Below, in pieces: positions 1-64,000 of a DNA stretch of 64,000 nucleotides. The DNA is from a virus. Under the pieces are notes generated by a model. That model was not told the DNA's origin. It searched no databases and saw only the letters and a list, made by a program, of their open reading frames with translations. Numbering within the stretch: the first letter of the stretch is position 1; each line of letters begins with the position of its first letter. Where the stretch lies: positions 1 to 64,000 of the IMG/VR virus record IMGVR_UViG_3300009159_000050; one strand, given 5' to 3'. Both the position numbers and the translations under genes were made by a program.

Positions 1-968
1 ATTTCTGTTGAGTTAATTGTAGTTGTTGTACCATTAACTGTTAGGTCCCCTGAAAGAACCAAAGATGTACCAGTTGCAGCACCAATGTTTGGTGTTACAA
101 GTGTTGGTGTGTTAGCAAAAACAAGTGCTCCAGTACCAGTCTCATCAGAGATGATTCCAGCAAGTTCTGAAGAAGATGTTGATGCAAGTACGTTTAGCTT
201 ATCTGTTGTTACAACAAGAGTCTTTGATGATGGAATTGTTGTTCCATTAACAGATGTAGCAGTTGCTACACCAAGTGCTGGTGTTGTAAGTGTTGGGCTT
301 GTAAGTGTCTTATTTGTAAGTGTCTGTGTGTTTGTTGTTCCAACTACTGCACCCGTTGCGCCGTGTGCTTCTGTAAGGTTGCCGTGAGTTGTAAGATTGC
401 CTGCAACTGTTGATGCTGAACCATATGCATCATATGTGTTTGCTGTTACAGAAACTGCACCTGTTGTATCGTTGTATGAAAGACCAGTTCCGACATTGTT
501 ACCAATAGCGTCCTGTGCTCTTTCATCTGTAAAGTAAAGGTTTGTGCCTTCTTCAATATCACTTGTTGTAAGTGCATTTGCTGCGCTAGTAATGTCTGAA
601 GTAAGTGCTACTGTACCAGTTGCATCTGGAAGTGTGATTGTACGGTCTGCTGTTGGGTCTGTTACTGCAAGAGTTGTTTCAAAGTTATTTGCTGTAGAGC
701 CTTCAAACTCAATGCTTGAACCAAATACTCCAACTGCTGCTGGTGCTGACCACTCTACGCCGTATGTTGCACCTGAGTTTGCTGTAAGTACTTGACCATT
801 TGTGCCAACACCTAAACGAGCTACTGCATCATCTGCACTACCTACAATCAAATCACCTTTAGCGTCAACGACACCTGCTGTGATAATATTCTTTCCATTA
901 ACAGTCGCGGTTGATCCCTCAACCACCAGTCCTGCTTTTACTCTAAAATCTTTTGTTACTGTTGCCAT
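1..968 (-). CDS. Tail-fibre-like structural protein, C-terminus cut by window edge
   Basis: The reading frame opens with an ATG at 968 preceded by an AGGAG-type ribosome binding site and stays open to base 1, so at least 322 residues are present. The N-terminus (MATVTKDFRVKAGL) followed by short repeats such as GDLIVG and VLTANS, and a low-complexity Thr/Val/Gly-rich body, is typical of tail-fibre or virion surface proteins of phages from aquatic bacteria. It is the last gene visible of a minus-strand series with the genes at 982-2240. The exact virion location cannot be told. Confidence 0.75.
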   Translation of the reverse strand, partial: MATVTKDFRVKAGLVVEGSTATVNGKNIITAGVVDAKGDLIVGSADDAVARLGVGTNGQVLTANSGATYGVEWSAPAAVGVFGSSIEFEGSTANNFETTLAVTDPTADRTITLPDATGTVALTSDITSAANALTTSDIEEGTNLYFTDERAQDAIGNNVGTGLSYNDTTGAVSVTANTYDAYGSASTVAGNLTTHGNLTEAHGATGAVVGTTNTQTLTNKTLTSPTLTTPALGVATATSVNGTTIPSSKTLVVTTDKLNVLASTSSSELAGIISDETGTGALVFANTPTLVTPNIGAATGTSLVLSGDLTVNGTTTTINSTE

Positions 969-981
969 TTTATCTCCTTAG

Positions 982-1428
982 TTAGGCCTTTAACCCAATA
1001 CGCAAATAGCGTAGGGTTATTGGTGTTTGCCCACCTACAGGAATTACAGTTAGTGAAACTGTATCCCCTGCTCTAGACACGGAGATGGTGCCAATATTCC
1101 CATCATTGTCTACTGTTCCATACTCACTGACATTTACATCTGTAGCGTCAGGGACTATGGTTAGTTCTGTGGCCCAATACTTATTTGCGCCTCCAGAAGT
1201 CTTTTTAATTGAGATCAGATACTTTACAGATCTCCACTCACTTGCTAAAAAGTTATCAAAAATTGTTGAGTTCTCAATGCCATTGATTGTAGACTCATTG
1301 TTACCATCTGAACCAAGATCTGTTGATCTTGCAGATGTGCTGTCAATCAAATCTACATAATCTGCTTGACTTGGACGGTCTCCAGTTTGAAACAGAGACT
1401 TGATGCTTGCGATTGATAATTTAGCCAT
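982..1428 (-). CDS. Putative virion structural protein, 148 aa
   Basis: The N-terminus has the pattern LSIASIKSLFQTGDRPSQ-DYVDLID, a short helical segment found at the start of many phage neck/tail accessory proteins, followed by a beta-rich C-terminal half. The start is leaderless: TATAAT ends 6 bases before the ATG on the minus strand. It sits between tail-type genes, which supports a structural role; the precise function is unknown. Confidence 0.6.
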   Translation of the reverse strand: MAKLSIASIKSLFQTGDRPSQADYVDLIDSTSARSTDLGSDGNNESTINGIENSTIFDNFLASEWRSVKYLISIKKTSGGANKYWATELTIVPDATDVNVSEYGTVDNDGNIGTISVSRAGDTVSLTVIPVGGQTPITLRYLRIGLKA

Positions 1429-1449
1429 GATTGAATTATATCATACATT

Positions 1450-1791
1450 TTAGAGTATATAGTTAGAGAAACCAATAACCTGAACGCCAATTCCTGGGGG
1501 ATTAGTTTGACTAACACCCTCAATTCCAATATTAGTTATGGTTAGTCTAAATGGAAGAATATCTGCTGGTGTAACTATTTTTGCATAGCTTACCAATCTA
1601 ATAGAATTAGATTCTGGGGCAAGATCTGATATTGTTATTATTGGAGATAGAGCTGCTGCTGAAACTACAAGCCCTAAAGCAATGTTTGAGGCTAAAGATG
1701 TTCCATTTGTTATATTTCCTGCAGTTATTCTTGGTTTAATGTCAGATATAGTTTTTTTAGTTTGTATATCTGAAATTACTGTTGTTGCCAT
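1450..1791 (-). CDS. Hypothetical protein, 113 aa, tail region
   Basis: A Ser/Ile/Thr-rich protein with no recognisable domain. It lies between two likely structural genes on the same strand, 5 bases after the gene at 1797-2240, so it is probably co-transcribed and virion-related. No motif allows a function. Confidence 0.5.
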   Translation of the reverse strand: MATTVISDIQTKKTISDIKPRITAGNITNGTSLASNIALGLVVSAAALSPIITISDLAPESNSIRLVSYAKIVTPADILPFRLTITNIGIEGVSQTNPPGIGVQVIGFSNYIL

Positions 1792-1796
1792 AGACT

Positions 1797-2240
1797 TTAT
1801 GCCTGTTCTGTTACTTCACCAAGCATAATCATTTCGCCTTGGCATACCGTCCAAACACGAGCACCATCTTTTAATTGAATATCAAAAACATCTCCAGTTA
1901 ACAATTGTTTTGATTGCGTTGCAGTTAAAGTTACTGTAAACTCTCCAGCATCATCTAGTACGGTTTGATCTGGATAAATTGTAAATAACAAGTCGTCTCC
2001 GTCATTATCTGAGTACCTTCTAAAATCTCCTGAGATAACCCAACCAGATGTATCTCCAGCGGCAGTTGTGTCGTAATCTAAAGGATTTCCTAAATCATCT
2101 TCTACATAAATTCTAAAAGATACTGTATCTCCAATTACAGCCGTCCAGTTGATAAGAGGTGGTTTATTACCAATGTTATATGTTGCTGGAGCAACTACTC
2201 CAGTAATGGGGGTTTCATTTGGGTTTCTATAGGTTGCCAT
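1797..2240 (-). CDS. Baseplate/tail beta-sandwich protein, 147 aa
   Basis: Contains the pattern P-x-I-NW-x-V-x-GD-x-xSF-x-I-x-V-E-D followed by D-x-SGW, and ends in a short strand before a motif I-x-LGEV. The same order recurs in the genes at 3823-4242 and 61800-62360, so the three are likely paralogues. This fold pattern is seen in upper-baseplate-like proteins (BppU N-terminal type). The start is leaderless (TATAAT, 6 bases, ATG). Confidence 0.6.
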   Translation of the reverse strand: MATYRNPNETPITGVVAPATYNIGNKPPLINWTAVIGDTVSFRIYVEDDLGNPLDYDTTAAGDTSGWVISGDFRRYSDNDGDDLLFTIYPDQTVLDDAGEFTVTLTATQSKQLLTGDVFDIQLKDGARVWTVCQGEMIMLGEVTEQA

Positions 2241-2382
2241 TTTTATATTATACCACTTGAAAATAGCAATTATTAACTTTTATAAAAAAATGTTATAAAG
2301 TTTGCTTTTCCTGCCAATCCCATGTTATACTTAGTTAGTGCTACCAGCAGGTAGCATCTTTAGTCTCTAGGAGGTTATTTTG

Positions 2383-2955
2383 ATGAGAAGAGATAAAAAG
2401 ATTTGGATTGGAATCCTTGCTTCAATTGGGCTGCTTGCACCACTAACAAATGCAGCCAATGCTTTAAGTACTGAGAATAATCTTAGTAAGCCATTAGTTT
2501 CTGAACCTTCAACCGCCAAAGCGGTTTTTTTGGTTTCTAAGCCTAAAAGTCTTACTAAGGTAAAAAAGAACTTAAATGTTCTACATAAATATCAAGATGC
2601 TGTTAGTCTTACAGATAGGCAACTTAAGGAGCTACTCTATGGGGTTGGCTTTCGTAAAGAAGGGCTAGTTAAAGCTTGGGCAGTTGCTAAAAAAGAGTCA
2701 AACGGAAGACCTTTGGCTTTTAACGGAAATGAAAAAACTGGCGACAACTCTTATGGTATTTTTCAGATAAATATGCTGGGAATGCTTAAAGAAAGTCGCA
2801 AAGATAAGTTTGGCATAAACTTTAATAGTGAGTTGCTAAACCCCGTTATTAATGCACAGGTTGCATACCATATGAGCAATGCTGGTAAAGACTGGTCTGC
2901 TTGGCACGGTATAACTCCAAAAACTAAAAACTGGATGAAGAAGTTTCCGTACTAA
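2383..2955 (+). CDS. Secreted lytic transglycosylase-like muralytic enzyme, 190 aa
   Basis: Residues 1-28 form a signal peptide (basic start, hydrophobic core, ending in an Ala-rich region). The C-terminal half (about 85-190) is an SLT/goose-lysozyme-type domain: AVAKKESNGRP holds the likely catalytic Glu105, followed by NSYGIFQIN and a final W-x-AWHG motif. AGGAGG at 2369-2374 lies 8 bases before the chosen ATG; a TTG one codon upstream is not needed. It is a lone plus-strand gene among minus-strand tail genes. A terminator-like hairpin lies inside its linker. It should cleave peptidoglycan glycan strands, in lysis or entry. Confidence 0.8.
   Translation: MRRDKKIWIGILASIGLLAPLTNAANALSTENNLSKPLVSEPSTAKAVFLVSKPKSLTKVKKNLNVLHKYQDAVSLTDRQLKELLYGVGFRKEGLVKAWAVAKKESNGRPLAFNGNEKTGDNSYGIFQINMLGMLKESRKDKFGINFNSELLNPVINAQVAYHMSNAGKDWSAWHGITPKTKNWMKKFPY
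2511..2531 (+). terminator. Terminator-like hairpin inside the transglycosylase gene
   Basis: AACCGC (2511-2516), a 4-base loop, GCGGTT (2521-2526), then five more T (seven T in all). This has the form of an intrinsic terminator but lies at codons 43-49, just after the signal peptide. Whether it terminates is not known. Confidence 0.5.
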
Positions 2956-2965
2956 TATATAAAGG

Positions 2966-3002
2966 TACCCCCTTGGCTATCTGCCTTGGGGGTATTTTTT
3001 TT
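2966..3002 (+). terminator. Intrinsic terminator after transglycosylase gene
   Basis: TACCCCC pairs with GGGGGTA across an inner partial stem (TTGGC and GCCTT), followed by a run of T. It separates the convergent genes at 2383-2955 and 3001-3735. Confidence 0.8.
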
Positions 3003-3735
3003 ATGAAATTGCTATATACATTCCCTTAAGAAGTATGGTGCTTTCGCTATCTGCTCTTGCTTGGATTATTGCACCTTCTGATCTAATTTTTGACAAGTCT
3101 ACATATAAGGTTTGGTTAACAGACATCTCATAAGGATATTTATATTTTAACATTCCAATATATCCCGTTGGAGATTCTACTTTTGGAATATAGGTTCTTA
3201 TCCAAGCCTCAGTGCTATTTGTATCTGTAGTTAATGCTATATCATATCTGATATCTACTCTTGCCCCAACTTTTAATTGCTTAAAGTTAATTCTTTGAGT
3301 AACTGAGTTCCACAAAGATACTGATCCTTCTGGAAGAAATTTTAAAATATTATTATCTAAATCATCGTCCATGAAAATATTAACCCAACCATCATCGCCT
3401 CTATCTGGGCCAAGGAAAATTGCTTTTTTATTTTTGTTTTCATAGTACGCCCAACCAGGATATTGTCCAGATGGGCTATCGTATCCTTGTCCTCCACCTT
3501 TACCAGGATCTCCTTTTGGACCCCTTGGACCTTCTCTTCCCTCTTTGCCTTGGATTCCCCTTTCCCCTTTTTCACCCTGTGGTCCTGGAGGTCCTGCTGG
3601 TCCTACTTCACCCTTTTCGCCCTGAACTCCTGGAACAGCAACGTATTCAGTATTTGGAGAATTTGTGTTTTTGGTTGACTGAATTGCATCTGCATATTTT
3701 GCTTTTGGAGCATCCATATTTTTTGATATAGCCAT
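3001..3735 (-). CDS. Collagen-repeat tail fibre protein, 244 aa
   Basis: Residues about 33-85 are Gly-x-y triplets (for example GEKGEVGPAGPPGPQGEKGE), the collagen-like shaft common in phage fibres. A C-terminal beta-rich domain with SVSLWNS and VDIRYD segments would form the tip. Collagen repeats in phages trimerise and are usually in receptor-binding or decorative fibres. The 84-base gene at 3739-3822 ends just upstream on the same strand. Confidence 0.8.
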   Translation of the reverse strand: MAISKNMDAPKAKYADAIQSTKNTNSPNTEYVAVPGVQGEKGEVGPAGPPGPQGEKGERGIQGKEGREGPRGPKGDPGKGGGQGYDSPSGQYPGWAYYENKNKKAIFLGPDRGDDGWVNIFMDDDLDNNILKFLPEGSVSLWNSVTQRINFKQLKVGARVDIRYDIALTTDTNSTEAWIRTYIPKVESPTGYIGMLKYKYPYEMSVNQTLYVDLSKIRSEGAIIQARADSESTILLKGMYIAIS

Positions 3736-3738
3736 CTG

Positions 3739-3822
3739 CTATCTCTTTACTTTAAAAATTGTACCGTTTACCTTTATGATTGGTGGAAGCTGTACATTTG
3801 TATCTTTAATTTTAATTATCAT
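3739..3822 (-). CDS. 27-residue peptide between tail genes
   Basis: ATG at 3822 directly follows the TAA of the upstream baseplate-like gene (TAAATG). The product is short and basic, with VQLPPI and VNGTIFKVKR, two likely beta strands. A comparable tiny gene follows the paralogous baseplate-like gene at 61800-62360, supporting that both are real. Confidence 0.5.
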   Translation of the reverse strand: MIIKIKDTNVQLPPIIKVNGTIFKVKR

Positions 3823-4242
3823 TTAAGATACCCCACCTTCGCCAATACTTACTGCATTTATTGGAGACACATCTCCAAGAACACAAATTGTTCCTATTAC
3901 TGGAGTCCAAGTAAATGTTGAACCTCCGTCTGGAACTTTTGCTTGAAGGTCAAACGACAGCTCTGCAACTACAGATGTATATTTGGTACCCCAGTCTTTT
4001 GTGACTGATCCTGGGGCACTGACTGTAACCACTGAGCCATCAACTTCAACAGTTAATGCATCTAAAAGATTTACTGATGGGTCATATGCGGTGGCGGCAA
4101 ATTTCCATCCAGTAGTATCAAACTCTTCAACTTCGTCATTTTCAAGAAATGAAACGGTAAATGAAGCATAATCTCCACGAACAACAGTCCATTGAATATT
4201 AGCTGGGGTTGCCCCAAATTTTTCTATTGTAGGTGAGCACAT
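3823..4242 (-). CDS. Baseplate/tail beta-sandwich protein, 139 aa
   Basis: Shares with 1797-2240 the order P-A-NIQWTVVRGDYASF-V-F, then DTTGWKF and a final I-x-VLGDVS. This matches a phage baseplate-type beta sandwich. Its -10 TATAAT lies 7 bases before the ATG, close to leaderless. It is followed without gap by the 27-residue gene at 3739-3822. Confidence 0.55.
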   Translation of the reverse strand: MCSPTIEKFGATPANIQWTVVRGDYASFTVSFLENDEVEEFDTTGWKFAATAYDPSVNLLDALTVEVDGSVVTVSAPGSVTKDWGTKYTSVVAELSFDLQAKVPDGGSTFTWTPVIGTICVLGDVSPINAVSIGEGGVS

Positions 4243-4269
4243 ATCAATGATTATACCATAATAAAAGAA

Positions 4270-4319
4270 TTGGTCCCTAAGCCCTGTTGGGGTGGGGTAT
4301 GCAGAAGCCTAGGAACCAA
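4270..4319. repeat. Inverted repeat in the 4243-4565 intergenic region
   Basis: TTGGTCCCTA (4270-4279) and TAGGAACCAA (4310-4319) pair with one mismatch around a G-rich loop. The rest of the 320-base gap is AT-rich and holds one copy of the box AATGTCCGTTTT at 4421, a TATACT at about 4472, and a small CCTA-AAC-TAGG hairpin followed by T at about 4503-4520. No gene is seen. Function unknown; a structured leader or small RNA is possible. Confidence 0.45.
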
Positions 4320-4565
4320 CCCATACAAATTATAACATTCGTTTATAAATAATCCAGGAAATACTAGAATTATAACTTATCGTTATACTTTTAAATCGTT
4401 ATCAAATTGTTACAATACTAAATGTCCGTTTTGTTATGTTATGTGTAATTAGCCAGGGTATTGAGTGGTGTATACTTAAAATATATAAAGAAAAGAAGTA
4501 TGCCTAAACTAGGTTTTTACAAGATAGTTTATATATTTTATATAAAGGAAAATAGGAAAATTAGG

Positions 4566-4853
4566 TTACTTAGAGTTTTTAGCAATATATGCTATAAGAA
4601 TTTCATACATGTGATCTAGCTTGTCATTATATGCTGCTCTTGTTTTGGCAGATCTTTCTTGCTCAAGCTTAATGTACTTAATCTCATCACGCATAGAGGT
4701 GCCACCATTAGTTTTAGTCTCTGCTCTAATGTCTGCTACCGCTTCTGCAATTGGCTTTACTTGAATTTTTATATACCAGCGAATTGAGCTAATTACAATT
4801 GCTCCAATTGAAAGCAATGTAAGAATGAATTGTGCCCAATCAGTATTAGTCAT
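4566..4853 (-). CDS. Small membrane protein with coiled tail, 95 aa
   Basis: One membrane span at about residues 8-28 (FILTLLSIGAIVISSI), followed by a charged helical region containing KYIKLEQER. The size and layout resemble phage holin-associated or DUF2746-like membrane proteins of actinophages, but the family cannot be fixed. A role in lysis is possible. Confidence 0.55.
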   Translation of the reverse strand: MTNTDWAQFILTLLSIGAIVISSIRWYIKIQVKPIAEAVADIRAETKTNGGTSMRDEIKYIKLEQERSAKTRAAYNDKLDHMYEILIAYIAKNSK

Positions 4854-4960
4854 AATAAAACTATTATATCATTATTTAATTTATCTTTTAAGTTCGGGCG
4901 GGGCACTTAATTCGTCGCCGAAATAGAGAACATACAAACCATCCCTAGACAACATATGGA

Positions 4961-4989
4961 TTGACTCATCCAAGCATGTCTGATACAAT
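4961..4989 (+). promoter_or_regulatory. Sigma70-like promoter for the 4999 operon
   Basis: TTGACT (4961-4966), 17 bases, TACAAT (4984-4989). The ATG at 4999 is 9 bases after the -10 box, so the leader would be about three bases or absent. Confidence 0.7.
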
Positions 4990-4998
4990 GGATTTACT

Positions 4999-5604
4999 AT
5001 GCGTGAACAAATAAAAAACATTCTACTGGACAGCTTACTGGATAAATTAAAAATACATCACTCTGTATATAGACTTCCTTGCACAAGTGAATTTCTAGAA
5101 GAGTTGGTTTCTGATGCCCTAAATGAAAACGGTATGCCAAATGACTGGAAGCCCGATAGAAGCCATAGCGTCAGCATAGACATGACTTTAGACCAGGGAG
5201 AGAGTATATCCGTCAAGTCAGGAAGATATGACCCTGTGAAGCAAACTCTAGTTATTAGCGGTTCCCGCTTGGGCAAACATGAAACACTAGAGAAGATGGT
5301 TGAGAGTGTTGCTTCTACACATGCTGATTATTATGTGTGTTTAGCAAAAGCAGAACAGGATTGGTCTTCTATACCGTCCAAAATTGAGACTAAAACCTAT
5401 TACCTATTTGTATTTGAAGCTTCAAACCTTGATTACTCAATTGAGCATTGGTCTAGAAAAGAATCTAAGCATGGAACTGGATATAAATATATAATGGAGA
5501 TACCAGGTATGTCTGCTACTATACGTCCTACTATGTCTCATCAGTTATGGACAACAGTCTCTTGTGATATCATTGATATACCGTCCAAATTGGAGATTCT
5601 ATGA
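4999..5604 (+). CDS. Restriction-endonuclease-like protein, 201 aa (putative)
   Basis: The segment SIDMTLDQGESISVKSGRYD resembles the core of PD-(D/E)xK restriction enzymes, where an Asp on one strand is followed by a strand ending in x-V-K-S-G; here the second acid appears as Glu or Ser, so the site is not textbook. The N-terminus has a helical region FLEELVSDALNENG typical of such enzymes. No methyltransferase gene is next to it. It leads a plus operon with 5601-6216. Orphan nuclease for host DNA breakdown is a possible role; it could instead be an unrelated protein. Confidence 0.4.
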   Translation: MREQIKNILLDSLLDKLKIHHSVYRLPCTSEFLEELVSDALNENGMPNDWKPDRSHSVSIDMTLDQGESISVKSGRYDPVKQTLVISGSRLGKHETLEKMVESVASTHADYYVCLAKAEQDWSSIPSKIETKTYYLFVFEASNLDYSIEHWSRKESKHGTGYKYIMEIPGMSATIRPTMSHQLWTTVSCDIIDIPSKLEIL

Positions 5605-5798
5605 GCGATGAAGTTCGTCCTTGTGATTTGTTTAATGGATCTCCTAGAAGTCCAGAAGAGCTTGAGGAATACCGTTTGAATATTTGTAGAGGCTGTGAGT
5701 TCTTTCGTAAAGGAAATCAAACTTGCAGGAAGTGTGGGTGTTTTATGAAGCTTAAAACAAAATTAGAAAAAGCAACGTGTCCGATTGGTAAGTGGTGA
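5601..5798 (+). CDS. DUF6171-like zinc-ribbon protein, 65 aa
   Basis: Four or more Cys in the order C-RGC-E-F, CRKCGCFMK, ATCP and the ending GKW are the hallmarks of a small phage/plasmid zinc-ribbon family (DUF6171-like). A paralogue is at 63523-63798 on the other strand. The ATG overlaps the previous stop (ATGA). Function unknown. Confidence 0.7.
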   Translation: MSDEVRPCDLFNGSPRSPEELEEYRLNICRGCEFFRKGNQTCRKCGCFMKLKTKLEKATCPIGKW

Positions 5799-5831
5799 TA
5801 TAGTATGTACAACAAAATGAAAGAGGATAAA

Positions 5832-6017
5832 ATGAACGAACAAGAAGCAATTGCATTTATGATGAAGTCTATAAATGAGACAAATCGTTTGCTCTCTGAG
5901 CAGTCTGGAATGTCTCCAGAGCAGATTGATCAGCAAATTGAACAAAGCAGACCTGGCATGGGTTTGATAGTCGCAGCTCTATATGCCAAGATGAAAGAAG
6001 CTAAAATAATTGCCTAA
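5832..6017 (+). CDS. Hypothetical protein, 61 aa
   Basis: Start chosen at the ATG after AAGAGG (5821-5826) rather than the ATG at 5805. The product is helical, with Met-rich AFMMKSINE and LIVAALYAKMKEA segments. It is third in the plus operon that begins at 4999. No family recognised. Confidence 0.5.
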   Translation: MNEQEAIAFMMKSINETNRLLSEQSGMSPEQIDQQIEQSRPGMGLIVAALYAKMKEAKIIA

Positions 6018-6216
6018 GTATACCTATACCGTGAATAAAGATGCGGTTGAAACTGCCTTTGTGTCAAATACTGGAATGAACATTTATGAACACTTAGGAA
6101 ATGTAGATTTTAGTAAAGCAACATTAACTGTTGATGCAAAGGATGCAGATGAGTCAGAAGCTATTCGTAAGGGTGTTACAGATATCCGCATGTGGAATCT
6201 AAAGTCAGAAGTTTAA
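6010..6216 (+). CDS. Hypothetical protein, 68 aa, TTG start
   Basis: The only in-frame start is TTG at 6010, overlapping the previous gene by 8 bases. The product begins KYTYTVNKDAVETAF and is predicted as mixed alpha/beta. Its end overlaps the convergent gene at 6205-6393. Confidence 0.45.
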   Translation: MPKYTYTVNKDAVETAFVSNTGMNIYEHLGNVDFSKATLTVDAKDADESEAIRKGVTDIRMWNLKSEV

Positions 6217-6393
6217 ACTTTCTTGTTCCCAGAATTTTTCTCTACCCATATTGTCTGTTTCTATCATAGGGGTTGATTCTGTTTTGCATTGGCAGTTCTC
6301 ACATACCGTTTCTGAAAAAATCTTTGTAGAGAGGTTTGCCCAAGCTGGTTCATTTACCTCAACCCAGTTTTCAAAGTTTTCTAATATACCCAT
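6205..6393 (-). CDS. Hypothetical protein, 62 aa, leaderless
   Basis: ATG at 6393 lies exactly 6 bases after TATAAT on the minus strand, so the longer upstream frame was not used. The product has a CENCQCK cluster that could bind zinc and an acidic Trp-rich start (WVEVNEPAW). Function unknown. Confidence 0.55.
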   Translation of the reverse strand: MGILENFENWVEVNEPAWANLSTKIFSETVCENCQCKTESTPMIETDNMGREKFWEQESLNF

Positions 6394-6616
6394 GTTTCTA
6401 TTATACACGAAATCTGAAAATTTTTGTAAAAACCAAAATAGCAAAAATCTGAATATTTTCTAGATGTGTATGATACATATAATAAAAAAATAAATAAAAA
6501 AATAATAGTGAGCACACCATGGGAGTGCCTGCATTGTAACTAGTACCAGTGCCATCTTTGTAATGGTGAGGCATAGCCACCCCCTACCGTATTTGATCAG
6601 TAGGGGAGTGCCATGT
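6394..6616. other. Gene-free stretch
   Basis: Holds an AT-rich run (about 6475-6505) and a hairpin CCCCTAC/GTAGGGG near 6580-6606 that follows the minus-strand gene ending at 6617. A minus-strand frame here has poor codon character and no start signal and is not called. Confidence 0.4.
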
Positions 6617-6793
6617 CTAAAAGGTATCCCCCTGCATGTATCCGTCAATACATAATAGATCGCATGTAATTTTTACACGTTGGTTAGGGTGTAGCGTTGA
6701 TTGAAATACCTCAATGAAATCGTATACCTCTTGCTTAGTCATGAGGTTGATGTTCTTAGTATTGCCAGACATTGTTGTTAGTGTTACTTTCAT
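6617..6793 (-). CDS. Small protein, 58 aa, paralogue of 9045-9239
   Basis: ATG at 6793 directly follows the TAA of the upstream gene. The product aligns along its length with the 9045 protein: both have a K-V/L-x-L-x-T-x-SG start, a middle T/S-K-x-x-V-x-x-FI and V-K-I/V-x-CD-x-L-x-I-x-G-x-x-x-G. Function unknown. Its presence in an operon facing away from the putative origin mirrors the plus-strand set. Confidence 0.65.
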   Translation of the reverse strand: MKVTLTTMSGNTKNINLMTKQEVYDFIEVFQSTLHPNQRVKITCDLLCIDGYMQGDTF

Positions 6794-6922
6794 TTAATTT
6801 CCTTTGTTAGTGCATGAGCATTGGTTAATTGTAATTGTGTTACCCTGACGGATAGCGGTGGCGAGTGTGTCACACTCTATGCAGATGAATATAGAACCTA
6901 ATTCGTCCATGATGTTACCCAT
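6794..6922 (-). CDS. Tiny cysteine-containing protein, 42 aa
   Basis: ATG at 6922 follows the stop of 6925-7107 by two bases. Cys pairs ICIEC and CSC could bind a metal, as in a one-knuckle zinc ribbon. No family recognised. Confidence 0.5.
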   Translation of the reverse strand: MGNIMDELGSIFICIECDTLATAIRQGNTITINQCSCTNKGN

Positions 6923-6924
6923 TC

Positions 6925-7107
6925 TTAGATCTCCCTAACGGAAGTCTCTAGGACTATCCAACCATGAGAGACTTTCTCATCAAGGTAATCGTTAATAGAT
7001 TCCTCAGACTGGAATAATCCACCTAGGTTAGTAGATGAGTAATTTCCTTTAGGAAATTCTCCGCTCCATGATAGAACGTATTGTTTAGTAGTAGTTAATG
7101 TAGTCAT
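6925..7107 (-). CDS. Small protein, 60 aa, paralogue of 7670-7855
   Basis: Shares with the divergent 7670 gene MTTL-TTKQ-VLSW-G, SSTNLGGLF and a final SHGWIVLETSV. The bases just before both ATGs (AAAGAAAGGTGGTC) are also conserved, so gene and leader were duplicated together. Its promoter is at 7233-7261. Function unknown; the C-terminal GW motif suggests a small alpha/beta fold. Confidence 0.7.
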   Translation of the reverse strand: MTTLTTTKQYVLSWSGEFPKGNYSSTNLGGLFQSEESINDYLDEKVSHGWIVLETSVREI

Positions 7108-7232
7108 TTGATGACCACCTTTCTTTTAATGTGATAGACCTTGTGTCTATCGCTTTTCTTGACCTAGGTTATTTGCCTATCTTATTTGATAGGGCTCACT
7201 AGGATTTGTTATTTAATTTTTTTGATACTGTA

Positions 7233-7261
7233 AGTATAGCACAAAAATGTCAAAAAGTCAA
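7233..7261 (-). promoter_or_regulatory. Sigma70-like promoter for the 7107-6617 operon
   Basis: On the minus strand TTGACT, 17 bases, TATACT. A leader of about 120 bases with hairpins follows before the ATG at 7107. Confidence 0.75.
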
Positions 7262-7325
7262 GTTTAGACACGGACAAATTGGACATTTTCTGTGTGATCT
7301 CCGTCACATTTTGGCCCGAGCAAAA

Positions 7326-7464
7326 ATGACCAGTCTTGGGCTTACCTGCTTATGACCAGTCTTAGGTTCCCCCGCTCATGACTGGTCTTAGGCTCCCCAG
7401 CTCATGACCAGTCTTGTGCATATGCGCCTATGACCATTCTGGGTGCATGCGCTCATGACCAGTC
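7326..7464. repeat. Six 26-bp iterons
   Basis: Copies of ATGACCAGTC begin at 7326, 7352, 7378, 7404, 7430 and 7455, spaced 26, 26, 26, 26 and 25 bases. The third copy reads ATGACTGGTC, the fifth ATGACCATTC. The core GAC-YR-GTC is itself a near palindrome, as expected for a dimeric binding protein. Two more copies 26 bases apart are at 8352 and 8378. Confidence 0.85.
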
Positions 7465-7470
7465 AAAATA

Positions 7471-7613
7471 CCTCGGGCCCCAAAAAGTTATCCACATGAT
7501 GTAGATCACATCTTAAATCACGCTCAAGTTATCCACATGACCTACATCACATTTCAAAATGTCCGTTTTGTCATAGTTACTGGCTAGTAGATGTCAGACC
7601 CCTCTGCTATAAT
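7471..7613 (+). promoter_or_regulatory. DnaA boxes, CRP-like sites and RecA-NDp-type promoter before 7670
   Basis: Two TTATCCACA boxes (7488, 7529) each overlap a CATGA-N6-TCACA site. The box AATGTCCGTTTT is at 7558-7569. TGTCAG at 7592-7597 and TATAAT at 7608-7613 are spaced as in the actinobacterial RecA-NDp consensus (TGTCRGTG-N8-TANNNT). Confidence 0.7.
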
Positions 7614-7669
7614 ACTTACATACCAAAAAACAAGAGGTAAAGAAATCCTCTAAAGAAAGGTGGTCTCAA

Positions 7670-7855
7670 ATGACTACACTAGTTACTACTAAACAATTCG
7701 TTCTATCATGGACGGGTCTCCATAACCTTAGCGGTTATACATCTTCTAACTTAGGTGGGTTGTTCTCAGATGAACAATCTATAAATGAATACCTTGATCA
7801 AAAGGTAAGCGAAGGATGGACAATCATCCTTGTATCCGTAAAGGAGATAAACTAA
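7670..7855 (+). CDS. Small protein, 61 aa, paralogue of 6925-7107
   Basis: First gene after the putative origin. Shares the TTKQFVLSW start, SSNLGGLF middle and SEGWTIILVSV end with the divergent copy. Ribosome binding site AAAGAAAGG precedes the ATG. As one of the first genes transcribed on both sides of the origin it may act early, but its function is unknown. Confidence 0.75.
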   Translation: MTTLVTTKQFVLSWTGLHNLSGYTSSNLGGLFSDEQSINEYLDQKVSEGWTIILVSVKEIN

Positions 7856-8019
7856 TGAATGCTATTTATACACTTAAATCTATCTGCGGAAAGAATACTT
7901 TCTATGTAGATCCATATGATGTAAATTTTAATCCTAATGGTGCTACTTGTTGCGATAATTGCAAATCTATTTTAATCTGCCGTCAGGCATGGGACTTTCT
8001 CTATAAGGGGGTAAAGTAA
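7855..8019 (+). CDS. Zinc-ribbon protein, 54 aa
   Basis: Starts at the ATG that overlaps the previous stop (TAATG), with AAGGAG 8 bases before. The order CC-DNCK-ILICR gives three or four metal-binding Cys. One of many tiny zinc-ribbon proteins in this operon; may bind nucleic acid or a host protein. Confidence 0.6.
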   Translation: MNAIYTLKSICGKNTFYVDPYDVNFNPNGATCCDNCKSILICRQAWDFLYKGVK

Positions 8020-8192
8020 TGAGCATTGAACTACAAGATACACTTTCTATCTGCCGTCAAATTCGTAACAATGATCGTGATAGTGGAACACACTATCTGC
8101 TAGGTTATCTATGGGCTAACACTTCAGATAAAGAAAAAGAAAGAATCTATAAACTTTTCAAAAAAGATTTTGACGAAATGGAGAATAAATAA
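8019..8192 (+). CDS. Hypothetical helical protein, 57 aa
   Basis: TAATG overlap with the previous gene. A fully helical, charged product with an LSICRQIRNND start and a KEKERIYKLFKKDFDEME end. No family recognised. Confidence 0.55.
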   Translation: MSIELQDTLSICRQIRNNDRDSGTHYLLGYLWANTSDKEKERIYKLFKKDFDEMENK

Positions 8193-8193
8193 A

Positions 8194-8295
8194 ATGGAAA
8201 AAGATATTTTCGGATTTGATAAAGCAATTAACCTTGATCATCTTAATGATGAGCAAATAAAAACTTTAGAAGAAATATTTAAAGACTACAAATAA
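8194..8295 (+). CDS. Tiny protein, 33 aa, paralogue of 11792-11887
   Basis: Begins MEKDIFGFDKAI-L-HL and ends in a helix; the 11792 product has the same start (MEKDLFGFEKAIQLNHL). Two copies, each last in its operon and each under a similar control region, argue it is a real gene. Function unknown. Confidence 0.6.
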   Translation: MEKDIFGFDKAINLDHLNDEQIKTLEEIFKDYK

Positions 8296-8310
8296 ATAAA
8301 AACAAAATTT

Positions 8311-8337
8311 CGCAGAAATAAAAAGCTGCGTTTTTTT
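8311..8337 (+). terminator. Intrinsic terminator
   Basis: CGCAG pairs with CTGCG across a 10-base A-rich loop, followed by seven T. Ends the 7670-8295 operon. Confidence 0.85.
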
Positions 8338-8338
8338 G

Positions 8339-8532
8339 GGTCGGGCCCCAAATGACCAGTCATAGGCGCATAGACCCATGATCAGTCATTTACGTACGTG
8401 TGATCTAATTCACATTTACGGAATGTCCGTTTTATCCCAGTTTATGGTGATAATCAACTTTACATAACATGAGCAAATGTCAGACCCCTATGCTATAATT
8501 CTAGGTATAAACAAAAAGAAAGGAAGTTAAAA
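8339..8532 (+). promoter_or_regulatory. Control module: iterons, CRP box and RecA-NDp-type promoter
   Basis: GGGTCGGGCCCC (8338-8349) then two iterons 26 bases apart (8352, 8378), a perfect CRP/GlxR palindrome TGTGATCTAATTCACA at 8399-8414, the box AATGTCCGTTTT at 8422-8433, and TGTCAG (8478) spaced 10 bases from TATAAT (8494-8499). Confidence 0.7.
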
Positions 8533-8709
8533 ATGACTTCATTAAAAATAAAATGCATAGAGCATAAGCCTATGAAATCTGCTATCTCACAAATTGGAGA
8601 TGAGCAATTTACATTCTGCCAAGAATGTGAAAATAACATTGAGCGTTGGTATAACGATACTGACCCTGAGCGTCTTGCTATGTGGACTGACTGGAAAGTC
8701 AGCCCATAG
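8533..8709 (+). CDS. Zinc-binding protein, 58 aa
   Basis: AGGAAG ribosome binding site before the ATG. A first Cys-x-x-x-His (KCIEHKP) and a second CQEC pair suggest a small treble-clef or zinc-ribbon fold; a Trp-rich acidic tail follows. A lone gene with its own control modules on both sides. Confidence 0.6.
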   Translation: MTSLKIKCIEHKPMKSAISQIGDEQFTFCQECENNIERWYNDTDPERLAMWTDWKVSP

Positions 8710-8821
8710 TGACCAAGATCACATTCCAAATGTCCTAAATGTCCGTTTTTGGATTTGATTTTGTCAGTCCAATCTGCTAAAATAGTTATATAACAAAAAA
8801 AAGAAAAGAAGGTGACAACCA
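8708..8821 (+). promoter_or_regulatory. Control module: CRP-like box and RecA-NDp-type promoter
   Basis: AGTGA-CCAAGA-TCACA at 8708-8723 overlaps the previous stop codon. The box AATGTCCGTTTT is at 8738-8749. TGTCAG (8762-8767) lies 10 bases before TAAAAT (8778-8783). Confidence 0.65.
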
Positions 8822-9043
8822 ATGTCAGCACAAATATACACACCATCAGCCCTATTAGAGGGAAAATACTATCGCTCAATTTCTCGCAAGATTGACGGAA
8901 TTATTCAGGAAGCAGAAATTGCTCCAGAAATTTGGTACGGAGAAAACGATACTGCTTATCGTGTTCGTGTTCGCCCTACCTATAACGGAACAATTCTTCA
9001 CGAAGATTTTTGGGCAGTCGTAGCAGTAAGAAAGGAAAACTAA
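8822..9043 (+). CDS. Hypothetical beta-rich protein, 73 aa
   Basis: Preceded by an AAGAAGGTG ribosome binding site. Predicted beta strands YRVRVRPTY and DFWAVVAVRK suggest a small barrel or SH3-like fold. First of a seven-gene operon to 9928. No family recognised. Confidence 0.55.
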   Translation: MSAQIYTPSALLEGKYYRSISRKIDGIIQEAEIAPEIWYGENDTAYRVRVRPTYNGTILHEDFWAVVAVRKEN

Positions 9044-9044
9044 T

Positions 9045-9239
9045 ATGTACAAACTCAAACTAGAAACTTTCAGCGGAGAAGTTAAAACAATTTCACTTCC
9101 GTCAAAAGGTGCAGTTGCACAATTCATCAACACTTACCCAACACAATTACCAGTTGGCGTATCCGTAAAAGTCGCTTGCGACACCCTTGGAATTACTGGC
9201 ACACTTCGTGGCAGTTTAACACTAGCAAAATCAAACTAA
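9045..9239 (+). CDS. Small protein, 64 aa, paralogue of 6617-6793
   Basis: Aligns end to end with the 58-residue product at 6617-6793 on the other side of the putative origin. Beta-alpha-beta-like layout with a conserved V-x-CD-x-LGI-GTLRGS end. Function unknown. Confidence 0.65.
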   Translation: MYKLKLETFSGEVKTISLPSKGAVAQFINTYPTQLPVGVSVKVACDTLGITGTLRGSLTLAKSN

Positions 9240-9256
9240 GAATAGGAAATAAAATA

Positions 9257-9463
9257 ATGACAAAAATATATCACTCTCTACAATTCGTAACTGAATTAGA
9301 CGAAACACATCCAATCTCTCAGCAACTTCTTGCACTACCTACAATAGATCAGGTCGCTATGCTTGAAGCCATGCTAAAAGAATTGCTTGCTCCACGCATT
9401 CAGTCAACACTTGATGAACTCAACGAGAACAATCACTTCGCAGTATTAAAGGTGGCAGAATAA
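9257..9463 (+). CDS. Hypothetical helical protein, 68 aa
   Basis: Start at ATG 9257 after AATAGGAAA. A helical, acidic product with VAMLEAMLKELLAPRIQ as its core. Overlaps the next ATG (TAATG). No family recognised. Confidence 0.55.
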   Translation: MTKIYHSLQFVTELDETHPISQQLLALPTIDQVAMLEAMLKELLAPRIQSTLDELNENNHFAVLKVAE

Positions 9464-9624
9464 TGAAAACTTGTTTAATAGTTAATTGTGAATCAACTGC
9501 ACTTGTATATTCTGGAATTGACGCATTCATGCTAGGTGGAATCCCTACTGAAACATATTGCTACGATTGCGCTAATGCATACAATCAAATTTCTGCACAT
9601 GTAGAAAAGTTGGTGCAACTATAA
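9463..9624 (+). CDS. Zinc-ribbon-like protein, 53 aa
   Basis: N-terminal C-x4-C (TCLIVNC) and a later CYDC pair, with a Tyr/Gly-rich linker, give a four-Cys metal site. TAATG overlaps at both ends show tight coupling in the operon. Confidence 0.55.
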   Translation: MKTCLIVNCESTALVYSGIDAFMLGGIPTETYCYDCANAYNQISAHVEKLVQL

Positions 9625-9806
9625 TGATGACTAGAAAAGACTATGTAGAAACTGCAAAAATTCTAAATGGATTTCTTGACTATATGGACCCTCACGTTTT
9701 TCAAGATTTAGTTTTTGAATTTAGCGAATGGTTTCTTTCTGACAATCCAAGATTTCATGAAGGTAAATTTTCTGAGGCTTGCTATAAAGTGGAGGTAAGT
9801 ACATGA
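9624..9806 (+). CDS. Hypothetical protein, 60 aa
   Basis: Helical and acidic, with LNGFLDYMDPHVFQDLVFEF and a Trp in EFSEWFLSD. ATG-ATG start overlaps the previous stop. No family recognised. Confidence 0.5.
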   Translation: MMTRKDYVETAKILNGFLDYMDPHVFQDLVFEFSEWFLSDNPRFHEGKFSEACYKVEVST

Positions 9807-9928
9807 GTAGAATTTTAACAACGCTTGTGCAGCTAACTTTATTTCTTGGAGTGCTTGCTTGTTTTCGTTTAATGTGGCAAGATTTAAAAAATGATCTTGC
9901 TGAAATCAAAAACGATTTGCGAAAATAA
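9803..9928 (+). CDS. Single-span membrane peptide, 41 aa
   Basis: Membrane span at about residues 5-24 (LTTLVQLTLFLGVLACF) followed by a charged helix. Start overlaps the previous stop; GGAGG lies just upstream. One of several tiny membrane proteins at operon ends here. Confidence 0.55.
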   Translation: MSRILTTLVQLTLFLGVLACFRLMWQDLKNDLAEIKNDLRK

Positions 9929-10149
9929 ATAAAAAATCCTGAGCACGATTTAAAACTGCTCAACATTCAAAAATGGGGCCCGACCCCCACGGCGTGTCGT
10001 CCACAGGTTATCCACAGGCTTTACGTTGTGATATTACTCACACCCAAATTTTGTCATATTTTGAGATTAAGTGCCTTTGAGAGTTGCTCATGTCAGCCCC
10101 ATAGTGTAGGATATTTATATCAAGTTAATTAAGAAAGAAGGAACCCCCT
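9929..10149 (+). promoter_or_regulatory. Control module with DnaA box, CRP box and RecA-NDp-type promoter
   Basis: A GAGCA/TGCTC stem-loop (about 9938-9959), GGGGCCCGACCCCC, a perfect DnaA box TTATCCACA at 10008-10016, a perfect CRP-type palindrome at 10027-10042 (TGTGA-TATTAC-TCACA), then TGTCAG at 10091-10096 and TAGGAT at 10107-10112 with the same 10-base gap as other RecA-NDp-type sites. Confidence 0.7.
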
Positions 10150-10281
10150 ATGAACGAATGCAAAGTATGTTTTGCTCAGCGTATGAGTATCTCTGCAATA
10201 TCTATCAAGATCAACGAACTATGCGAGCCACACTATCGTGACTGGCAAGATGAAAAGAATATGGGTGAGTACTTTGGGTAA
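10150..10281 (+). CDS. Tiny Cys/His protein, 43 aa
   Basis: N-terminal CKVC and a later C-x2-H (LCEPHY) form a CCCH pattern consistent with one zinc site. AAAGAAGGAA precedes the ATG. First gene of the 10150-11482 operon. Confidence 0.55.
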   Translation: MNECKVCFAQRMSISAISIKINELCEPHYRDWQDEKNMGEYFG

Positions 10282-10282
10282 T

Positions 10283-10414
10283 ATGATGGAAGCCTTATGC
10301 GTTGCATGTAATGAAGATTTGCATGTAGATGGATTTTATTGTTGGTCATGTGGAATTGACACCTACTACTCAGACATGTTAGAATCAGACCTCACCCTAG
10401 ATTGGACAGAATAA
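10283..10414 (+). CDS. Tiny zinc-ribbon protein, 43 aa
   Basis: Two CxxC knuckles, CVAC and CWSC, 12 residues apart, define a classic zinc ribbon. The tail is acidic. ATGATG at the start, so the first Met could be either. Confidence 0.6.
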   Translation: MMEALCVACNEDLHVDGFYCWSCGIDTYYSDMLESDLTLDWTE

Positions 10415-10415
10415 T

Positions 10416-10520
10416 ATGACCCCCTATGACGACTACTATGAAACTGATATGCCTACTGCCGTGGGTTGCTACTGCAAAATAAACTATGTGTGCTCAGAAT
10501 GTAAAGGAAACTATAACTAA
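10416..10520 (+). CDS. Tiny Cys-rich protein, 34 aa
   Basis: CYC and CSEC knuckles with Tyr-rich flanks. Its stop overlaps the next ATG (TAATG). Probably a minimal zinc-binding peptide; function unknown. Confidence 0.5.
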   Translation: MTPYDDYYETDMPTAVGCYCKINYVCSECKGNYN

Positions 10521-10732
10521 TGGAATATGAATATCTAATTACCTGCGCCTATGACGGAAACGCTCCGCATTGGAAGCAACGCTATGAAAACGAATTTGGT
10601 GCATGGGAAAACTTTTTCCTATTTACTGATTGGGGAATGGCTGATGAATACTCCACAGTTAATCTCTACACGCCCACAGGCAAGTGTTACACAAGAAACT
10701 TTTATCGTAGCGGAATGGTGGCAACAAAATGA
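10520..10732 (+). CDS. Hypothetical protein, 70 aa
   Basis: Aromatic-rich alpha/beta product with WENFFLFTDWGMADEYS and RNFYRSG. Overlaps genes on both sides. No family recognised. Confidence 0.5.
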   Translation: MEYEYLITCAYDGNAPHWKQRYENEFGAWENFFLFTDWGMADEYSTVNLYTPTGKCYTRNFYRSGMVATK

Positions 10733-10872
10733 TAAAGATTGAAGCAGAAGTAATTACATGGAAGCCTAATGATAAAAATTCTTTCATTGACAATATGACT
10801 CAAGATGAGTTAGCAATATTTGAAGCAGACATACAAGACGCTATTGACGGCGTAATAGAAGATTGGAAATAA
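10729..10872 (+). CDS. Hypothetical acidic protein, 47 aa
   Basis: ATGA overlap with the previous stop. A short strand (IKIEAEVITW) and an acidic helix (DELAIFEADIQDAI). No family recognised. Confidence 0.5.
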   Translation: MIKIEAEVITWKPNDKNSFIDNMTQDELAIFEADIQDAIDGVIEDWK

Positions 10873-10876
10873 TATA

Positions 10877-11182
10877 ATGGGATCAGTAACCGCACTAGGA
10901 ATTAAAGATACAGTACTTGATTTGGAAACTCAGATTCTTTATCATCTCAAGGGTAATCACTATCCTCCAGTACCTGCAGAAATGGTCGCACCATGCATTG
11001 AAGCCATTGACGCGTACTATGATGAAGATTGGGATAGAATGATTGACATGCCTATGGTTGGTAGTTTTCAGATTCTCTATAAGGGAAGCAAGCAAGCGCC
11101 TGCATGGGCTATCGTAGAACAACACCACCTATCATGGTTTATTGAGCCAGTAGCATACTCTGATGAGGAGGAGGAATCCTAA
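10877..11182 (+). CDS. Hypothetical protein, 101 aa
   Basis: Mixed alpha/beta protein with PMVGSFQILYKGSKQAPAW and an acidic tail EEEES. Its stop overlaps the next ATG. No family recognised. Confidence 0.5.
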   Translation: MGSVTALGIKDTVLDLETQILYHLKGNHYPPVPAEMVAPCIEAIDAYYDEDWDRMIDMPMVGSFQILYKGSKQAPAWAIVEQHHLSWFIEPVAYSDEEEES

Positions 11183-11247
11183 TGGCAATACTATTGACTT
11201 CAGTCACAGTTATATTTGTAGTAAAGATGATTTCACAGGGCAGATAA
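11182..11247 (+). CDS. Tiny membrane peptide, 21 aa
   Basis: Almost entirely one hydrophobic helix (ILLTSVTVIFVVKMI). GAGGAGGA lies just before the ATG, which argues that it is translated. Such peptides recur at 12848 and 20683. Confidence 0.45.
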   Translation: MAILLTSVTVIFVVKMISQGR

Positions 11248-11248
11248 A

Positions 11249-11482
11249 ATGAGTGCTACAATAAATGGCATGGAACTAATAAAAGCTGATGTGCTAACTG
11301 CAGATGCAATTGAGATTGGTGATCTAATCTCTTTTGATGATGATATCGTTGAAGTAATTGCTATTGATGTTGATTCTACTGGCGATGTATATAGCATTCA
11401 AGTTAGCAACGACTTTGGTGAAACACAAACAGTTGACTTTGATTTTGATGAAGAAGTTGACTGGTACGTTTATATAGACTAA
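11249..11482 (+). CDS. Highly acidic beta-rich protein, 77 aa
   Basis: About a quarter of residues are Asp or Glu; the strand pattern DLISFDDDIVEVIAIDV and a tail FDFDEEVDWYVYID suggest a small beta fold. The extreme acidity resembles DNA-mimic proteins of phages, but this is only a resemblance. Last gene of its operon. Confidence 0.5.
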   Translation: MSATINGMELIKADVLTADAIEIGDLISFDDDIVEVIAIDVDSTGDVYSIQVSNDFGETQTVDFDFDEEVDWYVYID

Positions 11483-11583
11483 AGTGGGGCCCGAGGCCCC
11501 TGTGAGCTATATCACATTTACGTAGGTTGATATTTTTTTCTATATATGATAGGATTAGAATAATCCAAACGAAAGGTCAACTA
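11483..11583 (+). promoter_or_regulatory. Control module with CRP box and sigma70-like promoter
   Basis: Palindrome GGGGCCCGAGGCCCC (11486-11500) is directly followed by a perfect CRP/GlxR site TGTGAGCTATATCACA (11501-11516). TTGATA (11527-11532), 17 bases, TAGGAT (11550-11555). The CRP site centre is about 53 bases before the expected transcript start. Confidence 0.7.
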
Positions 11584-11790
11584 ATGAAAATTTATGAAGT
11601 TACTTGTATTCACTATGAAATTTGTGGCTCTACTGAAACTTTTAATGAATCAGAATATGAAATCTATGGTGATGATTTCACCTGTGCTGAATGTTTCAAT
11701 CAACTTGAAATGTTTTCTCATGGCTGGCGTGATATTGCTTCAGATCACATGATGACTCGCATGGCTGATGCGGAGATGGGAGATTTGTAA
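11584..11790 (+). CDS. Cys-rich acidic protein, 68 aa
   Basis: Start at ATG 11584 after GAAAGG. Contains CIHYEIC and CAEC, a four-Cys metal site. The tail is Met/Asp-rich. First gene of a two-gene operon with 11792. Confidence 0.55.
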   Translation: MKIYEVTCIHYEICGSTETFNESEYEIYGDDFTCAECFNQLEMFSHGWRDIASDHMMTRMADAEMGDL

Positions 11791-11791
11791 A

Positions 11792-11887
11792 ATGGAAAAA
11801 GATTTATTTGGTTTTGAAAAAGCAATTCAACTTAACCACTTAACAAAAGAACAAATTGATGAATTGTTAAAAATGCTTGAAATATAA
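11792..11887 (+). CDS. Tiny protein, 31 aa, paralogue of 8194-8295
   Basis: Same start (MEKDLFGFEKAI) and same place, last gene before a CRP-box module, as its paralogue. The two copies differ enough to exclude a recent duplication. Confidence 0.6.
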   Translation: MEKDLFGFEKAIQLNHLTKEQIDELLKMLEI

Positions 11888-11963
11888 GAGGCCGAGGCCC
11901 CATGTGACTTAGCTCACATTTAAGAGATTTGATATTTTTCCCCATATCTGGTAAGATTATTAC
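11888..11963 (+). promoter_or_regulatory. CRP box and leaderless promoter
   Basis: GGCCGAGGCCCC then a perfect TGTGACTTAGCTCACA at 11903-11918. TTGATA (11929-11934), 17 bases, TAAGAT (11952-11957), then 6 bases to the ATG at 11964. CRP centre about 53 bases upstream of the start, the same as at 11501. Confidence 0.75.
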
Positions 11964-12110
11964 ATGAGCCAGAAAAAGACCCCTGAAGAATTACGTATCC
12001 TTATGGAATTACGTAGATCTAATGCTGCCTCAGCTATCCCCAACAAAAAGAAATATGACAGAAAGAAATGTCAGTCGTACCTGCTACAATTAAAGAAAGA
12101 AAGCGAGTAA
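11964..12110 (+). CDS. Basic helical protein, 48 aa, leaderless
   Basis: The ATG is 6 bases after TAAGAT, so the mRNA likely starts at the initiation codon. Product is Lys/Arg-rich (KKKYDRKKCQSYLLQLKKE), consistent with nucleic-acid binding. Followed 5 bases later by the GP88-type gene. Confidence 0.55.
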   Translation: MSQKKTPEELRILMELRRSNAASAIPNKKKYDRKKCQSYLLQLKKESE

Positions 12111-12115
12111 CCCCC

Positions 12116-12838
12116 ATGACCAAATTACTTAGATCAAAAGATCGCAAAGTCGCTAACCTAGTTACAACTAATGGAAAACAAGCAAGCATGGCTAATACTT
12201 TTGGCCTACCTGCAGGCAAGGCGTACTCATGCCCTGGCGCTACTAGTGTGTGCGAGAGTGTATGCTATGCAGGCAAACTAGAAAAGGTATTCCCTAGTGT
12301 AAAGAAAAACCTATTGCACAACTGGGCATTGCTCAAGGACGCAGACTTAGATACTATGCAAACCTTAATCTCAGAGATGATTGAAGAGTTTAAGACAGAA
12401 TGCGTTAAGCGTAATGCACCTATGCTATTTCGTATCCACTGGGACGGCGATTTCTTTAATGATCAGTATACACAGGCATGGAAGAATGTCATCCTTAACA
12501 ATACAGACATTCAATTCTGGGTATACACACGTGTTAATTCTGCCGCAGTAATGCTAAAGGATATTGCTAATCTATCTTTATACTATTCTACAGATAGTGA
12601 GAATAAGTCTATTGGCCTTACCCTGAAAAAAGATCATGGCGTACGTCTTGCTTACCTTGCTAAGAATTTTGCAATTGGTCAGGCAGACATGAAAGAGATG
12701 ATTGGTCGCCCTGGTGCTAAGTGTCCAGAGAATCTCAAGGCTATTCCCCTTATCTCTCAAAAGGGCTCCGCTTGCGTATCCTGCTCATTGTGCGTATACT
12801 CTAAGAGCGACATAGTATTCTCTGCAACAAAAAAATAA
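12116..12838 (+). CDS. GP88-family protein with C-terminal Cys cluster, 240 aa
   Basis: Start chosen at ATG 12116, which begins the conserved part. The region TNGKQASMANTFGLPAG, then CPGAT-VC-SVCYAG, and later FRIHWDGDFFN and FWVYTR match the actinophage 'gene product 88' family of unknown function. The C-terminus has CP and a CVSCSLCVY cluster that looks like an iron-sulphur or zinc site. A radical-type or RNA-related chemistry has no direct evidence. Its control region carries a CRP box. Confidence 0.7.
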   Translation: MTKLLRSKDRKVANLVTTNGKQASMANTFGLPAGKAYSCPGATSVCESVCYAGKLEKVFPSVKKNLLHNWALLKDADLDTMQTLISEMIEEFKTECVKRNAPMLFRIHWDGDFFNDQYTQAWKNVILNNTDIQFWVYTRVNSAAVMLKDIANLSLYYSTDSENKSIGLTLKKDHGVRLAYLAKNFAIGQADMKEMIGRPGAKCPENLKAIPLISQKGSACVSCSLCVYSKSDIVFSATKK

Positions 12839-12847
12839 AGGAGATAA

Positions 12848-12910
12848 ATGGACATATATGTAGTCTTATCTTTCATAGGGCTATTATTGTTCCTCATGAC
12901 AAAAAAATAA
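12848..12910 (+). CDS. Tiny membrane peptide, 20 aa
   Basis: AAGGAG (12838-12843) is well placed before the ATG. The product is a single hydrophobic helix (VVLSFIGLLLFLM) ending in two Lys. Function unknown. Confidence 0.45.
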   Translation: MDIYVVLSFIGLLLFLMTKK

Positions 12911-13017
12911 TGTGACCTAAATCACAGTCCAAATAGTGAGATTTTTAGGAAATGGATTTGATATTTCTTAGATTTTTTGCTACACTTAATATAGTACCAA
13001 CTACAAAGGAGAAACAA
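12911..13017 (+). promoter_or_regulatory. CRP box and sigma70-like promoter before 13018
   Basis: A perfect TGTGACCTAAATCACA (12911-12926) directly follows the previous stop. TTGATA (12958-12963), 17 bases, TACACT (12981-12986). The CRP centre is about 74 bases before the expected start, two helical turns further than at 11501 and 11903. Confidence 0.7.
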
Positions 13018-13185
13018 ATGACGGTATCAACAGCAACATACAAGGTGGGCGACCTCTACACTTCACAGAAGTCAAAGGTAACAGGAACAATCTTGGAAAT
13101 CTCACCAACCGCAAATGACACAGTTCGTGTTAAGTTAGATGTAAATGGCATGACACGCTGGACAACATGGAAGGCTAGTTCATAA
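13018..13185 (+). CDS. Hypothetical beta-barrel-like protein, 55 aa
   Basis: AAAGGAG precedes the ATG. Strands YKVGDLYT, VTGTILEISP and TVRVKLDVNG followed by TRWTTW suggest a small OB- or SH3-like barrel. No family recognised. Confidence 0.55.
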   Translation: MTVSTATYKVGDLYTSQKSKVTGTILEISPTANDTVRVKLDVNGMTRWTTWKASS

Positions 13186-13289
13186 CTAGTTAGACAGTCA
13201 TTCCTGAGCATGAATTAAAAAGGCTCAACTTAATGTCAGTCCCACCTACTATAATATAAATAACCCACCAAAGAAAAGAGAAAATAAAA
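13186..13289 (+). promoter_or_regulatory. Stem-loop and RecA-NDp-type promoter
   Basis: A copy of the CCTGAGCATGA...GGCTC stem-loop (about 13204-13227) and then TGTCAG (13234-13239), 10 bases, TATAAT (13250-13255). No CRP palindrome is present here. Confidence 0.65.
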
Positions 13290-13715
13290 ATGGCAACAAG
13301 AAGCAAAGCAATCTCAGTAAAGATCGCAACACCAAAGGTAATCAAGGCACTAGAAGCATCACTTGCTAAACTAGAAGCAGACTACGCATCACAAGAAGCA
13401 AATGAAGCAAAGTATCAGAAGGCGTATGAGAAGTGGAAGAAAGACCTTATTGACTATGCAGTAGCAAATATCAAAAAGGCAGAAAACTTCCGTACTAACT
13501 ATCGCTCATGGTCAAACAATCTCAACATTGATTTTGATTTAGCGGTATCAGAAAAGGATCTACCAAAAGAGCCTACTAAGGATTTTGAGACACTTCATCA
13601 CAGTAACTATCGTGAGCAGAAGCAAGAGATGGAAAACGCAATTCGTATTCTCAAGATGACAGATGAGGAAGTAGTTTCCGCATCAACTTATCAAGCGGTT
13701 GCTCGTTATCTCTAA
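13290..13715 (+). CDS. Coiled-coil protein, 141 aa
   Basis: Residues about 12-60 form a heptad-like charged helix (IKALEASLAKLEADYASQEA) and the protein is helical almost throughout. Single gene under its own RecA-NDp-type promoter. No family recognised; a scaffold or DNA-binding accessory role cannot be told apart. Confidence 0.6.
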   Translation: MATRSKAISVKIATPKVIKALEASLAKLEADYASQEANEAKYQKAYEKWKKDLIDYAVANIKKAENFRTNYRSWSNNLNIDFDLAVSEKDLPKEPTKDFETLHHSNYREQKQEMENAIRILKMTDEEVVSASTYQAVARYL

Positions 13716-13851
13716 CTAACTTAGGGGGCAGTTAAAGTCCTGAACCCTAACGACCTGAGTAAGTCGCAAAACTGCTCCCCGCAAGGGTCTTTGACAAATG
13801 TCAGTGGCCAGTAGTATACTTAAACTAACCAACAAACAGAAAGAGGCCCCC
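13716..13851 (+). promoter_or_regulatory. Structured leader region with RecA-NDp-type promoter
   Basis: GGGGGCAGTT (about 13723) can pair with AACTGCTCCCC (about 13770-13780). TTGACA (13791-13796) and TGTCAG (13799-13804) both precede TATACT (13815-13820); TGTCAGTGG matches the RecA-NDp consensus best of all copies. Confidence 0.7.
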
Positions 13852-14265
13852 ATGGACCAGACAGTAACAGTAGTAAATGCAACAGAAGACTTTCTTCGTG
13901 ATTCCCTAGCAAAAGCAACTCTTCGTGTTGCACAACTAGAGGAGCAGATTCAGAAAGTAACTCAGCGATCATATGTTGATTCTGCTAACAAAAACCATAT
14001 GATTGACGCAATGAAAGAATGGACCCTTAGCGAATTAGAAAACCTTTCGCTTGCACAAGAACATGCAGAAGCAATTGCAGAAATTATGGGATTTGAACTA
14101 ACAACAGAATTTGAGGTTGAAGTTACAGTTACATATGCAATTACAGTTAATGCAGTCAATGAAGAAGAAGCGCAGAACTTAATTCATGATATTGATTTTG
14201 ATTCAGTATCAGAGCCCCAAGGCGTAACTTATTTGTCATCCAGTGTTGACAGAATAGATATTTAG
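13852..14265 (+). CDS. Hypothetical protein, 137 aa
   Basis: Start at ATG 13852 after AGAGG. N-terminal helix (LRVAQLEEQIQKV) and C-terminal ferredoxin-like segment FEVEVTVTYAITVNAVNEEE with a DR-x-DI end. That strand-helix-strand pattern is common in small phage proteins. Function unknown. Confidence 0.55.
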   Translation: MDQTVTVVNATEDFLRDSLAKATLRVAQLEEQIQKVTQRSYVDSANKNHMIDAMKEWTLSELENLSLAQEHAEAIAEIMGFELTTEFEVEVTVTYAITVNAVNEEEAQNLIHDIDFDSVSEPQGVTYLSSSVDRIDI

Positions 14266-14477
14266 TAGGGGGCTACTAATAGATCTAAGCATATCTATAA
14301 ACTGCTTATTCAGCTCCCGCAAAATTTGGGGCTCGGGCCCCATGTGACCAATATCACACGTGTCTTTACGAGACATTAAAAAAATGTCCGATTTGCCCCA
14401 TATTTAACTAGCCTGCCTTGCATTTGTCAGTCTATCCTGATATACTTAAATCTCAACAACAACAAGGAGAAAAACTC
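14266..14477 (+). promoter_or_regulatory. CRP box and RecA-NDp-type promoter before DUF932 gene
   Basis: A hairpin-prone segment with GGGGGCT and AGCTCCC, GGGGCTCGGGCCCC (14328-14341), a perfect TGTGACCAATATCACA (14343-14358), AATGTCCGATTT (14383-14394), TGTCAG (14425-14430), 10 bases, TATACT (14441-14446). Confidence 0.75.
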
Positions 14478-15494
14478 ATGGCACATGACCTAGAAATACA
14501 AAACGGAAAAACATCTTTTGCTTCTTTCCGTGAACCTGCATGGCATGGATTGGGTACCGTCTTCACTGAGGAAAAGACCACACTAGAAATGTTAGATCTT
14601 GCTAACCTTTCTAACTGGAACGTTCGTCTTGAAGATCTACCAACCCCTGCACACTTAACAAGCGACAAGGAATACCAATATGTCGTACGCACCAACCCCA
14701 CTGATAGCGCCCAGACTGATATTCTTGGTGTCGTTGGTGAACGCTATCACGTATTGCAGAATGAGGACCTATTCTCATTTGGTGATAACATCCTAGACGG
14801 CGGTGGCCGTTGGGAGACTGCTGGCTCAATCAAGGGTGGACGTGTTGTCTTTGGTGCCCTTGCACTAGAGCGTGAAACAATCCTAGACCCTAGTGGCGTT
14901 GCAGATAAGGTGAAGACCTATTTGCTCATCAACACATCACATGACGGCTCAATCGCAATTCAAGCAAGCATAACACCAGTTCGTGTTGTGTGCGCTAACA
15001 CTCTCAATCTTGCACTTAACACCACACGCAAGAAGAATGGTGTCAAGCAATCATTCAAGATTCGTCACACTCAGACTGCCAATGGTAAGGTGCAAATTGC
15101 ACGTGAGACTCTTGGCATGGCTAATAAGTACATGGACGAATTTGATCTCATGGCTAAGGCTATGATTGAGAAGGAAGTCAGTGCTAAGACTTTCTACGAT
15201 ATCATTCTTGCTGCATATCCTAAGCCAGAAAAAGATGCTAAGGGTGCCGTAAAGAAGTGGGAGAATAAAGTTGATATCATCAACGATATTTACACTGGCG
15301 AATTTAATGGCATGATTGCTGGTAATGCATGGGGTGCATTTAATGCACTTACTGAGCGCCTTGATTGGTACCGCACATCTCGCGGTGGTAACAATGAAAG
15401 CATGCTTGCAAGCGCAAGCGGATTTGACCCTGCAATCAACGCAGAGAAAAATCGTTTGCTAAAGGTTGTACAAAATACCTTGCAACTAGTATAA
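14478..15494 (+). CDS. DUF932 (TIGR03299-type) phage/plasmid protein, 338 aa
   Basis: Start at ATG 14478 after AAGGAG. The start MAHDLEIQNGKTSFAS, then EPAWHGLGT near residue 20, GVVGERYHVLQNED and CANTLNLAL are hallmarks of the DUF932 family carried by phages and plasmids. The family function is not established; its gene is often near replication or anti-restriction loci. It stands alone, between a RecA-NDp-type promoter and tRNA-Asp. Confidence 0.85.
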   Translation: MAHDLEIQNGKTSFASFREPAWHGLGTVFTEEKTTLEMLDLANLSNWNVRLEDLPTPAHLTSDKEYQYVVRTNPTDSAQTDILGVVGERYHVLQNEDLFSFGDNILDGGGRWETAGSIKGGRVVFGALALERETILDPSGVADKVKTYLLINTSHDGSIAIQASITPVRVVCANTLNLALNTTRKKNGVKQSFKIRHTQTANGKVQIARETLGMANKYMDEFDLMAKAMIEKEVSAKTFYDIILAAYPKPEKDAKGAVKKWENKVDIINDIYTGEFNGMIAGNAWGAFNALTERLDWYRTSRGGNNESMLASASGFDPAINAEKNRLLKVVQNTLQLV

Positions 15495-15531
15495 TAAAAT
15501 AATCCTGAGCATGATATAAAACTGCTCGCAA

Positions 15532-15605
15532 GATCTCTTAGCTCAATTGGTTAGAGCGCTACCCTGTCACGGTAGAGGTTGCGAGTTCAAGTCTCGTAGG
15601 GATCG
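15532..15605 (+). tRNA. tRNA-Asp (GTC)
   Basis: Acceptor GATCTCT pairs with AGGGATC; D-arm, anticodon stem CTACC/GGTAG with loop CTGTCAC (anticodon GTC) and T-arm GCGAG/CTCGT are all present. No CCA is encoded. A GAGCA/TGCTC stem-loop lies just before it. Confidence 0.9.
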
Positions 15606-15732
15606 CAAGCGTAAATGGGGCCCCGAGGCAAAATGGTACAAAACGGACATTTAAGAAGCTAAGATAAATACTCACGGATTTTTTTATTACGAAGGGCTTG
15701 CTTTTTCCCCAGTTTTCCTGTAGAATAAATAC
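15606..15732 (+). promoter_or_regulatory. Leaderless promoter region before 15733
   Basis: GGGGCCCCGAGG (about 15617), one inverted copy of the box AATGTCCGTTTT (15640-15651, minus), then TTGCTT (15698-15703), 17 bases, TAGAAT (15721-15726) and 6 bases to ATG. Confidence 0.6.
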
Positions 15733-15894
15733 ATGAACACTACACATAAACCATACACAATACACGAACTCGTAGAAGAAATCTATGAGGACAACTTCTC
15801 GCACTTTGATTTCATGGAAAACATGAATGGTGGGGATTGCGATTGTAATCTTCATATGACTATGAATACTATCTTAAAGTATTGGGGAGAGTAA
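15733..15894 (+). CDS. Hypothetical protein, 53 aa, leaderless
   Basis: ATG 6 bases after TAGAAT. Helical acidic start (IHELVEEIYEDNF) and a CDCN motif. Stop overlaps the next start. No family recognised. Confidence 0.55.
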   Translation: MNTTHKPYTIHELVEEIYEDNFSHFDFMENMNGGDCDCNLHMTMNTILKYWGE

Positions 15895-16052
15895 TGCTAG
15901 GCTATACTAAAGAAGATTTAGATCAGATGACTAATGCTATTCAGTCTGCTATAACTACCGTGAATTCTGACGATGACCCTTGGCTACATTCAAGACTGTA
16001 TATGGCAAGCGAATTCTTACAAGGCCTATGGGCAGAAGGGTATTTTGACTAA
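15894..16052 (+). CDS. Hypothetical protein, 52 aa
   Basis: TAATG overlaps on both sides. Helical product with DLDQMTNAIQSAI and ASEFLQGLWAEG. No family recognised. Confidence 0.5.
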   Translation: MLGYTKEDLDQMTNAIQSAITTVNSDDDPWLHSRLYMASEFLQGLWAEGYFD

Positions 16053-16240
16053 TGTGGACTAAACATGAGTATCTTTGTACTAATTGTGATACCCTTTTTG
16101 AAATCACAACCAGCAATGACCTGGTGATTCAACCCAACTGTATCTGTGATCAGCCTCACATTATTAGGATAAACAGATATGATGTGACGCAACTCACAGA
16201 AGATCACCTTGACTCTATTGGCAAAGTTCACTACAATTAA
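16052..16240 (+). CDS. Zinc-ribbon protein, 62 aa, containing two CRP palindromes
   Basis: Two knuckles (CTNC and CIC) give a zinc ribbon. Two perfect CRP-type sequences lie inside the coding region: TGTGATCAGCCTCACA at 16145-16160 and TGTGACGCAACTCACA at 16183-16198, 38 bases apart and just before the promoter of the next gene. Confidence 0.6.
   Translation: MWTKHEYLCTNCDTLFEITTSNDLVIQPNCICDQPHIIRINRYDVTQLTEDHLDSIGKVHYN
16209..16237 (+). promoter_or_regulatory. Leaderless promoter for 16244
   Basis: TTGACT (16209-16214), 17 bases, TACAAT (16232-16237), 6 bases, ATG. The CRP-type site at 16183-16198 is centred about 53 bases upstream of the ATG, the same distance as at 11501 and 11903. Confidence 0.7.
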
Positions 16241-16243
16241 TAT

Positions 16244-16393
16244 ATGGACCTAAACACATTACGAGAGTACATAAAAATTCACATAATCTCATTGGAGCAA
16301 GACTTGGAATCAAACCCTGAATCTATACACGTAGTAGACCTCAATGGACAAATTGTGGCCTGTGAACATATACTAGGAGTAATCAATGAATAA
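16244..16393 (+). CDS. Hypothetical protein, 49 aa, leaderless
   Basis: Helix (NTLREYIKIHIISLEQDLE) then a short strand pair ending in a single Cys. Overlaps the next gene by 8 bases. No family recognised. Confidence 0.5.
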   Translation: MDLNTLREYIKIHIISLEQDLESNPESIHVVDLNGQIVACEHILGVINE

Positions 16394-16658
16394 TCTATCA
16401 CTATCCCCTCGTCTACAAAAACTAGTAGACATGGGGGAATCAGGCACTGACATCCTACATGGGGAACTAAAAAACCTTATGTATGAAGCAGAAAAGAATA
16501 TGCTTGCTGCTCAGAACAATGAACCTTTGGCTGAGGATGAGTATGATGAGTCAGATGAGTATCATCATGGATACCTTGACGCTTTGGCAACGGTATACCA
16601 ACTAACTTACGAACTGGCATTTGCAATCTCAGATCGTGCTAAGTTGACAAACCAATAG
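16386..16658 (+). CDS. Hypothetical helical protein, 90 aa
   Basis: Acidic helical product with EDEYDESDEYHHGYLDAL and a C-terminal amphipathic helix (TVYQLTYELAFAISDRAKL). No family recognised. Confidence 0.5.
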   Translation: MNNLSLSPRLQKLVDMGESGTDILHGELKNLMYEAEKNMLAAQNNEPLAEDEYDESDEYHHGYLDALATVYQLTYELAFAISDRAKLTNQ

Positions 16659-16672
16659 CATTCCTGTAAAAT
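16644..16672 (+). promoter_or_regulatory. Sigma70-like promoter for 16704 operon
   Basis: TTGACA (16644-16649), 17 bases, TAAAAT (16667-16672), overlapping the end of the previous gene. Confidence 0.75.
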
Positions 16673-16703
16673 TAATATAAACCACTACTAGAAAGAAAAC
16701 ATC

Positions 16704-17348
16704 ATGCCAAACTGGGTATATAACGGACTAACTGTAGAAGGCTCTGAGTCATCTGTCCTTAAGTTAAAAGAGCAGGTAGGTAAGCCTATCTCTGTGCCAG
16801 TCGTTGACTGGAAGACTAATGAACTAAAGATAGAGACCAACGATAGCCCTATCTTCTCATACTGGAACATCATAGCCCCTACTGACCTAGATGCCTATCC
16901 TAAACAAACTGATCATTCATTAGATAAGCCATATGAGGGTGATGACTGGTATTCTTGGAATAATCGTAACTGGGGAGTTAAATGGGATGCAAGCAATCCT
17001 TACATTGGTGGAGAGCAAGTCAATGGTGAGAACTATGTTATTCAGTATAACTTTGAATCCCCTTGGGGAATTCCAGATGAGGCTCTAATTAATCTATCAT
17101 CTCAGTACCCTGATTTACTATTTACTTTAGAGTATGAGGAAGAGACTGGCTGGGGTGGAGAGCATGAGTACCTTAGAGGTGAGCAACTTGAAGGTATGAG
17201 TTATAACTGGAAGTGCCCAGAGTGCGACTACCTCCATGCAGGCGATCCTGATGACTTATACATAGAGAAGCACGAAGAGTTGGTCTGCCCTACATGTCAG
17301 TGGCCTGTGCTAGAATTGATGAAAACACCAAAGGAAGAGGTAAAATGA
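16704..17348 (+). CDS. Api92-like (YubB ferredoxin-like) protein with zinc ribbon, 214 aa
   Basis: The start MPNWVYNGLTVEGSE and the central NNRNWGVKWDASNP and FESPWGIP match the Api92-like/YubB ferredoxin-fold family of phages and plasmids. A C-terminal CPEC...CPTC zinc ribbon (about 175-208) is added. The family function is unknown. ATGA overlap couples it to 17345. Confidence 0.75.
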   Translation: MPNWVYNGLTVEGSESSVLKLKEQVGKPISVPVVDWKTNELKIETNDSPIFSYWNIIAPTDLDAYPKQTDHSLDKPYEGDDWYSWNNRNWGVKWDASNPYIGGEQVNGENYVIQYNFESPWGIPDEALINLSSQYPDLLFTLEYEEETGWGGEHEYLRGEQLEGMSYNWKCPECDYLHAGDPDDLYIEKHEELVCPTCQWPVLELMKTPKEEVK

Positions 17349-17647
17349 AAACGGCAGATAGAGATAAACTACACAAATGTCTAGAGATCTTACACACTAC
17401 AGAACTAGGCCTACCCATGGTATGGCTATGGACATGGAGTGCCATTGTAGATATACTAGATGACAAGACATATCATGCACAGGTCAACCTTGATACTGTA
17501 TGGAATAAACTCTGTGAGGATGTAGCCGCAGGCAAAGGCTTCTCTCTAGAGTATGGGGCAGAGCAGCACTGGGATGATGTAACAGACTGGATGCACGAGA
17601 ACGAATTCATTATAGAGCCAGACCAAGAAGAAGAGGAGCAAGACTAA
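17345..17647 (+). CDS. Hypothetical protein, 100 aa
   Basis: Start at ATG 17345 overlapping the previous stop. Contains the LGLP-M/I-x-x-x-W pattern shared with the 18301 and 34858 products (a short LGLP turn followed by a hydrophobic strand), then acidic helices. It may be a distant member of that small family. Confidence 0.5.
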   Translation: MKTADRDKLHKCLEILHTTELGLPMVWLWTWSAIVDILDDKTYHAQVNLDTVWNKLCEDVAAGKGFSLEYGAEQHWDDVTDWMHENEFIIEPDQEEEEQD

Positions 17648-18033
17648 TGGGAGCACGTATTAATTATATATTCAAAGATGTAGAGGCTGCAGTAGGCGAG
17701 CCAACTTCCCATGTGGTTCTATATAGCCACTGGGGTGAGACAGAGTGGCAGCGGGACCTAGCACAGGCGCTGCTGCATGCTAAACCTAGGTGGAGTGACG
17801 CCAGTTACTTTACTCGTATGATTATCAGTTGGCTTATGCAAGACTCTGTATTCAGTGCGACAGGGTTTGGTATCTATGCTATTAATGATATTAACGAGGA
17901 CCTAGGAGATACGACGGTAGTGATTGATATCTCTAAAGAAACTATCATTGATAACCAGGGAAATGTACTTGACTGGCAATTGTTTATTGAAGCCTACCTA
18001 CCAGTTGCTTTGACTGAGCACGTAGGGGTATAA
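17647..18033 (+). CDS. Hypothetical protein, 128 aa
   Basis: Alpha/beta product; VVLYSHWGETEW near the start and FGIYAINDINEDLGD later are the most conserved-looking stretches. TAATG overlap with 17345. This layout is common in phage proteins of unknown function. Confidence 0.55.
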   Translation: MGARINYIFKDVEAAVGEPTSHVVLYSHWGETEWQRDLAQALLHAKPRWSDASYFTRMIISWLMQDSVFSATGFGIYAINDINEDLGDTTVVIDISKETIIDNQGNVLDWQLFIEAYLPVALTEHVGV

Positions 18034-18048
18034 ATACACCCTACACTA

Positions 18049-18093
18049 GAGGTGGCGCAATTTGTGGTGGGTTGCGCCCCTCTCCTCTTTTTG
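18049..18093 (+). terminator. Terminator overlapping the next promoter
   Basis: GAGG-T-GGCGCAA pairs with TTGCGCC-C-CTC, followed by CTCTTTTT. The downstream stem arm contains TTGCGC (18072-18077), 17 bases before TATAAT (18095-18100), so terminator and promoter overlap. Confidence 0.7.
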
Positions 18094-18116
18094 ATATAAT
18101 GTAGATAAGGAGAGCC

Positions 18117-18326
18117 ATGAGAAAAAAACTAGTCACGAAGGAAGAAAAAGTAGCAATCCAATTATGCAATATCTTGGCAGACCTTCGCCTTGACCTTGAC
18201 ATGATTGGTACTTATCTAGTAAGACTATCACCTAATGTAATTTACAATCGCTTGATCATATTAACAGATTCAGCAGAGGCAGAAAAGGAAGGGCAACATC
18301 ATGACTACAACTACAGAACTCGCTAG
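18117..18326 (+). CDS. Hypothetical protein, 69 aa
   Basis: AAGGAG before the ATG. Helical, with LCNILADLRLDLDMIGTYL. Its end overlaps the next gene by 26 bases in another frame. Confidence 0.5.
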   Translation: MRKKLVTKEEKVAIQLCNILADLRLDLDMIGTYLVRLSPNVIYNRLIILTDSAEAEKEGQHHDYNYRTR

Positions 18327-18561
18327 CAAATGTGATATCTTAAATGATATCTGGATCAACCATTCTGAGAATGAATGGTTTGAAGACTTCATTGAGATTA
18401 ACGATTTGGGTTTGCCTATGGCATATTTTATTTGCAACGGTATAGTAGAGGCAACCCCTCTTGCAATAGAAATCATAGATGTAACATTCGCTGATCTATT
18501 AGAACTTTTAGAGATTGAGGATACTGGTTTCAAACTCTTGAGTGATATTGTAAAAAGCTGA
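18301..18561 (+). CDS. Small acidic protein, 86 aa, paralogue of 34858-35157
   Basis: Shares with the minus-strand gene at 34858 the order C-x-IL-x-x-IW, W/Y-F-x-DFIE-x-ND-LGLP-x-A, and a C-terminal helix LLELLEIEDTG. Function unknown. Confidence 0.6.
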   Translation: MTTTTELASKCDILNDIWINHSENEWFEDFIEINDLGLPMAYFICNGIVEATPLAIEIIDVTFADLLELLEIEDTGFKLLSDIVKS

Positions 18562-18599
18562 GAAGTCAGCCCCTGCGGGGGCCCGACCACCCAAACCAT

Positions 18600-19290
18600 T
18601 CTATCAAACCTTATTACGATATGTCCAAATTTTCCCCAGTTTTTGACATTAAGTGGGTTCTAAAAATTTTCCAGATTCATGGGCTTTTGTCAAACCTTAT
18701 TTTCAGAAAAGACATTACGACAGCTCAAATATTTTCTCCTATTCAAACCTTATATTAATCTATGTTATAATCTTTACATGGGAAGAAACTATTTTTCAAA
18801 GCATGGTGGACCTTACTTCATCAATGATGGGTTCTCCAAGCATACAGAAGAATCTCTCAAACCAGATAAAGGTCTTTTCTATTTTATAGTATCATCTTTT
18901 GCTATTGCCTTAGCTGCTATAGGTAGTTTTCTTTACTTCATTTAATTCCCGCGTTATAACGTGTTAAATAATCCTGTCATACATTACGATCACGCCTTTG
19001 GCGTCCCCGCTTTTGGCGGGGGAGATAGACAAACCCCTATATAAAATAACCCCTATATAAAACATTACGATAACAAACCTTTTCTCCTGGTTTTTGATAT
19101 ATTATCAAACCTTTCTATTATATTATTGGACATTATGGACGATTTTGTCTAGTTTTTTTATAGGGTTTTTAAGCTATAAAGGTTTGACAAATTGAAGGTT
19201 TGGGGGTATAATCCAAGGCCAGAAGGTAAGGTTTGACAAAAGGAAAGGTTTGTGATAGGAGGTTTGAAGGTTTGGACATTACGACGCCAT
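18600..19290. repeat. AAGGTTTG / CATTACGA repeat field
   Basis: AAGGTTTG or its complement CAAACCTT occurs near 18605, 18692, 18744, 19073, 19103, 19181, 19196, 19228, 19243 and 19267, first mostly in one orientation then the other. (C)ATTACGA occurs near 18614, 18713, 18983, 19063 and 19278. TTGACA (19184-19189), 17 bases, TATAAT (19207-19212) shows that one repeat supplies a -35 box. Apart from the small genes at 18778 and 19491 no coding is seen in 18562-19606; a CCCGC/GCGGG hairpin is near 19007-19022. Confidence 0.65.
18778..18945 (+). CDS. Single-span membrane protein, 55 aa, leaderless
   Basis: ATG 6 bases after TATAAT (18766-18771), so a longer upstream frame was rejected. Polar N-terminus and one C-terminal span (FIVSSFAIALAAIGSFLYF). 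It lies inside the repeat field. Confidence 0.55.
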   Translation: MGRNYFSKHGGPYFINDGFSKHTEESLKPDKGLFYFIVSSFAIALAAIGSFLYFI

Positions 19291-19490
19291 CTGTCTAAAC
19301 GCTCAATCCTCCACTTCACTCCACTTTCCTCCACGAAAGATAAATCTAAAAAATATCAGTAAGATTTATTATCCTATCAAACACTATCAAACCACCCAAT
19401 TCGGACATATATCTCCTATAATTCCAGGGTATATAAACCTCTGGCTATCTGGGCTTCTGAGCTATCTGACATATACTGTATACTGGCTAT

Positions 19491-19565
19491 ATGGACATGT
19501 TCTATTTCTCCCTTATCCCCTTTATTCTTATTACTTGTATTACCTTGTATATCTGGCATAGTTGA
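19491..19565 (+). CDS. Possible tiny membrane peptide, 24 aa, leaderless
   Basis: TATACT (19479-19484), 6 bases, ATG. The product is one hydrophobic helix (FSLIPFILITCITLYIW). Too short to be sure. Confidence 0.35.
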   Translation: MDMFYFSLIPFILITCITLYIWHS

Positions 19566-19606
19566 CCATACTTTACTTCCCCCGAAATTTCTGCTATGCT
19601 TGATAC

Positions 19607-19801
19607 ATGGACAAACCTTTATCTAAATATATCTCTGAATGCTGTATTGACTGTGGCAAATTCATCAGAACAAATGACAAAACCAAGCTTATCCTATTCA
19701 TGATGGATCATTATGGGGGAGATGGTATTAAGGTTTGTAGTAAGACTTGGTATGGTAAATTGATATATACCGTGCTAAATTGGAAGCATAGAAACTATTA
19801 A
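19607..19801 (+). CDS. Zinc-binding protein, 64 aa, leaderless
   Basis: ATG 6 bases after TATGCT. N-terminal CCIDC and a later single Cys (KVCSK) with basic, Trp/Tyr-rich tail. The start of the gene contains one CAAACCTT repeat. AAGGAG for the next gene follows the stop. Confidence 0.6.
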   Translation: MDKPLSKYISECCIDCGKFIRTNDKTKLILFMMDHYGGDGIKVCSKTWYGKLIYTVLNWKHRNY

Positions 19802-19812
19802 AAGGAGATATA

Positions 19813-19974
19813 ATGAAAAGTTCAATTTGTGCCTATAAGCGTGGTGAGCGTTACTTTACCAGTTATCACTGGTGTAATGAATGCCCACCTTCAGATGAGT
19901 ACCGTGCTCTTGAAAAACAACACAAACTTGCGTGGGCAAAAAGAAATGCAAAGAAAGATAATGTCAGAGCCTAA
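19813..19974 (+). CDS. Zinc-binding basic protein, 53 aa
   Basis: AAAGGAG precedes the ATG. A C...HWCNEC cluster and a Lys/Arg-rich C-terminus suggest a nucleic-acid-binding knuckle. Overlaps the next gene by 14 bases. Confidence 0.55.
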   Translation: MKSSICAYKRGERYFTSYHWCNECPPSDEYRALEKQHKLAWAKRNAKKDNVRA

Positions 19975-20161
19975 TCTATTTGTGACATCTTTGCCTACTA
20001 CTAGGAACATGCATAGGCAAGGTCACAAAGGTAAGCGCAAGATTATGAAGTCTAAACCTGTAATTAGAGTGGGTGGCCGTAAGGTTTCTGCTGCTCTTAA
20101 GAATAATACAAGATATGCATTTCCTATAGAAGTATCGCATATTGGGGATACTAACCAATAG
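19961..20161 (+). CDS. Strongly basic protein, 66 aa
   Basis: Start at ATG 19961 after AAGAAAG. Rich in Lys and Arg (RQGHKGKRKIMKSK) with an RVGGRKVSAALKNN segment. Likely nucleic-acid binding; no family recognised. Confidence 0.5.
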   Translation: MSEPNLFVTSLPTTRNMHRQGHKGKRKIMKSKPVIRVGGRKVSAALKNNTRYAFPIEVSHIGDTNQ

Positions 20162-20220
20162 TGCCCGTGTAGGGCAGGGGATGGTTTGTTACCTCTATTT
20201 TGCCGCCGAACTTTAAAAAC

Positions 20221-20249
20221 TTGACAAATTTTTTGCCGAGTGGTATGAT
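20221..20249 (+). promoter_or_regulatory. Leaderless promoter for 20256
   Basis: Consensus TTGACA (20221-20226), 17 bases, TATGAT (20244-20249), 6 bases, ATG. The clearest example of the leaderless pattern in the window. Confidence 0.85.
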
Positions 20250-20255
20250 GGATAT

Positions 20256-20360
20256 ATGACCCACGTGTGCGACTATGAACTAGACCTTGATGGTCAAGTA
20301 ACCTGTGCCGTATGTGGGGCTATGGATGATGATATGACAAACCCTAATGTGGTAGAATAG
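20256..20360 (+). CDS. Tiny zinc-ribbon-like protein, 34 aa, leaderless
   Basis: HVC and CAVCGA Cys groups and an acidic tail. The preceding promoter is perfect, which supports expression. Confidence 0.55.
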   Translation: MTHVCDYELDLDGQVTCAVCGAMDDDMTNPNVVE

Positions 20361-20364
20361 ACTA

Positions 20365-20553
20365 ATGATAACAATAATTGCAATTCTAATAACTTGGTAT
20401 GCCACAAAGCTATATTACACAAGAAACCTTAAACTCTCAATCAATCCTTTAGATCCTGATATGGTGCAGGCTAAATGCCATCAGTGCGCTCAAATTATAG
20501 TAACCCATGTAGATAATATGAGATCACCGTTCTACTGTTTGCGTTGTGTGTAA
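20365..20553 (+). CDS. Membrane-anchored zinc ribbon, 62 aa, leaderless
   Basis: TAGAAT (20353-20358), 6 bases, ATG. A membrane span at residues 2-18 (TIIAILITWYATKLYY) is followed by two knuckles, CHQC and CLRC. Stop overlaps the next ATG. Confidence 0.6.
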   Translation: MITIIAILITWYATKLYYTRNLKLSINPLDPDMVQAKCHQCAQIIVTHVDNMRSPFYCLRCV

Positions 20554-20681
20554 TGCCTATAGTATTATGTTTTGATTGTGGTTCACCCTTTGAGGCTTCT
20601 TACGATACCCCGAATATTACGAAGGCATGCCCTAAGTGCCAAGAAAAGATATGGGAAACTCAAAGCTCATTTGAGGAATAG
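20553..20681 (+). CDS. Tiny zinc-ribbon protein, 42 aa
   Basis: CFDCG and CPKCQ knuckles separated by 17 residues, a canonical zinc ribbon. TAATG overlap with the previous gene. Confidence 0.6.
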   Translation: MPIVLCFDCGSPFEASYDTPNITKACPKCQEKIWETQSSFEE

Positions 20682-20682
20682 C

Positions 20683-20775
20683 ATGGAACTATCTACTTAT
20701 TGGATATATGGAGTTTTATCTTTATTCAGTTTATTTATTCTTCAGTTTATATATTATATTATTAAGAATAAGTAG
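20683..20775 (+). CDS. Tiny membrane peptide, 30 aa
   Basis: One hydrophobic helix (VLSLFSLFILQFIYYII) ending in Lys residues, starting 2 bases after the previous stop. It ends the plus-strand early block. Confidence 0.45.
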   Translation: MELSTYWIYGVLSLFSLFILQFIYYIIKNK

Positions 20776-20777
20776 TT

Positions 20778-21377
20778 TTAAATACCCTCAGATTTTGAAC
20801 TATTCCTAAATTCTGTAAACTCTTTAAAAATATCATCTGGTTGATTAATATTAAGATGACTGTAGTCTGATCTATCTTCTAATTTATAAAACCTTATAAA
20901 TATCATTTTAACAAATTCCCTATCCTTAAAATCTTTATGAGCTCTCCAGTGTACTTCAGTATTACCATTAAATATAATTGCTGAATTATCTTTTAGTCGG
21001 TAGGTTTCAAAGTTAAGCCCTAGATCCCATGAGGTGTTGGAATCTAGCTGAAAATTAATAATAAGATCATTTGTATCTCCATCAAGATGTGGAGGAAGGT
21101 TTGGCTTGCCATACTTATTGCTGTATTCCACAACGACAGCATGGTCAATAGCAAGTTTTATATTTGTAATTCCAGAAATGATACTATATATCCTGTCTGT
21201 TATATCTTTTGTTAGGCTTCTAAGAATGTTTCCATATTGCAGTCTGCCAAGCTCTTTACAAATACCAGGGCCACGATCACCATTTTCATAAGCTGGAACT
21301 TTAATATCATTTATAACCTTATTTAAATGTTTAATCTGCTCAGGTGTAAACAAATTATCTATCAGATGTATATTCAT
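20778..21377 (-). CDS. 2OG-Fe(II) oxygenase-like protein, 199 aa
   Basis: A double-stranded beta-helix pattern with iron ligands HLDGD (H-x-D) near residue 97 and a later His in TEVHWRAHKD, followed by VKMIFIRF with the likely 2-oxoglutarate-binding Arg. Such enzymes hydroxylate proteins, small molecules or DNA bases; the substrate is unknown. One of three in the window. Confidence 0.65.
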   Translation of the reverse strand: MNIHLIDNLFTPEQIKHLNKVINDIKVPAYENGDRGPGICKELGRLQYGNILRSLTKDITDRIYSIISGITNIKLAIDHAVVVEYSNKYGKPNLPPHLDGDTNDLIINFQLDSNTSWDLGLNFETYRLKDNSAIIFNGNTEVHWRAHKDFKDREFVKMIFIRFYKLEDRSDYSHLNINQPDDIFKEFTEFRNSSKSEGI

Positions 21378-21406
21378 TTGATTTAATTATATCATATGGG
21401 TCTATA

Positions 21407-21435
21407 TTGACATACTAGTCAAAATAGGATATGCT
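21407..21435 (+). promoter_or_regulatory. Leaderless promoter for 21442
   Basis: TTGACA (21407-21412), 17 bases, TATGCT (21430-21435), 6 bases, ATG. Confidence 0.8.
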
Positions 21436-21441
21436 TTAACT

Positions 21442-21549
21442 ATGAAAGAATGTAGCCATAAATGGTATATGCGTGATCCAGGAATTCAGTGTGTTAAATG
21501 TTTTATAGTGTGGGATATTAGTATGGAAAAGGAGATTGAGGATTTATGA
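21442..21549 (+). CDS. Tiny Cys/His protein, 35 aa, leaderless
   Basis: ECSHKW and CVKC groups resemble a zinc knuckle. ATGA overlap couples it to the deacetylase-like gene, which has GGAGATTGAGG upstream. Confidence 0.55.
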   Translation: MKECSHKWYMRDPGIQCVKCFIVWDISMEKEIEDL

Positions 21550-22448
21550 AAGATGCAATTATTATTCATTCCCCAGAGTATGCGAACTGGGTCTTTGACC
21601 CTAAGCATCCAACGCAGGGGCGTAGATTTATGCTGGGGCATGAGCAGGTAATCCTTAACGGAAAAGACCGCAACTTAAGCATTGAAGAGCTTCTTCCAGA
21701 GGTTCCACACAGTGATGACCTATTGATATGCCACGATCCAATTTATATCCACGATGTAACTGTAAAAGGTTTATCAAATGAATGGTATGGCCAACGCCAT
21801 GATCTAGGAGACCTTGCAAAGTTATTTGTAGGTGGAACTCTTACTGCCCTTAATGCGCTACTTGAGGCAAAGACTAAGTTAGCCATTCACCTTCCAGGAG
21901 CTAAGCACCATGCCATGCGAGACCACTCAAGCGGTTTCTGCGTATTCGGTGATTTCGCTATCGCTGCTACTAAAGCAACACTGCTTGGTAAAAAAGTTGC
22001 AGTCTTTGATTGCGATGCCCATCATGGTGATGGCACTGAAGCGCTAACAAAATCTAATCCAAATATTTTGACATTTTCTGTACACCAATATGGAATCTTT
22101 CCAGGTACAGGATTGAACTCAGATTTAGATAAGAAAGCTTTTAACTTTCCTCTTGCCTCTGGAACTGATGATGAAGGATTAACTGATGCGGTTGAATCAT
22201 TTCTTAATGTCTGCCTTGATTTTAAGCCAGACTTAATCTTTATTGCTTGCGGTGCTGATGCACTAGCAGATGACCCACTTTCTGGATTAAACTACACTGT
22301 GGGTGGTTATGAAATGGCTATGCGTAGTATCCGAATGGTTTACCCAGACACACCTATACTGTTTGGAGGCGCTGGAGGCTATCTGCCAGACGACCAGACT
22401 CCACACCTGTGGGGCAAAGCATCTCTGGCTTTAGTCAAACCAATGTGA
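21546..22448 (+). CDS. Histone-deacetylase-family hydrolase, 300 aa
   Basis: Full-length class I/II HDAC-like (AcuC / acetylpolyamine amidohydrolase) domain. The His pair H121-H122 in GAKHHAMRD, the charge-relay and zinc motif DCDAHHGDGT (155-164), the second zinc Asp in CGADALADDP (about 236-244) and the C-terminal GGAGGY with the catalytic Tyr are all present, so it should be active. It would remove acetyl groups from acetylated lysines or polyamines. Second gene after a leaderless promoter. Such genes are unusual in phages. Confidence 0.85.
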   Translation: MKDAIIIHSPEYANWVFDPKHPTQGRRFMLGHEQVILNGKDRNLSIEELLPEVPHSDDLLICHDPIYIHDVTVKGLSNEWYGQRHDLGDLAKLFVGGTLTALNALLEAKTKLAIHLPGAKHHAMRDHSSGFCVFGDFAIAATKATLLGKKVAVFDCDAHHGDGTEALTKSNPNILTFSVHQYGIFPGTGLNSDLDKKAFNFPLASGTDDEGLTDAVESFLNVCLDFKPDLIFIACGADALADDPLSGLNYTVGGYEMAMRSIRMVYPDTPILFGGAGGYLPDDQTPHLWGKASLALVKPM

Positions 22449-22460
22449 TATCATATAGAT

Positions 22461-22586
22461 ATGAAAGAATCTAAGTGCTTTTTTTGCGATAAGCCAGCTG
22501 CATATTTTGATGTTGTTCAGAAGGACTATGAATACATTGTTGCAGACGTATGCAATAAGCATTTAGTTATGGGATTATCTTCATAA
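22461..22586 (+). CDS. Tiny zinc-binding protein, 41 aa, leaderless
   Basis: TATCAT, 6 bases, ATG. CFFCDKPA and CNKH give a C2-CH zinc site of the type found in many phage host-like proteins. Ends inside the convergent sulfotransferase gene by 6 bases. Confidence 0.6.
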   Translation: MKESKCFFCDKPAAYFDVVQKDYEYIVADVCNKHLVMGLSS

Positions 22587-23168
22587 TTTCATAGCTTTGC
22601 TTTTTGCAGCAAGGTAAAGCTCTCTGTGTTTAGATAGATCAAGAGATTCAGTATGCTTTAATGTATCTTGATAAAGTATAGATTCTTTTGATGTTATAAG
22701 TTTAAAAGGATTTTGTGTTTCTTTATACCACTTTTCATATTCATCATAGTCGCTATTTGACCCTATTACATTACCCTCATATTTTTTACATATTGCCTCC
22801 AATATTTTTGGAGTATTTTCTCTTAGGTCTTCATATAAAAAAAACATATCTGCATTGCTTAGTATAAAATCATAGTGATTTATGTAATCATTTAATCTAT
22901 GTTCAAATTGTGTATTTTTTTCCATGGTATTTATAGAAGCCAAACATTCTTCTGGGCTTCTAACAACTGTTATTACTGGGACTAAAATGTTTTTTTTATA
23001 ATATTCTTTACCCACTCCTTGATCCATACCATGAAAAAAGTTTACCTTCAGGTCTGTATTAGTCATAATATTCCAATAAAGCCAGTGCCTGCCAGACCTA
23101 GGATAAGTTAACATTATTAAGTCTGGCATGTCGTGCTCTATAATAGGAATATATTTATTGTTTTCCAT
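22581..23168 (-). CDS. Sulfotransferase-family protein, 195 aa
   Basis: The motif LTYPRSGRHWLYW (about residues 20-32) matches the 5'-phosphosulphate loop of sulfotransferases, and VVRSPEECLAS (about 69-79) the 3'-phosphate site, both for PAPS. Short for the family, so the substrate domain is reduced. The ATG chosen is 6 bases after TATAAT; an in-frame ATG six codons upstream would overlap that box. Could sulphate a glycan, lipid or protein; it lies near the glycan operon. Confidence 0.75.
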   Translation of the reverse strand: MENNKYIPIIEHDMPDLIMLTYPRSGRHWLYWNIMTNTDLKVNFFHGMDQGVGKEYYKKNILVPVITVVRSPEECLASINTMEKNTQFEHRLNDYINHYDFILSNADMFFLYEDLRENTPKILEAICKKYEGNVIGSNSDYDEYEKWYKETQNPFKLITSKESILYQDTLKHTESLDLSKHRELYLAAKSKAMKL

Positions 23169-23192
23169 ATATTTATTATACTCCATGCTGGC

Positions 23193-23221
23193 TTGACAAT
23201 TACTCTAAATCATAATATACT
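23193..23221 (+). promoter_or_regulatory. Leaderless promoter for 23228
   Basis: TTGACA (23193-23198), 17 bases, TATACT (23216-23221), 6 bases, ATG. Divergent from the sulfotransferase promoter. Confidence 0.8.
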
Positions 23222-23227
23222 ATATAA

Positions 23228-23329
23228 ATGATCTGTAAAACCTGCGGTATGGATAAAGAACATATTGACTATTGGGATACACATCAAACTATGAGTGATT
23301 ATAAGGTGTGGTGTGCCAAAAGAACCTAG
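23228..23329 (+). CDS. Tiny zinc-knuckle protein, 33 aa, leaderless
   Basis: CKTCG, a central H and a C-terminal WCAK give a possible CCHC site. Function unknown. Confidence 0.5.
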   Translation: MICKTCGMDKEHIDYWDTHQTMSDYKVWCAKRT

Positions 23330-23333
23330 TATT

Positions 23334-23432
23334 ATGAAAATGGATTGGAAATCATTAGGCTATGAGAGAGAGTATAAAGATGGAAAAGTCAGATGGGTAC
23401 CTCAACAGCTCAAAAAAAATACAGAAGACTAA
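23334..23432 (+). CDS. Tiny basic protein, 32 aa
   Basis: Lys/Trp-rich (MDWKSLGYEREYKDGKVRW). It begins 4 bases after the previous stop. The next frame overlaps its second half, so one of the two starts may be wrong. Confidence 0.4.
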   Translation: MKMDWKSLGYEREYKDGKVRWVPQQLKKNTED

Positions 23433-23622
23433 AATACTTCCACTTAGATGGATAGGAAATCTTTGTGAAAAACCTGCCACCTACCATTTAAACATGTCCC
23501 TACACTATATGGATCATGATGACTATGGTCTTGCTTGTAGGTACCACGCATACCTGTCAACACTATTGTATAAGCCTTATTATTGGTGGGGAACTTATTA
23601 CGAATTAAAGATGGAGAAATAA
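23362..23622 (+). CDS. Hypothetical protein, up to 86 aa, start uncertain
   Basis: The convincing part is the C-terminal 55 residues (LPLRWIGNLCEKPATYHLNM... ACRYHAYLS), with Cys/His spacing suggesting a zinc site. ATG at 23362 or 23380 would overlap 23334-23432 strongly; a non-ATG start after 23432 is possible. Confidence 0.45.
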   Translation: MRESIKMEKSDGYLNSSKKIQKTKILPLRWIGNLCEKPATYHLNMSLHYMDHDDYGLACRYHAYLSTLLYKPYYWWGTYYELKMEK

Positions 23623-23623
23623 A

Positions 23624-23797
23624 ATGAGCATGGATGAAATGACAACAAGAGAAGAGATTGCAAGAGCTATAGAGGCTATCCCCGTTGAGCCTGGAGTAAC
23701 TAATGCTTTAGGTATGCGTATCGCTGCTGCCAAAATTGCAAGGGGAGAAGATAATTATATGAGTAAATGGTTTGAGAGTCAGATTGACTTTGAATAA
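23624..23797 (+). CDS. Hypothetical protein, 57 aa
   Basis: Helical, with EEIARAIEAIPVEPGVTNAL and IAAAKIARGEDNYM. It starts 2 bases after the previous stop. No family recognised. Confidence 0.5.
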   Translation: MSMDEMTTREEIARAIEAIPVEPGVTNALGMRIAAAKIARGEDNYMSKWFESQIDFE

Positions 23798-23996
23798 CCA
23801 TTACGATATACCAGATCCTTTCACGGTATTTGTAGCTAAAAAGTATGCGAACTTTAAAGGATCTATGTATGACTTCTTTACTGGTGAATGGTCTTATAGA
23901 TGTGTTTGTGATGAGGTTCTTTCTGCCCCATCCCGCAAAATTATGGTAAAGGTTAGACTATATCACACAAGGAATGAGTGCTTAAATGGATACTGA
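23784..23996 (+). CDS. Hypothetical protein, about 70 aa, TTG start
   Basis: No ATG is available near the start; TTG codons at 23772, 23784 or 23790 are candidates, with GAGAG before 23784. YRCVCDEV and a later Cys are the only notable motif. Confidence 0.4.
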   Translation: MTLNNHYDIPDPFTVFVAKKYANFKGSMYDFFTGEWSYRCVCDEVLSAPSRKIMVKVRLYHTRNECLNGY

Positions 23997-24108
23997 ACAA
24001 CAGTTTGATAATGAGTTTAATGTTGATGCTAGAACAAAAGAAATCGTTGATAAGATTAAGTCTGATGTAAAGCTAAAGTATGGAAATAAAAAACGGCATA
24101 GACAATAA
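23986..24108 (+). CDS. Charged helical protein, 40 aa
   Basis: ATG overlaps the previous gene. Acidic N-terminus, basic C-terminus (KYGNKKRHRQ). No family recognised. Confidence 0.45.
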   Translation: MDTEQQFDNEFNVDARTKEIVDKIKSDVKLKYGNKKRHRQ

Positions 24109-24113
24109 TTTAA

Positions 24114-24278
24114 TTAAATATAAACATCTTCAAGACATCTATTACAGAACCACTCTGCTTCACCCGCAGGCTTTCTGATTCCACCATAAATAATTTCACC
24201 ATTGTTTATCTTATCAATTATATCTCCGTGCATATAGCCATAAACTATTGCCTTTAGGTCATGATCGCATTCGTTCAT
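24114..24278 (-). CDS. Small Cys/His phage protein, 54 aa, leaderless
   Basis: CDHDLKAIVYGY at the start and GGI-KPAGEAEWFCNRC at the end form a pattern widespread in phage genomes (function unknown), with a likely C-H-C-C metal site. TATCAT, 6 bases, ATG on the minus strand, divergent from 24332. Confidence 0.6.
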   Translation of the reverse strand: MNECDHDLKAIVYGYMHGDIIDKINNGEIIYGGIRKPAGEAEWFCNRCLEDVYI

Positions 24279-24331
24279 ACACTAATGATACCATAATTGC
24301 AAAAATTCTTAGTTTCTGGTATGATAGATCT

Positions 24332-24568
24332 ATGCAAACAAATGGGTGGACTAAAGATCTTGATGATGAACAAAAAGCATACGTAATGGACTTAATCATC
24401 ACAACAGTAAAAGAGATTAGAGAGCAGATAGCCCTTGATATTGAAGCTACCGTTCCAGTGTGGCAGAGGCTAGGGTTTGTTAAGAGCCGTAGGACAAGAG
24501 CAGCCTTTAAAGTATGTGCTGCAATTGCAAGAGGACAAAACGAAAGGGTGCATAATGGCAATGAATAA
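24332..24568 (+). CDS. Hypothetical protein, 78 aa, leaderless
   Basis: TTGCAA (24297-24302), 17 bases, TATGAT (24320-24325), 6 bases, ATG. Helical N-terminus and a basic C-terminal part (FVKSRRTRAAFKVCAAIARG). No family recognised. Confidence 0.55.
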   Translation: MQTNGWTKDLDDEQKAYVMDLIITTVKEIREQIALDIEATVPVWQRLGFVKSRRTRAAFKVCAAIARGQNERVHNGNE

Positions 24569-24686
24569 GCGTAAGTATGTGTGTGAAGATAAAGAGTGTG
24601 GGACAATTATTACTATTCAAGCAAAAGGTGATTTGGCAGAATCAATTATTTGTCCATGCGAAAAAGTTATGCCAGCTTCTAAGTAA
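24555..24686 (+). CDS. Tiny zinc-ribbon protein, 43 aa
   Basis: C-x4-C (CEDKEC) and CPC knuckles with a basic start. Overlaps the previous gene by 14 bases and abuts the next. Confidence 0.55.
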   Translation: MAMNKRKYVCEDKECGTIITIQAKGDLAESIICPCEKVMPASK

Positions 24687-24917
24687 ATGTGGTCATGGAT
24701 TCTTGCAGCAATTGGCGTAACTGGGATATTCTTAGTAGGTCGTAAGACTATTTGGGGATGGCTAATTCTTTGTGTTAATGAATGTCTTTGGATTGCCTAT
24801 GCTCTTGCTACAGATCAGTATGGGTTTATTGCAATGGCTATTGCATATGCCGCCATATATATAAAATCTTATATTCATTGGAGAAAAGATGAAAGGAAAG
24901 GAGTAACAAATGGTTGA
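24687..24917 (+). CDS. Three-span membrane protein, 76 aa
   Basis: Three hydrophobic segments (WILAAIGVTGIFLVG, WLILCVNECLWIAYAL, FIAMAIAYAAIYI) and GRKTIWGW resemble short PnuC-like membrane proteins of actinophages. Length is far below a complete PnuC transporter. Function unknown. Confidence 0.6.
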   Translation: MWSWILAAIGVTGIFLVGRKTIWGWLILCVNECLWIAYALATDQYGFIAMAIAYAAIYIKSYIHWRKDERKGVTNG

Positions 24918-25008
24918 GTTAATTCTTTTAACAATCGGTTCATTTTTTGCTGGGTATTTAGTTTCATATTTAGTAATGACCGTTGGAGTAAAGCAAGATA
25001 AGCAATAA
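24910..25008 (+). CDS. Tiny membrane peptide, 32 aa
   Basis: Membrane span (LILLTIGSFFAGYLVSYLV) then Lys-rich tail. Overlaps the previous stop and lies 8 bases before the tRNA cluster. Confidence 0.5.
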   Translation: MVELILLTIGSFFAGYLVSYLVMTVGVKQDKQ

Positions 25009-25016
25009 GGGTACTA

Positions 25017-25090
25017 GCGACAGTAGCTTAGTTGGTTAAAGCCCCAAACTCATAATTTGGTAATCGTAGGTTCAAGTCCTACCTGTCGCA
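25017..25090 (+). tRNA. tRNA-Met (CAT)
   Basis: Acceptor GCGACAG/CTGTCGC, anticodon stem CCAAA/TTTGG with loop CTCATAA, T-arm GTAGG/CCTAC. CAT could mean Met or, if modified to lysidine, Ile. No CCA encoded. Confidence 0.9.
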
Positions 25091-25094
25091 CTCT

Positions 25095-25168
25095 GCACCA
25101 GTAGCCAAGTTGGTGAAGGCGTCAGTCTTATATACTGAAGATCGTAGGTTCAAGTCCTGCCTGGTGTA
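25095..25168 (+). tRNA. tRNA-Ile (TAT), CCA encoded
   Basis: Acceptor GCACCAG/CTGGTGT, anticodon stem TCAGT/ACTGA with loop CTTATAT (anticodon TAT, reading AUA), T-arm GTAGG/CCTGC. CCA follows at 25169-25171, unlike the neighbours. Confidence 0.85.
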
Positions 25169-25172
25169 CCAA

Positions 25173-25244
25173 GTCTCTGTAACTCAGCGGAAGAGTAGTA
25201 CCCTTCTAAGGTAAAGGTCGTAGGTTCAAATCCTACCAGGGACG
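25173..25244 (+). tRNA. tRNA-Arg (TCT)
   Basis: Acceptor GTCTCTG/CAGGGAC, anticodon loop CTTCTAA (TCT, reading AGA), T-arm GTAGG/CCTAC. The top pair of the anticodon stem is mismatched. No CCA. Confidence 0.85.
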
Positions 25245-25287
25245 CAGAGAGATGCTATAATGTAATGAAAGTAAAAGGGGTGTTGCG

Positions 25288-26244
25288 TTGGCTAAAATTG
25301 TTTTTCTTGGAAACTTTGAAGTTTCATATAGCAGTGAGAATCATCACGCTAAAAGTTTAGAATCTCTTGGACATACCGTTGTAAAGTTGCAAGAAAAAAA
25401 GGCAAAGACCCATGTAATTCTTGATCAGGCACTTGACTCTGATCTATTTATTTGGGTTCATACTCATGGCTGGGAAACAGTTGGCAAGATCACAATGGAC
25501 GATGTTCTGCTCAGACTAAAGAGTGCTGGAATACCAACAATGACATACCACCTTGACCTATGGTTTGGTCTTGAAAGACAAAAGGATCTTGAACAAGATA
25601 ACTTTTATAAAACCATTGGTCACTTCTTTACAGTAGATAAGCTAATGGCTGATTGGTTTAATGAAAATACAGAGGTCAAAGGACATTTCGTTCCTGCAGG
25701 GGTATACGATAAGGAATGCTACATTCACCCAGATTATGACACACAAAACTTTAAGTATGATGTTATTTTTGTTGGCAGCAAAGGATATCATCATGAGCAT
25801 AAGTATCGTCCAGAATTAATTGATTTCTTAAGAAAGACATACGGAAAAAGATTTCTACATGTTGGTGGAGATGGTGATACTGGAACTGTTCGTGGTGATG
25901 AATTAAATAAGATCTATGCACAAAGCAAAGTAGCTGTAGGAGATAGCCTTAACATTAACTTTAACTATCCTTACTATACTAGTGATAGGTTGTTTGAAAG
26001 TACTGGTCGTGGTGGTTTTACCATATACCCAGAAATTAAAGGACTAGATGAATACTTTATGCCTGATGAAGTAGTATTTTACAATCATGGAAATTTAGAT
26101 GACCTAAAAAACAAAATAGATCATTACCTTGAGAATTCTTTAGTAAGAGAAAGAATTAGATTAAATGGACACAATCGCACAAAGAAAGAGCACACCTATG
26201 TGCATCGTTGGGAAACTATTATGAATGAGTTAGGAATAAAATGA
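25288..26244 (+). CDS. CgeB-like glycosyltransferase, 318 aa, TTG start
   Basis: Begins at TTG 25288 after AAAGGGG; an ATG at 25265 is in another frame. IVFLGNFEVSYSSENHH at the start, HLDLWFG near 95, then YDVIFVGSKGYHHE and a C-terminal SDRLFESTGRGGF match the CgeB/DUF3880-type GT-B transferases. TATAAT is at 25256-25261. It opens an operon of nine overlapping genes to 32163 that likely builds or alters a surface glycan. Confidence 0.8.
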   Translation: MAKIVFLGNFEVSYSSENHHAKSLESLGHTVVKLQEKKAKTHVILDQALDSDLFIWVHTHGWETVGKITMDDVLLRLKSAGIPTMTYHLDLWFGLERQKDLEQDNFYKTIGHFFTVDKLMADWFNENTEVKGHFVPAGVYDKECYIHPDYDTQNFKYDVIFVGSKGYHHEHKYRPELIDFLRKTYGKRFLHVGGDGDTGTVRGDELNKIYAQSKVAVGDSLNINFNYPYYTSDRLFESTGRGGFTIYPEIKGLDEYFMPDEVVFYNHGNLDDLKNKIDHYLENSLVRERIRLNGHNRTKKEHTYVHRWETIMNELGIK

Positions 26245-27170
26245 AAAGTATAGCAATAACAGGTGCAACTGGACTATTAGGTTCACACTTATCAAACCAC
26301 TACCTATCACTAGGCTATAATGTTTTTGTTCTATTAAAAGACGAGCATAGTCGCACAGAACTTTCTCCAAATGTAAACAAGGTTTATGGAAGTATTAATA
26401 ATAAAACAGACATTGATTTTTTTATAGAAAAGTCAAGACCAGATTACTTTATCCATCTTGCAGCACAGACTCAGGCATATGACTCAATCAAGTATCCATA
26501 CAATACTTTTTATACCAATCTTGTTGGTACATTGAATGTACTTGAATCATTAAGAGAATACAAAAATTGCAAGTCAATCATTGTTGCTTCTAGCGATAAA
26601 GCCTACGGGGAGTTAGTAAATGATGAATACTTTGAAGATCATATTCTTAATGGCATATATCCATATGATGCATCCAAAACTATTACAGACATAATGTGTA
26701 ATTCATATAGGAATACATATGATATGCCTGTTGTAACTACCCGTGCCTGCAACATTTATGGAACTGGTGACAATAATATTCAAAGATTGGTGCCTGGAGT
26801 TGTGAAGGCTTATAAGGATGGCGCATTGTTTACTATCAGAAATGGTGGTAGAGATATTAGAGAATACATTAATGTTAAGGATGTTGTTTCAGCATACGCT
26901 AACATACTTACATATGCAGAAACAGTTAATAATATTCCATCCTTTAACATATCCTCTGGTGAAAGATATTCTACACTTGAAGTATTTAACCTTATCCAAG
27001 ACTCAATTGGTAAAGAAGTTAAGCATGAGATCATTGAGAGTGATGGATTTGAAATTAAAAAACAGTTTATGAACTCATCTTTGCTACAAGAAAAAACTGG
27101 ATGGAAGTCGGAGCATACTATGAAAGACAGTATGAAAGAAATAGTTGATTTTTATATGGAGTCTAAATGA
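26241..27170 (+). CDS. NAD-dependent sugar epimerase/dehydratase, 309 aa
   Basis: Extended SDR: GATGLLGSH (8-16) binds NAD; IHLAAQTQ, ASSDKAYGE and YPYDASK (catalytic Tyr and Lys) follow, then RACNIYGTGD. SSDKAYGE and PYDASK are most like CDP-glucose 4,6-dehydratases, so a nucleotide-sugar 4,6-dehydratase is the best guess. ATGA overlap with the gene before. Confidence 0.85.
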   Translation: MKSIAITGATGLLGSHLSNHYLSLGYNVFVLLKDEHSRTELSPNVNKVYGSINNKTDIDFFIEKSRPDYFIHLAAQTQAYDSIKYPYNTFYTNLVGTLNVLESLREYKNCKSIIVASSDKAYGELVNDEYFEDHILNGIYPYDASKTITDIMCNSYRNTYDMPVVTTRACNIYGTGDNNIQRLVPGVVKAYKDGALFTIRNGGRDIREYINVKDVVSAYANILTYAETVNNIPSFNISSGERYSTLEVFNLIQDSIGKEVKHEIIESDGFEIKKQFMNSSLLQEKTGWKSEHTMKDSMKEIVDFYMESK

Positions 27171-27676
27171 ATATAAATTTTGGTTGCGGTAGCATTCAGC
27201 CTTCTGACTGGACTAATATAGATCTTGATCCAGAGTTTAATACCGAGCATAGAGACTTAGAACTGATACCCGATAGCTCTTGTGACATTCTTGTTTGTCA
27301 TGCAATAGTTTGCTGTGTTAAATATCACGACATTGAAAAGGTATTGTTAGAATTTTATAGAGTACTAAAACCAGGAGGAGTTGTAAGGATTAGCCTTCCA
27401 GATATTGTTTCTGGGTTTGATGCATATAAAAATAATAATATTAATTTCTTTCCTAATTCTGAAGATGATTTGGATAAGCGTTTCTCTGCATGGCTAACTT
27501 GGTATTCACAATCAGCATCTCTGCTAACAGATAAAGCGCTACAATATAAACTACAGGATTGTGGGTTTAACTTTGTATCAAAAACAGAGTTTAAACAAAC
27601 AGTATATTCAAATGAAAAAATTTATGAACTTGATACAAGGGAACATGAATTCTATTTTGTGGAGGCAAAAAAATGA
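27167..27676 (+). CDS. SAM-dependent methyltransferase, 169 aa
   Basis: FGCGSIQPSDWTNIDLD (SAM-binding loop and following acidic strand) and RVLKPGGVVRISLPD are typical of short class I methyltransferases (COG4627-like) in glycan clusters. Overlaps neighbours on both sides. Confidence 0.8.
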   Translation: MNINFGCGSIQPSDWTNIDLDPEFNTEHRDLELIPDSSCDILVCHAIVCCVKYHDIEKVLLEFYRVLKPGGVVRISLPDIVSGFDAYKNNNINFFPNSEDDLDKRFSAWLTWYSQSASLLTDKALQYKLQDCGFNFVSKTEFKQTVYSNEKIYELDTREHEFYFVEAKK

Positions 27677-28380
27677 CAGAGATGGTTAAGACAATACTAA
27701 ATGGAGAATTTGAAATAATTCTTCCAAAGCATCGTGCAGAGAGACCAGAGTGGCACACAGAAGCAGGTTGGGAAAAGTTAAGGCTTAAATCAATGCACAA
27801 TAACATTGGTAAGGGCGATGTTGTTTATTATGTTGGTGCAGAAGAAGGTGAGTTTCCAGCGCTTTGTCAAATGTGGGGAGCAGAAGTTGTATTGTTTGAA
27901 CCTAATCCTAAAGTATGGTCACACCTTCCACAAACTTGGAAATCAAATAACTTAGAACTTCCAATGGCATGCATTCCTGGATTTGCTTCTGATAAAGTAA
28001 ATGAGCTTGCAAGAATTTATTATAATGAATGGCCTCCAGAGGCTGATGACGTTATTGAAGCAGCACATGGATTTAAAGAATTATACCTTGAAGGTGATTC
28101 ATATGGTCAAATTACTATAGATTCTTGTGTATATGATCACGGTATTAAGCCACCTACCGCCATTTCATTAGACGTAGAGGGTAGCGAATGGAGGGTCCTA
28201 GGAGGGGCTGAGAGTGTCCTTAAACAGTATAAGCCTAAGATTTGGCTATCTGGACACCCTGAATTTATGTTACAGCAATGGGATGAATCCTTATATAATC
28301 TTAGACAATGGATAAAAAATTTAGGATATAAAGAAAAATTGCTTGATTACCAACACGAAGTTCATTTGTTCTATGAGTAG
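27673..28380 (+). CDS. FkbM-like methyltransferase, 235 aa
   Basis: VYYVGAEEGEFPALCQMWG (SAM motif I), VVLFEPNP and a late SLDVEGSEW match the FkbM family, which methylates sugar hydroxyls. In the same operon as sugar-modifying genes. Confidence 0.8.
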   Translation: MTEMVKTILNGEFEIILPKHRAERPEWHTEAGWEKLRLKSMHNNIGKGDVVYYVGAEEGEFPALCQMWGAEVVLFEPNPKVWSHLPQTWKSNNLELPMACIPGFASDKVNELARIYYNEWPPEADDVIEAAHGFKELYLEGDSYGQITIDSCVYDHGIKPPTAISLDVEGSEWRVLGGAESVLKQYKPKIWLSGHPEFMLQQWDESLYNLRQWIKNLGYKEKLLDYQHEVHLFYE

Positions 28381-29536
28381 TCTTATATTTTGTTCACATA
28401 CAGATGATGGAATTTTTTCTTTAGGAGATTACATCCTTGATAGTAGTGATGATTTTACAATTGCATCTGCATTTGCTGGCATACCAACAGATGATGCTGG
28501 ATATAAAAAACACACTACATTAAGAAAAGAACATGACGAAGCCTGTTCTATGGTAAATGCTAAAGTTATTAATGGAGATCTATTAGATGATGTTTATGGA
28601 AAACAAAATGAAGATGATTTAATAAATTGGATAAAAAGTATAATTGTAGATTTTGATAATATATATATTCCACTAGGAATTCATCATCCAGACCACGTAT
28701 TTTTATCAGATACTTTATTTAATTTAATGAAGCATTTTGATAAAAAATATTTTGTATATGCTGAGTTGCCATATAAATTGTCATATCAGGATTTATATGA
28801 AACAAGATTAAAAATTTTTACATCACTTTGTGGTTTAAAAAAAACTAACACCAATTTTACAAAAAACAAAATTGATGCAATAAAAAAATATGATTCACAA
28901 ATAAAATACGCAAGCGATCCATCTTGCATAGATGAAGAATTATTTGCACAACTTATTGTAGAAGAAGAAGTATGGGAAGTTTCAATATTAGATCATGCTA
29001 AGGTTTTTTGGGACAATGCTGCAAAAGATGTAGATGTAAAGTATAAATATATTGCAGATGAATGGGCACCTAGTGAAAAATTTTTAACTCTTATAGAGGA
29101 CAGCAATAGTAATTGGAATAATGTTTTAGAAATTGGATGTGGATTAGGAAGGCTGCTCGTTCCTCTTGCAGAGAAATATAATGAATGCAACTTTTACGGA
29201 ATAGACATATCTGATGAAATGATTAAGCTTGCACCTAAGAAAGATAATATAAAGTATCAAGAACTTGCAGACAATCTTGATCTTGTGTACTCAATTCTAG
29301 TCTTTCAGCATATTGACCACCAAGAAAAAATTAAATATATAAAACTTGCTTATGAAAAATTAAAAGTTGGTGGTATTTTATTCTTTCAGTTTGTTGTTGG
29401 AGAAGAGAATTCTGCATACTCTTATCAAACATCAAGGTTTGAAATTAACAGAATATTAAGTGATGTAGGATTTAAAAACTTAATCTTTACAGATCATATG
29501 CATCCTAAATGGATGTTTGTTAGGGCTACAAAATGA
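28373..29536 (+). CDS. PIG-L/LmbE deacetylase fused to methyltransferase, 387 aa
   Basis: Residues 1-190: SLIFCSHTDDGIFSLG corresponds to the LmbE metal motif (H-x-D-D) and PLGIHHPDH to its second His motif. Residues about 205-387: VLEIGCGLGRLLVPLAE (SAM motif I) and LKVGGILFFQF of a class I methyltransferase. The start at 28373 overlaps the previous stop. Predicted to remove an N-acyl group from a sugar and then methylate it. Confidence 0.75.
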   Translation: MSSLIFCSHTDDGIFSLGDYILDSSDDFTIASAFAGIPTDDAGYKKHTTLRKEHDEACSMVNAKVINGDLLDDVYGKQNEDDLINWIKSIIVDFDNIYIPLGIHHPDHVFLSDTLFNLMKHFDKKYFVYAELPYKLSYQDLYETRLKIFTSLCGLKKTNTNFTKNKIDAIKKYDSQIKYASDPSCIDEELFAQLIVEEEVWEVSILDHAKVFWDNAAKDVDVKYKYIADEWAPSEKFLTLIEDSNSNWNNVLEIGCGLGRLLVPLAEKYNECNFYGIDISDEMIKLAPKKDNIKYQELADNLDLVYSILVFQHIDHQEKIKYIKLAYEKLKVGGILFFQFVVGEENSAYSYQTSRFEINRILSDVGFKNLIFTDHMHPKWMFVRATK

Positions 29537-30381
29537 TAAAAGCATATCTTCTTTCTTTTAATAAAAATGATTGTGCTGCCGATAAGTGGGACTATGGCCT
29601 ATTAAAAGAAATTTTTACTAAGTATGATATAGAAGAAATTAAAGTTACATCTTTGCCAAAAGAAGAACGTGCTTTTGTTATTGTTCCTGGACCACAAAAT
29701 CTTGGACATGAAAAATATATTAATAAAGAAATACAAAATATATCAAGGCTTGTTTTATTTATTAATGGAGATGAGCAAGGTAGTTTTGATATAACAAAGA
29801 TTAATCATCCTAATGCTGAGATATGGGTTCAATACCCCTATGAACAACACAAACATTTAAATAAACTACCAATAGGTGTTCCACAACATCTAAAGAAGTT
29901 GGTACCAGATTATCCGTCAAAAGACTATGAAGTATATTTTAGTGGTCAAATAACACATCCAAGAAGACAACAGATAGCAAAGGTTATGCCAGACATGCCA
30001 AATGCCCTTTTTACCCTTACAGCAGGCTTTGCACAGGGCGGAGAACCTAAAGACTACTATAAGTCCTTGTCCAGTGCTAAGATCGCTCCTGCGCCTGCTG
30101 GGGCCGCAACGATTGACACCTTTAGATTCTTTGAGGCTATAGAGATGCTATGCCTGCCAATTTCAGATAGTGTAGACTCTAAGGGAAATAGTAGAAATTT
30201 CTATCAAGATGTATTTGGCTATGATATACCTGTTAGAAGTGTTACTGATTGGTCTGAGCTACATGAGCTAGTTCCAGAGTTGTTAAATAATTACCCTGAA
30301 AATATGCATACTGTAGTATCCTGGTGGATTAAATATAAGAGAGACTTAGGCATTAAGATTATGAGGCAAGTGAATGAATAA
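29533..30381 (+). CDS. Exostosin-like glycosyltransferase, 282 aa
   Basis: YFSGQITHPRRQ, then SSAKIAPAPAG-ATIDTFRFFEAIEMLCLPI match the C-terminal GT-B half of exostosin/GT47-like enzymes. ATGA overlap in the operon. Donor sugar unknown. Confidence 0.7.
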   Translation: MIKAYLLSFNKNDCAADKWDYGLLKEIFTKYDIEEIKVTSLPKEERAFVIVPGPQNLGHEKYINKEIQNISRLVLFINGDEQGSFDITKINHPNAEIWVQYPYEQHKHLNKLPIGVPQHLKKLVPDYPSKDYEVYFSGQITHPRRQQIAKVMPDMPNALFTLTAGFAQGGEPKDYYKSLSSAKIAPAPAGAATIDTFRFFEAIEMLCLPISDSVDSKGNSRNFYQDVFGYDIPVRSVTDWSELHELVPELLNNYPENMHTVVSWWIKYKRDLGIKIMRQVNE

Positions 30382-31135
30382 AAAAGATATAACAATTATA
30401 CTTGCAACATCTATAATACCAGCCCATCCAAATACTGAAATGATAGATGAAACCATTAAGTCTATTAGGGTACACTTTCCAGAAAATGAAATCATTATGC
30501 AAATTGATGGTTTAAGAAAAGAACAAACACACAGGAAACCAGATTATGATGAGTACAAGAATAGAATTCTTTGGAAATGTTTACATGAGTATAAAAATGT
30601 ATTGCCAATAATCTTTGACAAACATAGTCATCAAACCACAATGATGCGTAATACTATTGATGAAATCCAAACACCACTTATGATTTATGTTGAGGGTGAT
30701 GCTCCATTAACACCAGATGTGCCGATTGATTGGGAAAGGTGTATTGATCTTATTGAACAAAAACGGGCTAACACAATTCGTTTTCATCATGAAGCAACAA
30801 TACCAGAACCACATAATCATTTAATGCTTGGACTTGAAGATGGCTTCATGAAAACATCTCAATGGAGTCAAAGACCTCACTTAAGTACTGTAAAATATTA
30901 TAAAGATGTTGTCTTACCTTTCTGTAAACCAATAAGTTTTATTGAAGATAGATTTCACGGTAAGGTTCAAGATGATATTTTTCCTTACGATAGTTTTAGT
31001 CAGGAAGGTTGGGACACACATAAACTTTGGATCTATCATCCTGAAGGAAATATAAAACGATCTTATCATTTAGATGGTCGTGATGGTACAAGAAAGTTTA
31101 CACAGGATGATGATACTTGGGGATATACAGAGTGA
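30374..31135 (+). CDS. GT-A-like glycosyltransferase, 253 aa
   Basis: ITIILATSIIPAHPNTEMID at the start and MIYVEGDAPL in the middle (a DxD-like acidic site) fit a GT-A fold. A later His-rich and FIEDRFHGKVQDD segment is typical of such phage/bacterial transferases. Donor and acceptor unknown. Confidence 0.6.
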   Translation: MNKKDITIILATSIIPAHPNTEMIDETIKSIRVHFPENEIIMQIDGLRKEQTHRKPDYDEYKNRILWKCLHEYKNVLPIIFDKHSHQTTMMRNTIDEIQTPLMIYVEGDAPLTPDVPIDWERCIDLIEQKRANTIRFHHEATIPEPHNHLMLGLEDGFMKTSQWSQRPHLSTVKYYKDVVLPFCKPISFIEDRFHGKVQDDIFPYDSFSQEGWDTHKLWIYHPEGNIKRSYHLDGRDGTRKFTQDDDTWGYTE

Positions 31136-32163
31136 CATTTGGAATAATTGCAAGATGTGATAATAGTGGATTGGGCAATCAGACAAGAGATCTGGTTAAA
31201 ATGCTAAATCCAGATAAGATTCTTTTAATTAATTCCTCAAGCTTCAACAATAATAAACAATATCCTGAGTGGTATGATGGCTATAACGTAATAATGACAG
31301 ATGGTTTTCCAACTAAACAAGAGGTTTCTAGATTTATGGATGGACTAAATTCTGTACTTACATGCGAAACCTTTTACCATCCACATTTTATTCACCTTTC
31401 ACAGAGACGTAACGTTAAAACGTTGATGCAGTATAACTATGAGTTTCTTGATCATTTAAATAGACCAGATATGCCTTTGCCAACCTATATGATTGCCCCT
31501 AGTTATTGGAAGATAGATGAGGTTATTAGTAAGTTTAGTAATGATACCAATGTTATTCATTTACCGCCGCCGATTGACTCATCTGAGTTTGCTTCTGTAA
31601 GAGATAATAATCTTGGAAAAGATCATAAAAGAATTCTTCATATTGGTGGCAAGGCAGCTTCTCAGGATAGGAATGGCACTCAAACTGTTATTGATATGCT
31701 TGAGCATTCAACAGCTGACTATGAGTTAGTTGTTAGAAGTCAAACGGAACTTAAAGTTAATTGCAAAGATCCCAGACTTACTATTGACATAAGCGATAAT
31801 GATAGCAGGTCTTCAATGTATGAGGGCTTTGACGCTATGGTTCTTCCAAGAAGATATGCTGGCTTATGCTTGCCAATGAATGAGGCGCTTATGAGTGGTC
31901 TACCAGTCTTTATGACTGACATATCACCAAATAATGAAATTCTTCCAAACGATTGGCTAATTCCTTCAAGAAAAATAAACACACTTATGACAAGAGTTAA
32001 ATTAGATGTATATGAGGCTGATCCCAAACAGCTTGCTAAAAGAATTGATAACTATGTTAACAGTGATAAAAAAGCAGAAAAAGAAAAAGCTGCAACTATT
32101 GGGTTTGAAAACTTTGATCCATCTATTCTAAAGAATCAATACCTTCGGATTCTGGAAGGATAA
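31132..32163 (+). CDS. GT-B glycosyltransferase (group 1-like), 343 aa, GTG start
   Basis: GTG overlaps the previous TGA. IARCDNSGLGNQTRDLV at the start, HIGGKAASQDRNGTQ in the middle and DAMVLPRRYAGLCLPMNEAL at the C-terminus are the donor-binding parts of group-1 GT-B enzymes. Last gene of the operon; its end overlaps the convergent gene by 41 bases. Confidence 0.8.
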   Translation: MTFGIIARCDNSGLGNQTRDLVKMLNPDKILLINSSSFNNNKQYPEWYDGYNVIMTDGFPTKQEVSRFMDGLNSVLTCETFYHPHFIHLSQRRNVKTLMQYNYEFLDHLNRPDMPLPTYMIAPSYWKIDEVISKFSNDTNVIHLPPPIDSSEFASVRDNNLGKDHKRILHIGGKAASQDRNGTQTVIDMLEHSTADYELVVRSQTELKVNCKDPRLTIDISDNDSRSSMYEGFDAMVLPRRYAGLCLPMNEALMSGLPVFMTDISPNNEILPNDWLIPSRKINTLMTRVKLDVYEADPKQLAKRIDNYVNSDKKAEKEKAATIGFENFDPSILKNQYLRILEG

Positions 32164-32809
32164 ACTCTTCTGAGAATTTTTGTTTTAAATTTCCAAGAGT
32201 CATGAAGGTTGCTTTTTGATCATTTCTAAATTTAATGTATGTTCTAAGCTCTTTAATTTTATAGTCTGTAAACTTTAATATATAATAAGATAACCAGAGA
32301 TCGTCAATAATCCAGTACTCTTCAGGGCAATCAAAGAAGTCCTCATTTAAAAACAGCTTAGACTCACAAATAAGTCCACCAGTTCCAGCATAGTTGCCTA
32401 GTTCATCGCCGACAATCTTAATCTTTCTTTTATATCTTGCATTAATTCGGTGTGCCCAAAAAGATTTTACTACATTAGGCTCATATTGTTTATGACATTC
32501 TTCTATAAAAGTGTTTGGAATAATTTCATCATCATCAATAAATATTATTTTTTCATACCCTTGTTCAGCAAGATCTCTTGCTAACAAAAATCTAGCAAAC
32601 TGTTTAAAATCATTTTTGTATTCATTAATTGATATATTTAAACCACCACCATACTTATCTAAATAGCGCAAAAGTCTTTCATTTTGATTTGAATTATCAA
32701 CAATATAAAAATCAAAGTCTTTATCTGTTTGATTGTTTATGCAGCCCAAAGTAAGCTTAAGGTTTTCCAACCTTATATAGGTACACATTATTAAAGCTGT
32801 ATTTGACAT
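32123..32809 (-). CDS. GT2-family glycosyltransferase, 228 aa
   Basis: ALIMCTYIRLENLKLTL start, YIVDNSN and IIFIDDDEIIP (metal-binding DDD) define a GT-A family 2 enzyme. It faces the glycan operon from the other strand and may belong to it functionally. Confidence 0.85.
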   Translation of the reverse strand: MSNTALIMCTYIRLENLKLTLGCINNQTDKDFDFYIVDNSNQNERLLRYLDKYGGGLNISINEYKNDFKQFARFLLARDLAEQGYEKIIFIDDDEIIPNTFIEECHKQYEPNVVKSFWAHRINARYKRKIKIVGDELGNYAGTGGLICESKLFLNEDFFDCPEEYWIIDDLWLSYYILKFTDYKIKELRTYIKFRNDQKATFMTLGNLKQKFSEEFILPESEGIDSLE

Positions 32810-32827
32810 ATTAATCTATAATAGCAT

Positions 32828-32857
32828 AAAAAGAAGACCAGCCTATTGCTAGGCTGG
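32828..32857 (-). terminator. Intrinsic terminator on minus strand
   Basis: CCAGCCT/AGGCTGG stem with 6-base loop, followed on the minus strand by TCTTCTTTTT. Ends the holin-like gene at 32873-33154. Confidence 0.8.
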
Positions 32858-32872
32858 CCCTCCATAATATAA

Positions 32873-33154
32873 CTACTTTACAGCAGTCTTCTTTGCAGCA
32901 GCCTTCTTAGCAGCCTTCTTAGCAGGTGCCTTAGCAGCCTTCAGAGCCTGATCTACGGCCTTAGCATCTGGCAATACACCAAACGCCTTGTCGTTAGGAT
33001 TGATTGCTCTAATAGCCACTGGAGCGATTGCAGCAACTAGTGCTGTCCATAGATCCTTTGGATCTGTAACTCCTGCCATGTATAGGGCAAGTCCTGATGC
33101 AAGCACTGATCTTCCGTATGATGCTAGTAGTGCCTTTAGTTGTTCTGTATTCAT
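32873..33154 (-). CDS. Holin-like membrane protein with Lys/Ala tail, 93 aa
   Basis: AGGAGG precedes the ATG. Two short hydrophobic segments (SVLASGLALYMAGV and LWTALVAAIAPVAIRAI) and a tail of Lys/Ala repeats (KAAKKAAAKK) resembling histone H1. Actinophage holins often have this size and charged tail. The CHAP endolysin at 39923 has a similar tail. Confidence 0.65.
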   Translation of the reverse strand: MNTEQLKALLASYGRSVLASGLALYMAGVTDPKDLWTALVAAIAPVAIRAINPNDKAFGVLPDAKAVDQALKAAKAPAKKAAKKAAAKKTAVK

Positions 33155-33164
33155 TTTATTCCTC

Positions 33165-33323
33165 CTAGGATATAACTCGTGTTAGTATTGTGAAACCAAT
33201 CCATAGACCAATAATTCCTGCGACTCCCGCAAAAACTGGTGGTGCTGGTACTGGCAATTTGAATGCTGCGAACACGACACCGCATCCAAAACCTGTTAGT
33301 GTTGATAGAATAATATCTTTCAT
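33165..33323 (-). CDS. XapX-domain (DUF1427) membrane protein, 52 aa
   Basis: GAGGAG lies just before the ATG. The order LTGFGCGVVFAAFKLPVPAPP then FAGVAGIIGLWIG is the XapX signature: a helix, a PxPxPP turn and a second helix. The family function is unknown. ATGA overlap with the upstream monooxygenase gene. A longer alternative frame on the same strand was rejected. Confidence 0.8.
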   Translation of the reverse strand: MKDIILSTLTGFGCGVVFAAFKLPVPAPPVFAGVAGIIGLWIGFTILTRVIS

Positions 33324-34198
33324 TGTTTCTCCTCAATAGATAATAGTTGTTTTAATTTTTTTTGTTTTGTATATTCTTTTATAGCTTCTATAACCACATC
33401 TCTTTCTTCAGGTGGCCAAGCATTCATTAGTATTTGTTTTATTCCATCTTTTTCAAGCTTATCTACAAAATTATCAAATTGCTCATAGGTAAAATATTCA
33501 ACATCAGTTACTGAATGCTCTAACTCTCCTTTACGCCATGCTGGTTTTATAACATATCCATCTAAAAGGCTTAGCTCTGCTTCTGTTTTTCTAAATACTG
33601 GGGTCATTGCTATCATAGCATCTGTATCTTTTAGATTTATTTTATTTGATAATAATTGATCAGGGTTATTATTGTCTACAGACCAGTGTTGATTTATATA
33701 GGATCTGTAAGGTAAAATTATTTTATTTTTATATATCTGTGCTGCTTCTAATACATACTGATTTGTTGTTGATACATAAAAATCTAATTTATTAATGTAA
33801 TCCTGATTTCCTGGCATTGTATTTAAGGTGTTTACATAATCAACAAGATATTTTGATCTATCAACCTTGCTTGATAAGTCATTAACATTTCCTAATATTC
33901 CACCAAAATCTATTTCATTTTCTTTTGGATATCCAGAAATTAAATTTATTTGTAGTCTTTGTTTCATTATTGAGTTAATAGATTTGTTAATTATACAAAG
34001 GTATTGTGGTGAAATTGTGTATGGCCTTATTGCAACCAAGTATTTAATTTTTTCTGTAGATTTTATATCCCTTGCAACTTTTGCAAACATATCACCCTGT
34101 GATAAATCATGTGTAAACATTACACCACTAAATCCACTATCTTCTAGTCTAGATATAAATCCTTCTTCAAAGTAACCACCAAAATAATAAAATTCCAT
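33320..34198 (-). CDS. Luciferase-like (LLM) flavin monooxygenase, 292 aa
   Basis: A TIM-barrel pattern with YLVAIRPYTISPQYLC, then QRLQINLISGYPKENE, close to the FMN-binding part of alkanesulfonate monooxygenase (SsuD) relatives. A later HSVTDVEYF and a C-terminal helical part follow. It would use FMNH2 and O2 on an organic substrate, perhaps a sulphur compound; the substrate is inferred only by family. Linked by overlap to the XapX gene. Confidence 0.7.
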   Translation of the reverse strand: MEFYYFGGYFEEGFISRLEDSGFSGVMFTHDLSQGDMFAKVARDIKSTEKIKYLVAIRPYTISPQYLCIINKSINSIMKQRLQINLISGYPKENEIDFGGILGNVNDLSSKVDRSKYLVDYVNTLNTMPGNQDYINKLDFYVSTTNQYVLEAAQIYKNKIILPYRSYINQHWSVDNNNPDQLLSNKINLKDTDAMIAMTPVFRKTEAELSLLDGYVIKPAWRKGELEHSVTDVEYFTYEQFDNFVDKLEKDGIKQILMNAWPPEERDVVIEAIKEYTKQKKLKQLLSIEEKQ

Positions 34199-34217
34199 AT
34201 TAAATTATCTCACACTT

Positions 34218-34616
34218 TCATTCAGATTCTTCTGGTAATAGTTTTTTTAGTTTCTTAAATTCAACAGACATTTTTTTCATTCCATCATAATTGGGGATCA
34301 TGCCCATTATGTCACCGTACTCATCAAAATAGTTAATGAGTGGATCAACTTCTGATACAAAATCACCTATGCCAGACTGAACTTCTTGAATATAGTCAAA
34401 CGCTGAGTCACGAGAATCAGATAGAAACTTAATAAAGCTTTCTTGATGAGCATCATTATCTAACTTAGTCTTAGATGACATTAAAATTTCAATTTTTGAA
34501 TATGCTGCAGCAAGTTTTTTAATATGATTTTTTAATGCTTTAAGCTTGGCATTTAGTATTAACAGGGCAAACAATGAAATAAAAAGCAAAGATCCAAGAA
34601 TTATAATAGTTTCCAT
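34218..34616 (-). CDS. Membrane-anchored helical protein, 132 aa
   Basis: One N-terminal span (IIILGSLLFISLFALLIL), then a long charged helical domain with repeating YD motifs. The layout resembles the 35959-36378 protein. Function unknown. Confidence 0.55.
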   Translation of the reverse strand: METIIILGSLLFISLFALLILNAKLKALKNHIKKLAAAYSKIEILMSSKTKLDNDAHQESFIKFLSDSRDSAFDYIQEVQSGIGDFVSEVDPLINYFDEYGDIMGMIPNYDGMKKMSVEFKKLKKLLPEESE

Positions 34617-34624
34617 AATATATT

Positions 34625-34855
34625 TTATACCAATGCCTCTCTTGTTACTAGCACAATTGCGCCTTCCATTTCTAATGCATTCTTTAGTTGAACAACATAT
34701 TGTAGTGCTGCTATTTTTTCATCATGCGTTAAACGAATAAATTGTTTTTCATCTAATTTTACAGTAAGAAAGTGTTCATTGTCAATAAGCTGTACAGAAA
34801 AACCTTTAGGTGCTTGTACAGCATGAAAAGCTCTACGCATTGAGTCTGTATACAT
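34625..34855 (-). CDS. Hypothetical alpha/beta protein, 76 aa
   Basis: Strands FSVQLIDNEHFLTVKLD then a helix HDEKIAALQYVVQLKNALE and a final strand. Common size for a phage accessory protein; no family recognised. Confidence 0.55.
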   Translation of the reverse strand: MYTDSMRRAFHAVQAPKGFSVQLIDNEHFLTVKLDEKQFIRLTHDEKIAALQYVVQLKNALEMEGAIVLVTREALV

Positions 34856-34857
34856 TA

Positions 34858-35157
34858 TTAATTATCTTTCTTATCTACATAATGAAATAAAGCTTCTAAT
34901 GATTCCCAGCCAATATCTTCTTTTACTTCTAAGGCTGCAAGAAAAATGTCCCATGTTTCATAAACATATTGTTTTGCTAAGACTGTTGGCTCAACTAATT
35001 CATTGTCAACTAAAAATGCAATTGGCAACCCAATGTCATTGTACTCAATAAAATCTTTAAAATATTTATCAAGCTTATAGTCCATCCATAGTTCCCCAAG
35101 GATGGCACACATTGATTCAAAGCTAGTTACGTCTTCTCCGTTGTTAGAGATTTCCAC
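34858..35157 (-). CDS. Small acidic protein, 99 aa, paralogue of 18301-18561
   Basis: Starts at GTG 35157 inside the end of the WhiB gene; an ATG 45 bases later is the alternative. Shares FKDFIEYNDIGLPIAF with the 18301 product. Function unknown. Confidence 0.55.
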   Translation of the reverse strand: MEISNNGEDVTSFESMCAILGELWMDYKLDKYFKDFIEYNDIGLPIAFLVDNELVEPTVLAKQYVYETWDIFLAALEVKEDIGWESLEALFHYVDKKDN

Positions 35158-35414
35158 ATCTCACCCCATTTTTCTTTTGTCCTGTGCTTACCAAACTCCC
35201 GTGATATTTCACCATTCTCTAAGTATATACCACCCCAGACACCCCACTCTTTGCTAGATACACCGTTAGCAAAACATATTTTTTGAACTGGACATGATTG
35301 GCATAGGCTGTCTATCATTGGTCTAATAAGCTCATCGTCCTCATACCTGTCAAAAAATAAGTTTGTATCTGAGCCAAAACAAGCACTTTTATCTTTCCAT
35401 AAGTGTTGCTCCAT
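35127..35414 (-). CDS. whiB: WhiB-family transcription factor, 95 aa
   Basis: Four Cys in WhiB spacing (ACFGSD, LCQSCPVQKIC) hold a 4Fe-4S cluster and GVWGGIYL is the G-V/I-WGG turn that contacts the sigma factor. The C-terminus has basic residues (KHRTKEKW) for DNA. WhiB proteins are restricted to Actinobacteria and their phages, where they can redirect host RNA polymerase or block host WhiB. Confidence 0.92.
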   Translation of the reverse strand: MEQHLWKDKSACFGSDTNLFFDRYEDDELIRPMIDSLCQSCPVQKICFANGVSSKEWGVWGGIYLENGEISREFGKHRTKEKWGEMWKSLTTEKT

Positions 35415-35416
35415 AT

Positions 35417-35626
35417 TTATTCCTTATATCTATTTGGAATATCCCAGCCATTACGATCAGGTACAAATGTTTTTGCCAAAAACCATTTACCATTACGACG
35501 AATTCCATTAACAGCAGTCTTGGCAACATCAGACTGCTTGGTTTCTACAACTGTCCAACCATCCCAATGTAAGTTATAGTTCTTGGCTACAATCTTTTCC
35601 ATTGTTTTTAAATCTTTTACAATCAT
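35417..35626 (-). CDS. Hypothetical protein, 69 aa
   Basis: WDGWTVVETKQSD and GKWFLAKTFVPDRNGWDIP form a beta-rich pattern, recurring in actinophage small proteins. No function known. Confidence 0.55.
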   Translation of the reverse strand: MIVKDLKTMEKIVAKNYNLHWDGWTVVETKQSDVAKTAVNGIRRNGKWFLAKTFVPDRNGWDIPNRYKE

Positions 35627-35636
35627 TTTTTACCCC

Positions 35637-35999
35637 TTAGTATCTAAAAATTCCGACTTCAACATTATTTTTTTCTGCAGTTGTAACAAGTCTTGATATA
35701 GCCTGCTTTGGCTTACCCAAAAATGCAAGGTAGTTTACACTAGATATGTTTTCTTCAACCCAGGAAGCAGGTACCTTATAGAACCTGATCTTTCTTCCAC
35801 GAGACTTCATGCCTCTTTCTGATAGATTGCAAAACTCAGAAACAAAAGAATTTACTGAAGCTGGACCAGCAGAATAAACGGTAAATTCTTTATCTCCATC
35901 CTGCATTCCAGAAAGAGCGACGCTCATAGCACGAAGAAAGACTTGATAACTATTAAAGTCAGCCGTTCCATGTACTGCTACTATCATCAGAATTTCCAT
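35637..35999 (-). CDS. Rossmann-like protein, 120 aa (possible SLOG-type)
   Basis: MIVAVHGTADFNSYQVFLRAM at the start, a VYSAGPAS strand-loop and a C-terminal SVNYLAFLGKPKQAISRLV resemble small nucleotide-binding SLOG/YspA-like proteins. The likely start could also be the Met at residue 5. The assignment is tentative. Confidence 0.45.
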   Translation of the reverse strand: MEILMIVAVHGTADFNSYQVFLRAMSVALSGMQDGDKEFTVYSAGPASVNSFVSEFCNLSERGMKSRGRKIRFYKVPASWVEENISSVNYLAFLGKPKQAISRLVTTAEKNNVEVGIFRY

Positions 36000-36378
36000 T
36001 CTTTAAGCTATCCAGTATGAATAGCATCTTATCAATATCCCGCTTTGACATATTGTTTGTGTCAACTGGCCTAACAGTGTCTGAGTCTACTTCCCCATCT
36101 ACTGCGTCTGCTACATAAAACATATTTTTATGTACCCAGTATGCGCTATCTTCTATTATCAGTACCTTAACACTATTGTCACGAACATGTTTTCTTGATT
36201 GAGAAAGCATTTTAGGTACTTCAAAAAGATCTTTTGGCAAAAAGTTTTTTACTATTTGATGAATACTACTTTGAGTATAAACAAGTTTAGAAAAATACTT
36301 TTTACGCTTTTTTACTACTATTATAAGTATAGACGATACGGCTATGAATGTCAAGCCAATAGTTAAGGCTAGTATCAT
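35959..36378 (-). CDS. Membrane-anchored hypothetical protein, 139 aa
   Basis: N-terminal span (LALTIGLTFIAVSSILIIVV) followed by a basic stretch, then an alpha/beta domain with VKVLIIEDSAYWVHKNMFY. Overlaps the next gene by 41 bases. Function unknown. Confidence 0.55.
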   Translation of the reverse strand: MILALTIGLTFIAVSSILIIVVKKRKKYFSKLVYTQSSIHQIVKNFLPKDLFEVPKMLSQSRKHVRDNSVKVLIIEDSAYWVHKNMFYVADAVDGEVDSDTVRPVDTNNMSKRDIDKMLFILDSLKNGNSDDSSSTWNG

Positions 36379-36381
36379 CTT

Positions 36382-36738
36382 TTACCCTTTAAAATTAAAT
36401 GGGCTGCTTTGCCAAAACTTCTTTTCTCTTTCAACAATGGCACGGCTCCATGAAAATCCTGCATCTCCACCCCAGGCATCCCACATTATTCTTCCGTTAG
36501 AAGGAAATTCTGGACCATCGTAAAAGCCTTTTCCTTTTTTATCAACTTCATGACGAGAGAAAAATGAATACATTCTCTTAACAGTATCAAGAGACATTGA
36601 AGATCCATTAACTATGTCTGTTGCACGACCCCAACCTACAGGTGTTCCAGCTCCAGTAGCCTTTCCATCTTCTTTCCACTTCAAAGCACGACGTGCTGCA
36701 GATTTCATGCCATCATTTGGTTTGTATGTATCAGCCAT
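36382..36738 (-). CDS. Phage protein with SFF-RHE-DKKG / WGGDAG signature, 118 aa
   Basis: MKSAARRALKWKEDG, RMYSFFSRHEVDKKGKGF and GRIMWDAWGGDAGFSW form a signature repeatedly seen in phage proteins, alone or joined to capsid-related or portal-associated proteins. The role is not established. Overlaps by one base with 36738-37487, which carries a related type of domain. Confidence 0.65.
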   Translation of the reverse strand: MADTYKPNDGMKSAARRALKWKEDGKATGAGTPVGWGRATDIVNGSSMSLDTVKRMYSFFSRHEVDKKGKGFYDGPEFPSNGRIMWDAWGGDAGFSWSRAIVEREKKFWQSSPFNFKG

Positions 36739-37487
36739 TATTTATTAAACTTTCTTGGATCAAACTTCCCACTCCAAAGATCTAAACTAATTGATTTTTC
36801 AGAACTATAGGTTCCACCACGACGCTTGTATTCTTGCACAACCCAAGCATTTGCAACGGCAGAAGGATAAACATCAAACTTATCTTTTGCTGCTTGAACT
36901 ACTGCTGCATACAACTTTGGATTTGAAGGTTTTGATCCACCAGATCTTGGTTTAATTATTTCTGCATAGTTTGGTTTTTCTGCTTTACCAACTGCATTAT
37001 CGTATGCATCCATAGATGGCACTGTATCTGGTTCTGCAACTAGTTGTCCATCAACAATCATTGCTTCTGCATCTAATGGCAATGGTGCAATTTTTGTTGC
37101 TTCTTCTGCAGCAACTGAAACCAAATACATTGTTTCTTCCCAGTACTGTCCGTCTGACTCAAATTCTAAAGTTCTTACAACCAGTGCTGGCTTATCTGGT
37201 GATGTTTCAAGATAATATTCAGATCCAGGAATTCCTGAAGCGCCAGTAGTCATTACATATTCAACACGACCAACATGTATTTCATCTTCACAAGAAACAA
37301 TAACGAAATCGCCCTCTTTAAAAGAAGTCATAGCTTTACCTATATTTCCTTCAGAACGGTTAATAGCATAAATCTGTCCTGCAGCTTCTTTTGCTGTCTT
37401 ATGGCATCCCATTACTTCTCCACCCTCTTTTACAGCAGGGTATCCTGAACATCCATAAGAGCCTTTGGCTCCAACCTTATATGGCAT
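36738..37487 (-). CDS. Two-domain phage protein, 249 aa
   Basis: N-terminus YKVGAKGSYGCSGYPAVKEG...VMGCHKT (two Cys-containing turns), a central beta-rich domain with FKEGDFVIVSCEDE (SH3-like), and a C-terminal helical domain KLYAAVVQAAKDKFDVYPSA-ANAWVVQEYKRRGG. The C-terminal motif is common in phage and marine contigs. Function unknown. Confidence 0.6.
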   Translation of the reverse strand: MPYKVGAKGSYGCSGYPAVKEGGEVMGCHKTAKEAAGQIYAINRSEGNIGKAMTSFKEGDFVIVSCEDEIHVGRVEYVMTTGASGIPGSEYYLETSPDKPALVVRTLEFESDGQYWEETMYLVSVAAEEATKIAPLPLDAEAMIVDGQLVAEPDTVPSMDAYDNAVGKAEKPNYAEIIKPRSGGSKPSNPKLYAAVVQAAKDKFDVYPSAVANAWVVQEYKRRGGTYSSEKSISLDLWSGKFDPRKFNK

Positions 37488-37517
37488 AATTAACCTCCCA
37501 GTTATACTCTGATTATA

Positions 37518-37862
37518 TCAGAGTTCTTGTGAATCTATAACCCTCTTAAGCTCCCTCAAAGACCATATTTCTTCTTTGGACAGCTTTACTACCTCATCTT
37601 CATCGTAATATTTATCATTTATATTTATTAGTGGGTCGTCACTGAAGAAGTCTATATCTACAAAACCCTTTTGCCAAAGAGACATTAGCTCATCATTAAC
37701 AAAGCTAAGGTGTTCATCATATAGGTCTGGCATAAGGTCTTTAATCTTTGATGTAATAGAATATAGCATTTCTCCAGTTTCTGGATCAATACCAGCAAAT
37801 TCTATACCGCCCTCAAGTATAAGATTATCTACTACCTTGCTTATCTCTTCATCGTCAAACAT
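37518..37862 (-). CDS. Acidic hypothetical protein, 114 aa
   Basis: Very acidic helical protein (EEISKVVDNLILEGG; YYDEDEVVKLSKEEIW). Its start overlaps the thioredoxin gene by 8 bases. No family recognised. Confidence 0.5.
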   Translation of the reverse strand: MFDDEEISKVVDNLILEGGIEFAGIDPETGEMLYSITSKIKDLMPDLYDEHLSFVNDELMSLWQKGFVDIDFFSDDPLININDKYYDEDEVVKLSKEEIWSLRELKRVIDSQEL

Positions 37863-38106
37863 TTACAAAGTCCAAGAAATCTTCACGATTTTTTGCACCA
37901 TTCATTCTTTTAACTTCTATTCCATCTTCAATTAAAATATATGTAGGTACAGACTTAATTCCAAACTGTTCTAGAAGCTCTAACTCCGTGTCTGCATCAA
38001 TATATATAAAATCAATTAATCCATCACGCTTTAATTCGTCCGCTACGGGCCTTGTTCTTTCACAAGATTGGCACCAGTCAGCAGTAAAATACAAGACATG
38101 TCTCAC
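37855..38106 (-). CDS. Thioredoxin-like protein, 83 aa, GTG start
   Basis: FTADWCQSCERTRP holds the CxxC active site and IKSVPTYIL the cis-Pro loop. Short for thioredoxin, as is usual for phage glutaredoxin/thioredoxin proteins. GTGA overlap with the nuclease gene. Probably a reductant for ribonucleotide reductase or a redox chaperone; no reductase gene is seen in this window. Confidence 0.85.
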   Translation of the reverse strand: MRHVLYFTADWCQSCERTRPVADELKRDGLIDFIYIDADTELELLEQFGIKSVPTYILIEDGIEVKRMNGAKNREDFLDFVNV

Positions 38107-38510
38107 TTGCCAGACTTCTTTCTAGCCTTTGCAAGCACTCCAAAGTCTTTAACCTTAGTATCTCCAAGGTATCCCCATGCATAACCATCGTTGATCATCA
38201 TGTCATTAAGGGACACTGTGTCTCCATTTATATATACCCAGCCCAGAATGCGACCATACTTTTCAGATGAATCCATCTTCTCAGTCTTAATTACAACAGA
38301 CTTAGCATCCTTCAGAGACTTCTTTAGGTACTCCTTGGCTTCAAGACCAAGAGCTTTCTCAGCAAGATCTTTTGTGCGAGATTCTGGGGTATCAATACCA
38401 GCCAGTCTTACACGGGATGCAAATAGAATGTCAAACCCTAAATCAATAAGAACATCAATGGTATCTCCATCTACAACATTCTCTACTTTTCTAACGTAAT
38501 ATTCATACAT
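38103..38510 (-). CDS. Staphylococcal-nuclease-like thermonuclease, 135 aa
   Basis: VVDGDTIDVLIDLG, then VRLAGIDTPESR with catalytic Arg and Asp, and KYGRILGWVYINGD give a complete SNase barrel. It lacks a signal peptide so it acts inside the cell or virion. Confidence 0.88.
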   Translation of the reverse strand: MYEYYVRKVENVVDGDTIDVLIDLGFDILFASRVRLAGIDTPESRTKDLAEKALGLEAKEYLKKSLKDAKSVVIKTEKMDSSEKYGRILGWVYINGDTVSLNDMMINDGYAWGYLGDTKVKDFGVLAKARKKSGK

Positions 38511-38651
38511 TTACTTTGATCCCTTTGCTCTTTGTCCTCTATAGCCAGTCTTCTTAATATTCATTGATCCAGGCTTCTTCTGACCATTGGCATATGTTCC
38601 TGCTTGTCTTTGAGCTAATGCTCTTTGCATTTTGTCTAGATGTTTTCCCAT
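38511..38651 (-). CDS. Small basic protein, 46 aa
   Basis: Gln/Lys/Arg-rich (KMQRALAQRQAG, IKKTGYRGQRAKG). Overlaps neither gene by more than one base. Likely nucleic-acid binding; no family recognised. Confidence 0.5.
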   Translation of the reverse strand: MGKHLDKMQRALAQRQAGTYANGQKKPGSMNIKKTGYRGQRAKGSK

Positions 38652-38896
38652 TAGTAATCTTTCCCCTTTGCTTTATTTTCAATTAACTTATCACGTTCAT
38701 CAACTATGCTAATCATAAAAGACATCATTTTCTTGTATCCTTCTGGGTTATCCATAATCTTATTGTAATGGTGCCCACAGAAGAGTAGGTCTCCATTTAT
38801 CCCAGAAACCTTGACTAGAGCTTCTGCTGCACATGAGTCACATCTATCTGTTGCTTTAAGAACCCACTCTTTAGTTTCTACAGGGGTATCAATCAT
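38651..38896 (-). CDS. DUF7455-like zinc protein, 81 aa
   Basis: TDRCDSCAAEALVKVSGINGDLLFCGHHY is the DUF7455 zinc-binding pattern found in Actinobacteria and their phages (quoted in parts: DRCDSC, LLFCGHHY). The ATG at 38905 abuts TATAAT, so the Met three codons later is preferred. Confidence 0.7.
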   Translation of the reverse strand: MIDTPVETKEWVLKATDRCDSCAAEALVKVSGINGDLLFCGHHYNKIMDNPEGYKKMMSFMISIVDERDKLIENKAKGKDY

Positions 38897-38912
38897 AGTA
38901 CTCATATTATAC

Positions 38913-39098
38913 CTACTTCTTTCTATTATCTGTGGAATAAAATCCACTGCCGTTAAAAACTGCACCTACATTAGAGTATACACGAACCAGTCTATGGTTG
39001 CAAGTTTCACAAACATACCCTGGGTCAGAATCATTAATTGATCTTTCTTTAACAAATCTAACACCACAGGGCATACAGTCGTATTCATATAGAGCCAT
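38913..39098 (-). CDS. FmdB-type zinc ribbon protein, 61 aa
   Basis: ALYEYDCMPCGVRF and CETCNHRLVRVYS match the FmdB regulatory zinc-ribbon family, with two CxxC knuckles. Function in phages unknown; small adaptor or transcription-related role possible. Confidence 0.8.
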   Translation of the reverse strand: MALYEYDCMPCGVRFVKERSINDSDPGYVCETCNHRLVRVYSNVGAVFNGSGFYSTDNRKK

Positions 39099-39102
39099 TA
39101 TT

Positions 39103-39723
39103 TTACCTATCCTGGAGAAATGTAACTATGGCATATTTGGTTCCAGATTCTACTGGATGAGCAATATGTCCATATGCATAGTTTGATGGGAAAAGCATTA
39201 GTGTTCCAGCTTTAGGTTTAATTTTTATCTTAAAGTTAGGGAACTCAATTTCACCACCAGTATAGTCATCATTTAAATATATTAAAACAGAAATACTTCT
39301 CTTGCTTTCAGTATCTCCGTCATAGTGATACTTATACTCTTCTCCGCTAGAATATTTTAAAAGACTGTAAGGCTCAACGTCTTTAATGTCTGCCTCTATT
39401 TTGAACATACCTTTATAGTTATGCACTGCTGAAGATATTAACTCATAGGATCTATTGTTTATTTGTCTAAATACTTCATTAGATCTTGCAGCCTTTGTTA
39501 TATATAACCCAGAACTTGTCCTAATTGACTGAACAGTACCGCTTCCAGACTGCATATCTCCATTTGTCTGTGATGGAATAAATCTAACATTTGAATCAAT
39601 GTCAGAAGTAAGCTCTAAAACTTCACTAATTGTTTTTTCGTGATCCGTCCAGACACCCTCATAAACAGCTATAGCCCCTCCAACAACGTATGTCGGATTT
39701 ATTGGAAATGAGTTTATATACAT
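39103..39723 (-). CDS. 2OG-Fe(II) oxygenase (prolyl-4-hydroxylase-like), 206 aa
   Basis: YHYDGD (H-x-D iron ligands), VLIYLNDDYTGGEIEF and a late YGHIAHPVESGTKYAIVTF with the distal His and 2-oxoglutarate Lys/Arg give a complete P4H-like core. It overlaps the DUF2061 gene by one base. Substrate unknown; related phage enzymes may hydroxylate virion or host proteins. Confidence 0.8.
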   Translation of the reverse strand: MYINSFPINPTYVVGGAIAVYEGVWTDHEKTISEVLELTSDIDSNVRFIPSQTNGDMQSGSGTVQSIRTSSGLYITKAARSNEVFRQINNRSYELISSAVHNYKGMFKIEADIKDVEPYSLLKYSSGEEYKYHYDGDTESKRSISVLIYLNDDYTGGEIEFPNFKIKIKPKAGTLMLFPSNYAYGHIAHPVESGTKYAIVTFLQDR

Positions 39724-39923
39724 TACTTTATTTTTTTCCCAAATTTAGCCCATACTCTTTCATGCAAGAAATAGCCAAGCGCTTCCCATCCAATGTAAAT
39801 AAGAGCGCCAAGGCTTGCATACTCCCATTCACCAGTAAACAGATAGATTACACCAGCAACACCAACCAAGTGAAATGTTTCCCAGCTTAATGTTTTAAGT
39901 AGGGTCCTTTTGGTTGAGTCCAT
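39723..39923 (-). CDS. DUF2061 membrane protein, 66 aa
   Basis: KTLSWETFHLVGVAGVIYLFTG and LGALIYIGWEALGYFLHERVW match DUF2061, a two-span membrane family. Lies next to the CHAP endolysin, which would suit a lysis accessory role; not proven. Confidence 0.8.
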   Translation of the reverse strand: MDSTKRTLLKTLSWETFHLVGVAGVIYLFTGEWEYASLGALIYIGWEALGYFLHERVWAKFGKKIK

Positions 39924-40582
39924 TATAGTGCCACCTTAGATCCCTTGCCACCACCAGATGATTTCTTTGCTGCTGCATTCTTTGCTACTGCATTCTTTGC
40001 TGCTGGCTTAACAGCAGGTGCGTTTGCAACTGGTGATGCCAACTTATTTAGTAGTGGAACGCTTTCCTCGCCAGTATAAACTGGACGGCCCCAACCAACT
40101 ACTCCATTAATTAACTTCTTCTTGTTGTTCTTTACGTATGCACGAGTCTTCTCTACACACATGCCACCATTGCGCTGGTCTCCCTTTGCAGTTCCTGAAG
40201 TGTTTCCTTCAATAACTTGAATTGTTCCATCGCCGTTGTTCTTAATGCAAATGCCAACATGTGAAATACGATTTACACCATCCTCTGGGAAATCAAAATA
40301 AATCCAGTCTCCCGCAGTGGGCTCATCATTACGAGCATCTGCCCAGCGATCATTCTTCTTAAACCAGTCCGATGCTGCTATAGTTGAAGCAGACTTTGGA
40401 TACTTGTTTGGGTTCATGCCTGATGTAAATGCACACCAAGAAACAAATGACTGGCACCATGGTTGAAAATTCATTCCCGTCCACTTTCCATATTTTGTTT
40501 CGTTATCTTTAGGACCTTCAATGGTTCCAACTTCTGCTTTTGCAATATTAACAATTGCCTCTAAGCTACCCTTTACTGACAT
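39923..40582 (-). CDS. CHAP-domain endolysin, 219 aa
   Basis: N-terminal CHAP domain with Cys43 (PWCQSF), His108 (ISHVGI) and Asn127 (IEGNTS) as catalytic residues; an amidase/endopeptidase of peptidoglycan. The C-terminus (about 185-219) is a Lys/Ala/Asn-rich tail like that of the holin-like protein at 32873 and may bind anionic cell wall. AGGAGG precedes the ATG. No signal peptide, so a holin is needed. Confidence 0.88.
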   Translation of the reverse strand: MSVKGSLEAIVNIAKAEVGTIEGPKDNETKYGKWTGMNFQPWCQSFVSWCAFTSGMNPNKYPKSASTIAASDWFKKNDRWADARNDEPTAGDWIYFDFPEDGVNRISHVGICIKNNGDGTIQVIEGNTSGTAKGDQRNGGMCVEKTRAYVKNNKKKLINGVVGWGRPVYTGEESVPLLNKLASPVANAPAVKPAAKNAVAKNAAAKKSSGGGKGSKVAL

Positions 40583-40619
40583 TTTTTCCTCCTGTTAGTT
40601 ATTACATTCTATTATATCA

Positions 40620-40895
40620 CTATGAAGCCTTATCCGTCAAACGATTGTGAGTTCTTATTCTATGACAATTAGCACAGACTACTTCACATTTTGATATTTC
40701 TTTTTTGATGGCTGCCCAAGAAAATCCATTGTGAATCATTCTAGATATATTATATTTTTTATCTTTTAGATGATCAAAATCTAAAACTATATGATTACAT
40801 TCTCCACAGTCAACACACCCACTAGCCTCTTTAATTTCTTTCAGACGCTGTTTGAATTGCTGTTTATTATAAACTGCCAATTCTTTTTCTGACAT
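40620..40895 (-). CDS. HNH endonuclease, 91 aa
   Basis: CVDCG...FDHL (HNH with CxxC) and KCEVVCANCHRIRTHNR give a complete HNH-zinc domain of the homing or packaging-associated type. The start at 40895 was preferred because the upstream ATG (40913) sits on TATAAT. Stands alone after an inverted repeat. Confidence 0.85.
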   Translation of the reverse strand: MSEKELAVYNKQQFKQRLKEIKEASGCVDCGECNHIVLDFDHLKDKKYNISRMIHNGFSWAAIKKEISKCEVVCANCHRIRTHNRLTDKAS

Positions 40896-40925
40896 GGTTT
40901 TATAATTATACACCTAAATGTTGTG

Positions 40926-41004
40926 CCCCACACAGGTATTCCAGGCACAATAGCCACGGTCATATAAATGGGTAACTAAACCATCTCTAAGGTCCTGTGT
41001 GGGG
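40926..41004. repeat. Inverted repeat with 57-base loop between Hsp20 and HNH genes
   Basis: CCCCACACAGG (40926-40936) is the exact complement of CCTGTGTGGGG (40994-41004), an 11-bp perfect stem. The loop does not fold as a tRNA. Could be an RNA structure in the leader of the HNH gene or a protein-binding site. Confidence 0.6.
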
Positions 41005-41018
41005 ACATTTATATTGTA

Positions 41019-41432
41019 CTACTTGATTTTAATTGACTTAGGCTTTTTTTCTTCAGGGACAATGCGATCAATATTTATATTTAACATACCGTCCTTAAGT
41101 TCAGCTCCAGTCACTTCCATGTATTCACCAAGAGCAAACGATCTTACAAATTTACGGCTTGCAATGCCCTTGTGAACTACCTCAGCATCAGTTACATCTG
41201 TAATCTCACCCTTAATAATAAGTGTTCCATTATCTACTGAGACATCAATATCTTCTTTTGAAAACCCTGCAATTGCAAGGGTAATTCTATATGTATCTTC
41301 ATCTAGTTTAAGAAGATCATATGGAGGATATGATTGCGAGTTTGTTTTGTGTGCGCTATTTAAGCGACCTAGATCCCTATTGAATCCAATAAAAAAAGGA
41401 TCATTGAATAGATCCATCATTGTTGTTACCAT
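41019..41432 (-). CDS. Hsp20/alpha-crystallin small heat-shock protein, 137 aa
   Basis: Alpha-crystallin domain at residues about 40-125 (YRITLAIAGFSKEDIDV, then GTLIIKGE, and ELKDGMLNINIDR with GML for the usual GxL). N-terminus NDPFFIGFNRD is like bacterial IbpA. Phage Hsp20 proteins may help folding of virion proteins. Its -10 box lies at 41489-41494 just past the tRNA genes. Confidence 0.9.
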   Translation of the reverse strand: MVTTMMDLFNDPFFIGFNRDLGRLNSAHKTNSQSYPPYDLLKLDEDTYRITLAIAGFSKEDIDVSVDNGTLIIKGEITDVTDAEVVHKGIASRKFVRSFALGEYMEVTGAELKDGMLNINIDRIVPEEKKPKSIKIK

Positions 41433-41504
41433 TTTATTCCCCTTTCAAGCGAATAAGTTAATGTACCCCCGTAGGCAGTACAATACTATTATACCAAACT
41501 TTGG

Positions 41505-41575
41505 AGCGAATAGCGGGAATCAAACCCGCACATTAACCTTGGCAAGGTTACGCACTATCACTATGCAATATCCGC
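41505..41575 (-). tRNA. tRNA-Gly (GCC)
   Basis: Acceptor GCGGATA/TATTCGC, D-arm, anticodon stem TAACC/GGTTA with loop TTGCCAA (GCC) and T-arm GCGGG/CCCGC. No CCA encoded. Confidence 0.88.
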
Positions 41576-41579
41576 ACTG

Positions 41580-41652
41580 CTGGTCTGGCAAGATTTGAAC
41601 TTGCGACATGGGCATTAACAGTGCCCCGCTCTGCCAGCTGAGCTACAGACCA
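41580..41652 (-). tRNA. tRNA-Asn (GTT)
   Basis: Acceptor TGGTCTG/CAGACCA, D-arm, anticodon stem GGGCA/TGCCC with loop CTGTTAA (GTT), T-arm GCAAG/CTTGC. Lies 4 bases upstream of tRNA-Gly. Confidence 0.9.
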
Positions 41653-41662
41653 AAACCTCTTA

Positions 41663-41884
41663 CTATGATTCTTTTATTTTAAACACTACTTGGCAGGGAT
41701 CTCCGCCTTCTTCCCATTCTTTCATTTCTTCTTCAGTCATGTAGGAATCTCCATCATGGGTATTGCAGAATGGTTCTGTTATCCATCCCCTATCAATTCC
41801 ATTTTCAATCCAGATATCAAACTCATTAAAGTCTGATTCTTTGTTTTGAATGTCCTTTAAAATTTCATCAAATTCATCGCTCAT
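41663..41884 (-). CDS. Acidic actinobacteriophage-type protein, 73 aa
   Basis: The pattern FDIWIENGIDRGWITEPFC then THDGDSYMTEEE and GGDPC resembles a small acidic protein widespread in actinobacterial genomes and phages. Function unknown. Confidence 0.65.
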   Translation of the reverse strand: MSDEFDEILKDIQNKESDFNEFDIWIENGIDRGWITEPFCNTHDGDSYMTEEEMKEWEEGGDPCQVVFKIKES

Positions 41885-41896
41885 ATATAAAGTATA

Positions 41897-42487
41897 CTAA
41901 ACAATTAATTCTTTGTCAACTGGTATAGAAAGTATCCATGTAGGTAAACAATAACGAACCTTATCTCCACTTACAGTTTTTACTTCATGAAGATATTTTT
42001 CTCCAGTTTTAAATATCATTAGTGAGCCAGAAGATGGTTTAATTTTTATATTAAGGTTTACAAATGACAGTTCTCCACCTTCATAATCATCATTTAAATA
42101 AATAACAGTTGCGTAATCTTTATTTAAATTATTAAAAGCATCATATGTTTCATCTATATGAGCATTCATATTATCTTCAGGGCGCTGTCTAAGAATTCTA
42201 CCTAGGCCATGAATTATAGAACCTGGTATAAGAAATAAAAGTTTATTAAATTTATCTCTAGCCATAGCTGCTATGTGTTCATTGTTGTAGTCATAAAACT
42301 TGTTATTCCAGTCTAAAGATTGAAAGTTGTTTAACTTTGTCCAGTCTTCTTCTGAAGTCTTATCTATAATGTTAGTAAATATCTCTAACTCATCCTTAGA
42401 TAAAAAATTTGGAATATAAAATATGTTATCCTCAAGTTTTTCAACATCTATAAATCCACATTGATCAAGAAGCTCTAAACTTATCAT
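41897..42487 (-). CDS. 2OG-Fe(II) oxygenase-like protein, 196 aa
   Basis: AHIDET (H-x-D), VIYLNDDYEGGELSF, LMIFKTGEKYLHEV with the distal His. The core around YLNDDY-GGE is very close to that of the 39103 product, so the two are paralogues. The N-terminal half (about 1-100) differs. Confidence 0.75.
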   Translation of the reverse strand: MISLELLDQCGFIDVEKLEDNIFYIPNFLSKDELEIFTNIIDKTSEEDWTKLNNFQSLDWNNKFYDYNNEHIAAMARDKFNKLLFLIPGSIIHGLGRILRQRPEDNMNAHIDETYDAFNNLNKDYATVIYLNDDYEGGELSFVNLNIKIKPSSGSLMIFKTGEKYLHEVKTVSGDKVRYCLPTWILSIPVDKELIV

Positions 42488-43011
42488 TATAAACTAACCA
42501 CATCTACTGGACCCATGCAGGATGGGCTAAATCTAATTGCTGCAGATACCGCAGATACTACACGGTTTCTTGCATTCTTTTGCTTATCTGTTGCATACAA
42601 AACTCCATAAGCATACTCAGCTCCAGAACCCATAGACAAATATGGCAGGGTATACTTAGATAAAGACATATCAGCAGAACTATGCTCATATATCTCACCA
42701 CGAATAGCAATAATTAAACCAAGGTCTCCATCTTTAGATGTATCAACCCAGAACTCATTATAAAATTCACGAAGCTCTTTGATAAACCTAGTCTGCATAA
42801 ACTTATCAGTATCTTTAATGTTTGGGGGTGTTGGTTTAAAGTTATAACGGATTCTTTCTCCGTCCATTGATCCAGCATACCCAATGAGATAAGGGCCTAT
42901 CTTCCAAACCTTTGGAGCATCAAGTGCTAATATAGTTCCATCATCTGAGGCACCACGATCTCCAGCCATGTAGATTTTATCTTCATGCTTTAACACAACA
43001 ATACAGGTCAT
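42487..43011 (-). CDS. Proteasome-beta/HslV-like Ntn hydrolase, 174 aa
   Basis: Thr2 after the initiator Met (TCIVVLKHED) is positioned as the catalytic nucleophile; GDRGAS carries the usual Asp and APKVWKIG the usual Lys of proteasome-type proteases. Later SMGSGAEYAYGVLYA fits the GSG turn. Self-processing is not needed because Thr follows Met. May form a peptidase ring; role in infection unknown. Confidence 0.7.
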   Translation of the reverse strand: MTCIVVLKHEDKIYMAGDRGASDDGTILALDAPKVWKIGPYLIGYAGSMDGERIRYNFKPTPPNIKDTDKFMQTRFIKELREFYNEFWVDTSKDGDLGLIIAIRGEIYEHSSADMSLSKYTLPYLSMGSGAEYAYGVLYATDKQKNARNRVVSAVSAAIRFSPSCMGPVDVVSL

Positions 43012-43041
43012 GCAGAAACCCCTTCCAAACCGATATACTTA

Positions 43042-43071
43042 AGTATACCATTGGCTAGGAAGGGGTGTCAA
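43042..43071 (-). promoter_or_regulatory. Promoter of the Ntn hydrolase with inverted repeat
   Basis: TTGACA, 18 bases, TATACT on the minus strand. ACCCCTTCC (43018-43026) and GGAAGGGGT (43058-43066) form a 9-bp inverted repeat flanking the -10 box, a likely operator. Confidence 0.65.
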
Positions 43072-43088
43072 GTAAGGCTAGATAATGA

Positions 43089-43373
43089 CTAATTAGCCTT
43101 TTTGTCTACCGTTTTAAACGCATCATTGATTTCTGCCAATGTGAGTTTTCCATCGTCCAAAAAAGCTCTTGCCAACCTTTCAATAACAGTGGCTACGCCA
43201 AGTAGCCCTGCAAGCATCACTGCCTGAATAGTGTCAATTCCTACTACTGCTCCAGCACCAAGTACTGATAAGCCAGAAGCGGCGAAGACTGCTATAATTC
43301 TCATTAAAATATTGGTTATTGCTTTTTGTGGGTGCTCTTTTTTAGGAGCCTCTACTACTTTTTTAACTGCCAT
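43089..43373 (-). CDS. Holin-like membrane protein, 94 aa
   Basis: Lys-rich start, then two membrane segments (MRIIAVFAASGLSVLGAGAVVG and IQAVMLAGLLGVATVIERLA) and an acidic tail. Layout and neighbourhood with 43373-43561 suggest a two-gene holin or holin/antiholin set, distinct from 32873. Confidence 0.6.
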   Translation of the reverse strand: MAVKKVVEAPKKEHPQKAITNILMRIIAVFAASGLSVLGAGAVVGIDTIQAVMLAGLLGVATVIERLARAFLDDGKLTLAEINDAFKTVDKKAN

Positions 43374-43561
43374 TATTCATCTCCATATTCTTTATTTCTA
43401 ATAGGACTAGTTAGTATCCAAAGTGTGGTAGTGGCTATAATTCCATAACCAACAATAGTCTTTGCGCTACCGTCCAGAACAACCCAGGCAATAAACATTC
43501 CAAGAAGAGTCCATGCCTGATCTACTAGGTCTTTCATTATATTTTTTACTATTCTTACCAT
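43373..43561 (-). CDS. Small membrane protein, 62 aa
   Basis: Two spans (AWTLLGMFIAWVVLDG; IVGYGIIATTTLWILT). Single-base overlap with the holin-like gene. Possible holin partner; same type of pair as other actinophages. Confidence 0.55.
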   Translation of the reverse strand: MVRIVKNIMKDLVDQAWTLLGMFIAWVVLDGSAKTIVGYGIIATTTLWILTSPIRNKEYGDE

Positions 43562-45645
43562 TTTCTTCCTCCTCTTGAACCTGGTGAATTGCTGCCTGAA
43601 CTTCCACCAGAATTTCCTCCACCACCAGAGCCTCCTGCTGCTCCTCCTGCTGATGCAACTGCTGCTGCATTAATCGCTGCTCCTGTTGCCACAACTGTTG
43701 CTACAACCATATCTGTTGCCTCTTCTCTTTCTCCTTCAGTCATGTCTGCACCAATACTCCCAAAGGCTGCAAGTGCTGCGCCTGGATCAGTAAATACCGC
43801 GTTTAATAACGCTCCTGGATCTTGAACCAATTCTACATTTGCTGCAACCTCTGCTGTAATTATTAACACCTCGCCAGACTCAGATGTTCTAAGTTCAATG
43901 GGGGTTTCTGGTGGAAGGTCTGCATATGAAACTCCAGATGCTTGGACCTCTGCTGCAGAAATAGATTCTCCTGGCTTAAGGTCTTCTATTAATGCTGCTA
44001 CTACAATTTCTTTTTGTTCTTTAGTTAATTCTTTACCATCTTTAGCATCTTCAATTATTTCTTTTAATTCTTTTTCTTCTGCTTTTGCTTCTTCTTCCGC
44101 AGCCTTTTCTTCTTCTAATTCTTTTGCTTTGGCTTCTTCAGCAATTCTTTTTTCTTCTGCAAGGGCTTCAGCCTCTGCTTCTGCCTTTGCTTTTGCAATG
44201 GCCTCTTCTTCTGCTGCTATACGCTCAGCCTCTGCTTCTGCTTCGGCAATCGCTCTTTCTTCTTCCGCTATACGCTCTGCTTCTATACGATCAGCCTCTG
44301 CCTTAGCCTCTGCTTCTGCTTTTTCTTCTGCTGCTTTAATTTCTGCTGCAATGCGATCTTCTTCTGCCTTGGCCTCTATCTCTGCTTGTATTCTCGCTGC
44401 TTCAATCTCTGCTTCTATACGATCAGCCTCTGCCTTAGCCTCTGCTTCTGCCTTAATTCTTTCTGCTTCTTGTGCTGCTTGAAGTGCTGCAATTCTTTCT
44501 GCTTCTGCTTGAGCGGCTGCTGCTTGCTGTGCAATTAATGCTGCTGTCTCAGCCTGTATTCTTGCTGCTTCTGCTTGCTGTGCTGCTAATTGGGCTGCAA
44601 CAGATGCTGCAATTTCTGCTTCAGTTGGTCCAGTTGGTATTGTCACTGTTGATGTTTCACTGGGCGTAGGTGTTGTTACTGTTGTAGTTTCGCTAGGTGT
44701 TGTAACTGTTGTTGTTTCAGGTGCTGGTGTTGTTACGGTTGCTGTTTCAGAGGGAGTAGGAGTCGGAGTAGGTGAAGGCTCTGGAGCAGGGGCTACATAT
44801 GTAGAACCAGTAACAACATTTGAATTTGCAGAGTAAAGGGCAAAGGTATCGTTATCTGATCTAATGTGAAATGACCAGACTGTTCCTGCTGGCATAAGTC
44901 CATTTAGCAAGGAATGATCAATTGTAATTGTTGTATTTAAAGAGTTTGGTCCGCCAACATTTCCAGTAGCAATTCCCCAACCATTACATCCAGAACAATT
45001 AAAACTTATTGCATATCTTTCTGGTTGTGTGTTACCAGTGTCGGGTGCTTCCCAATTTAATATTGTTGAGGTTTCTCCGCTAATTATTGTTAAATTTCTT
45101 GGAGGTCCTATTGTTTTTACTACTGGTGCTGCTTGTGAGGTAAAGGCTTCTGCTGGAATAACTTGCATTGACCCAGACTGATTCCATAATAGTTGAACCC
45201 AAGCACCGCCACCATTCTCGTAGTACATTAACTCTATAGTTTTTGGTATTCCTGCTGTAAATGCTACTGGAGAAGAAGTTGTTCCTCCACCACCTTTATC
45301 TCGCCAGTCACTTGTTATTAAAACTCCATCAAGATAAAGCTTAGTTCCATCATCTGCTGTTGCTAAAAATGATATATCTTGAGTTGTGTTACTACGAATA
45401 GACCCAGTAAATCTTACAATCACATCTTCTGAAGGGCCCCCAAGGACACTACCACTACCCCACTGAAAGTTAATGTTGGATACATTTGTAGTTACTACTG
45501 GGGAGGCTCCCTGCGGTATGTAAGGAGCGCCATTTTGTCCCAGCACGTTATATACTTGAGCAGTCAAACCTTCTGCTGCGTGGGCTTTATCAATTATTAA
45601 AAGCAGGGGAAATAGAGCAAGGGATAAAACCAATGCTACTCTCAA
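43555..45645 (-). CDS. Secreted PA14/Fn3-like protein with TolA-like helix, 696 aa
   Basis: Signal peptide 1-23 (cleaved near AHA). PA14-like sugar-binding domain about 24-172 (FQWGSGSVLGG, FLATADDGTKLYLDG, YYENGGGAWVQLLW). Fn3-like domain about 178-275. Pro/Thr linker about 280-340. A very long Ala/Glu-rich helix of about 200 residues (342-560), like TolA or tail tape coils. C-terminal Gly/Ser-rich basic region. This looks like a host-surface or virion-decorating protein that reaches out and binds glycans. Confidence 0.7.
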   Translation of the reverse strand: MRVALVLSLALFPLLLIIDKAHAAEGLTAQVYNVLGQNGAPYIPQGASPVVTTNVSNINFQWGSGSVLGGPSEDVIVRFTGSIRSNTTQDISFLATADDGTKLYLDGVLITSDWRDKGGGGTTSSPVAFTAGIPKTIELMYYENGGGAWVQLLWNQSGSMQVIPAEAFTSQAAPVVKTIGPPRNLTIISGETSTILNWEAPDTGNTQPERYAISFNCSGCNGWGIATGNVGGPNSLNTTITIDHSLLNGLMPAGTVWSFHIRSDNDTFALYSANSNVVTGSTYVAPAPEPSPTPTPTPSETATVTTPAPETTTVTTPSETTTVTTPTPSETSTVTIPTGPTEAEIAASVAAQLAAQQAEAARIQAETAALIAQQAAAAQAEAERIAALQAAQEAERIKAEAEAKAEADRIEAEIEAARIQAEIEAKAEEDRIAAEIKAAEEKAEAEAKAEADRIEAERIAEEERAIAEAEAEAERIAAEEEAIAKAKAEAEAEALAEEKRIAEEAKAKELEEEKAAEEEAKAEEKELKEIIEDAKDGKELTKEQKEIVVAALIEDLKPGESISAAEVQASGVSYADLPPETPIELRTSESGEVLIITAEVAANVELVQDPGALLNAVFTDPGAALAAFGSIGADMTEGEREEATDMVVATVVATGAAINAAAVASAGGAAGGSGGGGNSGGSSGSNSPGSRGGRKW

Positions 45646-45722
45646 TAACTTTTTAATCTTTAACTCCTTATAGTCGTAGTGGTGATATGACTATTAAGGC
45701 TATTATATCATTTTATTCCAGC

Positions 45723-45757
45723 AAAAAAGAGGGCCAGCACTAAGACTGACCCTCTTA
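45723..45757 (-). terminator. Intrinsic terminator on minus strand
   Basis: AAGAGGGTCAG/CTGGCCCTCTT stem with one mismatch and 7-10-base loop, then TTTT on the minus strand, after the S-layer-like gene. Confidence 0.8.
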
Positions 45758-45768
45758 TTGTTAAGCTA

Positions 45769-47475
45769 TTAAGCTTTTACCTTCTTGGCAATCTTTGCAA
45801 CTACTGCTGCAAGTGATTTAATTTGTGCCTGAAGTCCAGCAATTAACTTAGTTACAGACTCTGAAAGTGCTGCAACTGCGTCTGATGCTGCTTGTGCTGC
45901 TGTTGTTGCAGCATCTGCTGCTTCTGCTGCTGCGAGAGCTGCATCTGTTGCTGCATTGGCTGCATCAACCGCTTCTTTTGCTGCGTCTGATGCTGCTTTC
46001 TGAGCAGAATCTTCAACAAGTACCTCTGCAGAAACTACAACTTGACCTGCTACTGGAAGAGATGATCCACCAGTTGCTGTGACCTTAATTGTATTTTGTA
46101 CAAGTGGCATAAAGACCTTGTAGGTCTTAACTGTTGCTGTATCTGTTGTTACAGAAGTCGCTGTTAGTACATCAGATGCTGATCCAAATGCATAGTTAGA
46201 AACAATTCCACCTGTAGCAAATAGATTAGAGTGTGTCTTACCAGACAATGGAAGACCTGCTGCATCTAGAACTTGAACTGTAATAATTGCTGCTTCTCCT
46301 GGAAGGTACTGAGCCTTATCAAAAGACAACTTAACAGTTGCTGCTGCACCCTCTACACGAGTTGCAACTGGTGCAGATGATACTGCCCCTGACTTAACAG
46401 TTACAGCAACTCCGCCTGTCTTAACTCCTGTAAGAGTAAACATTGCTTCACCATTTACGATTGTTGCTGCAGTTCCTGAATCGGATACCACTGAAACATC
46501 GCTTGAGAAAGCATTAAGTGTTCCTGCTCCAACTGTTACTCCAGCAGCATCATATGCTATTGCCTTAATTGTTGAAACATTTGATCCCACTGGGATAACA
46601 GGCTTAACTGTTGTTGCTACGATAGATGCGATATCTCCGTAGAATGTTACCTTCTCAGTTGCAAGAACTACACCTGTAAGTGTTGTAAGAGTAATTGTTG
46701 ATACTCCTGCTGTACCGTCAGCAAATACACCAATATGGTTTCCTGAAGCAATTACCAATGAGCGACCTTGTGCTGAAATTGATGTTGCGTTTGATCCGCC
46801 ACCAATCATTCCTGAACCTGAAACTGTTGCAAGAATTGACTCAGTTGCTGATCCCCCTGCTGCATTCTTAGGTGTAACAACAATTACTGCTGCTGCATCT
46901 GCTGAAGTAGCCTTTGGAGCATAAACTGTAGCATCTGCGGTTGCAGTTGTTACTTCACCAGCATTAAGGATAGATGTCGTAGTTGAAGCAGATGGAGTTA
47001 GATCCGCTGCCTTAACTGTTACTGTCCACGAAACTGATGGCCCATTGATTGGGCTTGTTGTTAGAATCTTTGCATCATATGTGCCTGCAACCGTTGGTGC
47101 ATTCAAAGTTACCAAGAACTTTGCTGTTACATATGTTGGTGTGTTAACTGTTGAGTTAACGTTTGCTGAAACATTATTTCCTGCAATAACTACTGAGGAT
47201 GTTGATGTTTCTAGAAGTGATAAGGTTGCAGACTTTGCTGCCCCTGTTGGCTGAGAAAACATAGCAGAGATAATTGTTGCTGTATCTGCTGATGTTTCTG
47301 AAATAAACGACAATGTTACTACTGCTGTGGCAGACTCACCAGTTGTCACAGCATCTGTTGCTGAGTCAATCGTTAGAGTTGGTGCGTTTACAGCAGCACT
47401 TGTCGGAAGTGCTGATAGTACGCCAAAAGACATTGCTGCAGCTAGTCCTAAAGCGATTTTCTTAAATGAATTCAC
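45769..47475 (-). CDS. S-layer-like secreted surface protein, 568 aa
   Basis: Signal peptide 1-27 (KKIALGLAAAMSFGVLSALP). The body is beta-rich, Ala/Ser/Thr/Val-dominated, with Ig-like repeats. The C-terminus is an Ala-rich helix (about 495-568) of DAA/ADAA repeats ending in a Lys-rich helix. This composition and layout resemble secreted surface-layer proteins of freshwater acI-type Actinobacteria. It is followed by a strong terminator, as for a highly expressed gene. No SLH or anchor motif is visible. Confidence 0.6.
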   Translation of the reverse strand: MNSFKKIALGLAAAMSFGVLSALPTSAAVNAPTLTIDSATDAVTTGESATAVVTLSFISETSADTATIISAMFSQPTGAAKSATLSLLETSTSSVVIAGNNVSANVNSTVNTPTYVTAKFLVTLNAPTVAGTYDAKILTTSPINGPSVSWTVTVKAADLTPSASTTTSILNAGEVTTATADATVYAPKATSADAAAVIVVTPKNAAGGSATESILATVSGSGMIGGGSNATSISAQGRSLVIASGNHIGVFADGTAGVSTITLTTLTGVVLATEKVTFYGDIASIVATTVKPVIPVGSNVSTIKAIAYDAAGVTVGAGTLNAFSSDVSVVSDSGTAATIVNGEAMFTLTGVKTGGVAVTVKSGAVSSAPVATRVEGAAATVKLSFDKAQYLPGEAAIITVQVLDAAGLPLSGKTHSNLFATGGIVSNYAFGSASDVLTATSVTTDTATVKTYKVFMPLVQNTIKVTATGGSSLPVAGQVVVSAEVLVEDSAQKAASDAAKEAVDAANAATDAALAAAEAADAATTAAQAASDAVAALSESVTKLIAGLQAQIKSLAAVVAKIAKKVKA

Positions 47476-47488
47476 TTACTTCTCCTTA

Positions 47489-49270
47489 TTATATTAGTTT
47501 TAAATTGTCAAGAAAATCCTTGACATCTTCAGGCATTTGCCTGTCTTCCAATTCTACCATAGCTCTTTGTTGTCTTGCAAGTTTATCACTTGTTCCCCAG
47601 GTATGGATCTCTATTTCAATATCTATATCCTTTGGGGTGTGAGAGATGGCACCAAAAACAGCACCACAAACAGCATCTGCCAAGTCTTTGGATTTCTTTC
47701 TAGGGTGATCAACACGATTGCCCTTCATAATCTTCAACTCTGACATTTCTTCCAAGAGTAATGGAATCATTGGCATAGCAACACGCTCTTCATAGATCAT
47801 CATTGCTAAATCTTCGTAGTGTTTTTTTGCAACAGAAACAGTATCAGTTCTTATTCCTACTGCTTTAAGCTCTTGCTGAATATCAAATGATTGCCAACGG
47901 TCAAAAGAAACCATTCCTATATTAAACCCTTGTCTTCTAAGGTTTTGAATCCACTGCTTAACCTGAGATAGATCAACTGGTCCTTCTGATCTTGGTTCCC
48001 ACCATGCTACTGCATCTACTATTACGATAGGTGCTACCTGTTCATAGTCTTTAATTACCTGGATATTTACCCACTTATCTACGTGAGCAATTGCTACCGC
48101 ACACTTATCGTGCTTTTGTGCAAGGTCAGCATGAACATAATAAATTTTATCTGGGTCTGGTTTAAAGTTTTCTGCAAACCTTCTAAAGCTATCAACTGGA
48201 TTTGTTAATGTCATACAGCTAATCAGTTTATCTTTTTGTTTAAAAAAGGCATCGGAGGAATATGTTGGTGTGCAAAGAAAACGCATCATTGCATCTCCTA
48301 GGTCTGTTAAGAATGCAATCTTGAAGTCATCAATTTTACGTGTAGGATTTACATCCCAGGTTGGACGCTTTAGTGCAAATATCTTAGGAATTTTATATGA
48401 AAGGATATTATCTTCATCCCATGATATTTCAAAATTGTTGTCTGGATTATCATGTGGTAGATCTTCATTAATAATAAATTTGTGTGTTTTTTCTATTACC
48501 TCTTTGTCGGCGATTACTGAATCATACCGTTGAGAAATAAAGTCACCTGGATAACGAGGGAATGAAAGAAGAACAACCTTCCCAAGATCAGGGAAACGAG
48601 AATCTACAGTACCACGAAAAGCTTTATAGATATTATCAGCAGTCTTACCCTGTTCATTTCCTGTTGCTACCTCTGATGCAAAACCAGAAATTTCATCAAG
48701 AACAGCCATGAACAGGTTCAAACCTTCATGTGACTCACGCTCAGAGTGACCAGAATAAACAGTGATTGATTTATCAAACTCAATTGAGTCTGCTTTTGGA
48801 TTATACTTTCCTGCAAACCACGGTGATCTTTCAATCTTTGATTTAAAACCTTTAAAGAAAACATTTTTTGCCTGTTGAGCATTGACTGCAACGTTAATAA
48901 TATCAATGGCATCTCCTGCAGGCTTTCCATAATAGATTGCAGGATCTTTAAGACATAACATTTTATATACTACATATGCACACGATACTGTTGATACGAA
49001 GTCTTTTCCAGATCCCTTGCCAAGTTGCAGGATAAGCTCATTCTTTGTATATTTTTTATAGTACTCTTCCCCTGCGTCACCCATTATATCAATAACATCT
49101 TCTTTACGATAAATCTGGCTCATGGCTTCTACAATTGTATATTGAATATCAGATAAAGGTGGTTGCCCAAGATAGTCTGGAGACTCAACAAATGTCTTTG
49201 CATCAACAGGCTTCTCAACAAAATGATTTTCTTTTAAAACTTCCAAGAAATCATTGAACGTCGTGGACAA
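47489..49270 (-). CDS. terL: Terminase large subunit, 593 aa
   Basis: ATPase domain: LQLGKGSGKDF (about 81-91) Walker A-like and LFMAVLDEIS (about 186-195) Walker B, with FPRYPGDF coupling-type motif later. RNase H-like nuclease domain: YYVHADLAQKHDKCAVAIAH (about 378-397) and C-terminal KDLADAVCGA. Packages DNA at the portal. Confidence 0.9.
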   Translation of the reverse strand: MSTTFNDFLEVLKENHFVEKPVDAKTFVESPDYLGQPPLSDIQYTIVEAMSQIYRKEDVIDIMGDAGEEYYKKYTKNELILQLGKGSGKDFVSTVSCAYVVYKMLCLKDPAIYYGKPAGDAIDIINVAVNAQQAKNVFFKGFKSKIERSPWFAGKYNPKADSIEFDKSITVYSGHSERESHEGLNLFMAVLDEISGFASEVATGNEQGKTADNIYKAFRGTVDSRFPDLGKVVLLSFPRYPGDFISQRYDSVIADKEVIEKTHKFIINEDLPHDNPDNNFEISWDEDNILSYKIPKIFALKRPTWDVNPTRKIDDFKIAFLTDLGDAMMRFLCTPTYSSDAFFKQKDKLISCMTLTNPVDSFRRFAENFKPDPDKIYYVHADLAQKHDKCAVAIAHVDKWVNIQVIKDYEQVAPIVIVDAVAWWEPRSEGPVDLSQVKQWIQNLRRQGFNIGMVSFDRWQSFDIQQELKAVGIRTDTVSVAKKHYEDLAMMIYEERVAMPMIPLLLEEMSELKIMKGNRVDHPRKKSKDLADAVCGAVFGAISHTPKDIDIEIEIHTWGTSDKLARQQRAMVELEDRQMPEDVKDFLDNLKLI

Positions 49271-49787
49271 CTGTAATCACTTCTCCTTCTCTTGCAATAG
49301 AAGATAGTCTTTGCATAATAAGATCTCTGATATCTGGGTGCTCTGATGCAATATCCCTAAGTATTCCAACAAGAACTTCTTGTCTACGCTCAATCTCAAC
49401 CATCTCTTCTGCAAGCTCTTTGTTTTCAAGAAGGCCAGCCTTTTGTAGCATGTCAATGCGCTTAGACTCTATATCCATAACAAGTTTAATAGCAGCAGTC
49501 TTTGCGCTAAGGTTATTAACCATTGAAGCTTCGTCAATAACTTCATAAGCTTTTGATATAAGCTTGCTATAATGTGTGTCAGCCCCAACGAGTGCTTCTT
49601 TTGCACGAGAACGAATGGCAGCATTATCAGATGCCATTGTTTTCCACTCATTAATAAGTGAAACAACACGTGTGCGTGGAATATCTAATTCTTTTGAAAT
49701 TACTGTTGGGTCATTACCCTTTAGGTATTCACCAACAACATTGTTTATTTGATCAAGATGCTTTATTAAATCTTCTTCAGTTGACAT
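49251..49787 (-). CDS. Terminase small subunit-like protein, 178 aa
   Basis: N-terminal HTH (PTVISKELDIPRTRVVSLI) and a long helical part, directly before TerL with 20-base overlap. Size, position and HTH fit a small terminase subunit recognising the packaging site. Confidence 0.7.
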   Translation of the reverse strand: MSTEEDLIKHLDQINNVVGEYLKGNDPTVISKELDIPRTRVVSLINEWKTMASDNAAIRSRAKEALVGADTHYSKLISKAYEVIDEASMVNNLSAKTAAIKLVMDIESKRIDMLQKAGLLENKELAEEMVEIERRQEVLVGILRDIASEHPDIRDLIMQRLSSIAREGEVITVVHDVQ

Positions 49788-50022
49788 TGTACTTGCCCTC
49801 TAGTCTATTTATTTCATCTTTAATATAAAATATTGCCTTTTCAAGATCCTGAATAGTTTTGGATTCATCTTTGATTCCAGCTCTCCATAAATATTTAAAT
49901 GCATTTCCAATGTTAAAATTTCTATGCCTAGTTATCTGAATGCATTCAACTCCAGAAGGATCAGAGATGTAGTGATGAGGATGATTAACCTGGTCAACGG
50001 TTATATTAAGTTTGTTACTCAT
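49777..50022 (-). CDS. DUF3310 protein, 81 aa
   Basis: VNHPHHYISDPSGVECI and FNIGNAFKYLWRAGIKDE, DLEKAIFYIKDEI match DUF3310, a phage helical family whose signature is NAxKYxxRxGxK. Function unknown. Confidence 0.85.
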   Translation of the reverse strand: MSNKLNITVDQVNHPHHYISDPSGVECIQITRHRNFNIGNAFKYLWRAGIKDESKTIQDLEKAIFYIKDEINRLEGKYNVN

Positions 50023-50185
50023 TTATTGTTGCCACAGACAATCTTTTTAAACATCTTACACAATCTGTGTATGCTTTACGTGTGTATGGACATGAAGCAG
50101 TATATGTATTTATATGTTTGCAAAAAAATTGTTTAATAATTGAGTATGTGATATATACAAAACTATTAAAAATCTTCATCATCAT
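50015..50185 (-). CDS. Cys-rich protein with zinc-ribbon motif, 56 aa
   Basis: Begins ATG-ATG-ATG inside the end of 50166-50291 in another frame and ends inside the next ATG. FCKH, SCPYTRKAYTDCVRC provide a four-Cys metal site seen in many phage proteins. It fills what otherwise appears as a 140-base gap. Confidence 0.5.
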   Translation of the reverse strand: MMMKIFNSFVYITYSIIKQFFCKHINTYTASCPYTRKAYTDCVRCLKRLSVATINE

Positions 50186-50291
50186 CCCAATCAAATACTT
50201 CTGGCATTCCTCTTAAAGCTGAAACGACATATGTAATGCCCACGGCTCCAGCAATGCCTATTCCTAGCATTATCTTTTGTAACTTGCTCAT
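50166..50291 (-). CDS. Small membrane protein, 41 aa
   Basis: Start at the ATG 50291, after an AAAAAG stretch. One span (IMLGIGIAGAVGITYVVSAL) then an acidic tail (DWDDDEDF). Overlaps 50288-50443 by four bases. Confidence 0.5.
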   Translation of the reverse strand: MSKLQKIMLGIGIAGAVGITYVVSALRGMPEVFDWDDDEDF

Positions 50292-50443
50292 CTTTTTGAC
50301 TTCCTTAATCCGAATTTTGCAAGGTAAACATAGATTGTCTCTACGCTTGCCCCACATTCTTTTGCAATTTCTTCTGGGGACTTCTTATCCATAAGATACC
50401 TCTTACGCATAAAAACCTCTGATGTATACAGTTTAGCAGACAT
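50288..50443 (-). CDS. HTH DNA-binding protein, 51 aa
   Basis: FMRKRYLMDKKSPEEIAKECGASVETIYVYLAKFGL is a helix-turn-helix of RNA-polymerase-sigma-like or transposase-type (SPEEIAKECGAS turn). Start at ATG 50443. Probably a small regulator. Confidence 0.6.
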   Translation of the reverse strand: MSAKLYTSEVFMRKRYLMDKKSPEEIAKECGASVETIYVYLAKFGLRKSKR

Positions 50444-50447
50444 AGGA

Positions 50448-51092
50448 CTATTTGTCAATCCCTGACTCAAAAATATCATAGTTGTAAGCATTTGAGTCTT
50501 CTAGTATCCACTTGTCATAACTTTCAACATCCCATTTATTTGTATTAATTAGCCTATTTATTACTAGATCTTTTTTAGTAACAAATGATGGCTCTTTAAT
50601 TCTTACCCTGTTGTTTGGCTGTACCGCAAAATTTCCATCATCTCTTTGTATTACATGTCCACATTTATGTTGTCCTGGATTTTCAGAATACCCATCATCC
50701 AAAATATTAGTTTCTGGGCTATGCCAATCTAAAGTAAATAGATAAGTTCCAGGAACATTAGTTTTATTTCTATCAATATAAGACATTCTCATATTGCTTA
50801 ATGCCTGAAACTTTGTAACAGAAACGTGTGAACTAAAAGAATTCCATAAAACAAGATTATGTATTGGCTCTTCTGGAACTCCTGGCTTAGTGCAGAATGC
50901 ATTAATTGGCATTCTCCACCAAATTCCACCATCTTCCATCATAAAATGAAACAGTGGGCTTCTTGCCTTAATACTTGAAACTCCAAAAATTACACATGGA
51001 AAATACTGATCATGACTGTCTATCTGATCTCTTAAAAAGTTACCACGCACATAGCACTCAATTGGTGGGATATTTGCATTTAACTCTGGCAT
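50448..51092 (-). CDS. Hypothetical phage protein, 214 aa
   Basis: Start MPELNANIPPIECYVRGNFLRD and a His/Trp-rich central part are strongly patterned but not matched to a family. It lies between the HTH gene and the RuvC pair in a packed minus operon. Similar N-termini occur in unannotated phage proteins, so it is likely conserved. Confidence 0.5.
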   Translation of the reverse strand: MPELNANIPPIECYVRGNFLRDQIDSHDQYFPCVIFGVSSIKARSPLFHFMMEDGGIWWRMPINAFCTKPGVPEEPIHNLVLWNSFSSHVSVTKFQALSNMRMSYIDRNKTNVPGTYLFTLDWHSPETNILDDGYSENPGQHKCGHVIQRDDGNFAVQPNNRVRIKEPSFVTKKDLVINRLINTNKWDVESYDKWILEDSNAYNYDIFESGIDK

Positions 51093-51277
51093 TATATGTT
51101 CTCCTTATGTTCTTTAATTATTGGTTCAAGTCTATCCCAGTGACCCTTTGGACTACCTTGGTAAATTTGACCAGTTTCTCTATCTAAAAGCATCCATTTT
51201 GTGGGAGCAAGAGTCCTGACGGTTAAGATAACGTCCTGCTCTTCTTCCTTAAATATAAAAGGATCTCTCTCCATCAT
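51092..51277 (-). CDS. Hypothetical beta-rich protein, 61 aa
   Basis: ATGA overlap with the RuvC stop decides the start at 51277. WMLLDRETGQIYQGSPKGHW is the core. Function unknown. Confidence 0.55.
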   Translation of the reverse strand: MMERDPFIFKEEEQDVILTVRTLAPTKWMLLDRETGQIYQGSPKGHWDRLEPIIKEHKENI

Positions 51278-51873
51278 GCCGTACCTATAGCCTTTCCCCA
51301 ATTCTTTAATGCCCAATGCCCAATACCAATTGCATCTGCAACGTCATTGTCTGTTATATTTTTATCATATTGCAAGTTAATGAATCTAATAGTCTTTTGC
51401 TTTCTAATTTCTCTTTCATTTGCTTTGTGCCAAGCTTCTGATTTCCCTGCATTTTTTGATCTTATAAAAAACTTTTCATCTTTAGTTAACTTTCCATTGC
51501 CTATAAATATTTGCCAAGTAATTGGGGCCACTGTGCCTATAACTTTTGTACCAGTTAAACCAGCAGCACCTAGCAGTGCCCCCTGAACAAGTGCTAGATC
51601 GGCAGCCACTTTTGGGGAATTCATAAATACTGTGTGCTCAATAACAATAGCCTCAAACCCACCATAGTGATCAAAGAAGGCCTTTGTTTTTTTACAGGCA
51701 TCCATTACCTTTTCATATGTATTTTTTCCTTCAAAGTTTATTTTTCCTGCTGCACTCAGTGTTTTTTCTTGAGTGTCAAATAAAGCAAAGGCAAAACTAT
51801 TTGTACTAGCATCAATAGCGCATATAGTTTTTGGCATTGATTCAATACCCCACTTATTCTTGCTCATACTCAA
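51274..51873 (-). CDS. ruvC: RuvC-like Holliday-junction resolvase, 199 aa
   Basis: RNase H-fold acidic residues: Asp21 in CAIDAST, Glu79 in IVIEHTVF and the C-terminal DNDVADAIGIGHW. The real start could be the Met at residue 13. It cleaves four-way junctions formed during recombination and packaging; close to RecA and the resolvase-like 53244 gene. Confidence 0.85.
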   Translation of the reverse strand: MSMSKNKWGIESMPKTICAIDASTNSFAFALFDTQEKTLSAAGKINFEGKNTYEKVMDACKKTKAFFDHYGGFEAIVIEHTVFMNSPKVAADLALVQGALLGAAGLTGTKVIGTVAPITWQIFIGNGKLTKDEKFFIRSKNAGKSEAWHKANEREIRKQKTIRFINLQYDKNITDNDVADAIGIGHWALKNWGKAIGTA

Positions 51874-52144
51874 TAAAACCTTTCAATTCTTTTAACATTT
51901 TGTTTACTGCTTTTTCACTTACGTTACAATTTGCACAAAATCCAGAGTCGTTATATATAGAAAGAGAAGTTCCGCATCCACCTAAGCATCTACGGTCCTT
52001 CCCCTTTCTTTTTTGTCTACGAGTTATTTGATATCTTTCCTGAATCTTATCTCTTGTAGCAAGGTCTCTGCACTCATGGCTACAGTAAATCTGATAACTG
52101 ACCTTTGGGCTAAACCTAATGTCACATCTGCTACAAAGCTTCAC
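51854..52144 (-). CDS. Double zinc-finger protein, 96 aa
   Basis: First site: CSRCDIRFSPKV...YCSHEC (resembling host-type zinc ribbons used in IS- or HNH-associated proteins). Second: CLGGCG...CANCN. The middle is highly basic (RRQKRKGKDRR). Likely nucleic-acid binding. Confidence 0.6.
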   Translation of the reverse strand: MKLCSRCDIRFSPKVSYQIYCSHECRDLATRDKIQERYQITRRQKRKGKDRRCLGGCGTSLSIYNDSGFCANCNVSEKAVNKMLKELKGFIEYEQE

Positions 52145-52916
52145 TCAGTTCCTCCAGAGATGCTATCTTAACAACACCTGCTCCTGCTTCGTCACATGCT
52201 TTTCTGATTGGACAGTTTTTACAAATCTTAGAGTTTGATCTATAGTTCTTTGTTGGAAGCTCTTTAACTTCCCAAGACTTACGAACAACTCTCATCCATT
52301 CAAAAGCTTCATCAATCCATTTGCGATAATGATCATTTACTTCTACTGGAATAACAAGAAGTTCATGGTTGTTTTTATTCTCATAAATAAGAACACCCTT
52401 AGCCTTCTTAAGAATCTTCATATAGATAAGTATCTGTACAACATGTCCCATCTTAGGCTTGCCTGTACGCTTGCGATATTCAAAAACTTCGTTGTTGGTT
52501 GTCTTTACTTCTACAACAACTTCTTCACCCTTCCAATTAATAAAGTTATCTACATAACCAAAAATAGGAGGATCATCATTAAAAATCTTAAACTCTGAGT
52601 CAATAGAAATTCCAGAGTTCTTAAATGCTTCCTCAATTCTTCCATGAGCCAGCGTTCCATTGCTCATGTTTGCAACAGCATATGGGTCAGCATTATCCTC
52701 AAATACTGCTCCTTCAAATGCAAGGTACCAATATCTTGGACATTCTCCATGACCATAGGCAATAGTAGAAGGACCAAAGGTTTTCTTCTGTGTATGCTTA
52801 GGCTCACGACCTACAAGATATCCTGCCTCAATTGCCTTTACAAGCTCTTTAGCATCAATTGCTGCTGGTGACTCAACTTCTTTTATCATGATTTGCTTTA
52901 GTAAATTTTTTGTCAT
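52131..52916 (-). CDS. Cas4/RecB-like PD-(D/E)xK exonuclease, 261 aa
   Basis: CPRYWYLAFEG near residue 55 (first Cys), GYVDNFINWKGEEVVVEVKT (catalytic D...E-x-K), QILIYMKIL (QxxxY-like) and C-terminal CKNCPIRKAC (three Cys) give a complete Cas4-like nuclease with iron-sulphur cluster. It is not part of a CRISPR system here. Likely DNA end processing. Confidence 0.85.
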   Translation of the reverse strand: MTKNLLKQIMIKEVESPAAIDAKELVKAIEAGYLVGREPKHTQKKTFGPSTIAYGHGECPRYWYLAFEGAVFEDNADPYAVANMSNGTLAHGRIEEAFKNSGISIDSEFKIFNDDPPIFGYVDNFINWKGEEVVVEVKTTNNEVFEYRKRTGKPKMGHVVQILIYMKILKKAKGVLIYENKNNHELLVIPVEVNDHYRKWIDEAFEWMRVVRKSWEVKELPTKNYRSNSKICKNCPIRKACDEAGAGVVKIASLEELSEAL

Positions 52917-52948
52917 GTTATCTCTTTTCTTTATATAAGTATAGCATG

Positions 52949-53251
52949 TTAGCGCATGATATATTTGAGTGCTGAGACTAAATTGTTTATTGATTCTGCT
53001 GCCGTGTAATATATATTCTTCTTTGCCCTGTCATTTTTATCAACATTTGCCATCCAGGTAGCCTTGAACGCCATCTTTGCAGCAATTGCTTGCAGCCTTA
53101 CAATCTCAATACTAGCTACTTGTGCTGGAATGTCTGGCTTAATAATTACCTTGGCTATAAAAGTCAAAGCCTGGGTTAGCTCTTCATCTTGCATATAGTC
53201 TGCTATTTCAGATAAACCATTTACCATATCTAGTGTTGTTTGTTCACTCAT
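52949..53251 (-). CDS. Hypothetical helical protein, 100 aa
   Basis: All-helical with a hydrophobic core (EELTQALTFIAKVII). Overlaps the next gene by 8 bases. Function unknown. Confidence 0.5.
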   Translation of the reverse strand: MSEQTTLDMVNGLSEIADYMQDEELTQALTFIAKVIIKPDIPAQVASIEIVRLQAIAAKMAFKATWMANVDKNDRAKKNIYYTAAESINNLVSALKYIMR

Positions 53252-53534
53252 CTTCTTCTCCTATTAGTTGTTCCATTATTTCAAATTCAGTTATCATTAA
53301 TCGTACCTTTGAATTTCCGTCACCAAGGACTAGAAGTATGGCAGGATCATTTCCGTTTCTAATAGCATCTGTTACTGCTTTTGCCCAAACATCTTTATTT
53401 AAAGTAAAAGACTTTGAGCACTCCTTAAAATCTACTGTAAAGTTTTCCCAAGTAGCATCACCCTTATGAGTATTGCGTCCAGAATTTTTATGCTGCTTGG
53501 CACCAATTCTTTTGCTTTCAGATCTTTCGCTCAT
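53244..53534 (-). CDS. Endonuclease/resolvase-like PD-(D/E)xK protein, 96 aa
   Basis: SKRIGAKQHKNSGRNTHKGDATWENFTVDFKEC contains a basic loop, the Asp of KGD and the D-x-K-type motif, like phage Holliday-junction resolvases of the restriction-fold type. NGNDPAILLVLG follows. Quoted parts are NSGRNTHKGD and FTVDFKEC. Confidence 0.6.
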   Translation of the reverse strand: MSERSESKRIGAKQHKNSGRNTHKGDATWENFTVDFKECSKSFTLNKDVWAKAVTDAIRNGNDPAILLVLGDGNSKVRLMITEFEIMEQLIGEEDE

Positions 53535-53694
53535 AGTCTTTCCTTGTTATTATAAGTGGCACCCTTGATATATGTTTTTGATTACACATCCATGTTACAT
53601 CTGCACTCTCTAGCCATAGCCTTAGAGAGCTGACCTCTTCATTACATTTTTGACAAGCAAACTTTCCTGGAAAAATCTTAAACTTTTCAGACAT
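53518..53694 (-). CDS. Zinc-binding protein, 58 aa
   Basis: ATG overlaps the RecA stop. ACQKCNEE and WMCNQKHIS give a C-C-C-H site. Ends inside the 53244 gene. Confidence 0.55.
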   Translation of the reverse strand: MSEKFKIFPGKFACQKCNEEVSSLRLWLESADVTWMCNQKHISRVPLIITRKDYERKI

Positions 53695-54700
53695 TTAGTA
53701 TTTTAGTCTTAATAGAGTCTTGTAGATCTAAATCTTCTCTAACTCTATTAACAAAACCTTCCCTGCCTTGAACCTTTGTGCCATCAGGTAGTACATACCA
53801 TGCACCTGTGCGTTCAACAATACCCATCATTTCAGCCGTATCAACAAGGTCGCCAATGCTATCAATACCCACATTATCTCCCCTGAAATAAAAGTCGTAC
53901 TCGCCAGACTGAAAGCCAGGAGAAGTCTTAGAGAATTGGAGTTCCCAACGAATTTTGCGACCAATTTTTTCTTCAATAAGTTTATCTCCAACATGAATCT
54001 TGCCTTTAATTGCTTGATTATCTGACTCTGACGAAAATAGTTTAATAACTGTTGAGGAATAAAACTTAGTAGCTTGACCACCAGTAGGCTGCTGGCTAGT
54101 ATACATAGCACTAATATTATTGCGAGACTGGCTAATAAGCACAAGCATAGTAGGCTTAACTTTATTATTAGCGTAGTTAAGCATCTTCCATGCATTGCTA
54201 AAGTCTCTAGATTCCGCTCCAATTTGCTTGGTATTCTCAAGTTGCTTAAGTTCATCTGAATCCTTTTCAAAATATATTGCTGGTAACAATGAAGTGATAG
54301 AGTCAATAACTATTATATCAACTCCAGCCTGCATTAGGTTAGTACCAACATCAACCATTTCATTTATTGTACGGCATTGTGAAACAATAAGCTTAGATGA
54401 ATCAACACCAAGGCTTTCTGCCCATTTCTTATCATATGACATTTCAGCATCAATCCATGCACAGACCTTTCCTTCCTTCTGTGCTAGACCTATCATTTGA
54501 AGGCATAGAGAGGACTTTGCAGATGACTTTGAGCCCCAGACCAGTACTTGTCTTCCATATGGCAACCCACCGTTAAGAGCACGGTTTAAACCGAAGCTAG
54601 GGGTTGCTGCATATTGTGTATCTGGAATAGTGTCTCCAGCCATGACGGTCTTTCTTAGCTTTGGGCTAAGTTGAGCTAATACTTCTTCTACTGTTATCAT
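53687..54700 (-). CDS. recA: RecA-like recombinase, 337 aa
   Basis: Walker A WGSKSSAKSS (about 55-64), VDIIVIDSITSLLP Walker B (about 127-140) and QSRNNISAMYTSQQPTGG loop L1/L2-like region follow. Intermediate between bacterial RecA and phage UvsX. Promotes strand exchange for replication restart or recombination. Confidence 0.9.
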   Translation of the reverse strand: MITVEEVLAQLSPKLRKTVMAGDTIPDTQYAATPSFGLNRALNGGLPYGRQVLVWGSKSSAKSSLCLQMIGLAQKEGKVCAWIDAEMSYDKKWAESLGVDSSKLIVSQCRTINEMVDVGTNLMQAGVDIIVIDSITSLLPAIYFEKDSDELKQLENTKQIGAESRDFSNAWKMLNYANNKVKPTMLVLISQSRNNISAMYTSQQPTGGQATKFYSSTVIKLFSSESDNQAIKGKIHVGDKLIEEKIGRKIRWELQFSKTSPGFQSGEYDFYFRGDNVGIDSIGDLVDTAEMMGIVERTGAWYVLPDGTKVQGREGFVNRVREDLDLQDSIKTKILNV

Positions 54701-55017
54701 TAAAATCGTACCCCGTGTTTTTCTGGTCTAGTTTTATTAAAGTTAGTCTTTTCTTCCATTGCATAATCTAGTGATATCTTAGTATACCCTGCTTCAACCA
54801 TTCCTGCATAGAGATCTAGTGTACGAATTAAAATATCTGCTACTTCTTTAGCAATTTCTTCTTCGCCCTTATCCTTACGCACAGCTTCCATAACCTCAGT
54901 TACTTCAGACACAATCATCATGCACTGCTTAGCAATAAAAATATCATCAATATCTTCAGGCCAAAAACCTTTTTTTACTGCTGCTTCATGTAAAGCAATT
55001 GCTAAATCATCAAACAC
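54700..55017 (-). CDS. MazG-like nucleotide pyrophosphohydrolase, 105 aa
   Basis: VSEVTEVMEAVRKDKGEEEIAKEVADILIRTLD holds the E-x-x-E...E-x-x-D metal site of all-alpha NTP pyrophosphatases (quoted as SEVTEVMEA and EVADILIR). May tune nucleotide or (p)ppGpp pools. One-base overlap with RecA. Confidence 0.82.
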   Translation of the reverse strand: MFDDLAIALHEAAVKKGFWPEDIDDIFIAKQCMMIVSEVTEVMEAVRKDKGEEEIAKEVADILIRTLDLYAGMVEAGYTKISLDYAMEEKTNFNKTRPEKHGVRF

Positions 55018-58000
55018 TTTCTACCTCATTCATTGTAACAGTTCCATCCTTAGTCTTTCCAAAATCAAATTTATACACACTGCCTTCTTCAATCTTCATG
55101 TAAGCTTTTGCAAACTGCATTGGAAAAACAACAACTGAATGCATCTCTCTTGCTGAATCTGCAAGAACCAGGGAAGCCATCTTTTTGCCAGCCTTAGTCA
55201 CTCTTGGTTTAAAGGAGACAACAAAGTGTTCCCCTTCTTTGTATGGCAACATCTTATAATTTAAAAACTTAACCAAAGAACTTTTAGATTCCTTTAGTTC
55301 ATCAGCAGGTATTGCAGACACAATCCTATTATCACTTGCAAGAATGAGATAAGTGCGACCAGTCTCAATAGACGGAGACTCCTCATCAAATATACCAACA
55401 CTGCCAGTCTTGTCCAAAACTTCAACTCGTGACCATCCTGTTCCTCGTTTAATTGACTTTACCATACCAAGCAATACAAAAGATCCAGTCTCTTCATACT
55501 CCTCAATATCATTAATGTATGCATAGTAATGTTGTGGAATAGATGTATTAAACTCAGGAAGGTTTAAGTACTCGTAAAGATTTTCTTTAACTTCCTGCGG
55601 ATTTGCTGCATTGTCTGGAAAAGTAAGTGCGCCTACACATCTCATTGCCTGTAGAGCACGACTATTAACTCCATTGCCCTTTGTAAAAGTAAACTCTTCT
55701 ACTTGCTTATATGATGTGAACGGACGGCCTGCAATATATCTTTCTGCAATCTTATCAGAGATATATTTAATACCCGTAAGCCCAAACCTAATCCCTTTGC
55801 CCTCAATCTTAAAATCAATTTCCGAATCATTAAGATGCGGAAGCTTAACAGGTATACCCATACGTTTTGCTTCAATTAAATACTCTGTTCTTCCGTCTTT
55901 ATCTTTTTCATTCTTCAGCAATGCAAACATAAACTCTAGTGGATAGTGATACTTTAGCCACGCTGTCCAGTATGAAAGTGTTGAGTATGCTACAGCGTGA
56001 GACTTATTAAATGAGTACCCTGCGTGAGCCTCAAAGTCATGCCATAGGTCTAGCGCATCATTTGGCGAAAGGTATTGCGAAGCACCTTTAACAAATTTAT
56101 CCTTGAACTCGTCAAAGTCTTTAGCATCTTTCTTCTTTCCAATGATCTTTCTAACTTTGTCCGCTTCCGACATGGACATACCGCCAAGCTGTACGCATGC
56201 TTGCATAACTTGTTCTTGGTAAAGAATACAACCATAAGTTTCCTCCGTAAATGATTTCATAACTTGGTGCTTATAGTCAATGTTTTCACGACCATGCTTA
56301 CGAGCAATATAAGATTTACCAATAGTGTTCATAGCACCAGGACGAACTAATGCATTTGAAGCTGCTAGTTCAGCAAGATTTTTTACACGCATCTTGACTA
56401 GAAGGTTTGTATATGGTGCTGCTTCACATTGAAACACGCCCTTTGTGTAACCATCTGACAACATAGTGTACACGTTTGCATCATCCATATCAATCTTAAG
56501 AAGGTCAATCTTTGTTCCTTCTCTGTCTTTAATAATATCAATACAATCTTTAAGAACACTAAGAGTCTTAAGACCAAGAGCATCAATCTTAATAAGACCA
56601 ATATTTTCAGCCTCACCCATATCAACTGCTACCACTGGAATTCTTTCATCTTGTCCAGTAACTGATCTTGTTTCTAATGGTGCGTATCTGAAGATTGGAT
56701 CTTTACTTGTTACAACTCCTGCTGCATGGATTCCAGTGCCACGAATTCTTCCACGAAGCTGATCTCCATAAACCTCTACCTCTGGATACTTCTCTCTAAA
56801 CCAATATGTATTTTTTGAAGTACAATAATCGTCCCATGTATCAACCACCTTAAGTACTTTATTTACATCTGGAAGAGGTATGTTTAAGCATCGTGCAACA
56901 TCTCGCACAACACCCTTATCTTTAAACTGCAAGAATGTGGCAATAGAAGCAACATGGCGATACTGACGAACCAAATAATCTTTTACTTCATCACGACGAG
57001 TGTCTTGGATGTCTGAGTCAATATCAGGAAAATCATTACGGTCTGGGTTAATAAAACGAAAGAACAACAGTCCATGCTTAATTGGATCAATATCTGTAAT
57101 GCCAAGTGCATAACAAAGCAAAGATCCTGCTGCAGATCCACGACCAGGACCAACCATAATACCTTCACTCTTAGCCCAGTTTAACATGTTGCGTACTACT
57201 AGGAAGTATGGTCCAAAATTCTTTTGTCCAATAATCTCTAACTCTTCATCAAGTCGTGAAAGATACTCTTCATTGTTTTCTAGTTTTCTTTCAGCCAAAC
57301 CTTCAAGAGCAAGCTTCTTAAGTTCATTCATTGGCTTCTTATATTGAACTGGAAGTAAATCTAGGTGTTCTTTAATGTCATAGCCTTCTACTTTATCTGC
57401 AATTTCATTTGTAGATGTGAACATATCTTCACGATCAATACCTTGCTTTAGCATTGCATCCCTCATCTCTTCATAAGAAAGAAGATGAATGTCAAACTTA
57501 TTAAAACTCATCATACGGTCTGCGCCATAAAGATAATCAAGACGATCCATAAATGATTCGTGCTTCTTTGACTTATCGTATGTTACATCTTTCTGTAACT
57601 TGGCATGAGTATTAAGAAGAAGCATTAGCTCCTGAACTTCTTTTTGACTTGTGTCAGAGTGATGGCAGTCTGGTGTTACAACGATCTTAACCTTTGCTGC
57701 ATCGGCAAGTTCAATAATTCCTTTATTAACTTCTGGTGGGTTGTGTGGCATTACTTCAATATAGTAATCATCGCCAAATTCTTTTTTAAACCACTGTATA
57801 TGTTTCTTTGCTGTTGCAAGTTCCCCTAGCTCAACAGCCTTTGCTATCCAGCCACTAAGACATGCGGATGTAACAATAATTCCTTCTTTGTACTTAGTAA
57901 GTGTTTCAAAATCAAACCTTGGCTTGCTAAAGAAACCATCTGTCCATGCAATCTCATTAATCTTATTAAGGTTTTCTAAACCCTGTTGGTTCTTAGCGAG

Positions 58001-58285
58001 AAGAACTATATGATGATAGTTTTGGTCAAGAGGGTCTGGGCGGTCTGCCTTTGCTCTCTTATCTTCCATACTTGTCGTCATATAGCCTTCTACACCAAGT
58101 ATTGGCTTAATTCCATTTGCTTTTGCAATACGGTGCAGTTCCCTATGCCCAGATAAAGTACCGTGGTCAGTAATGGCAATCGCTGTCATTCCTAACTCAA
58201 CTGCACGGTTCACGTATTCTTCTGGAGTAGCAACACCATCCATTAAGGAGTAGTGTGTATGGACATGTAAGCCAACGTAGTTCAT
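55010..58285 (-). CDS. dnaE: DNA polymerase III alpha-like replicative polymerase, 1091 aa
   Basis: N-terminal PHP domain (HVHTHYSLMDG, residues 6-17). Polymerase C-family palm with GPGRGSAAGSL (about 375-385) and the catalytic PDIDSDIQD (about 416-424). C-terminal region contains the helical and OB-like domains. It is the phage replicase; the PHP domain may supply proofreading. Stop overlaps the MazG start. Confidence 0.93.
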   Translation of the reverse strand: MNYVGLHVHTHYSLMDGVATPEEYVNRAVELGMTAIAITDHGTLSGHRELHRIAKANGIKPILGVEGYMTTSMEDKRAKADRPDPLDQNYHHIVLLAKNQQGLENLNKINEIAWTDGFFSKPRFDFETLTKYKEGIIVTSACLSGWIAKAVELGELATAKKHIQWFKKEFGDDYYIEVMPHNPPEVNKGIIELADAAKVKIVVTPDCHHSDTSQKEVQELMLLLNTHAKLQKDVTYDKSKKHESFMDRLDYLYGADRMMSFNKFDIHLLSYEEMRDAMLKQGIDREDMFTSTNEIADKVEGYDIKEHLDLLPVQYKKPMNELKKLALEGLAERKLENNEEYLSRLDEELEIIGQKNFGPYFLVVRNMLNWAKSEGIMVGPGRGSAAGSLLCYALGITDIDPIKHGLLFFRFINPDRNDFPDIDSDIQDTRRDEVKDYLVRQYRHVASIATFLQFKDKGVVRDVARCLNIPLPDVNKVLKVVDTWDDYCTSKNTYWFREKYPEVEVYGDQLRGRIRGTGIHAAGVVTSKDPIFRYAPLETRSVTGQDERIPVVAVDMGEAENIGLIKIDALGLKTLSVLKDCIDIIKDREGTKIDLLKIDMDDANVYTMLSDGYTKGVFQCEAAPYTNLLVKMRVKNLAELAASNALVRPGAMNTIGKSYIARKHGRENIDYKHQVMKSFTEETYGCILYQEQVMQACVQLGGMSMSEADKVRKIIGKKKDAKDFDEFKDKFVKGASQYLSPNDALDLWHDFEAHAGYSFNKSHAVAYSTLSYWTAWLKYHYPLEFMFALLKNEKDKDGRTEYLIEAKRMGIPVKLPHLNDSEIDFKIEGKGIRFGLTGIKYISDKIAERYIAGRPFTSYKQVEEFTFTKGNGVNSRALQAMRCVGALTFPDNAANPQEVKENLYEYLNLPEFNTSIPQHYYAYINDIEEYEETGSFVLLGMVKSIKRGTGWSRVEVLDKTGSVGIFDEESPSIETGRTYLILASDNRIVSAIPADELKESKSSLVKFLNYKMLPYKEGEHFVVSFKPRVTKAGKKMASLVLADSAREMHSVVVFPMQFAKAYMKIEEGSVYKFDFGKTKDGTVTMNEVESV

Positions 58286-58289
58286 CTAG

Positions 58290-58946
58290 TTACCAGTCAA
58301 TATTGGCTGATGAAGAAGATGAAGGAGTATCAAAGCCTAGATAAAAGGCTTCCTGTTCCGCATAAGGAACTTTGTTAAGAGCCTTCTCCAATGGATATGG
58401 CTCAACTCCTGCCCAATCAAATGGAGCAGAATCTGGAGTACTTGGAATAAGTGTATAGCTTGTTTCAGTTCCCTGACCATTACGCTTTACCTTCCAAGTA
58501 AGATTTGAAATGCTACCTGTCTCAAGTGCATATTCACGAATAGTATTAAATGCTGATTGCTTGCTAACACCCATGTTCCAAATTGCAACATACGGTGCTT
58601 CAATGCCATCATCTACAAGAACATTGCAATAGAAGCGAAGACGTGCTCTCCAGCCAGCCTTCATATCCTTGCGGTGCATCTCTTCTGCCCAGTCACGACC
58701 TTCTGATTCCATTGTGTCTACAGCCTTGCGCTTGTAGTCCTTTGGATTTGTGTGTTCTGAAACAACTAGCGCAAGGCCTCGTGCCTCGCTGTAATTTGCT
58801 GAATCTTCATCTAGTTCTTCAATGAAACGAATCTTTACTGCTTGTCCATCAGCGATCTTGAACCAACGAACCTTTGAACCTGTGCCTTCAAACTTTGGCT
58901 TATCTACTAGTGCGTTGATGTTTTTTAGTCCTTTTACAATTGCCAT
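58290..58946 (-). CDS. Single-stranded DNA-binding-like protein, 218 aa
   Basis: Position between primase and polymerase, KVRWFKIADGQAVKIRFIE (OB-type entry), a long beta-rich middle with WRARLRFYCNVLVDD and a Ser-rich tail ending in acidic/hydrophobic residues (SSSSSANIDW) fit phage ssDNA-binding proteins. The family is not certain. Confidence 0.6.
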   Translation of the reverse strand: MAIVKGLKNINALVDKPKFEGTGSKVRWFKIADGQAVKIRFIEELDEDSANYSEARGLALVVSEHTNPKDYKRKAVDTMESEGRDWAEEMHRKDMKAGWRARLRFYCNVLVDDGIEAPYVAIWNMGVSKQSAFNTIREYALETGSISNLTWKVKRNGQGTETSYTLIPSTPDSAPFDWAGVEPYPLEKALNKVPYAEQEAFYLGFDTPSSSSSANIDW

Positions 58947-58975
58947 TTTGTCCTGCTCCTTTTTTATTATTGTTT

Positions 58976-59902
58976 TTATTTTAGCATAGATATGATTGAA
59001 TTGTCAAACTGGAACTCCAGTTTTTTAATCTCATCATCATCCATGTCTCCTATGTCTTTATATTTTTTGTCTAAGCTAATAACACTTACAAGATGACCTA
59101 GCTTTTCAACTAGCTTATCTTTCATGATGCTACCAGCTTCGTCGTTGTCTGCAATTAGTACAACATTGTTGAAGTACTTTTCTAACAGTCTGATCTGAGA
59201 TACAGACACATTAGCACCCAGCGTTGCAACTGCTGGAAAACCTATCTGGTCTAAGCGGATTGCATCAAAAGATGATTCCACCACATATACTACACTAGAA
59301 CTCTTTACTCTATGTAGGTTAAATAAAACCTTGCTCTTAGGAAGTCCTGGAGTATTCTTAAAATCTTTACCTTCAATTGTCCTGGCAACAAACCCTATAC
59401 ACATACCATCTGGTGAATGTACTGGAATGGTTACAGACCCCTGCTTTTCAGAGTAACCTAAGTCAAACTTAATAACAGAGTCTTTTGTTAGTCTGCGACC
59501 ATTAAAATAATTCATTGCTACTGGAGCATCAAGTGCTTGCTTATTTAATCTTTTGATAAGCAGTTCATCATACTGAACAAAATCAGGTGGTGCATACAGT
59601 GCTTTATCTACTATTGTTTGTATATCAGACTTCTGCTCTTTGCCTTTAATGTACCTTACCGTTTCAAAATACGATCTGTTAGAAGTAAACATAATAAGCT
59701 CAACAAGATTTTTAGTTATCTGACATCCAAAACAAAAGAACAAGCCACTATCCTTTGCTACTTCTCCAGCAGGTGTTCTCGTATTATTGTGGTATGGGCA
59801 ATAGATAATAAAATCATTACCAAACTCAGCCTCAATATCAAGTCCTGCACCATTGAGAACACGACGAATCTGCTCTTCTGTATATATCTCTTTACTTACC
59901 AT
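58976..59902 (-). CDS. dnaG: DnaG-type primase, 308 aa
   Basis: Start chosen at MVSKEIYTEEQ (59902), within the end of the helicase gene. Zinc finger CPYHNN...FFCFGC (CHC2), then TOPRIM with VYVVESSFDAIRL and VLIADNDEAG. Makes primers for DnaE. Confidence 0.88.
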   Translation of the reverse strand: MVSKEIYTEEQIRRVLNGAGLDIEAEFGNDFIIYCPYHNNTRTPAGEVAKDSGLFFCFGCQITKNLVELIMFTSNRSYFETVRYIKGKEQKSDIQTIVDKALYAPPDFVQYDELLIKRLNKQALDAPVAMNYFNGRRLTKDSVIKFDLGYSEKQGSVTIPVHSPDGMCIGFVARTIEGKDFKNTPGLPKSKVLFNLHRVKSSSVVYVVESSFDAIRLDQIGFPAVATLGANVSVSQIRLLEKYFNNVVLIADNDEAGSIMKDKLVEKLGHLVSVISLDKKYKDIGDMDDDEIKKLEFQFDNSIISMLK

Positions 59903-61115
59903 CTTCAAAATCCTTATAACGATAATAGCCTTTATCAAAGTCGCATTGAACTAAGAAGTCTCCCATAAAACCATTACGGTTCTTTCTAAACGCACACTCA
60001 ATAATATCGCTGTTACTGGCACGACCTAAAGCCATTACCCAGTCAGCATCGTAGGCAATCTGTCTTGACCATGCAGTCTGTGCAAGAGTAGGAACAGTTG
60101 ACATATCCTTTACATCATCAGGTGTAGCGGATGAGATAGCAATGATAGGAACTTCTTCGCTAATAGCCATGAGCTTTAGTTCACGAGAAAGGTTTTTCAT
60201 CTTTACCGTTTCATTATCAGCCTTTTGGTTAGGGCTCATAAGTTGAAGATAGTCAACCACAACAAAGTCTGGCTTATACTGATCTATCTTTCCACGAATA
60301 ACAGAAGGTGTTACTTCACCGCCAGAGTCATTTGATATGATGTGGAATGGTGGACGGCCCTCAAGTTTATTTGCATGCCACTTCTTTAGCATATCAAGTT
60401 CTATCTCACCGTTAGATAGTTTTCTATGTGACCACAGGCCTTCACCCATAATTGTAAATACTCTGTTACGAACTTCTGTCTCACTCATTTCAAGGGAAAT
60501 TATAAGTGGTGTCTTGCCTTGCTTCCAAGCCTGTACAGCAAAGTACAAAGCCATCCATGACTTACCAATTCCAGGGTATGCAAGAAATACTCCAAGCTGT
60601 CCAGGCATAATTCCAGAAGGAAGGTAGTTATCAAACCCTGGCAAACCAGTTTTAATGCCACGCACTCCAAGTGCTTGCTGCTCTTTAACATTTTCAAAAT
60701 ATGCAATTGCAGAATCAATATCTGTTGCATCAATGTCACGAATAGAAGAAGTGTTTTTCTTTAGAGCAGAGGTCTTGGTAATCAAATCTTCAAGTGCTCG
60801 TCCGCCTTGACCACTCTGAACTTCAGTCGCAGCAGATCTTAGTATATCCTTCATGCTGTCGTTTACATACTCAACCTTTAACTCTTCAAGGTGATGCTTA
60901 GTAGCACCAACATCCTTGACAACTTCAAAATCTCTAAACTTTTCTACTACCAAAGATGAAGGGGGAACTGTTCCATTGTTTTCAGCATAGAGACGGATAA
61001 AGTTCCAGACATCGTTGTGCGTTCTTAATAGTGTCTCTACGTTTGCCTGTAGTAGTACGTGGAGTTGCTTGTCTTGTAATACCGCTGAAATTACTTTAGC
61101 TTCAGTATTATTCAC
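59892..61115 (-). CDS. dnaB: DnaB-like replicative helicase, 407 aa
   Basis: RecA-type ATPase domain: GVFLAYPGIGKSWMALYF Walker A (about 175-192) and VVVDYLQLMSP Walker B. N-terminal helical region about 1-130 binds primase. A 7-base overlap with the upstream gene and 11 bases with primase couple translation. Confidence 0.9.
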   Translation of the reverse strand: MNNTEAKVISAVLQDKQLHVLLQANVETLLRTHNDVWNFIRLYAENNGTVPPSSLVVEKFRDFEVVKDVGATKHHLEELKVEYVNDSMKDILRSAATEVQSGQGGRALEDLITKTSALKKNTSSIRDIDATDIDSAIAYFENVKEQQALGVRGIKTGLPGFDNYLPSGIMPGQLGVFLAYPGIGKSWMALYFAVQAWKQGKTPLIISLEMSETEVRNRVFTIMGEGLWSHRKLSNGEIELDMLKKWHANKLEGRPPFHIISNDSGGEVTPSVIRGKIDQYKPDFVVVDYLQLMSPNQKADNETVKMKNLSRELKLMAISEEVPIIAISSATPDDVKDMSTVPTLAQTAWSRQIAYDADWVMALGRASNSDIIECAFRKNRNGFMGDFLVQCDFDKGYYRYKDFEDGK

Positions 61116-61416
61116 TTAGCCACTCCTTTGCTTTAGCCCTGCGTTGTTGTCTCTCTTTTAAGTCTTGTTCTACATCTAGTTTACCATTAAGAATTTTTTC
61201 TGCATTATAAGCAAAATAGTTCCAGCTTGTTTCTTGTGCAACAGAAAAGTAATACTCAAGCAGATCATAACACTGAGATATACCATAGGACTCAATGAGT
61301 CCATCTGATGCCCATTGTTCAACGTTTAAATTTAAAGATGGCTTTTGCTCATACTTTGCTGTATGCAATTTTGAGTATCTGCTAAGCAAAGCCATTCGGT
61401 CTTTGCGTTCAGCCAT
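61108..61416 (-). CDS. Hypothetical protein before helicase, 102 aa
   Basis: Helical, with LIESYGISQCYDLLEYYFSVA and a basic end. Its position directly before DnaB would suit a helicase loader, but no family is recognised. Confidence 0.5.
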   Translation of the reverse strand: MAERKDRMALLSRYSKLHTAKYEQKPSLNLNVEQWASDGLIESYGISQCYDLLEYYFSVAQETSWNYFAYNAEKILNGKLDVEQDLKERQQRRAKAKEWLSE

Positions 61417-61622
61417 TACTCTGAGATTTCAGACTTTGCTTCTTGAATCTTTTCAGTTAGCTTATCTTCTACAAACTTATACACACGCTCAAAAGCTTCA
61501 GGAGTTGTTTCACCATCGCGCTTGCTATCTACAACACCAAGATCAAGTCTTAGTGATTGAAAGTTACCAAGGTTAAGAGTGTATCCTAGTGTTACATTAA
61601 TCTTTGTTGAATCGTTTTCCAT
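61416..61622 (-). CDS. Small conserved-pattern phage protein, 68 aa
   Basis: LGYTLNLGNFQSLRLDLGVVDS and a C-terminal helix recur in many phage genomes. Overlaps the next gene by one base and is first in the replication operon. Function unknown. Confidence 0.6.
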   Translation of the reverse strand: MENDSTKINVTLGYTLNLGNFQSLRLDLGVVDSKRDGETTPEAFERVYKFVEDKLTEKIQEAKSEISE

Positions 61623-61655
61623 TACCCACCCATTTCATTATTTTTCCGTATACTA

Positions 61656-61684
61656 ATCATAGCATAAAGGTTTTATACTTGCAA
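61656..61684 (-). promoter_or_regulatory. Promoter of the replication operon
   Basis: TTGCAA, 17 bases, TATGAT on the minus strand, upstream of the 61622 start. Covers the run of genes down to about 51092, with few gaps. Confidence 0.75.
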
Positions 61685-61696
61685 GTTGCAAAATGT

Positions 61697-61807
61697 TTAT
61701 TTTTGTACAATAATATTTACAGTACTTGGCTTTTCTATTTCAACAGACAATGTTTTTTTTGTTACAGTAACAATTGCTGACTCTTTATCTATTACGATAT
61801 TAGTCAC
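61697..61807 (-). CDS. 36-residue peptide after baseplate-like gene, GTG start
   Basis: GTG overlaps the end of 61800-62360. The product is beta-rich (IDKESAIVTVTKKTLSVEIE). Analogous in place to the 27-residue gene at 3739-3822. Confidence 0.45.
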   Translation of the reverse strand: MTNIVIDKESAIVTVTKKTLSVEIEKPSTVNIIVQK

Positions 61808-62360
61808 GTGTTACCTGACTATTGATTGAAAGAGTTCCTTGAATAAGCCTTGTAACTTCTCCAGCTGGAGATGTTATTTTTAAATCATATACATACTGTG
61901 GTGATGTAAGCAAAGCTGTTTGTGCAGCGGTTGCAGAAATTGTTACTTTTCCAGTAGTAGGATTAATGGTAAGGCCAGAGCCTACCATCGCATAGCCTCC
62001 AGATACGTAGGTACCACTTGCTGCACTATCTACAGTAAAGTTACTAGAAGTTGCAGCTTTTACCTTCACATTTGAAAGGTTGTAATCAACTGGAGTAACT
62101 CCATAGATATATGCAGTTTGATTTGCTGTAAAAGAATTAGTTGCGGTGTATGTAACTACTCCTGATGAGTTAGCAACAGCTGTAATAGCAGCTGCTTTTG
62201 CTTCTAGTGTGAATACTGGTGAAGCAGAAGTAAGAAACTCTCTTACCTGTAGCTTTCCTGTATAACCAAGTAAAGATACGGCAGAAAAATTCTCTAAATA
62301 CTCAACTGTTAATATCCAGTTTGATCCTTGATCAATTGTAGGGCTATAATCCTTTGCCAT
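61800..62360 (-). CDS. Baseplate/tail beta-sandwich protein with inserted domain, 186 aa
   Basis: N-terminus D-x-x-PTIDQGSNW and the end SPAGEVTRLIQGTLSI match the other BppU-like copies (1797, 3823), but a middle region of about 60 residues (ATSSNFTVDSAASGTYVSGG) is inserted and Gly/Ser/Thr-rich. GGAGA before the ATG. Confidence 0.6.
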   Translation of the reverse strand: MAKDYSPTIDQGSNWILTVEYLENFSAVSLLGYTGKLQVREFLTSASPVFTLEAKAAAITAVANSSGVVTYTATNSFTANQTAYIYGVTPVDYNLSNVKVKAATSSNFTVDSAASGTYVSGGYAMVGSGLTINPTTGKVTISATAAQTALLTSPQYVYDLKITSPAGEVTRLIQGTLSINSQVTRD

Positions 62361-62406
62361 GCCATCTCCTAAAAATAGTTTAACCTTTAAATTATATCAC
62401 AAGTAT

Positions 62407-62949
62407 TTAGAGGGTTTCAGTCCAAACAGGTATAAACCTGCCATCTTCTGTCTTCGTATATGTAAGTATACCGTCTCCCATGCGCCTGGTCAACTCTTGA
62501 GTAGTAGGCGTCATATTATTTGTTATTAATTTGTCTTTTCTTGGCTGTCCAATATGTATGCTTGCAAGTATAGCACGAATCTCTCTTACATGTGATTCAG
62601 AGTAGTAGGATCTAATTGTAAAACCTCTTTCACCATTAACCTTAGCCCCTATTGGTGGAGGAATAACTCCTCGTTTAATTAGACTTGGCATATACTTTCT
62701 ATGCCTATTTACAAGCTTTGCAGTTTCTGCTACGCTATATGCTCTCTCTTTACCCTTTTTAAAATCAGACAGTAGGCATGTCTCTAAACGATCTTTAGTT
62801 ATATTATAAAATGTAACCATGCCAGTGGAGCGGGAGTTATGATATACCCTTACTAAGTCCCCATTCAAGAACCATACTTTAACCTTGCCTTTAATTACAG
62901 GCTCGTTATTGTATGCTTCGCTCTGAATTTTTCCTTTTGAAGTATCCAT
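62407..62949 (-). CDS. MerR-like HTH DNA-binding protein, 180 aa
   Basis: AYSVAETAKLVNRHRKYMPSLIKRGVIPPPIGAKV (about 70-104) is a MerR-type helix-turn-helix with a wing, preceded by a beta-rich domain. Contains no effector motif. Possible phage regulator. Confidence 0.6.
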   Translation of the reverse strand: MDTSKGKIQSEAYNNEPVIKGKVKVWFLNGDLVRVYHNSRSTGMVTFYNITKDRLETCLLSDFKKGKERAYSVAETAKLVNRHRKYMPSLIKRGVIPPPIGAKVNGERGFTIRSYYSESHVREIRAILASIHIGQPRKDKLITNNMTPTTQELTRRMGDGILTYTKTEDGRFIPVWTETL

Positions 62950-63086
62950 TGTCCCTCTTTGGTTTCTAAAACTGGATGATAGAACTTTCTATTACCACAT
63001 ATAAGACAAGCTGTTTCTATATGATCAATGCCAGTGTACTGTCTATCTACGAACACACGACCATTACACTTTTTGCATTTTAACAT
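62895..63086 (-). CDS. Zinc-ribbon protein, 63 aa
   Basis: KCKKCNGRV and CLICGNRK knuckles. Its end overlaps the HTH gene by 55 bases in another frame. Confidence 0.6.
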   Translation of the reverse strand: MLKCKKCNGRVFVDRQYTGIDHIETACLICGNRKFYHPVLETKEGQWILQKEKFRAKHTITSL

Positions 63087-63090
63087 TTAT

Positions 63091-63282
63091 TTATTCAGCT
63101 TCTTTGGTAAGAATGTTTTCAACAGATAAAGAATAGTCATTGATTGCTTTTTCTTTATTTTGTTTTTCTTGTATTAGTTCCGTAATCTCTGCTCTTAAAA
63201 TTGCAATCTGGGTTTCATAATTAGAGACCAGTTCTCCAATTCTCTGTTGTAGAACGGTAATTACTAGTTCCGCTTTATCCAT
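63091..63282 (-). CDS. Coiled-coil protein, 63 aa
   Basis: Leucine/isoleucine heptads through most of the sequence (VLQQRIGELVSNYETQIAIL). Probably a small chaperone or tail-assembly-type protein; no family recognised. Confidence 0.5.
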   Translation of the reverse strand: MDKAELVITVLQQRIGELVSNYETQIAILRAEITELIQEKQNKEKAINDYSLSVENILTKEAE

Positions 63283-63291
63283 TATGATAGC

Positions 63292-63504
63292 CTATCCTTG
63301 TATTGATTCAAGTTCAGACAGTAGTGCATTGTGCTTTAACAGCTCTTTTGCTATCTGACTGCTTAAAGAATCTACAGTAGATTGATTTATTGGATCAACT
63401 GCTTGTTCTGCAATTAAGCTTACTTGCAAATTATATACGTTTGTCAAGACAGCCCTAATGTGCTGGTTTACAATGTTTTGTTTTTCTTCATTAGTTAGTT
63501 CCAT
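63292..63504 (-). CDS. Helical protein, 70 aa
   Basis: Two amphipathic helices (EEKQNIVNQHIRAVLTNVYNL and LSSQIAKELLKHNALLSELE). Short helical proteins of this kind often precede tail genes. Function unknown. Confidence 0.5.
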   Translation of the reverse strand: MELTNEEKQNIVNQHIRAVLTNVYNLQVSLIAEQAVDPINQSTVDSLSSQIAKELLKHNALLSELESIQG

Positions 63505-63522
63505 GTTGATCCTCCATAAAAA

Positions 63523-63798
63523 TTATACCACATCTTCAGTGTTTTGAATAGCTCCCCACTTACCAAGTGGACAGGTTGCATGAGGCAGCTTTGCTTTTTC
63601 TTTCATAAAGCAACCACACTTTTTGCATTGTTTGGTAGCTTGTATGAGAGAAGGACACTTAAGACAATTGTCTTCATAGCGATATTTAAATACGTCATCA
63701 TCAACACGATCAATATTTGGATTAAGTAGATCCCAAGGCCTTACGGGGTCTCCTGCATTTTTCTCTTTCCACAATTGCCAGGGTGATTTTTCTGACAA
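63523..63798 (-). CDS. DUF6171-like zinc-ribbon protein, 91 aa
   Basis: CLKCP, CKKCGCFMKEKAKLP and ATCPLGKW match the copy at 5601-5798, but the N-terminus is longer (PWQLWKEKNAGDPVRPWDLL). Function unknown. Confidence 0.7.
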   Translation of the reverse strand: MSEKSPWQLWKEKNAGDPVRPWDLLNPNIDRVDDDVFKYRYEDNCLKCPSLIQATKQCKKCGCFMKEKAKLPHATCPLGKWGAIQNTEDVV

Positions 63799-63799
63799 G

Positions 63800-64000
63800 T
63801 TACTCTCCAGATCTTATGCTAAATGTTTGAGTTTCTGGATCATATACTGATCCTACTCCAGCTGTTCCACCATCTTCAATCATATTGCCTGTTACGTCAA
63901 GGATAGTAGGGTTGCTTGTAAATATTGCAGCCAGTCTTTCGTCTGTATGCAAAATATCAACCAATTCATTATCTATAACAAAAGCTATTTTAATTGGAGG
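63800..64000 (-). CDS. Hypothetical structural protein, N-terminus cut by window edge
   Basis: The last 66 residues of a frame that enters from the right edge: FVIDNELVDILHTDERLAAIF and SVYDPETQTFSIRSGE. This pattern is typical of small beta-rich phage virion-associated proteins. Confidence 0.55.
   Translation of the reverse strand, partial: PPIKIAFVIDNELVDILHTDERLAAIFTSNPTILDVTGNMIEDGGTAGVGSVYDPETQTFSIRSGE

What the first reader, a model, noticed from the sequence alone, without database searches (positions are those of the whole stretch)
7592..14446. Seven RecA-NDp (PafBC-type, DNA-damage) promoters on early operons
TGTCAG followed after exactly 10 bases by TANNNT occurs at 7592, 8478, 8762, 10091, 13234, 13799 and 14425, each just before the first gene of an operon. 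This matches the actinobacterial RecA-NDp consensus TGTCRGTG-N8-TANNNT that PafBC activates after DNA damage. A lytic phage whose early operons use the host damage-response promoter class would fire early genes when host DNA is broken, or use PafBC directly.
Basis: partly seen in the sequence, partly recalled or inferred. Interest (0 to 1): 0.92.

Follow-up and report, generated by a model that had tools for sequence, protein, structure and literature searches.

The report
Phage genes on damage-response promoters
A large family of freshwater viruses that appear to infect actinobacteria has many copies of the bacterial DNA-damage promoter in front of one block of (probably early) genes, which suggests that they switch those genes on with the host's own damage-response activator PafBC, a use of that system I found no report of.

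Summary
The motif is real and commoner than reported. TGTCAG-N10-TANNNT occurs nine times (12069 and 17295 were missed), always on the + strand, 25-56 nt before a start codon, and nowhere else in the 90-kb viral record (0.86 expected). In 160 related IMG/VR loci, an unbiased scan of 73,116 hexamer-spacer pairs ranks TGTCAG at spacer 10 first, ahead of canonical TTGACA at 17. The consensus is A-W-W-TGTCAG-T-S-S...TGN-TATAAT, with the hexamer at about -26, where PafB binds. In the only bacterial order linked to this family (small-genome Actinomycetota), genomes carry PafB and PafC, and the same element with the same spacing precedes recA (overlapping a LexA box), a DinB-like gene and DnaQ-like exonucleases. 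The viruses encode no PafB/PafC. Half of the viral promoters also carry a CRP-type palindrome, on one helical face. At the DUF932 gene, relatives without TGTCAG tend to have a consensus -35. Best reading: sigma-A promoters in which host PafBC replaces the -35 contact, helped by a CRP-family activator. Damage dependence is unproven: the viral -10s are near consensus and may fire alone. The host link rests on one binned contig that itself lacks the element.

The parts
7592..7613 (+). PafBC-type promoter TGTCAGACCCCTCTGCTATAAT, ahead of ORF 7670-7855
8478..8499 (+). PafBC-type promoter TGTCAGACCCCTATGCTATAAT, ahead of ORF 8533-8709
8762..8783 (+). PafBC-type promoter TGTCAGTCCAATCTGCTAAAAT, ahead of ORF 8822-9043 and following
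10091..10112 (+). PafBC-type promoter TGTCAGCCCCATAGTGTAGGAT, ahead of ORF 10150-10281 and following
12069..12090 (+).
13234..13255 (+). PafBC-type promoter TGTCAGTCCCACCTACTATAAT, ahead of ORF 13290-13715
13799..13820 (+). PafBC-type promoter TGTCAGTGGCCAGTAGTATACT (full TGTCRGTG form; a TTGACA lies 18 nt before the -10), ahead of ORF 13852-14265
14425..14446 (+). PafBC-type promoter TGTCAGTCTATCCTGATATACT, ahead of the DUF932 gene
17295..17316 (+).
8399..8414 (.). CRP-type palindrome TGTGATCTAATTCACA, centre 87 nt before the -10 of the 8478 promoter
   Evidence: distance from coordinates
8708..8723 (.). CRP-type palindrome core GTGACCAAGATCAC, centre 62 nt before the -10 of the 8762 promoter
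   Evidence: distance from coordinates
10027..10042 (.). CRP-type palindrome TGTGATATTACTCACA, centre 72 nt before the -10 of the 10091 promoter
   Evidence: distance from coordinates
14343..14358 (.). CRP-type palindrome TGTGACCAATATCACA, centre 90 nt before the -10 of the 14425 promoter
   Evidence: distance from coordinates
11501..11516 (.). CRP-type palindrome ahead of the -35 type promoter at 11527 (TTGATA-N17-TAGGAT), centre 41 nt before the -10
11903..11918 (.). CRP-type palindrome ahead of the -35 type promoter at 11929 (TTGATA-N17-TAAGAT), centre 41 nt before the -10
12911..12926 (.). CRP-type palindrome ahead of TTGATA-N17-TACACT at 12958, centre 62 nt before the -10
16183..16198 (.). 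CRP-type palindrome ahead of TTGACT-N17-TACAAT at 16209, centre 41 nt before the -10 (a second palindrome at 16145)
12116..12838 (+). GP88-family protein (Pfam PF17338); start taken at 12116, because the ATG at 12068 lies within the promoter
14478..15494 (+). DUF932 protein (PF06067); orthologues up to 98% identical in IMG/VR, 54% in Streptomyces phages

Best explanation
The nine TGTCAG-N10-TANNNT sites are sigma-A promoters of the RecA-NDp (PafBC) class, located in front of a block of operons that are probably early. The phage encodes no PafBC. The host heterodimer is inferred to bind TGTCAG at -28 to -23 through PafB, while PafC holds sigma domain 4, so PafBC replaces the -35 contact. A CRP-family activator on the same helical face adds input at many of them. 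PafBC is activated by single-stranded DNA (PMC11804915), so resection of the incoming linear genome, replication, or breakdown of host DNA could raise transcription of these operons during infection. Shown here: motif, spacing, lineage-wide conservation, identity with a promoter element at DNA-repair genes of PafBC-bearing actinobacteria, absence of a phage PafBC, helical phasing of CRP sites, and a tendency for -26 and -35 elements to replace each other at one gene. Inferred: PafBC binding, CRP binding, timing, trigger, and that the real host carries PafBC.
For: Nine sites against 0.86 expected, one strand, one 10-kb block. 1259 forward matches at spacer 10 in 160 loci, well above every other spacer (next 352 at spacer 16 and 179 at spacer 5). 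Ranked first of 73,116 hexamer-spacer pairs, ahead of TTGACA-17. Non-redundant viral consensus TGTCAG-T(.65)-G/C-G/C against host TGTCAG-T(.71)-G(.66)-G. Host order: adjacent PafB and PafC matching PDB 7p5x, 9fnd and 6sj9, with the segment RMFERDKxELRxLGI shared with the mycobacterial PafB chain. The same promoter, often leaderless, precedes recA (with a LexA box) and other repair genes; roughly 140 leaderless matches in 101 genomes against about five in controls. No PafB or PafC homologue in 19,037 viral ORFs. At DUF932: TGTCAG without -35 67, -35 without TGTCAG 5, both 2, neither 6, p=3.5e-4. CRP distances peak at 42/52/62/72/83, R=0.72 at 10.5 bp.
Against: Viral -10s are much better than host ones (5.0 vs 3.4 of 6; extended -10 62% vs 19%) and some sites keep a -35 above background (17% vs 2% with at least 5/6), so PafBC may be dispensable. 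Only half of the non-redundant viral sites have the G of TGTCRGTG. The only phage contig of this family found in a host genome set (L165) carries a TTGACA promoter and no TGTCAG site, so the host of the TGTCAG-bearing clade is not directly shown. The related Streptomyces phages examined do not use this class as a group (one TGTCGG-N10-TAGACT site in Samisti12, none in Riptide) although their hosts are actinobacteria. The Fisher test ignores shared ancestry.
Confidence: 0.72

Rival explanations
1. The promoters are essentially constitutive extended -10 sigma-A promoters. The TGTCAG element belongs to the PafBC class but only boosts them, so expression is not gated by DNA damage. (This overlaps the best explanation: it shares the PafBC assignment and differs on dependence.)
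For: Near-consensus -10s and 62% extended -10 in viral sites, some residual -35; CRP phasing is the same at ordinary -35 promoters of these phages.
Against: TGTCAG and its 10-nt spacer are kept across very many relatives, and absence tends to go with a consensus -35, which argues that the element carries weight.
Confidence: 0.35
2. TGTCAG is read by an unrecognised phage-encoded protein (or another host factor) that resembles PafB only in its binding site.
For: Many small early proteins have no Pfam or PHROG match, and the phage carries a WhiB-like protein, so a phage regulator cannot be excluded.
Against: Same hexamer, spacing and flanking bases as the promoter of host recA and other repair genes; no PafB/PafC homologue in 19,037 viral ORFs; coincidence of six bases plus an exact spacer is unlikely.
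Confidence: 0.1
3. The sites act as decoys: 9-18 copies per genome titrate PafBC away from the host's few promoters and blunt the host damage response.
For: About 5-10 element matches per host genome against 9 in this phage and up to 18 in one locus of a relative.
Against: Every site in the window sits 25-56 nt before a start codon with a good -10, as promoters do; decoys would not need that.
Confidence: 0.08
4. The sites are copies of one recently duplicated intergenic repeat with no regulatory meaning.
For: Some flanks within the genome are similar (7592 and 8478 share GACCCCT-TGCTATAAT).
Against: 535 copies with under 50% ungapped flank identity keep only the two boxes and their spacing; distant relatives keep the sites.
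Confidence: 0.02

Closest known systems
RecA-NDp / PafBC-dependent promoters of mycobacteria and other actinobacteria (tTGTCRgtg-8 nt-TannnT; PMC5656591, PMC8223512, PMC11804915)
   Same: Hexamer, 10-nt spacer between TGTCAG and TANNNT, -26 position, lack of a consistent -35, following TG/TC; same element upstream of recA and other repair genes in the order linked to this phage family.
   Different: Located in a virus in front of probable early operons; -10 near consensus and often extended; many sites carry a phased CRP-type palindrome, and the nine window sites lack the overlapping LexA box that some host copies have; RBS-bearing leaders rather than the leaderless starts common in the host.
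CRP/GlxR-type activation (TGTGA-N6-TCACA; recalled from general knowledge)
   Same: Palindrome consensus and 10-11 bp periodic placement upstream of the -10; the host order has CRP-family HTH proteins.
   Different: Combined with a PafBC-type -26 element in the same promoter; no binding evidence.
Streptomyces Stanwilliamsviridae phages (Samisti12 and the related Riptide)
   Same: DUF932 gene near a genome end, many small genes read toward it; CGGACA motifs in intergenic DNA.
   Different: No TGTCAG-N10 class there apart from one TGTCGG variant in Samisti12; many intergenic regions look like ordinary -35/-10 promoters with TAGACT -10s.
LexA/SOS-controlled phage and prophage genes (general knowledge)
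   Same: Use of a host damage-response system by a phage.
   Different: Here the candidate system is activator-based (PafBC), not repressor release; the window promoter flanks hold no LexA box.

Membership tests
RecA-NDp / PafBC-dependent promoter | TGTCR(G) hexamer at about -26 | tested here: met
   starts 16 nt upstream of the -10 hexamer, i.e. -28 to -23 if the -10 is at -12 to -7
RecA-NDp / PafBC-dependent promoter | exact spacing to TANNNT (10 nt after TGTCRG) | tested here: met
RecA-NDp / PafBC-dependent promoter | TG directly after TGTCRG | tested here: inconclusive
   2 of 9 in the window; G 51% and C 36% at that base in 535 non-redundant sites, G 66% in host sites
RecA-NDp / PafBC-dependent promoter | no reliance on a -35 element | tested here: inconclusive
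   mean best -35 match 3.30 of 6 vs 2.75 shuffled; 17% have at least 5/6; inverse relation with TTGAC at DUF932
RecA-NDp / PafBC-dependent promoter | same element at DNA-repair genes of the host group | tested here: met
   recA with LexA box, DinB-like, DnaQ-like exonuclease; host group inferred, not proven
RecA-NDp / PafBC-dependent promoter | host encodes PafB and PafC | tested here: inconclusive
   all 18 genomes tested in the linked order have WYL+WCX proteins, most with two adjacent genes; PDB matches to PafB and PafC for G012; but the link of phage to host order rests on one binned contig
RecA-NDp / PafBC-dependent promoter | activation by PafBC and DNA damage or ssDNA | not testable with these tools
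   needs in vitro transcription or reporter assays
CRP/GlxR-regulated promoter | TGTGA-N6-TCACA palindrome on one helical face upstream of the promoter | tested here: met
CRP/GlxR-regulated promoter | binding by a CRP-family protein | not testable with these tools
   CRP-family HTH over the cut-off in 17 of 18 genomes of the linked order; binding not shown

The most novel reading that the evidence does not exclude
A widespread lineage of freshwater actinophages has organised a block of early operons as a damage regulon: ssDNA-activated host PafBC, triggered by resection of the incoming genome or by host DNA breakdown, works together with a CRP-family activator to gate early gene expression, so the infected cell's alarm is the phage's start signal.
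Probability: 0.38. Interest if true: 0.87.

Novelty: new variant of a known kind. Interest (0 to 1): 0.72.

Why it matters
PafBC is known as a bacterial repair regulator, and its activating ligand, ssDNA, was reported in 2025 (PMC11804915). If viruses depend on it, the damage response becomes part of infection control, and there is a ready set of over a thousand natural promoters to dissect sigma adaptation (spacing, -26 sequence, trade-off with -35). It also ties a large group of freshwater phages to two host signals, ssDNA and possibly cAMP, and gives a sequence hallmark for recognising the lineage in metagenomes. I found no paper that reports phage promoters of this class (open-access PMC papers only).

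Tried and rejected
Full TGTCRGTG-N8-TANNNT with two mismatches: not enriched, so mismatch scanning is uninformative. Phage-encoded PafB/PafC: none in 19,037 ORFs. The Streptomyces relatives do not share the class. A scan seeded on TGNTATAAT was not informative, because most TGTCAG promoters have TATACT/TATGAT-like -10s; it was replaced by the all-pairs scan. Megablast of the region against named phages: no match. The Nanopelagicales-phage accession KU886271 is not in the collection, so I could not test whether other phages of that order use the motif. ClgR, once proposed for this promoter class (named in PMC5656591), I set aside: the later literature read here assigns the motif to PafBC, and the ClgR site as I recall it differs. 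Mechanical ORFs starting at 12068, 13798 and 17294 are artefacts of the ATG in ATGTCAG.

Full report
OBSERVATION. The window is nt 1-64000 of an 89,966-nt IMG/VR record. The - strand and the rest of the record have none; 0.86 are expected. Each -10 ends 25-56 nt before an ATG. Ordinary TTGACA/TTGATA-N16-18 promoter-like sites are found in the same block and elsewhere in the genome, so TGTCAG marks a subset, not all phage promoters.

WHAT SURROUNDS IT. The genome carries a DnaE-like polymerase, DnaB-like helicase, RecA, WhiB, GP88 and DUF932 proteins. Its nearest named relatives in protein sequence are Streptomyces phages; DUF932 is 54% identical to that of phages such as Riptide and the Stanwilliamsviridae member Samisti12, where it lies about 1.2 kb from the genome end. 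This makes it an actinophage; 'early' rests on that position and on the many small ORFs. Lifestyle was not tested.

CONSERVATION. In 160 loci fetched by protein homology alone, spacer 10 gives 1259 forward matches; the next highest are 352 at spacer 16, which I take to be largely the same promoters with TATAATATAAAT-like -10s, and 179 at spacer 5. Without assuming the motif, TGTCAG at spacer 10 ranks first of 73,116 hexamer-spacer pairs (678 observed, median 22 across spacers); apart from shifted overlaps of itself, the best is the TTGACA/CTTGAC group at 17-18. The non-redundant consensus is A-W-W-TGTCAG-T-S-S-N4-TGN-TATAAT.

LINK TO PafBC. The published consensus is tTGTCRgtg-8 nt-TannnT (PMC5656591), and PafB contacts a -26 element while PafC contacts sigma domain 4 (PMC11804915). 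The hexamer here lies at -28 to -23. Among 84,980 species genomes the scan found one relative of the DUF932 protein: a 4.7-kb contig in an Actinomycetota MAG of about 1.3 Mb. In 18 genomes of its order, WYL+WCX proteins occur in all, usually as two adjacent genes. For G012 these match PafB and PafC structures (7p5x, 9fnd, 6sj9) and lie beside TrmI, as does the PafB-like gene of G001. The segment RMFERDKxELRxLGI is nearly identical to the mycobacterial chain. The same TGTCAG-N10-TANNNT precedes recA with a LexA box immediately behind, and also a DinB-like gene and DnaQ-like exonucleases. A leaderless form of the motif gives roughly 140 matches in 101 genomes against about five for the reversed control. 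So in that order the element looks like a damage promoter. The phage and 160 relatives have no PafB or PafC homologue.

SUBSTITUTION OF -26 FOR -35. Upstream of DUF932 in 80 relatives, TGTCAG without TTGAC occurs 67 times, TTGAC without TGTCAG 5, both 2, neither 6; several of the 'neither' sequences keep a one- or two-base variant of TGTCAG. Fisher p=3.5e-4, not corrected for shared ancestry. This is what sigma adaptation predicts.

CRP-TYPE SITES. Nine TGTGA-N6-TCACA palindromes lie only in the same block. In relatives, 403 of 812 unique promoters have a GTGA-N6-TCAC core within 200 nt. Distances from centre to -10 peak at 42, 52, 62, 72 and 83; period 10.5 gives R=0.72, n=131. Ordinary -35 promoters of these phages show the same phase. 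Genomes of the linked order encode CRP-family HTH proteins.

MECHANISM AND DOUBT. Shown: the promoter architecture and its conservation. Inferred: binding by host PafBC and a CRP-family protein, and a rise of transcription when ssDNA appears. The chief doubt is strength: viral -10s average 5.0 of 6 matches and 62% are extended, host ones 3.4 and 19%, and 17% of viral sites keep a good -35 against 2% by chance. PafBC may therefore amplify rather than gate. The second doubt is the host: the one binned contig lacks the TGTCAG class, so the host of the TGTCAG-bearing clade remains inferred.

KNOWN OR NEW. The promoter class is known; its systematic use by a phage lineage, in combination with phased CRP-type sites, I did not find in the papers searched.

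Noticed in passing
7559, 8423, 8739, 14384 (+); 7286, 15650 (-): A repeated ATGTCCG(A)NTTT element lies upstream of TGTCAG promoters; in relatives its distance to TGTCAG clusters at 23/24, 33/34 and 40/41 nt. CGGACA motifs also occur in early intergenic DNA of Streptomyces phage Samisti12 (L163), so it may be a phage-lineage regulator or terminator element.
   Followed up: partly
7327-7464 and 8353: Five copies of TGACCAGTC, four of them in a short array just upstream of the first TGTCAG promoter, beside DnaA boxes TTATCCACA at 7488, 7529 and (further on) 10008; possible replication origin or repressor array.
   Followed up: no
42490-43011 (-): Protein whose N-terminal part matches the proteasome subunit family (PF00227, E 1.7e-5).
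   Followed up: no
35130-35414 (-): WhiB-like transcription factor (PF02467, E 1.1e-10), an actinophage marker.
   Followed up: no
L290 (G016:C1:820000-828500): A genome of the linked order has six TGTCAG-N10-TANNNT sites within 2.6 kb, partly divergent, beside genes without Pfam match; possible damage-inducible island or prophage remnant.
   Followed up: partly
loci L198-L288 (genomes of the linked order): A conserved protein of about 65 aa starting MIIDCDSC is the commonest leaderless gene behind the PafBC-type promoter in the loci read, together with DnaQ-like exonuclease, DUF3263 and Rce1-like proteins.
   Followed up: partly
21546-22448 (+) and 25288-32163 (+): Histone-deacetylase-like protein and a cluster of sugar-modifying enzymes (epimerase, methyltransferases, glycosyltransferases).
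   Followed up: no

What the first reader, a model, noticed from the sequence alone, without database searches (positions are those of the whole stretch)
45769..47475. Phage gene for an S-layer-like host surface protein
A full signal peptide, Ig-like beta body and an Ala-rich helix with Lys end, plus a strong terminator, look like a host surface protein rather than a virion part. The phage may coat the infected cell or its own particle with a host-like surface, for superinfection exclusion or disguise.
Basis: partly seen in the sequence, partly recalled or inferred. Interest (0 to 1): 0.72.

Follow-up and report, generated by a model that had tools for sequence, protein, structure and literature searches.

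The report
Swappable exported stalk protein in actinophages
The gene encodes an exported Ig-domain-plus-coiled-coil protein, and it occupies a fixed slot beside the packaging gene where related freshwater actinobacterial phages keep the signal peptide and basic tail but swap the protein's body, as expected for a factor that acts on the infected cell's surface.

Summary
The ORF is real: 568 aa, with a Shine-Dalgarno site, a 12-pair terminator, a signal peptide, about four Ig-like domains, a 78-residue heptad helix and a basic end. The larger finding is the slot. In phages chosen only by TerL, 78 of 78 with sequence past terL have there, 11-47 nt downstream, a gene starting MNSFKK or nearly so. 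Two body families (T0; T1 with remote T2) share no detectable homology beyond residue ~36 yet keep one architecture: signal peptide, Ig head, long helix, tail of about +6. DNA homology to a TerL-95% relative stops inside the signal peptide and resumes at the terminator. Body identity does not track TerL identity (rho -0.01; neighbouring TerS-like gene 0.60). A second variable exported protein usually follows. No relative turned up in named phage genomes or, in a motif-limited scan, in 84,980 cellular species. Codon usage is phage-like. "Exported surface protein, not a virion part" fits the evidence. "Host-like" is not supported, and "S-layer" holds only at fold level. Best explanation, inferred: late coating or receptor-masking of the infected cell and its debris against competitors or self-adsorption. 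Never tested. Host unknown; WhiB supports Actinobacteria.

The parts
45769..47475 (-). slot-1 gene (body type T1): exported Ig-head and coiled-coil protein, 568 aa, GTG start
47482..47487 (-). Shine-Dalgarno AAGGAG, 6 nt before the GTG
   Evidence: read from sequence
47389..47475 (-). signal peptide, residues 1-29; 5' edge of the swapped cassette
46015..47388 (-). body, residues 30-487: about four Ig-like beta domains
45772..46014 (-). C-terminal helix, residues 488-568: Ala-rich heptad stalk and basic end (KIAKKVKA)
45727..45756 (-). intrinsic terminator, 12-pair stem; DNA homology resumes here (45741) after the swapped cassette
47489..49270 (-). terL, terminase large subunit; fixed upstream neighbour of the slot
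43555..45645 (-). slot-2 gene: second exported protein (PA14, Fn3-like, Ala/Glu coiled coil), also variable among relatives

Best explanation
This is slot 1 of a two-gene late cassette, between terL and the lysis genes, that makes exported stalked proteins. Shown by sequence or model: the protein carries a Sec-type signal peptide, has an Ig-domain head, a long heptad helix and a conserved strongly basic C-terminus, and is read just after terL up to a terminator; relatives exchange the part between signal peptide and terminator. Inferred: after export it oligomerises through the helix, is held on the envelope by the basic tail (anionic polymers or membrane), and displays a variable head. Inferred further: by coating or masking receptors late in infection it stops competing phages from superinfecting, or stops released progeny from being lost on the dying cell and its debris. 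Head swapping would reflect an arms race with competing phages' adhesins or with changing host receptors.
For: A signal-peptide gene lies at the slot in 78 of 78 TerL-selected loci. Body families T0 and T1 share only residues 1-36 by profile but share architecture in two models. DNA breakpoints fall at the signal peptide (window 47424) and at the terminator (45741) against L214. Body identity is uncorrelated with TerL identity (rho -0.01, n=990 pairs) while the TerS-like neighbour gives 0.60. T1 bodies carry either of two tail types. All tails are basic (mean +5.5 to +6.7). Heptad periodicity of the Ala-rich part p<0.0005 by shuffling. Fold resembles surface adhesins and S-layer Ig domains. 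Long records carry one full-length slot-1 protein each. The slot-2 protein is also exported. T5 Llp shows that a lytic phage can encode an exported exclusion protein and why (PMC9586334).
Against: No functional data. Ig folds are common on virions too. No LPXTG, lipobox or clear anchor was found, so surface retention is inferred. Superinfection-exclusion genes are usually early; this one lies with late genes, though timing was not measured. The helix as an oligomer was not modelled.
Confidence: 0.42

Rival explanations
1. Secreted adhesin or matrix protein: it makes infected cells stick to each other or to surfaces, or shields them from grazers, rather than blocking phage receptors.
For: Best structural matches are bacterial adhesins FdeC, LigA, intimin, invasin; the slot-2 partner has a PA14 domain, often glycan-binding.
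Against: A fold match says little about ligand; no reason why a lytic phage's late operon would need it; none tested.
Confidence: 0.2
2. Virion-associated protein that joins particles only after lysis or at the envelope, for example a decoration or host-binding fibre; the signal peptide is then incidental or exploited.
For: Ig-like domains occur in many phage structural proteins; codon usage groups with structural genes.
Against: Signal peptide conserved in all slot-1 genes; tail module lies at 64-90 kb; no PHROG match.
Confidence: 0.13
3. True phage-encoded S-layer: it assembles a two-dimensional lattice on the infected cell.
For: Foldseek ranks S-layer chains (7ptp, SbsC, Sap, EA1) high.
Against: Adhesins, complement C3 and nuclear pore chains rank equally; no SLH or other S-layer anchor seen.
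Confidence: 0.1
4. Cell-wall or lysis accessory: it aids envelope disruption together with the neighbouring holin-like and CHAP endolysin genes.
For: Position just upstream of the lysis genes.
Against: No catalytic domain; the same gene is also found away from that position (L040); a hypervariable body is unlike lysis genes.
Confidence: 0.08

Closest known systems
Phage T5 Llp (superinfection-exclusion lipoprotein)
   Same: Encoded by a lytic phage, exported, proposed use: stop superinfection and loss of progeny on debris (PMC9586334)
   Different: Llp is a small lipoprotein of a Gram-negative envelope; here a large Ig and coiled-coil protein without lipobox
Bacterial Ig-like adhesins FdeC, intimin, invasin, LigA (Big_1)
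   Same: Tandem Ig-like domains, best structural matches; weak Big_1 sequence match in 25 of 57 relatives
   Different: No outer-membrane beta barrel; anchor, if any, is at the C-terminus; low identity (15-20%)
S-layer proteins SbsC, Sap, EA1
   Same: Ig-like domain rods, exported
   Different: No SLH or known anchor, mostly single-domain matches, phage gene
Putative S-layer-type Gene_23 of Methylophilales phage Melnitz
   Same: Proposed in the literature as a phage surface protein against superinfection (PMC9004378)
   Different: Different phage group and host phylum; not compared in sequence here; no swapping slot reported in the passage read

Membership tests
Bacterial Ig-like adhesin (Big_1, intimin/invasin type) | tandem Ig-like domains | tested here: met
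   model and fold match; weak Pfam Big_1 matches
Bacterial Ig-like adhesin (Big_1, intimin/invasin type) | N-terminal outer-membrane beta barrel or LysM anchor | tested here: not met
   no such domain in the 568 aa; helix at C-terminus instead
S-layer protein | SLH or other known cell-wall anchor domain | tested here: not met
   no Pfam or NCBIfam match; S-layers with other anchors are not excluded
S-layer protein | two-dimensional lattice on the cell | not testable with these tools
   needs imaging
Exported superinfection-exclusion protein (Llp-like in function) | export signal | tested here: met
   conserved signal peptide
Exported superinfection-exclusion protein (Llp-like in function) | blocks adsorption or DNA entry of phage | not testable with these tools
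   needs an assay
Phage tail or virion protein | sequence relation to tail families or place in tail module | tested here: not met
   0 PHROG families up to E 1; tail genes at 64-90 kb

The most novel reading that the evidence does not exclude
A large group of lytic freshwater actinophages carries a dedicated, universal locus for exchangeable exported heads: a fixed signal peptide and basic stalk form a display chassis, and unrelated Ig-like heads are swapped like serotypes, defining exclusion groups among co-occurring phages, with a second slot reassorting independently.
Probability: 0.3. Interest if true: 0.8.

Novelty: new variant of a known kind. Interest (0 to 1): 0.6.

Why it matters
If right, phages of abundant freshwater Actinobacteria fight over infected cells with swappable surface proteins, and the allele at one sequenced locus would predict which phages exclude which. 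That makes competition among phages in lakes testable from metagenomes. It also names a family of exported phage proteins that the libraries searched here do not contain.

Tried and rejected
Pfam 'PhosphMutase' match to the target (E 0.036, below cut-off): chance. Host origin: two-motif scan of genome contigs gave no relative, and the signal-peptide pattern gave 7 cellular hits, none actinobacterial; both scans are motif-limited and can miss distant relatives, and the cellular kin of a virus record could not be searched. Named-phage search with T1, T0 and T2 proteins: no match. Covariation with the last tail gene (879 aa): only the near-identical record has it, so no test was possible. A DGR-like template repeat: none, only coiled-coil repeats and a repeat between the two 2OG oxygenase genes. 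Signal-peptide conservation as a DNA-level effect: third-base identity for shared amino acids is 0.64 against 0.59 in TerL, so selection acts mainly on the protein. Positive selection inside alleles: dN/dS 0.11-0.33, so purifying. Literature: no paper found on this slot; Ghai 2017 not held.

Full report
Observation. The ORF at 45769-47475 on the minus strand is real: 568 aa from a GTG with AAGGAG six bases upstream, 13 nt after the terL stop. It ends before a 12-pair terminator (-20.5 kcal/mol, z -4.65). The N-terminus is a Sec-type signal peptide (judged by eye and by conservation; no SignalP was available). AlphaFold2 gives an all-beta body at 33-487 and a single helix at 490-567 (pLDDT 79, pTM 0.50). 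Structural matches are Ig-like surface proteins: FdeC Z 13.9 over 283 residues with high rmsd (several domains), SbsC domains Z 11.8 at 2.7 A over 92 residues, LigA, intimin, invasin. Foldseek ranks S-layer chains high, but also complement C3 and nuclear pore chains, so the fold does not single out S-layers. Big_1 matches 25 of 57 relatives at E<0.1.

Setting. The record is an 89,966-base virus contig. It encodes a WhiB protein (35226-35399), its TerL is 52% identical to Streptomyces Stanwilliamsviridae, and its RecA, Cas4, RuvC and terL order matches them. In Genie2 terL is followed by an HNH gene, not an exported protein. An actinobacterial host is therefore likely; acI in particular is not shown. 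Tail genes lie at 64-90 kb. The target lies between terL and holin-like, HslV-like and CHAP endolysin genes.

The slot. I collected 80 viral loci by TerL similarity alone. Of these, 78 continue past terL, and all 78 carry a gene 11-47 nt downstream on the same strand starting MNSFKK, or a close variant such as MNSFKR, MNSFQK or MNSLKK. The 50 complete non-redundant ones are 34 T0, 8 T1 (the target's type) and 8 T2. T2 is remotely related to T1 (about 27% identity). T0 and T1 profiles align only over residues 1-36 (E 9e-10). T0 still predicts as Ig head plus 94-residue helix (pLDDT 85). Tails differ in sequence (WNxKNPKAKV, KIQKKVKA, INKQIxxLQK, CPxGYKKK) but all are basic, and 13 T1 proteins carry the tail typical of T0. 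A terminator-like hairpin follows the gene in 108 of 113 loci.

Exchange. Against L214 (TerL 95% identical, T0 body) DNA homology runs from terL to window 47424, inside the signal peptide, stops, and resumes at 45741 in the terminator, continuing through slot 2 at 79%. L216 shows the same kind of edges (47455, 45741). Among TerL-selected pairs, body identity does not follow TerL identity (rho -0.01) while the TerS-like gene does (rho 0.60); type is conserved only above about 97% TerL identity. Within T1, dS to close relatives is lower than in terL (0.14-0.17 against 0.35-0.66), and for L078 higher (0.66 against 0.35). This fits recent allele exchange, although codon bias may lower dS in part. 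A 95%-identical T1 protein also occurs in a different gene context (L003, L009, L011, L040), in L040 beside a secreted protein with a weak metalloprotease-like match.

Origin. Motif-limited scans found no cellular relative, and codon usage matches the phage's structural genes. The claim of a host-like surface is therefore not supported, but a deep search of acI proteomes was out of reach.

Function. Shown by sequence or model: export signal, architecture, slot, exchange. Inferred: envelope retention by the basic coiled-coil tail, head display, and a role in blocking adsorption. T5 Llp is a precedent for the purpose, not for the protein (PMC9586334); a putative S-layer-type gene of phage Melnitz was given the same speculative role (PMC9004378). 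Grazing defence or adhesion, virion association and lysis help are rivals. The exchange of heads argues for a surface arms race but does not identify the partner.

Limits. T-type counts come from the loci closest to this TerL and from motif scans, so frequencies apply to this group only. Start codons were set to the motif when present in frame. Several of the 78 genes are cut by contig ends, so only their N-terminus is seen. Two structure models are monomers.

Noticed in passing
43555-45645 (-): Slot-2 exported protein: signal peptide, PA14, Fn3-like region and long Ala/Glu coiled coil; in relatives the following gene also usually has a hydrophobic export-like N-terminus and is variable (57 of 82 of 200 aa or more).
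   Followed up: partly
L040 7416-11557 and L003, L009, L011: Near-identical T1 protein in a different phage context, followed in L040 by a secreted protein with a weak metalloprotease-like match.
   Followed up: partly
L099, L126, L133, L228: Slot-1 variants ending in a cysteine-containing CPxGYKKK tail, unlike the cysteine-free T0 and T1 proteins.
   Followed up: no
39103-39723 and 41897-42487 (-): Two 2OG-Fe(II) oxygenase genes that share a 92-nt repeat at 72% identity.
   Followed up: no
42487-43011 (-): HslV/proteasome-like peptidase gene next to the lysis genes, conserved in relatives.
   Followed up: no
25288-32163 (+): A run of large plus-strand genes directly downstream of a three-tRNA cluster (25017-25245); some look like sugar or glycan enzymes by eye, not searched.
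   Followed up: no
G000:C1:64067-66706 (L084): The last tail-module gene (879 aa) has a match in only 1 of 20 related records (the near-identical one); records may be incomplete, but a possible adhesin here looks highly variable.
   Followed up: partly
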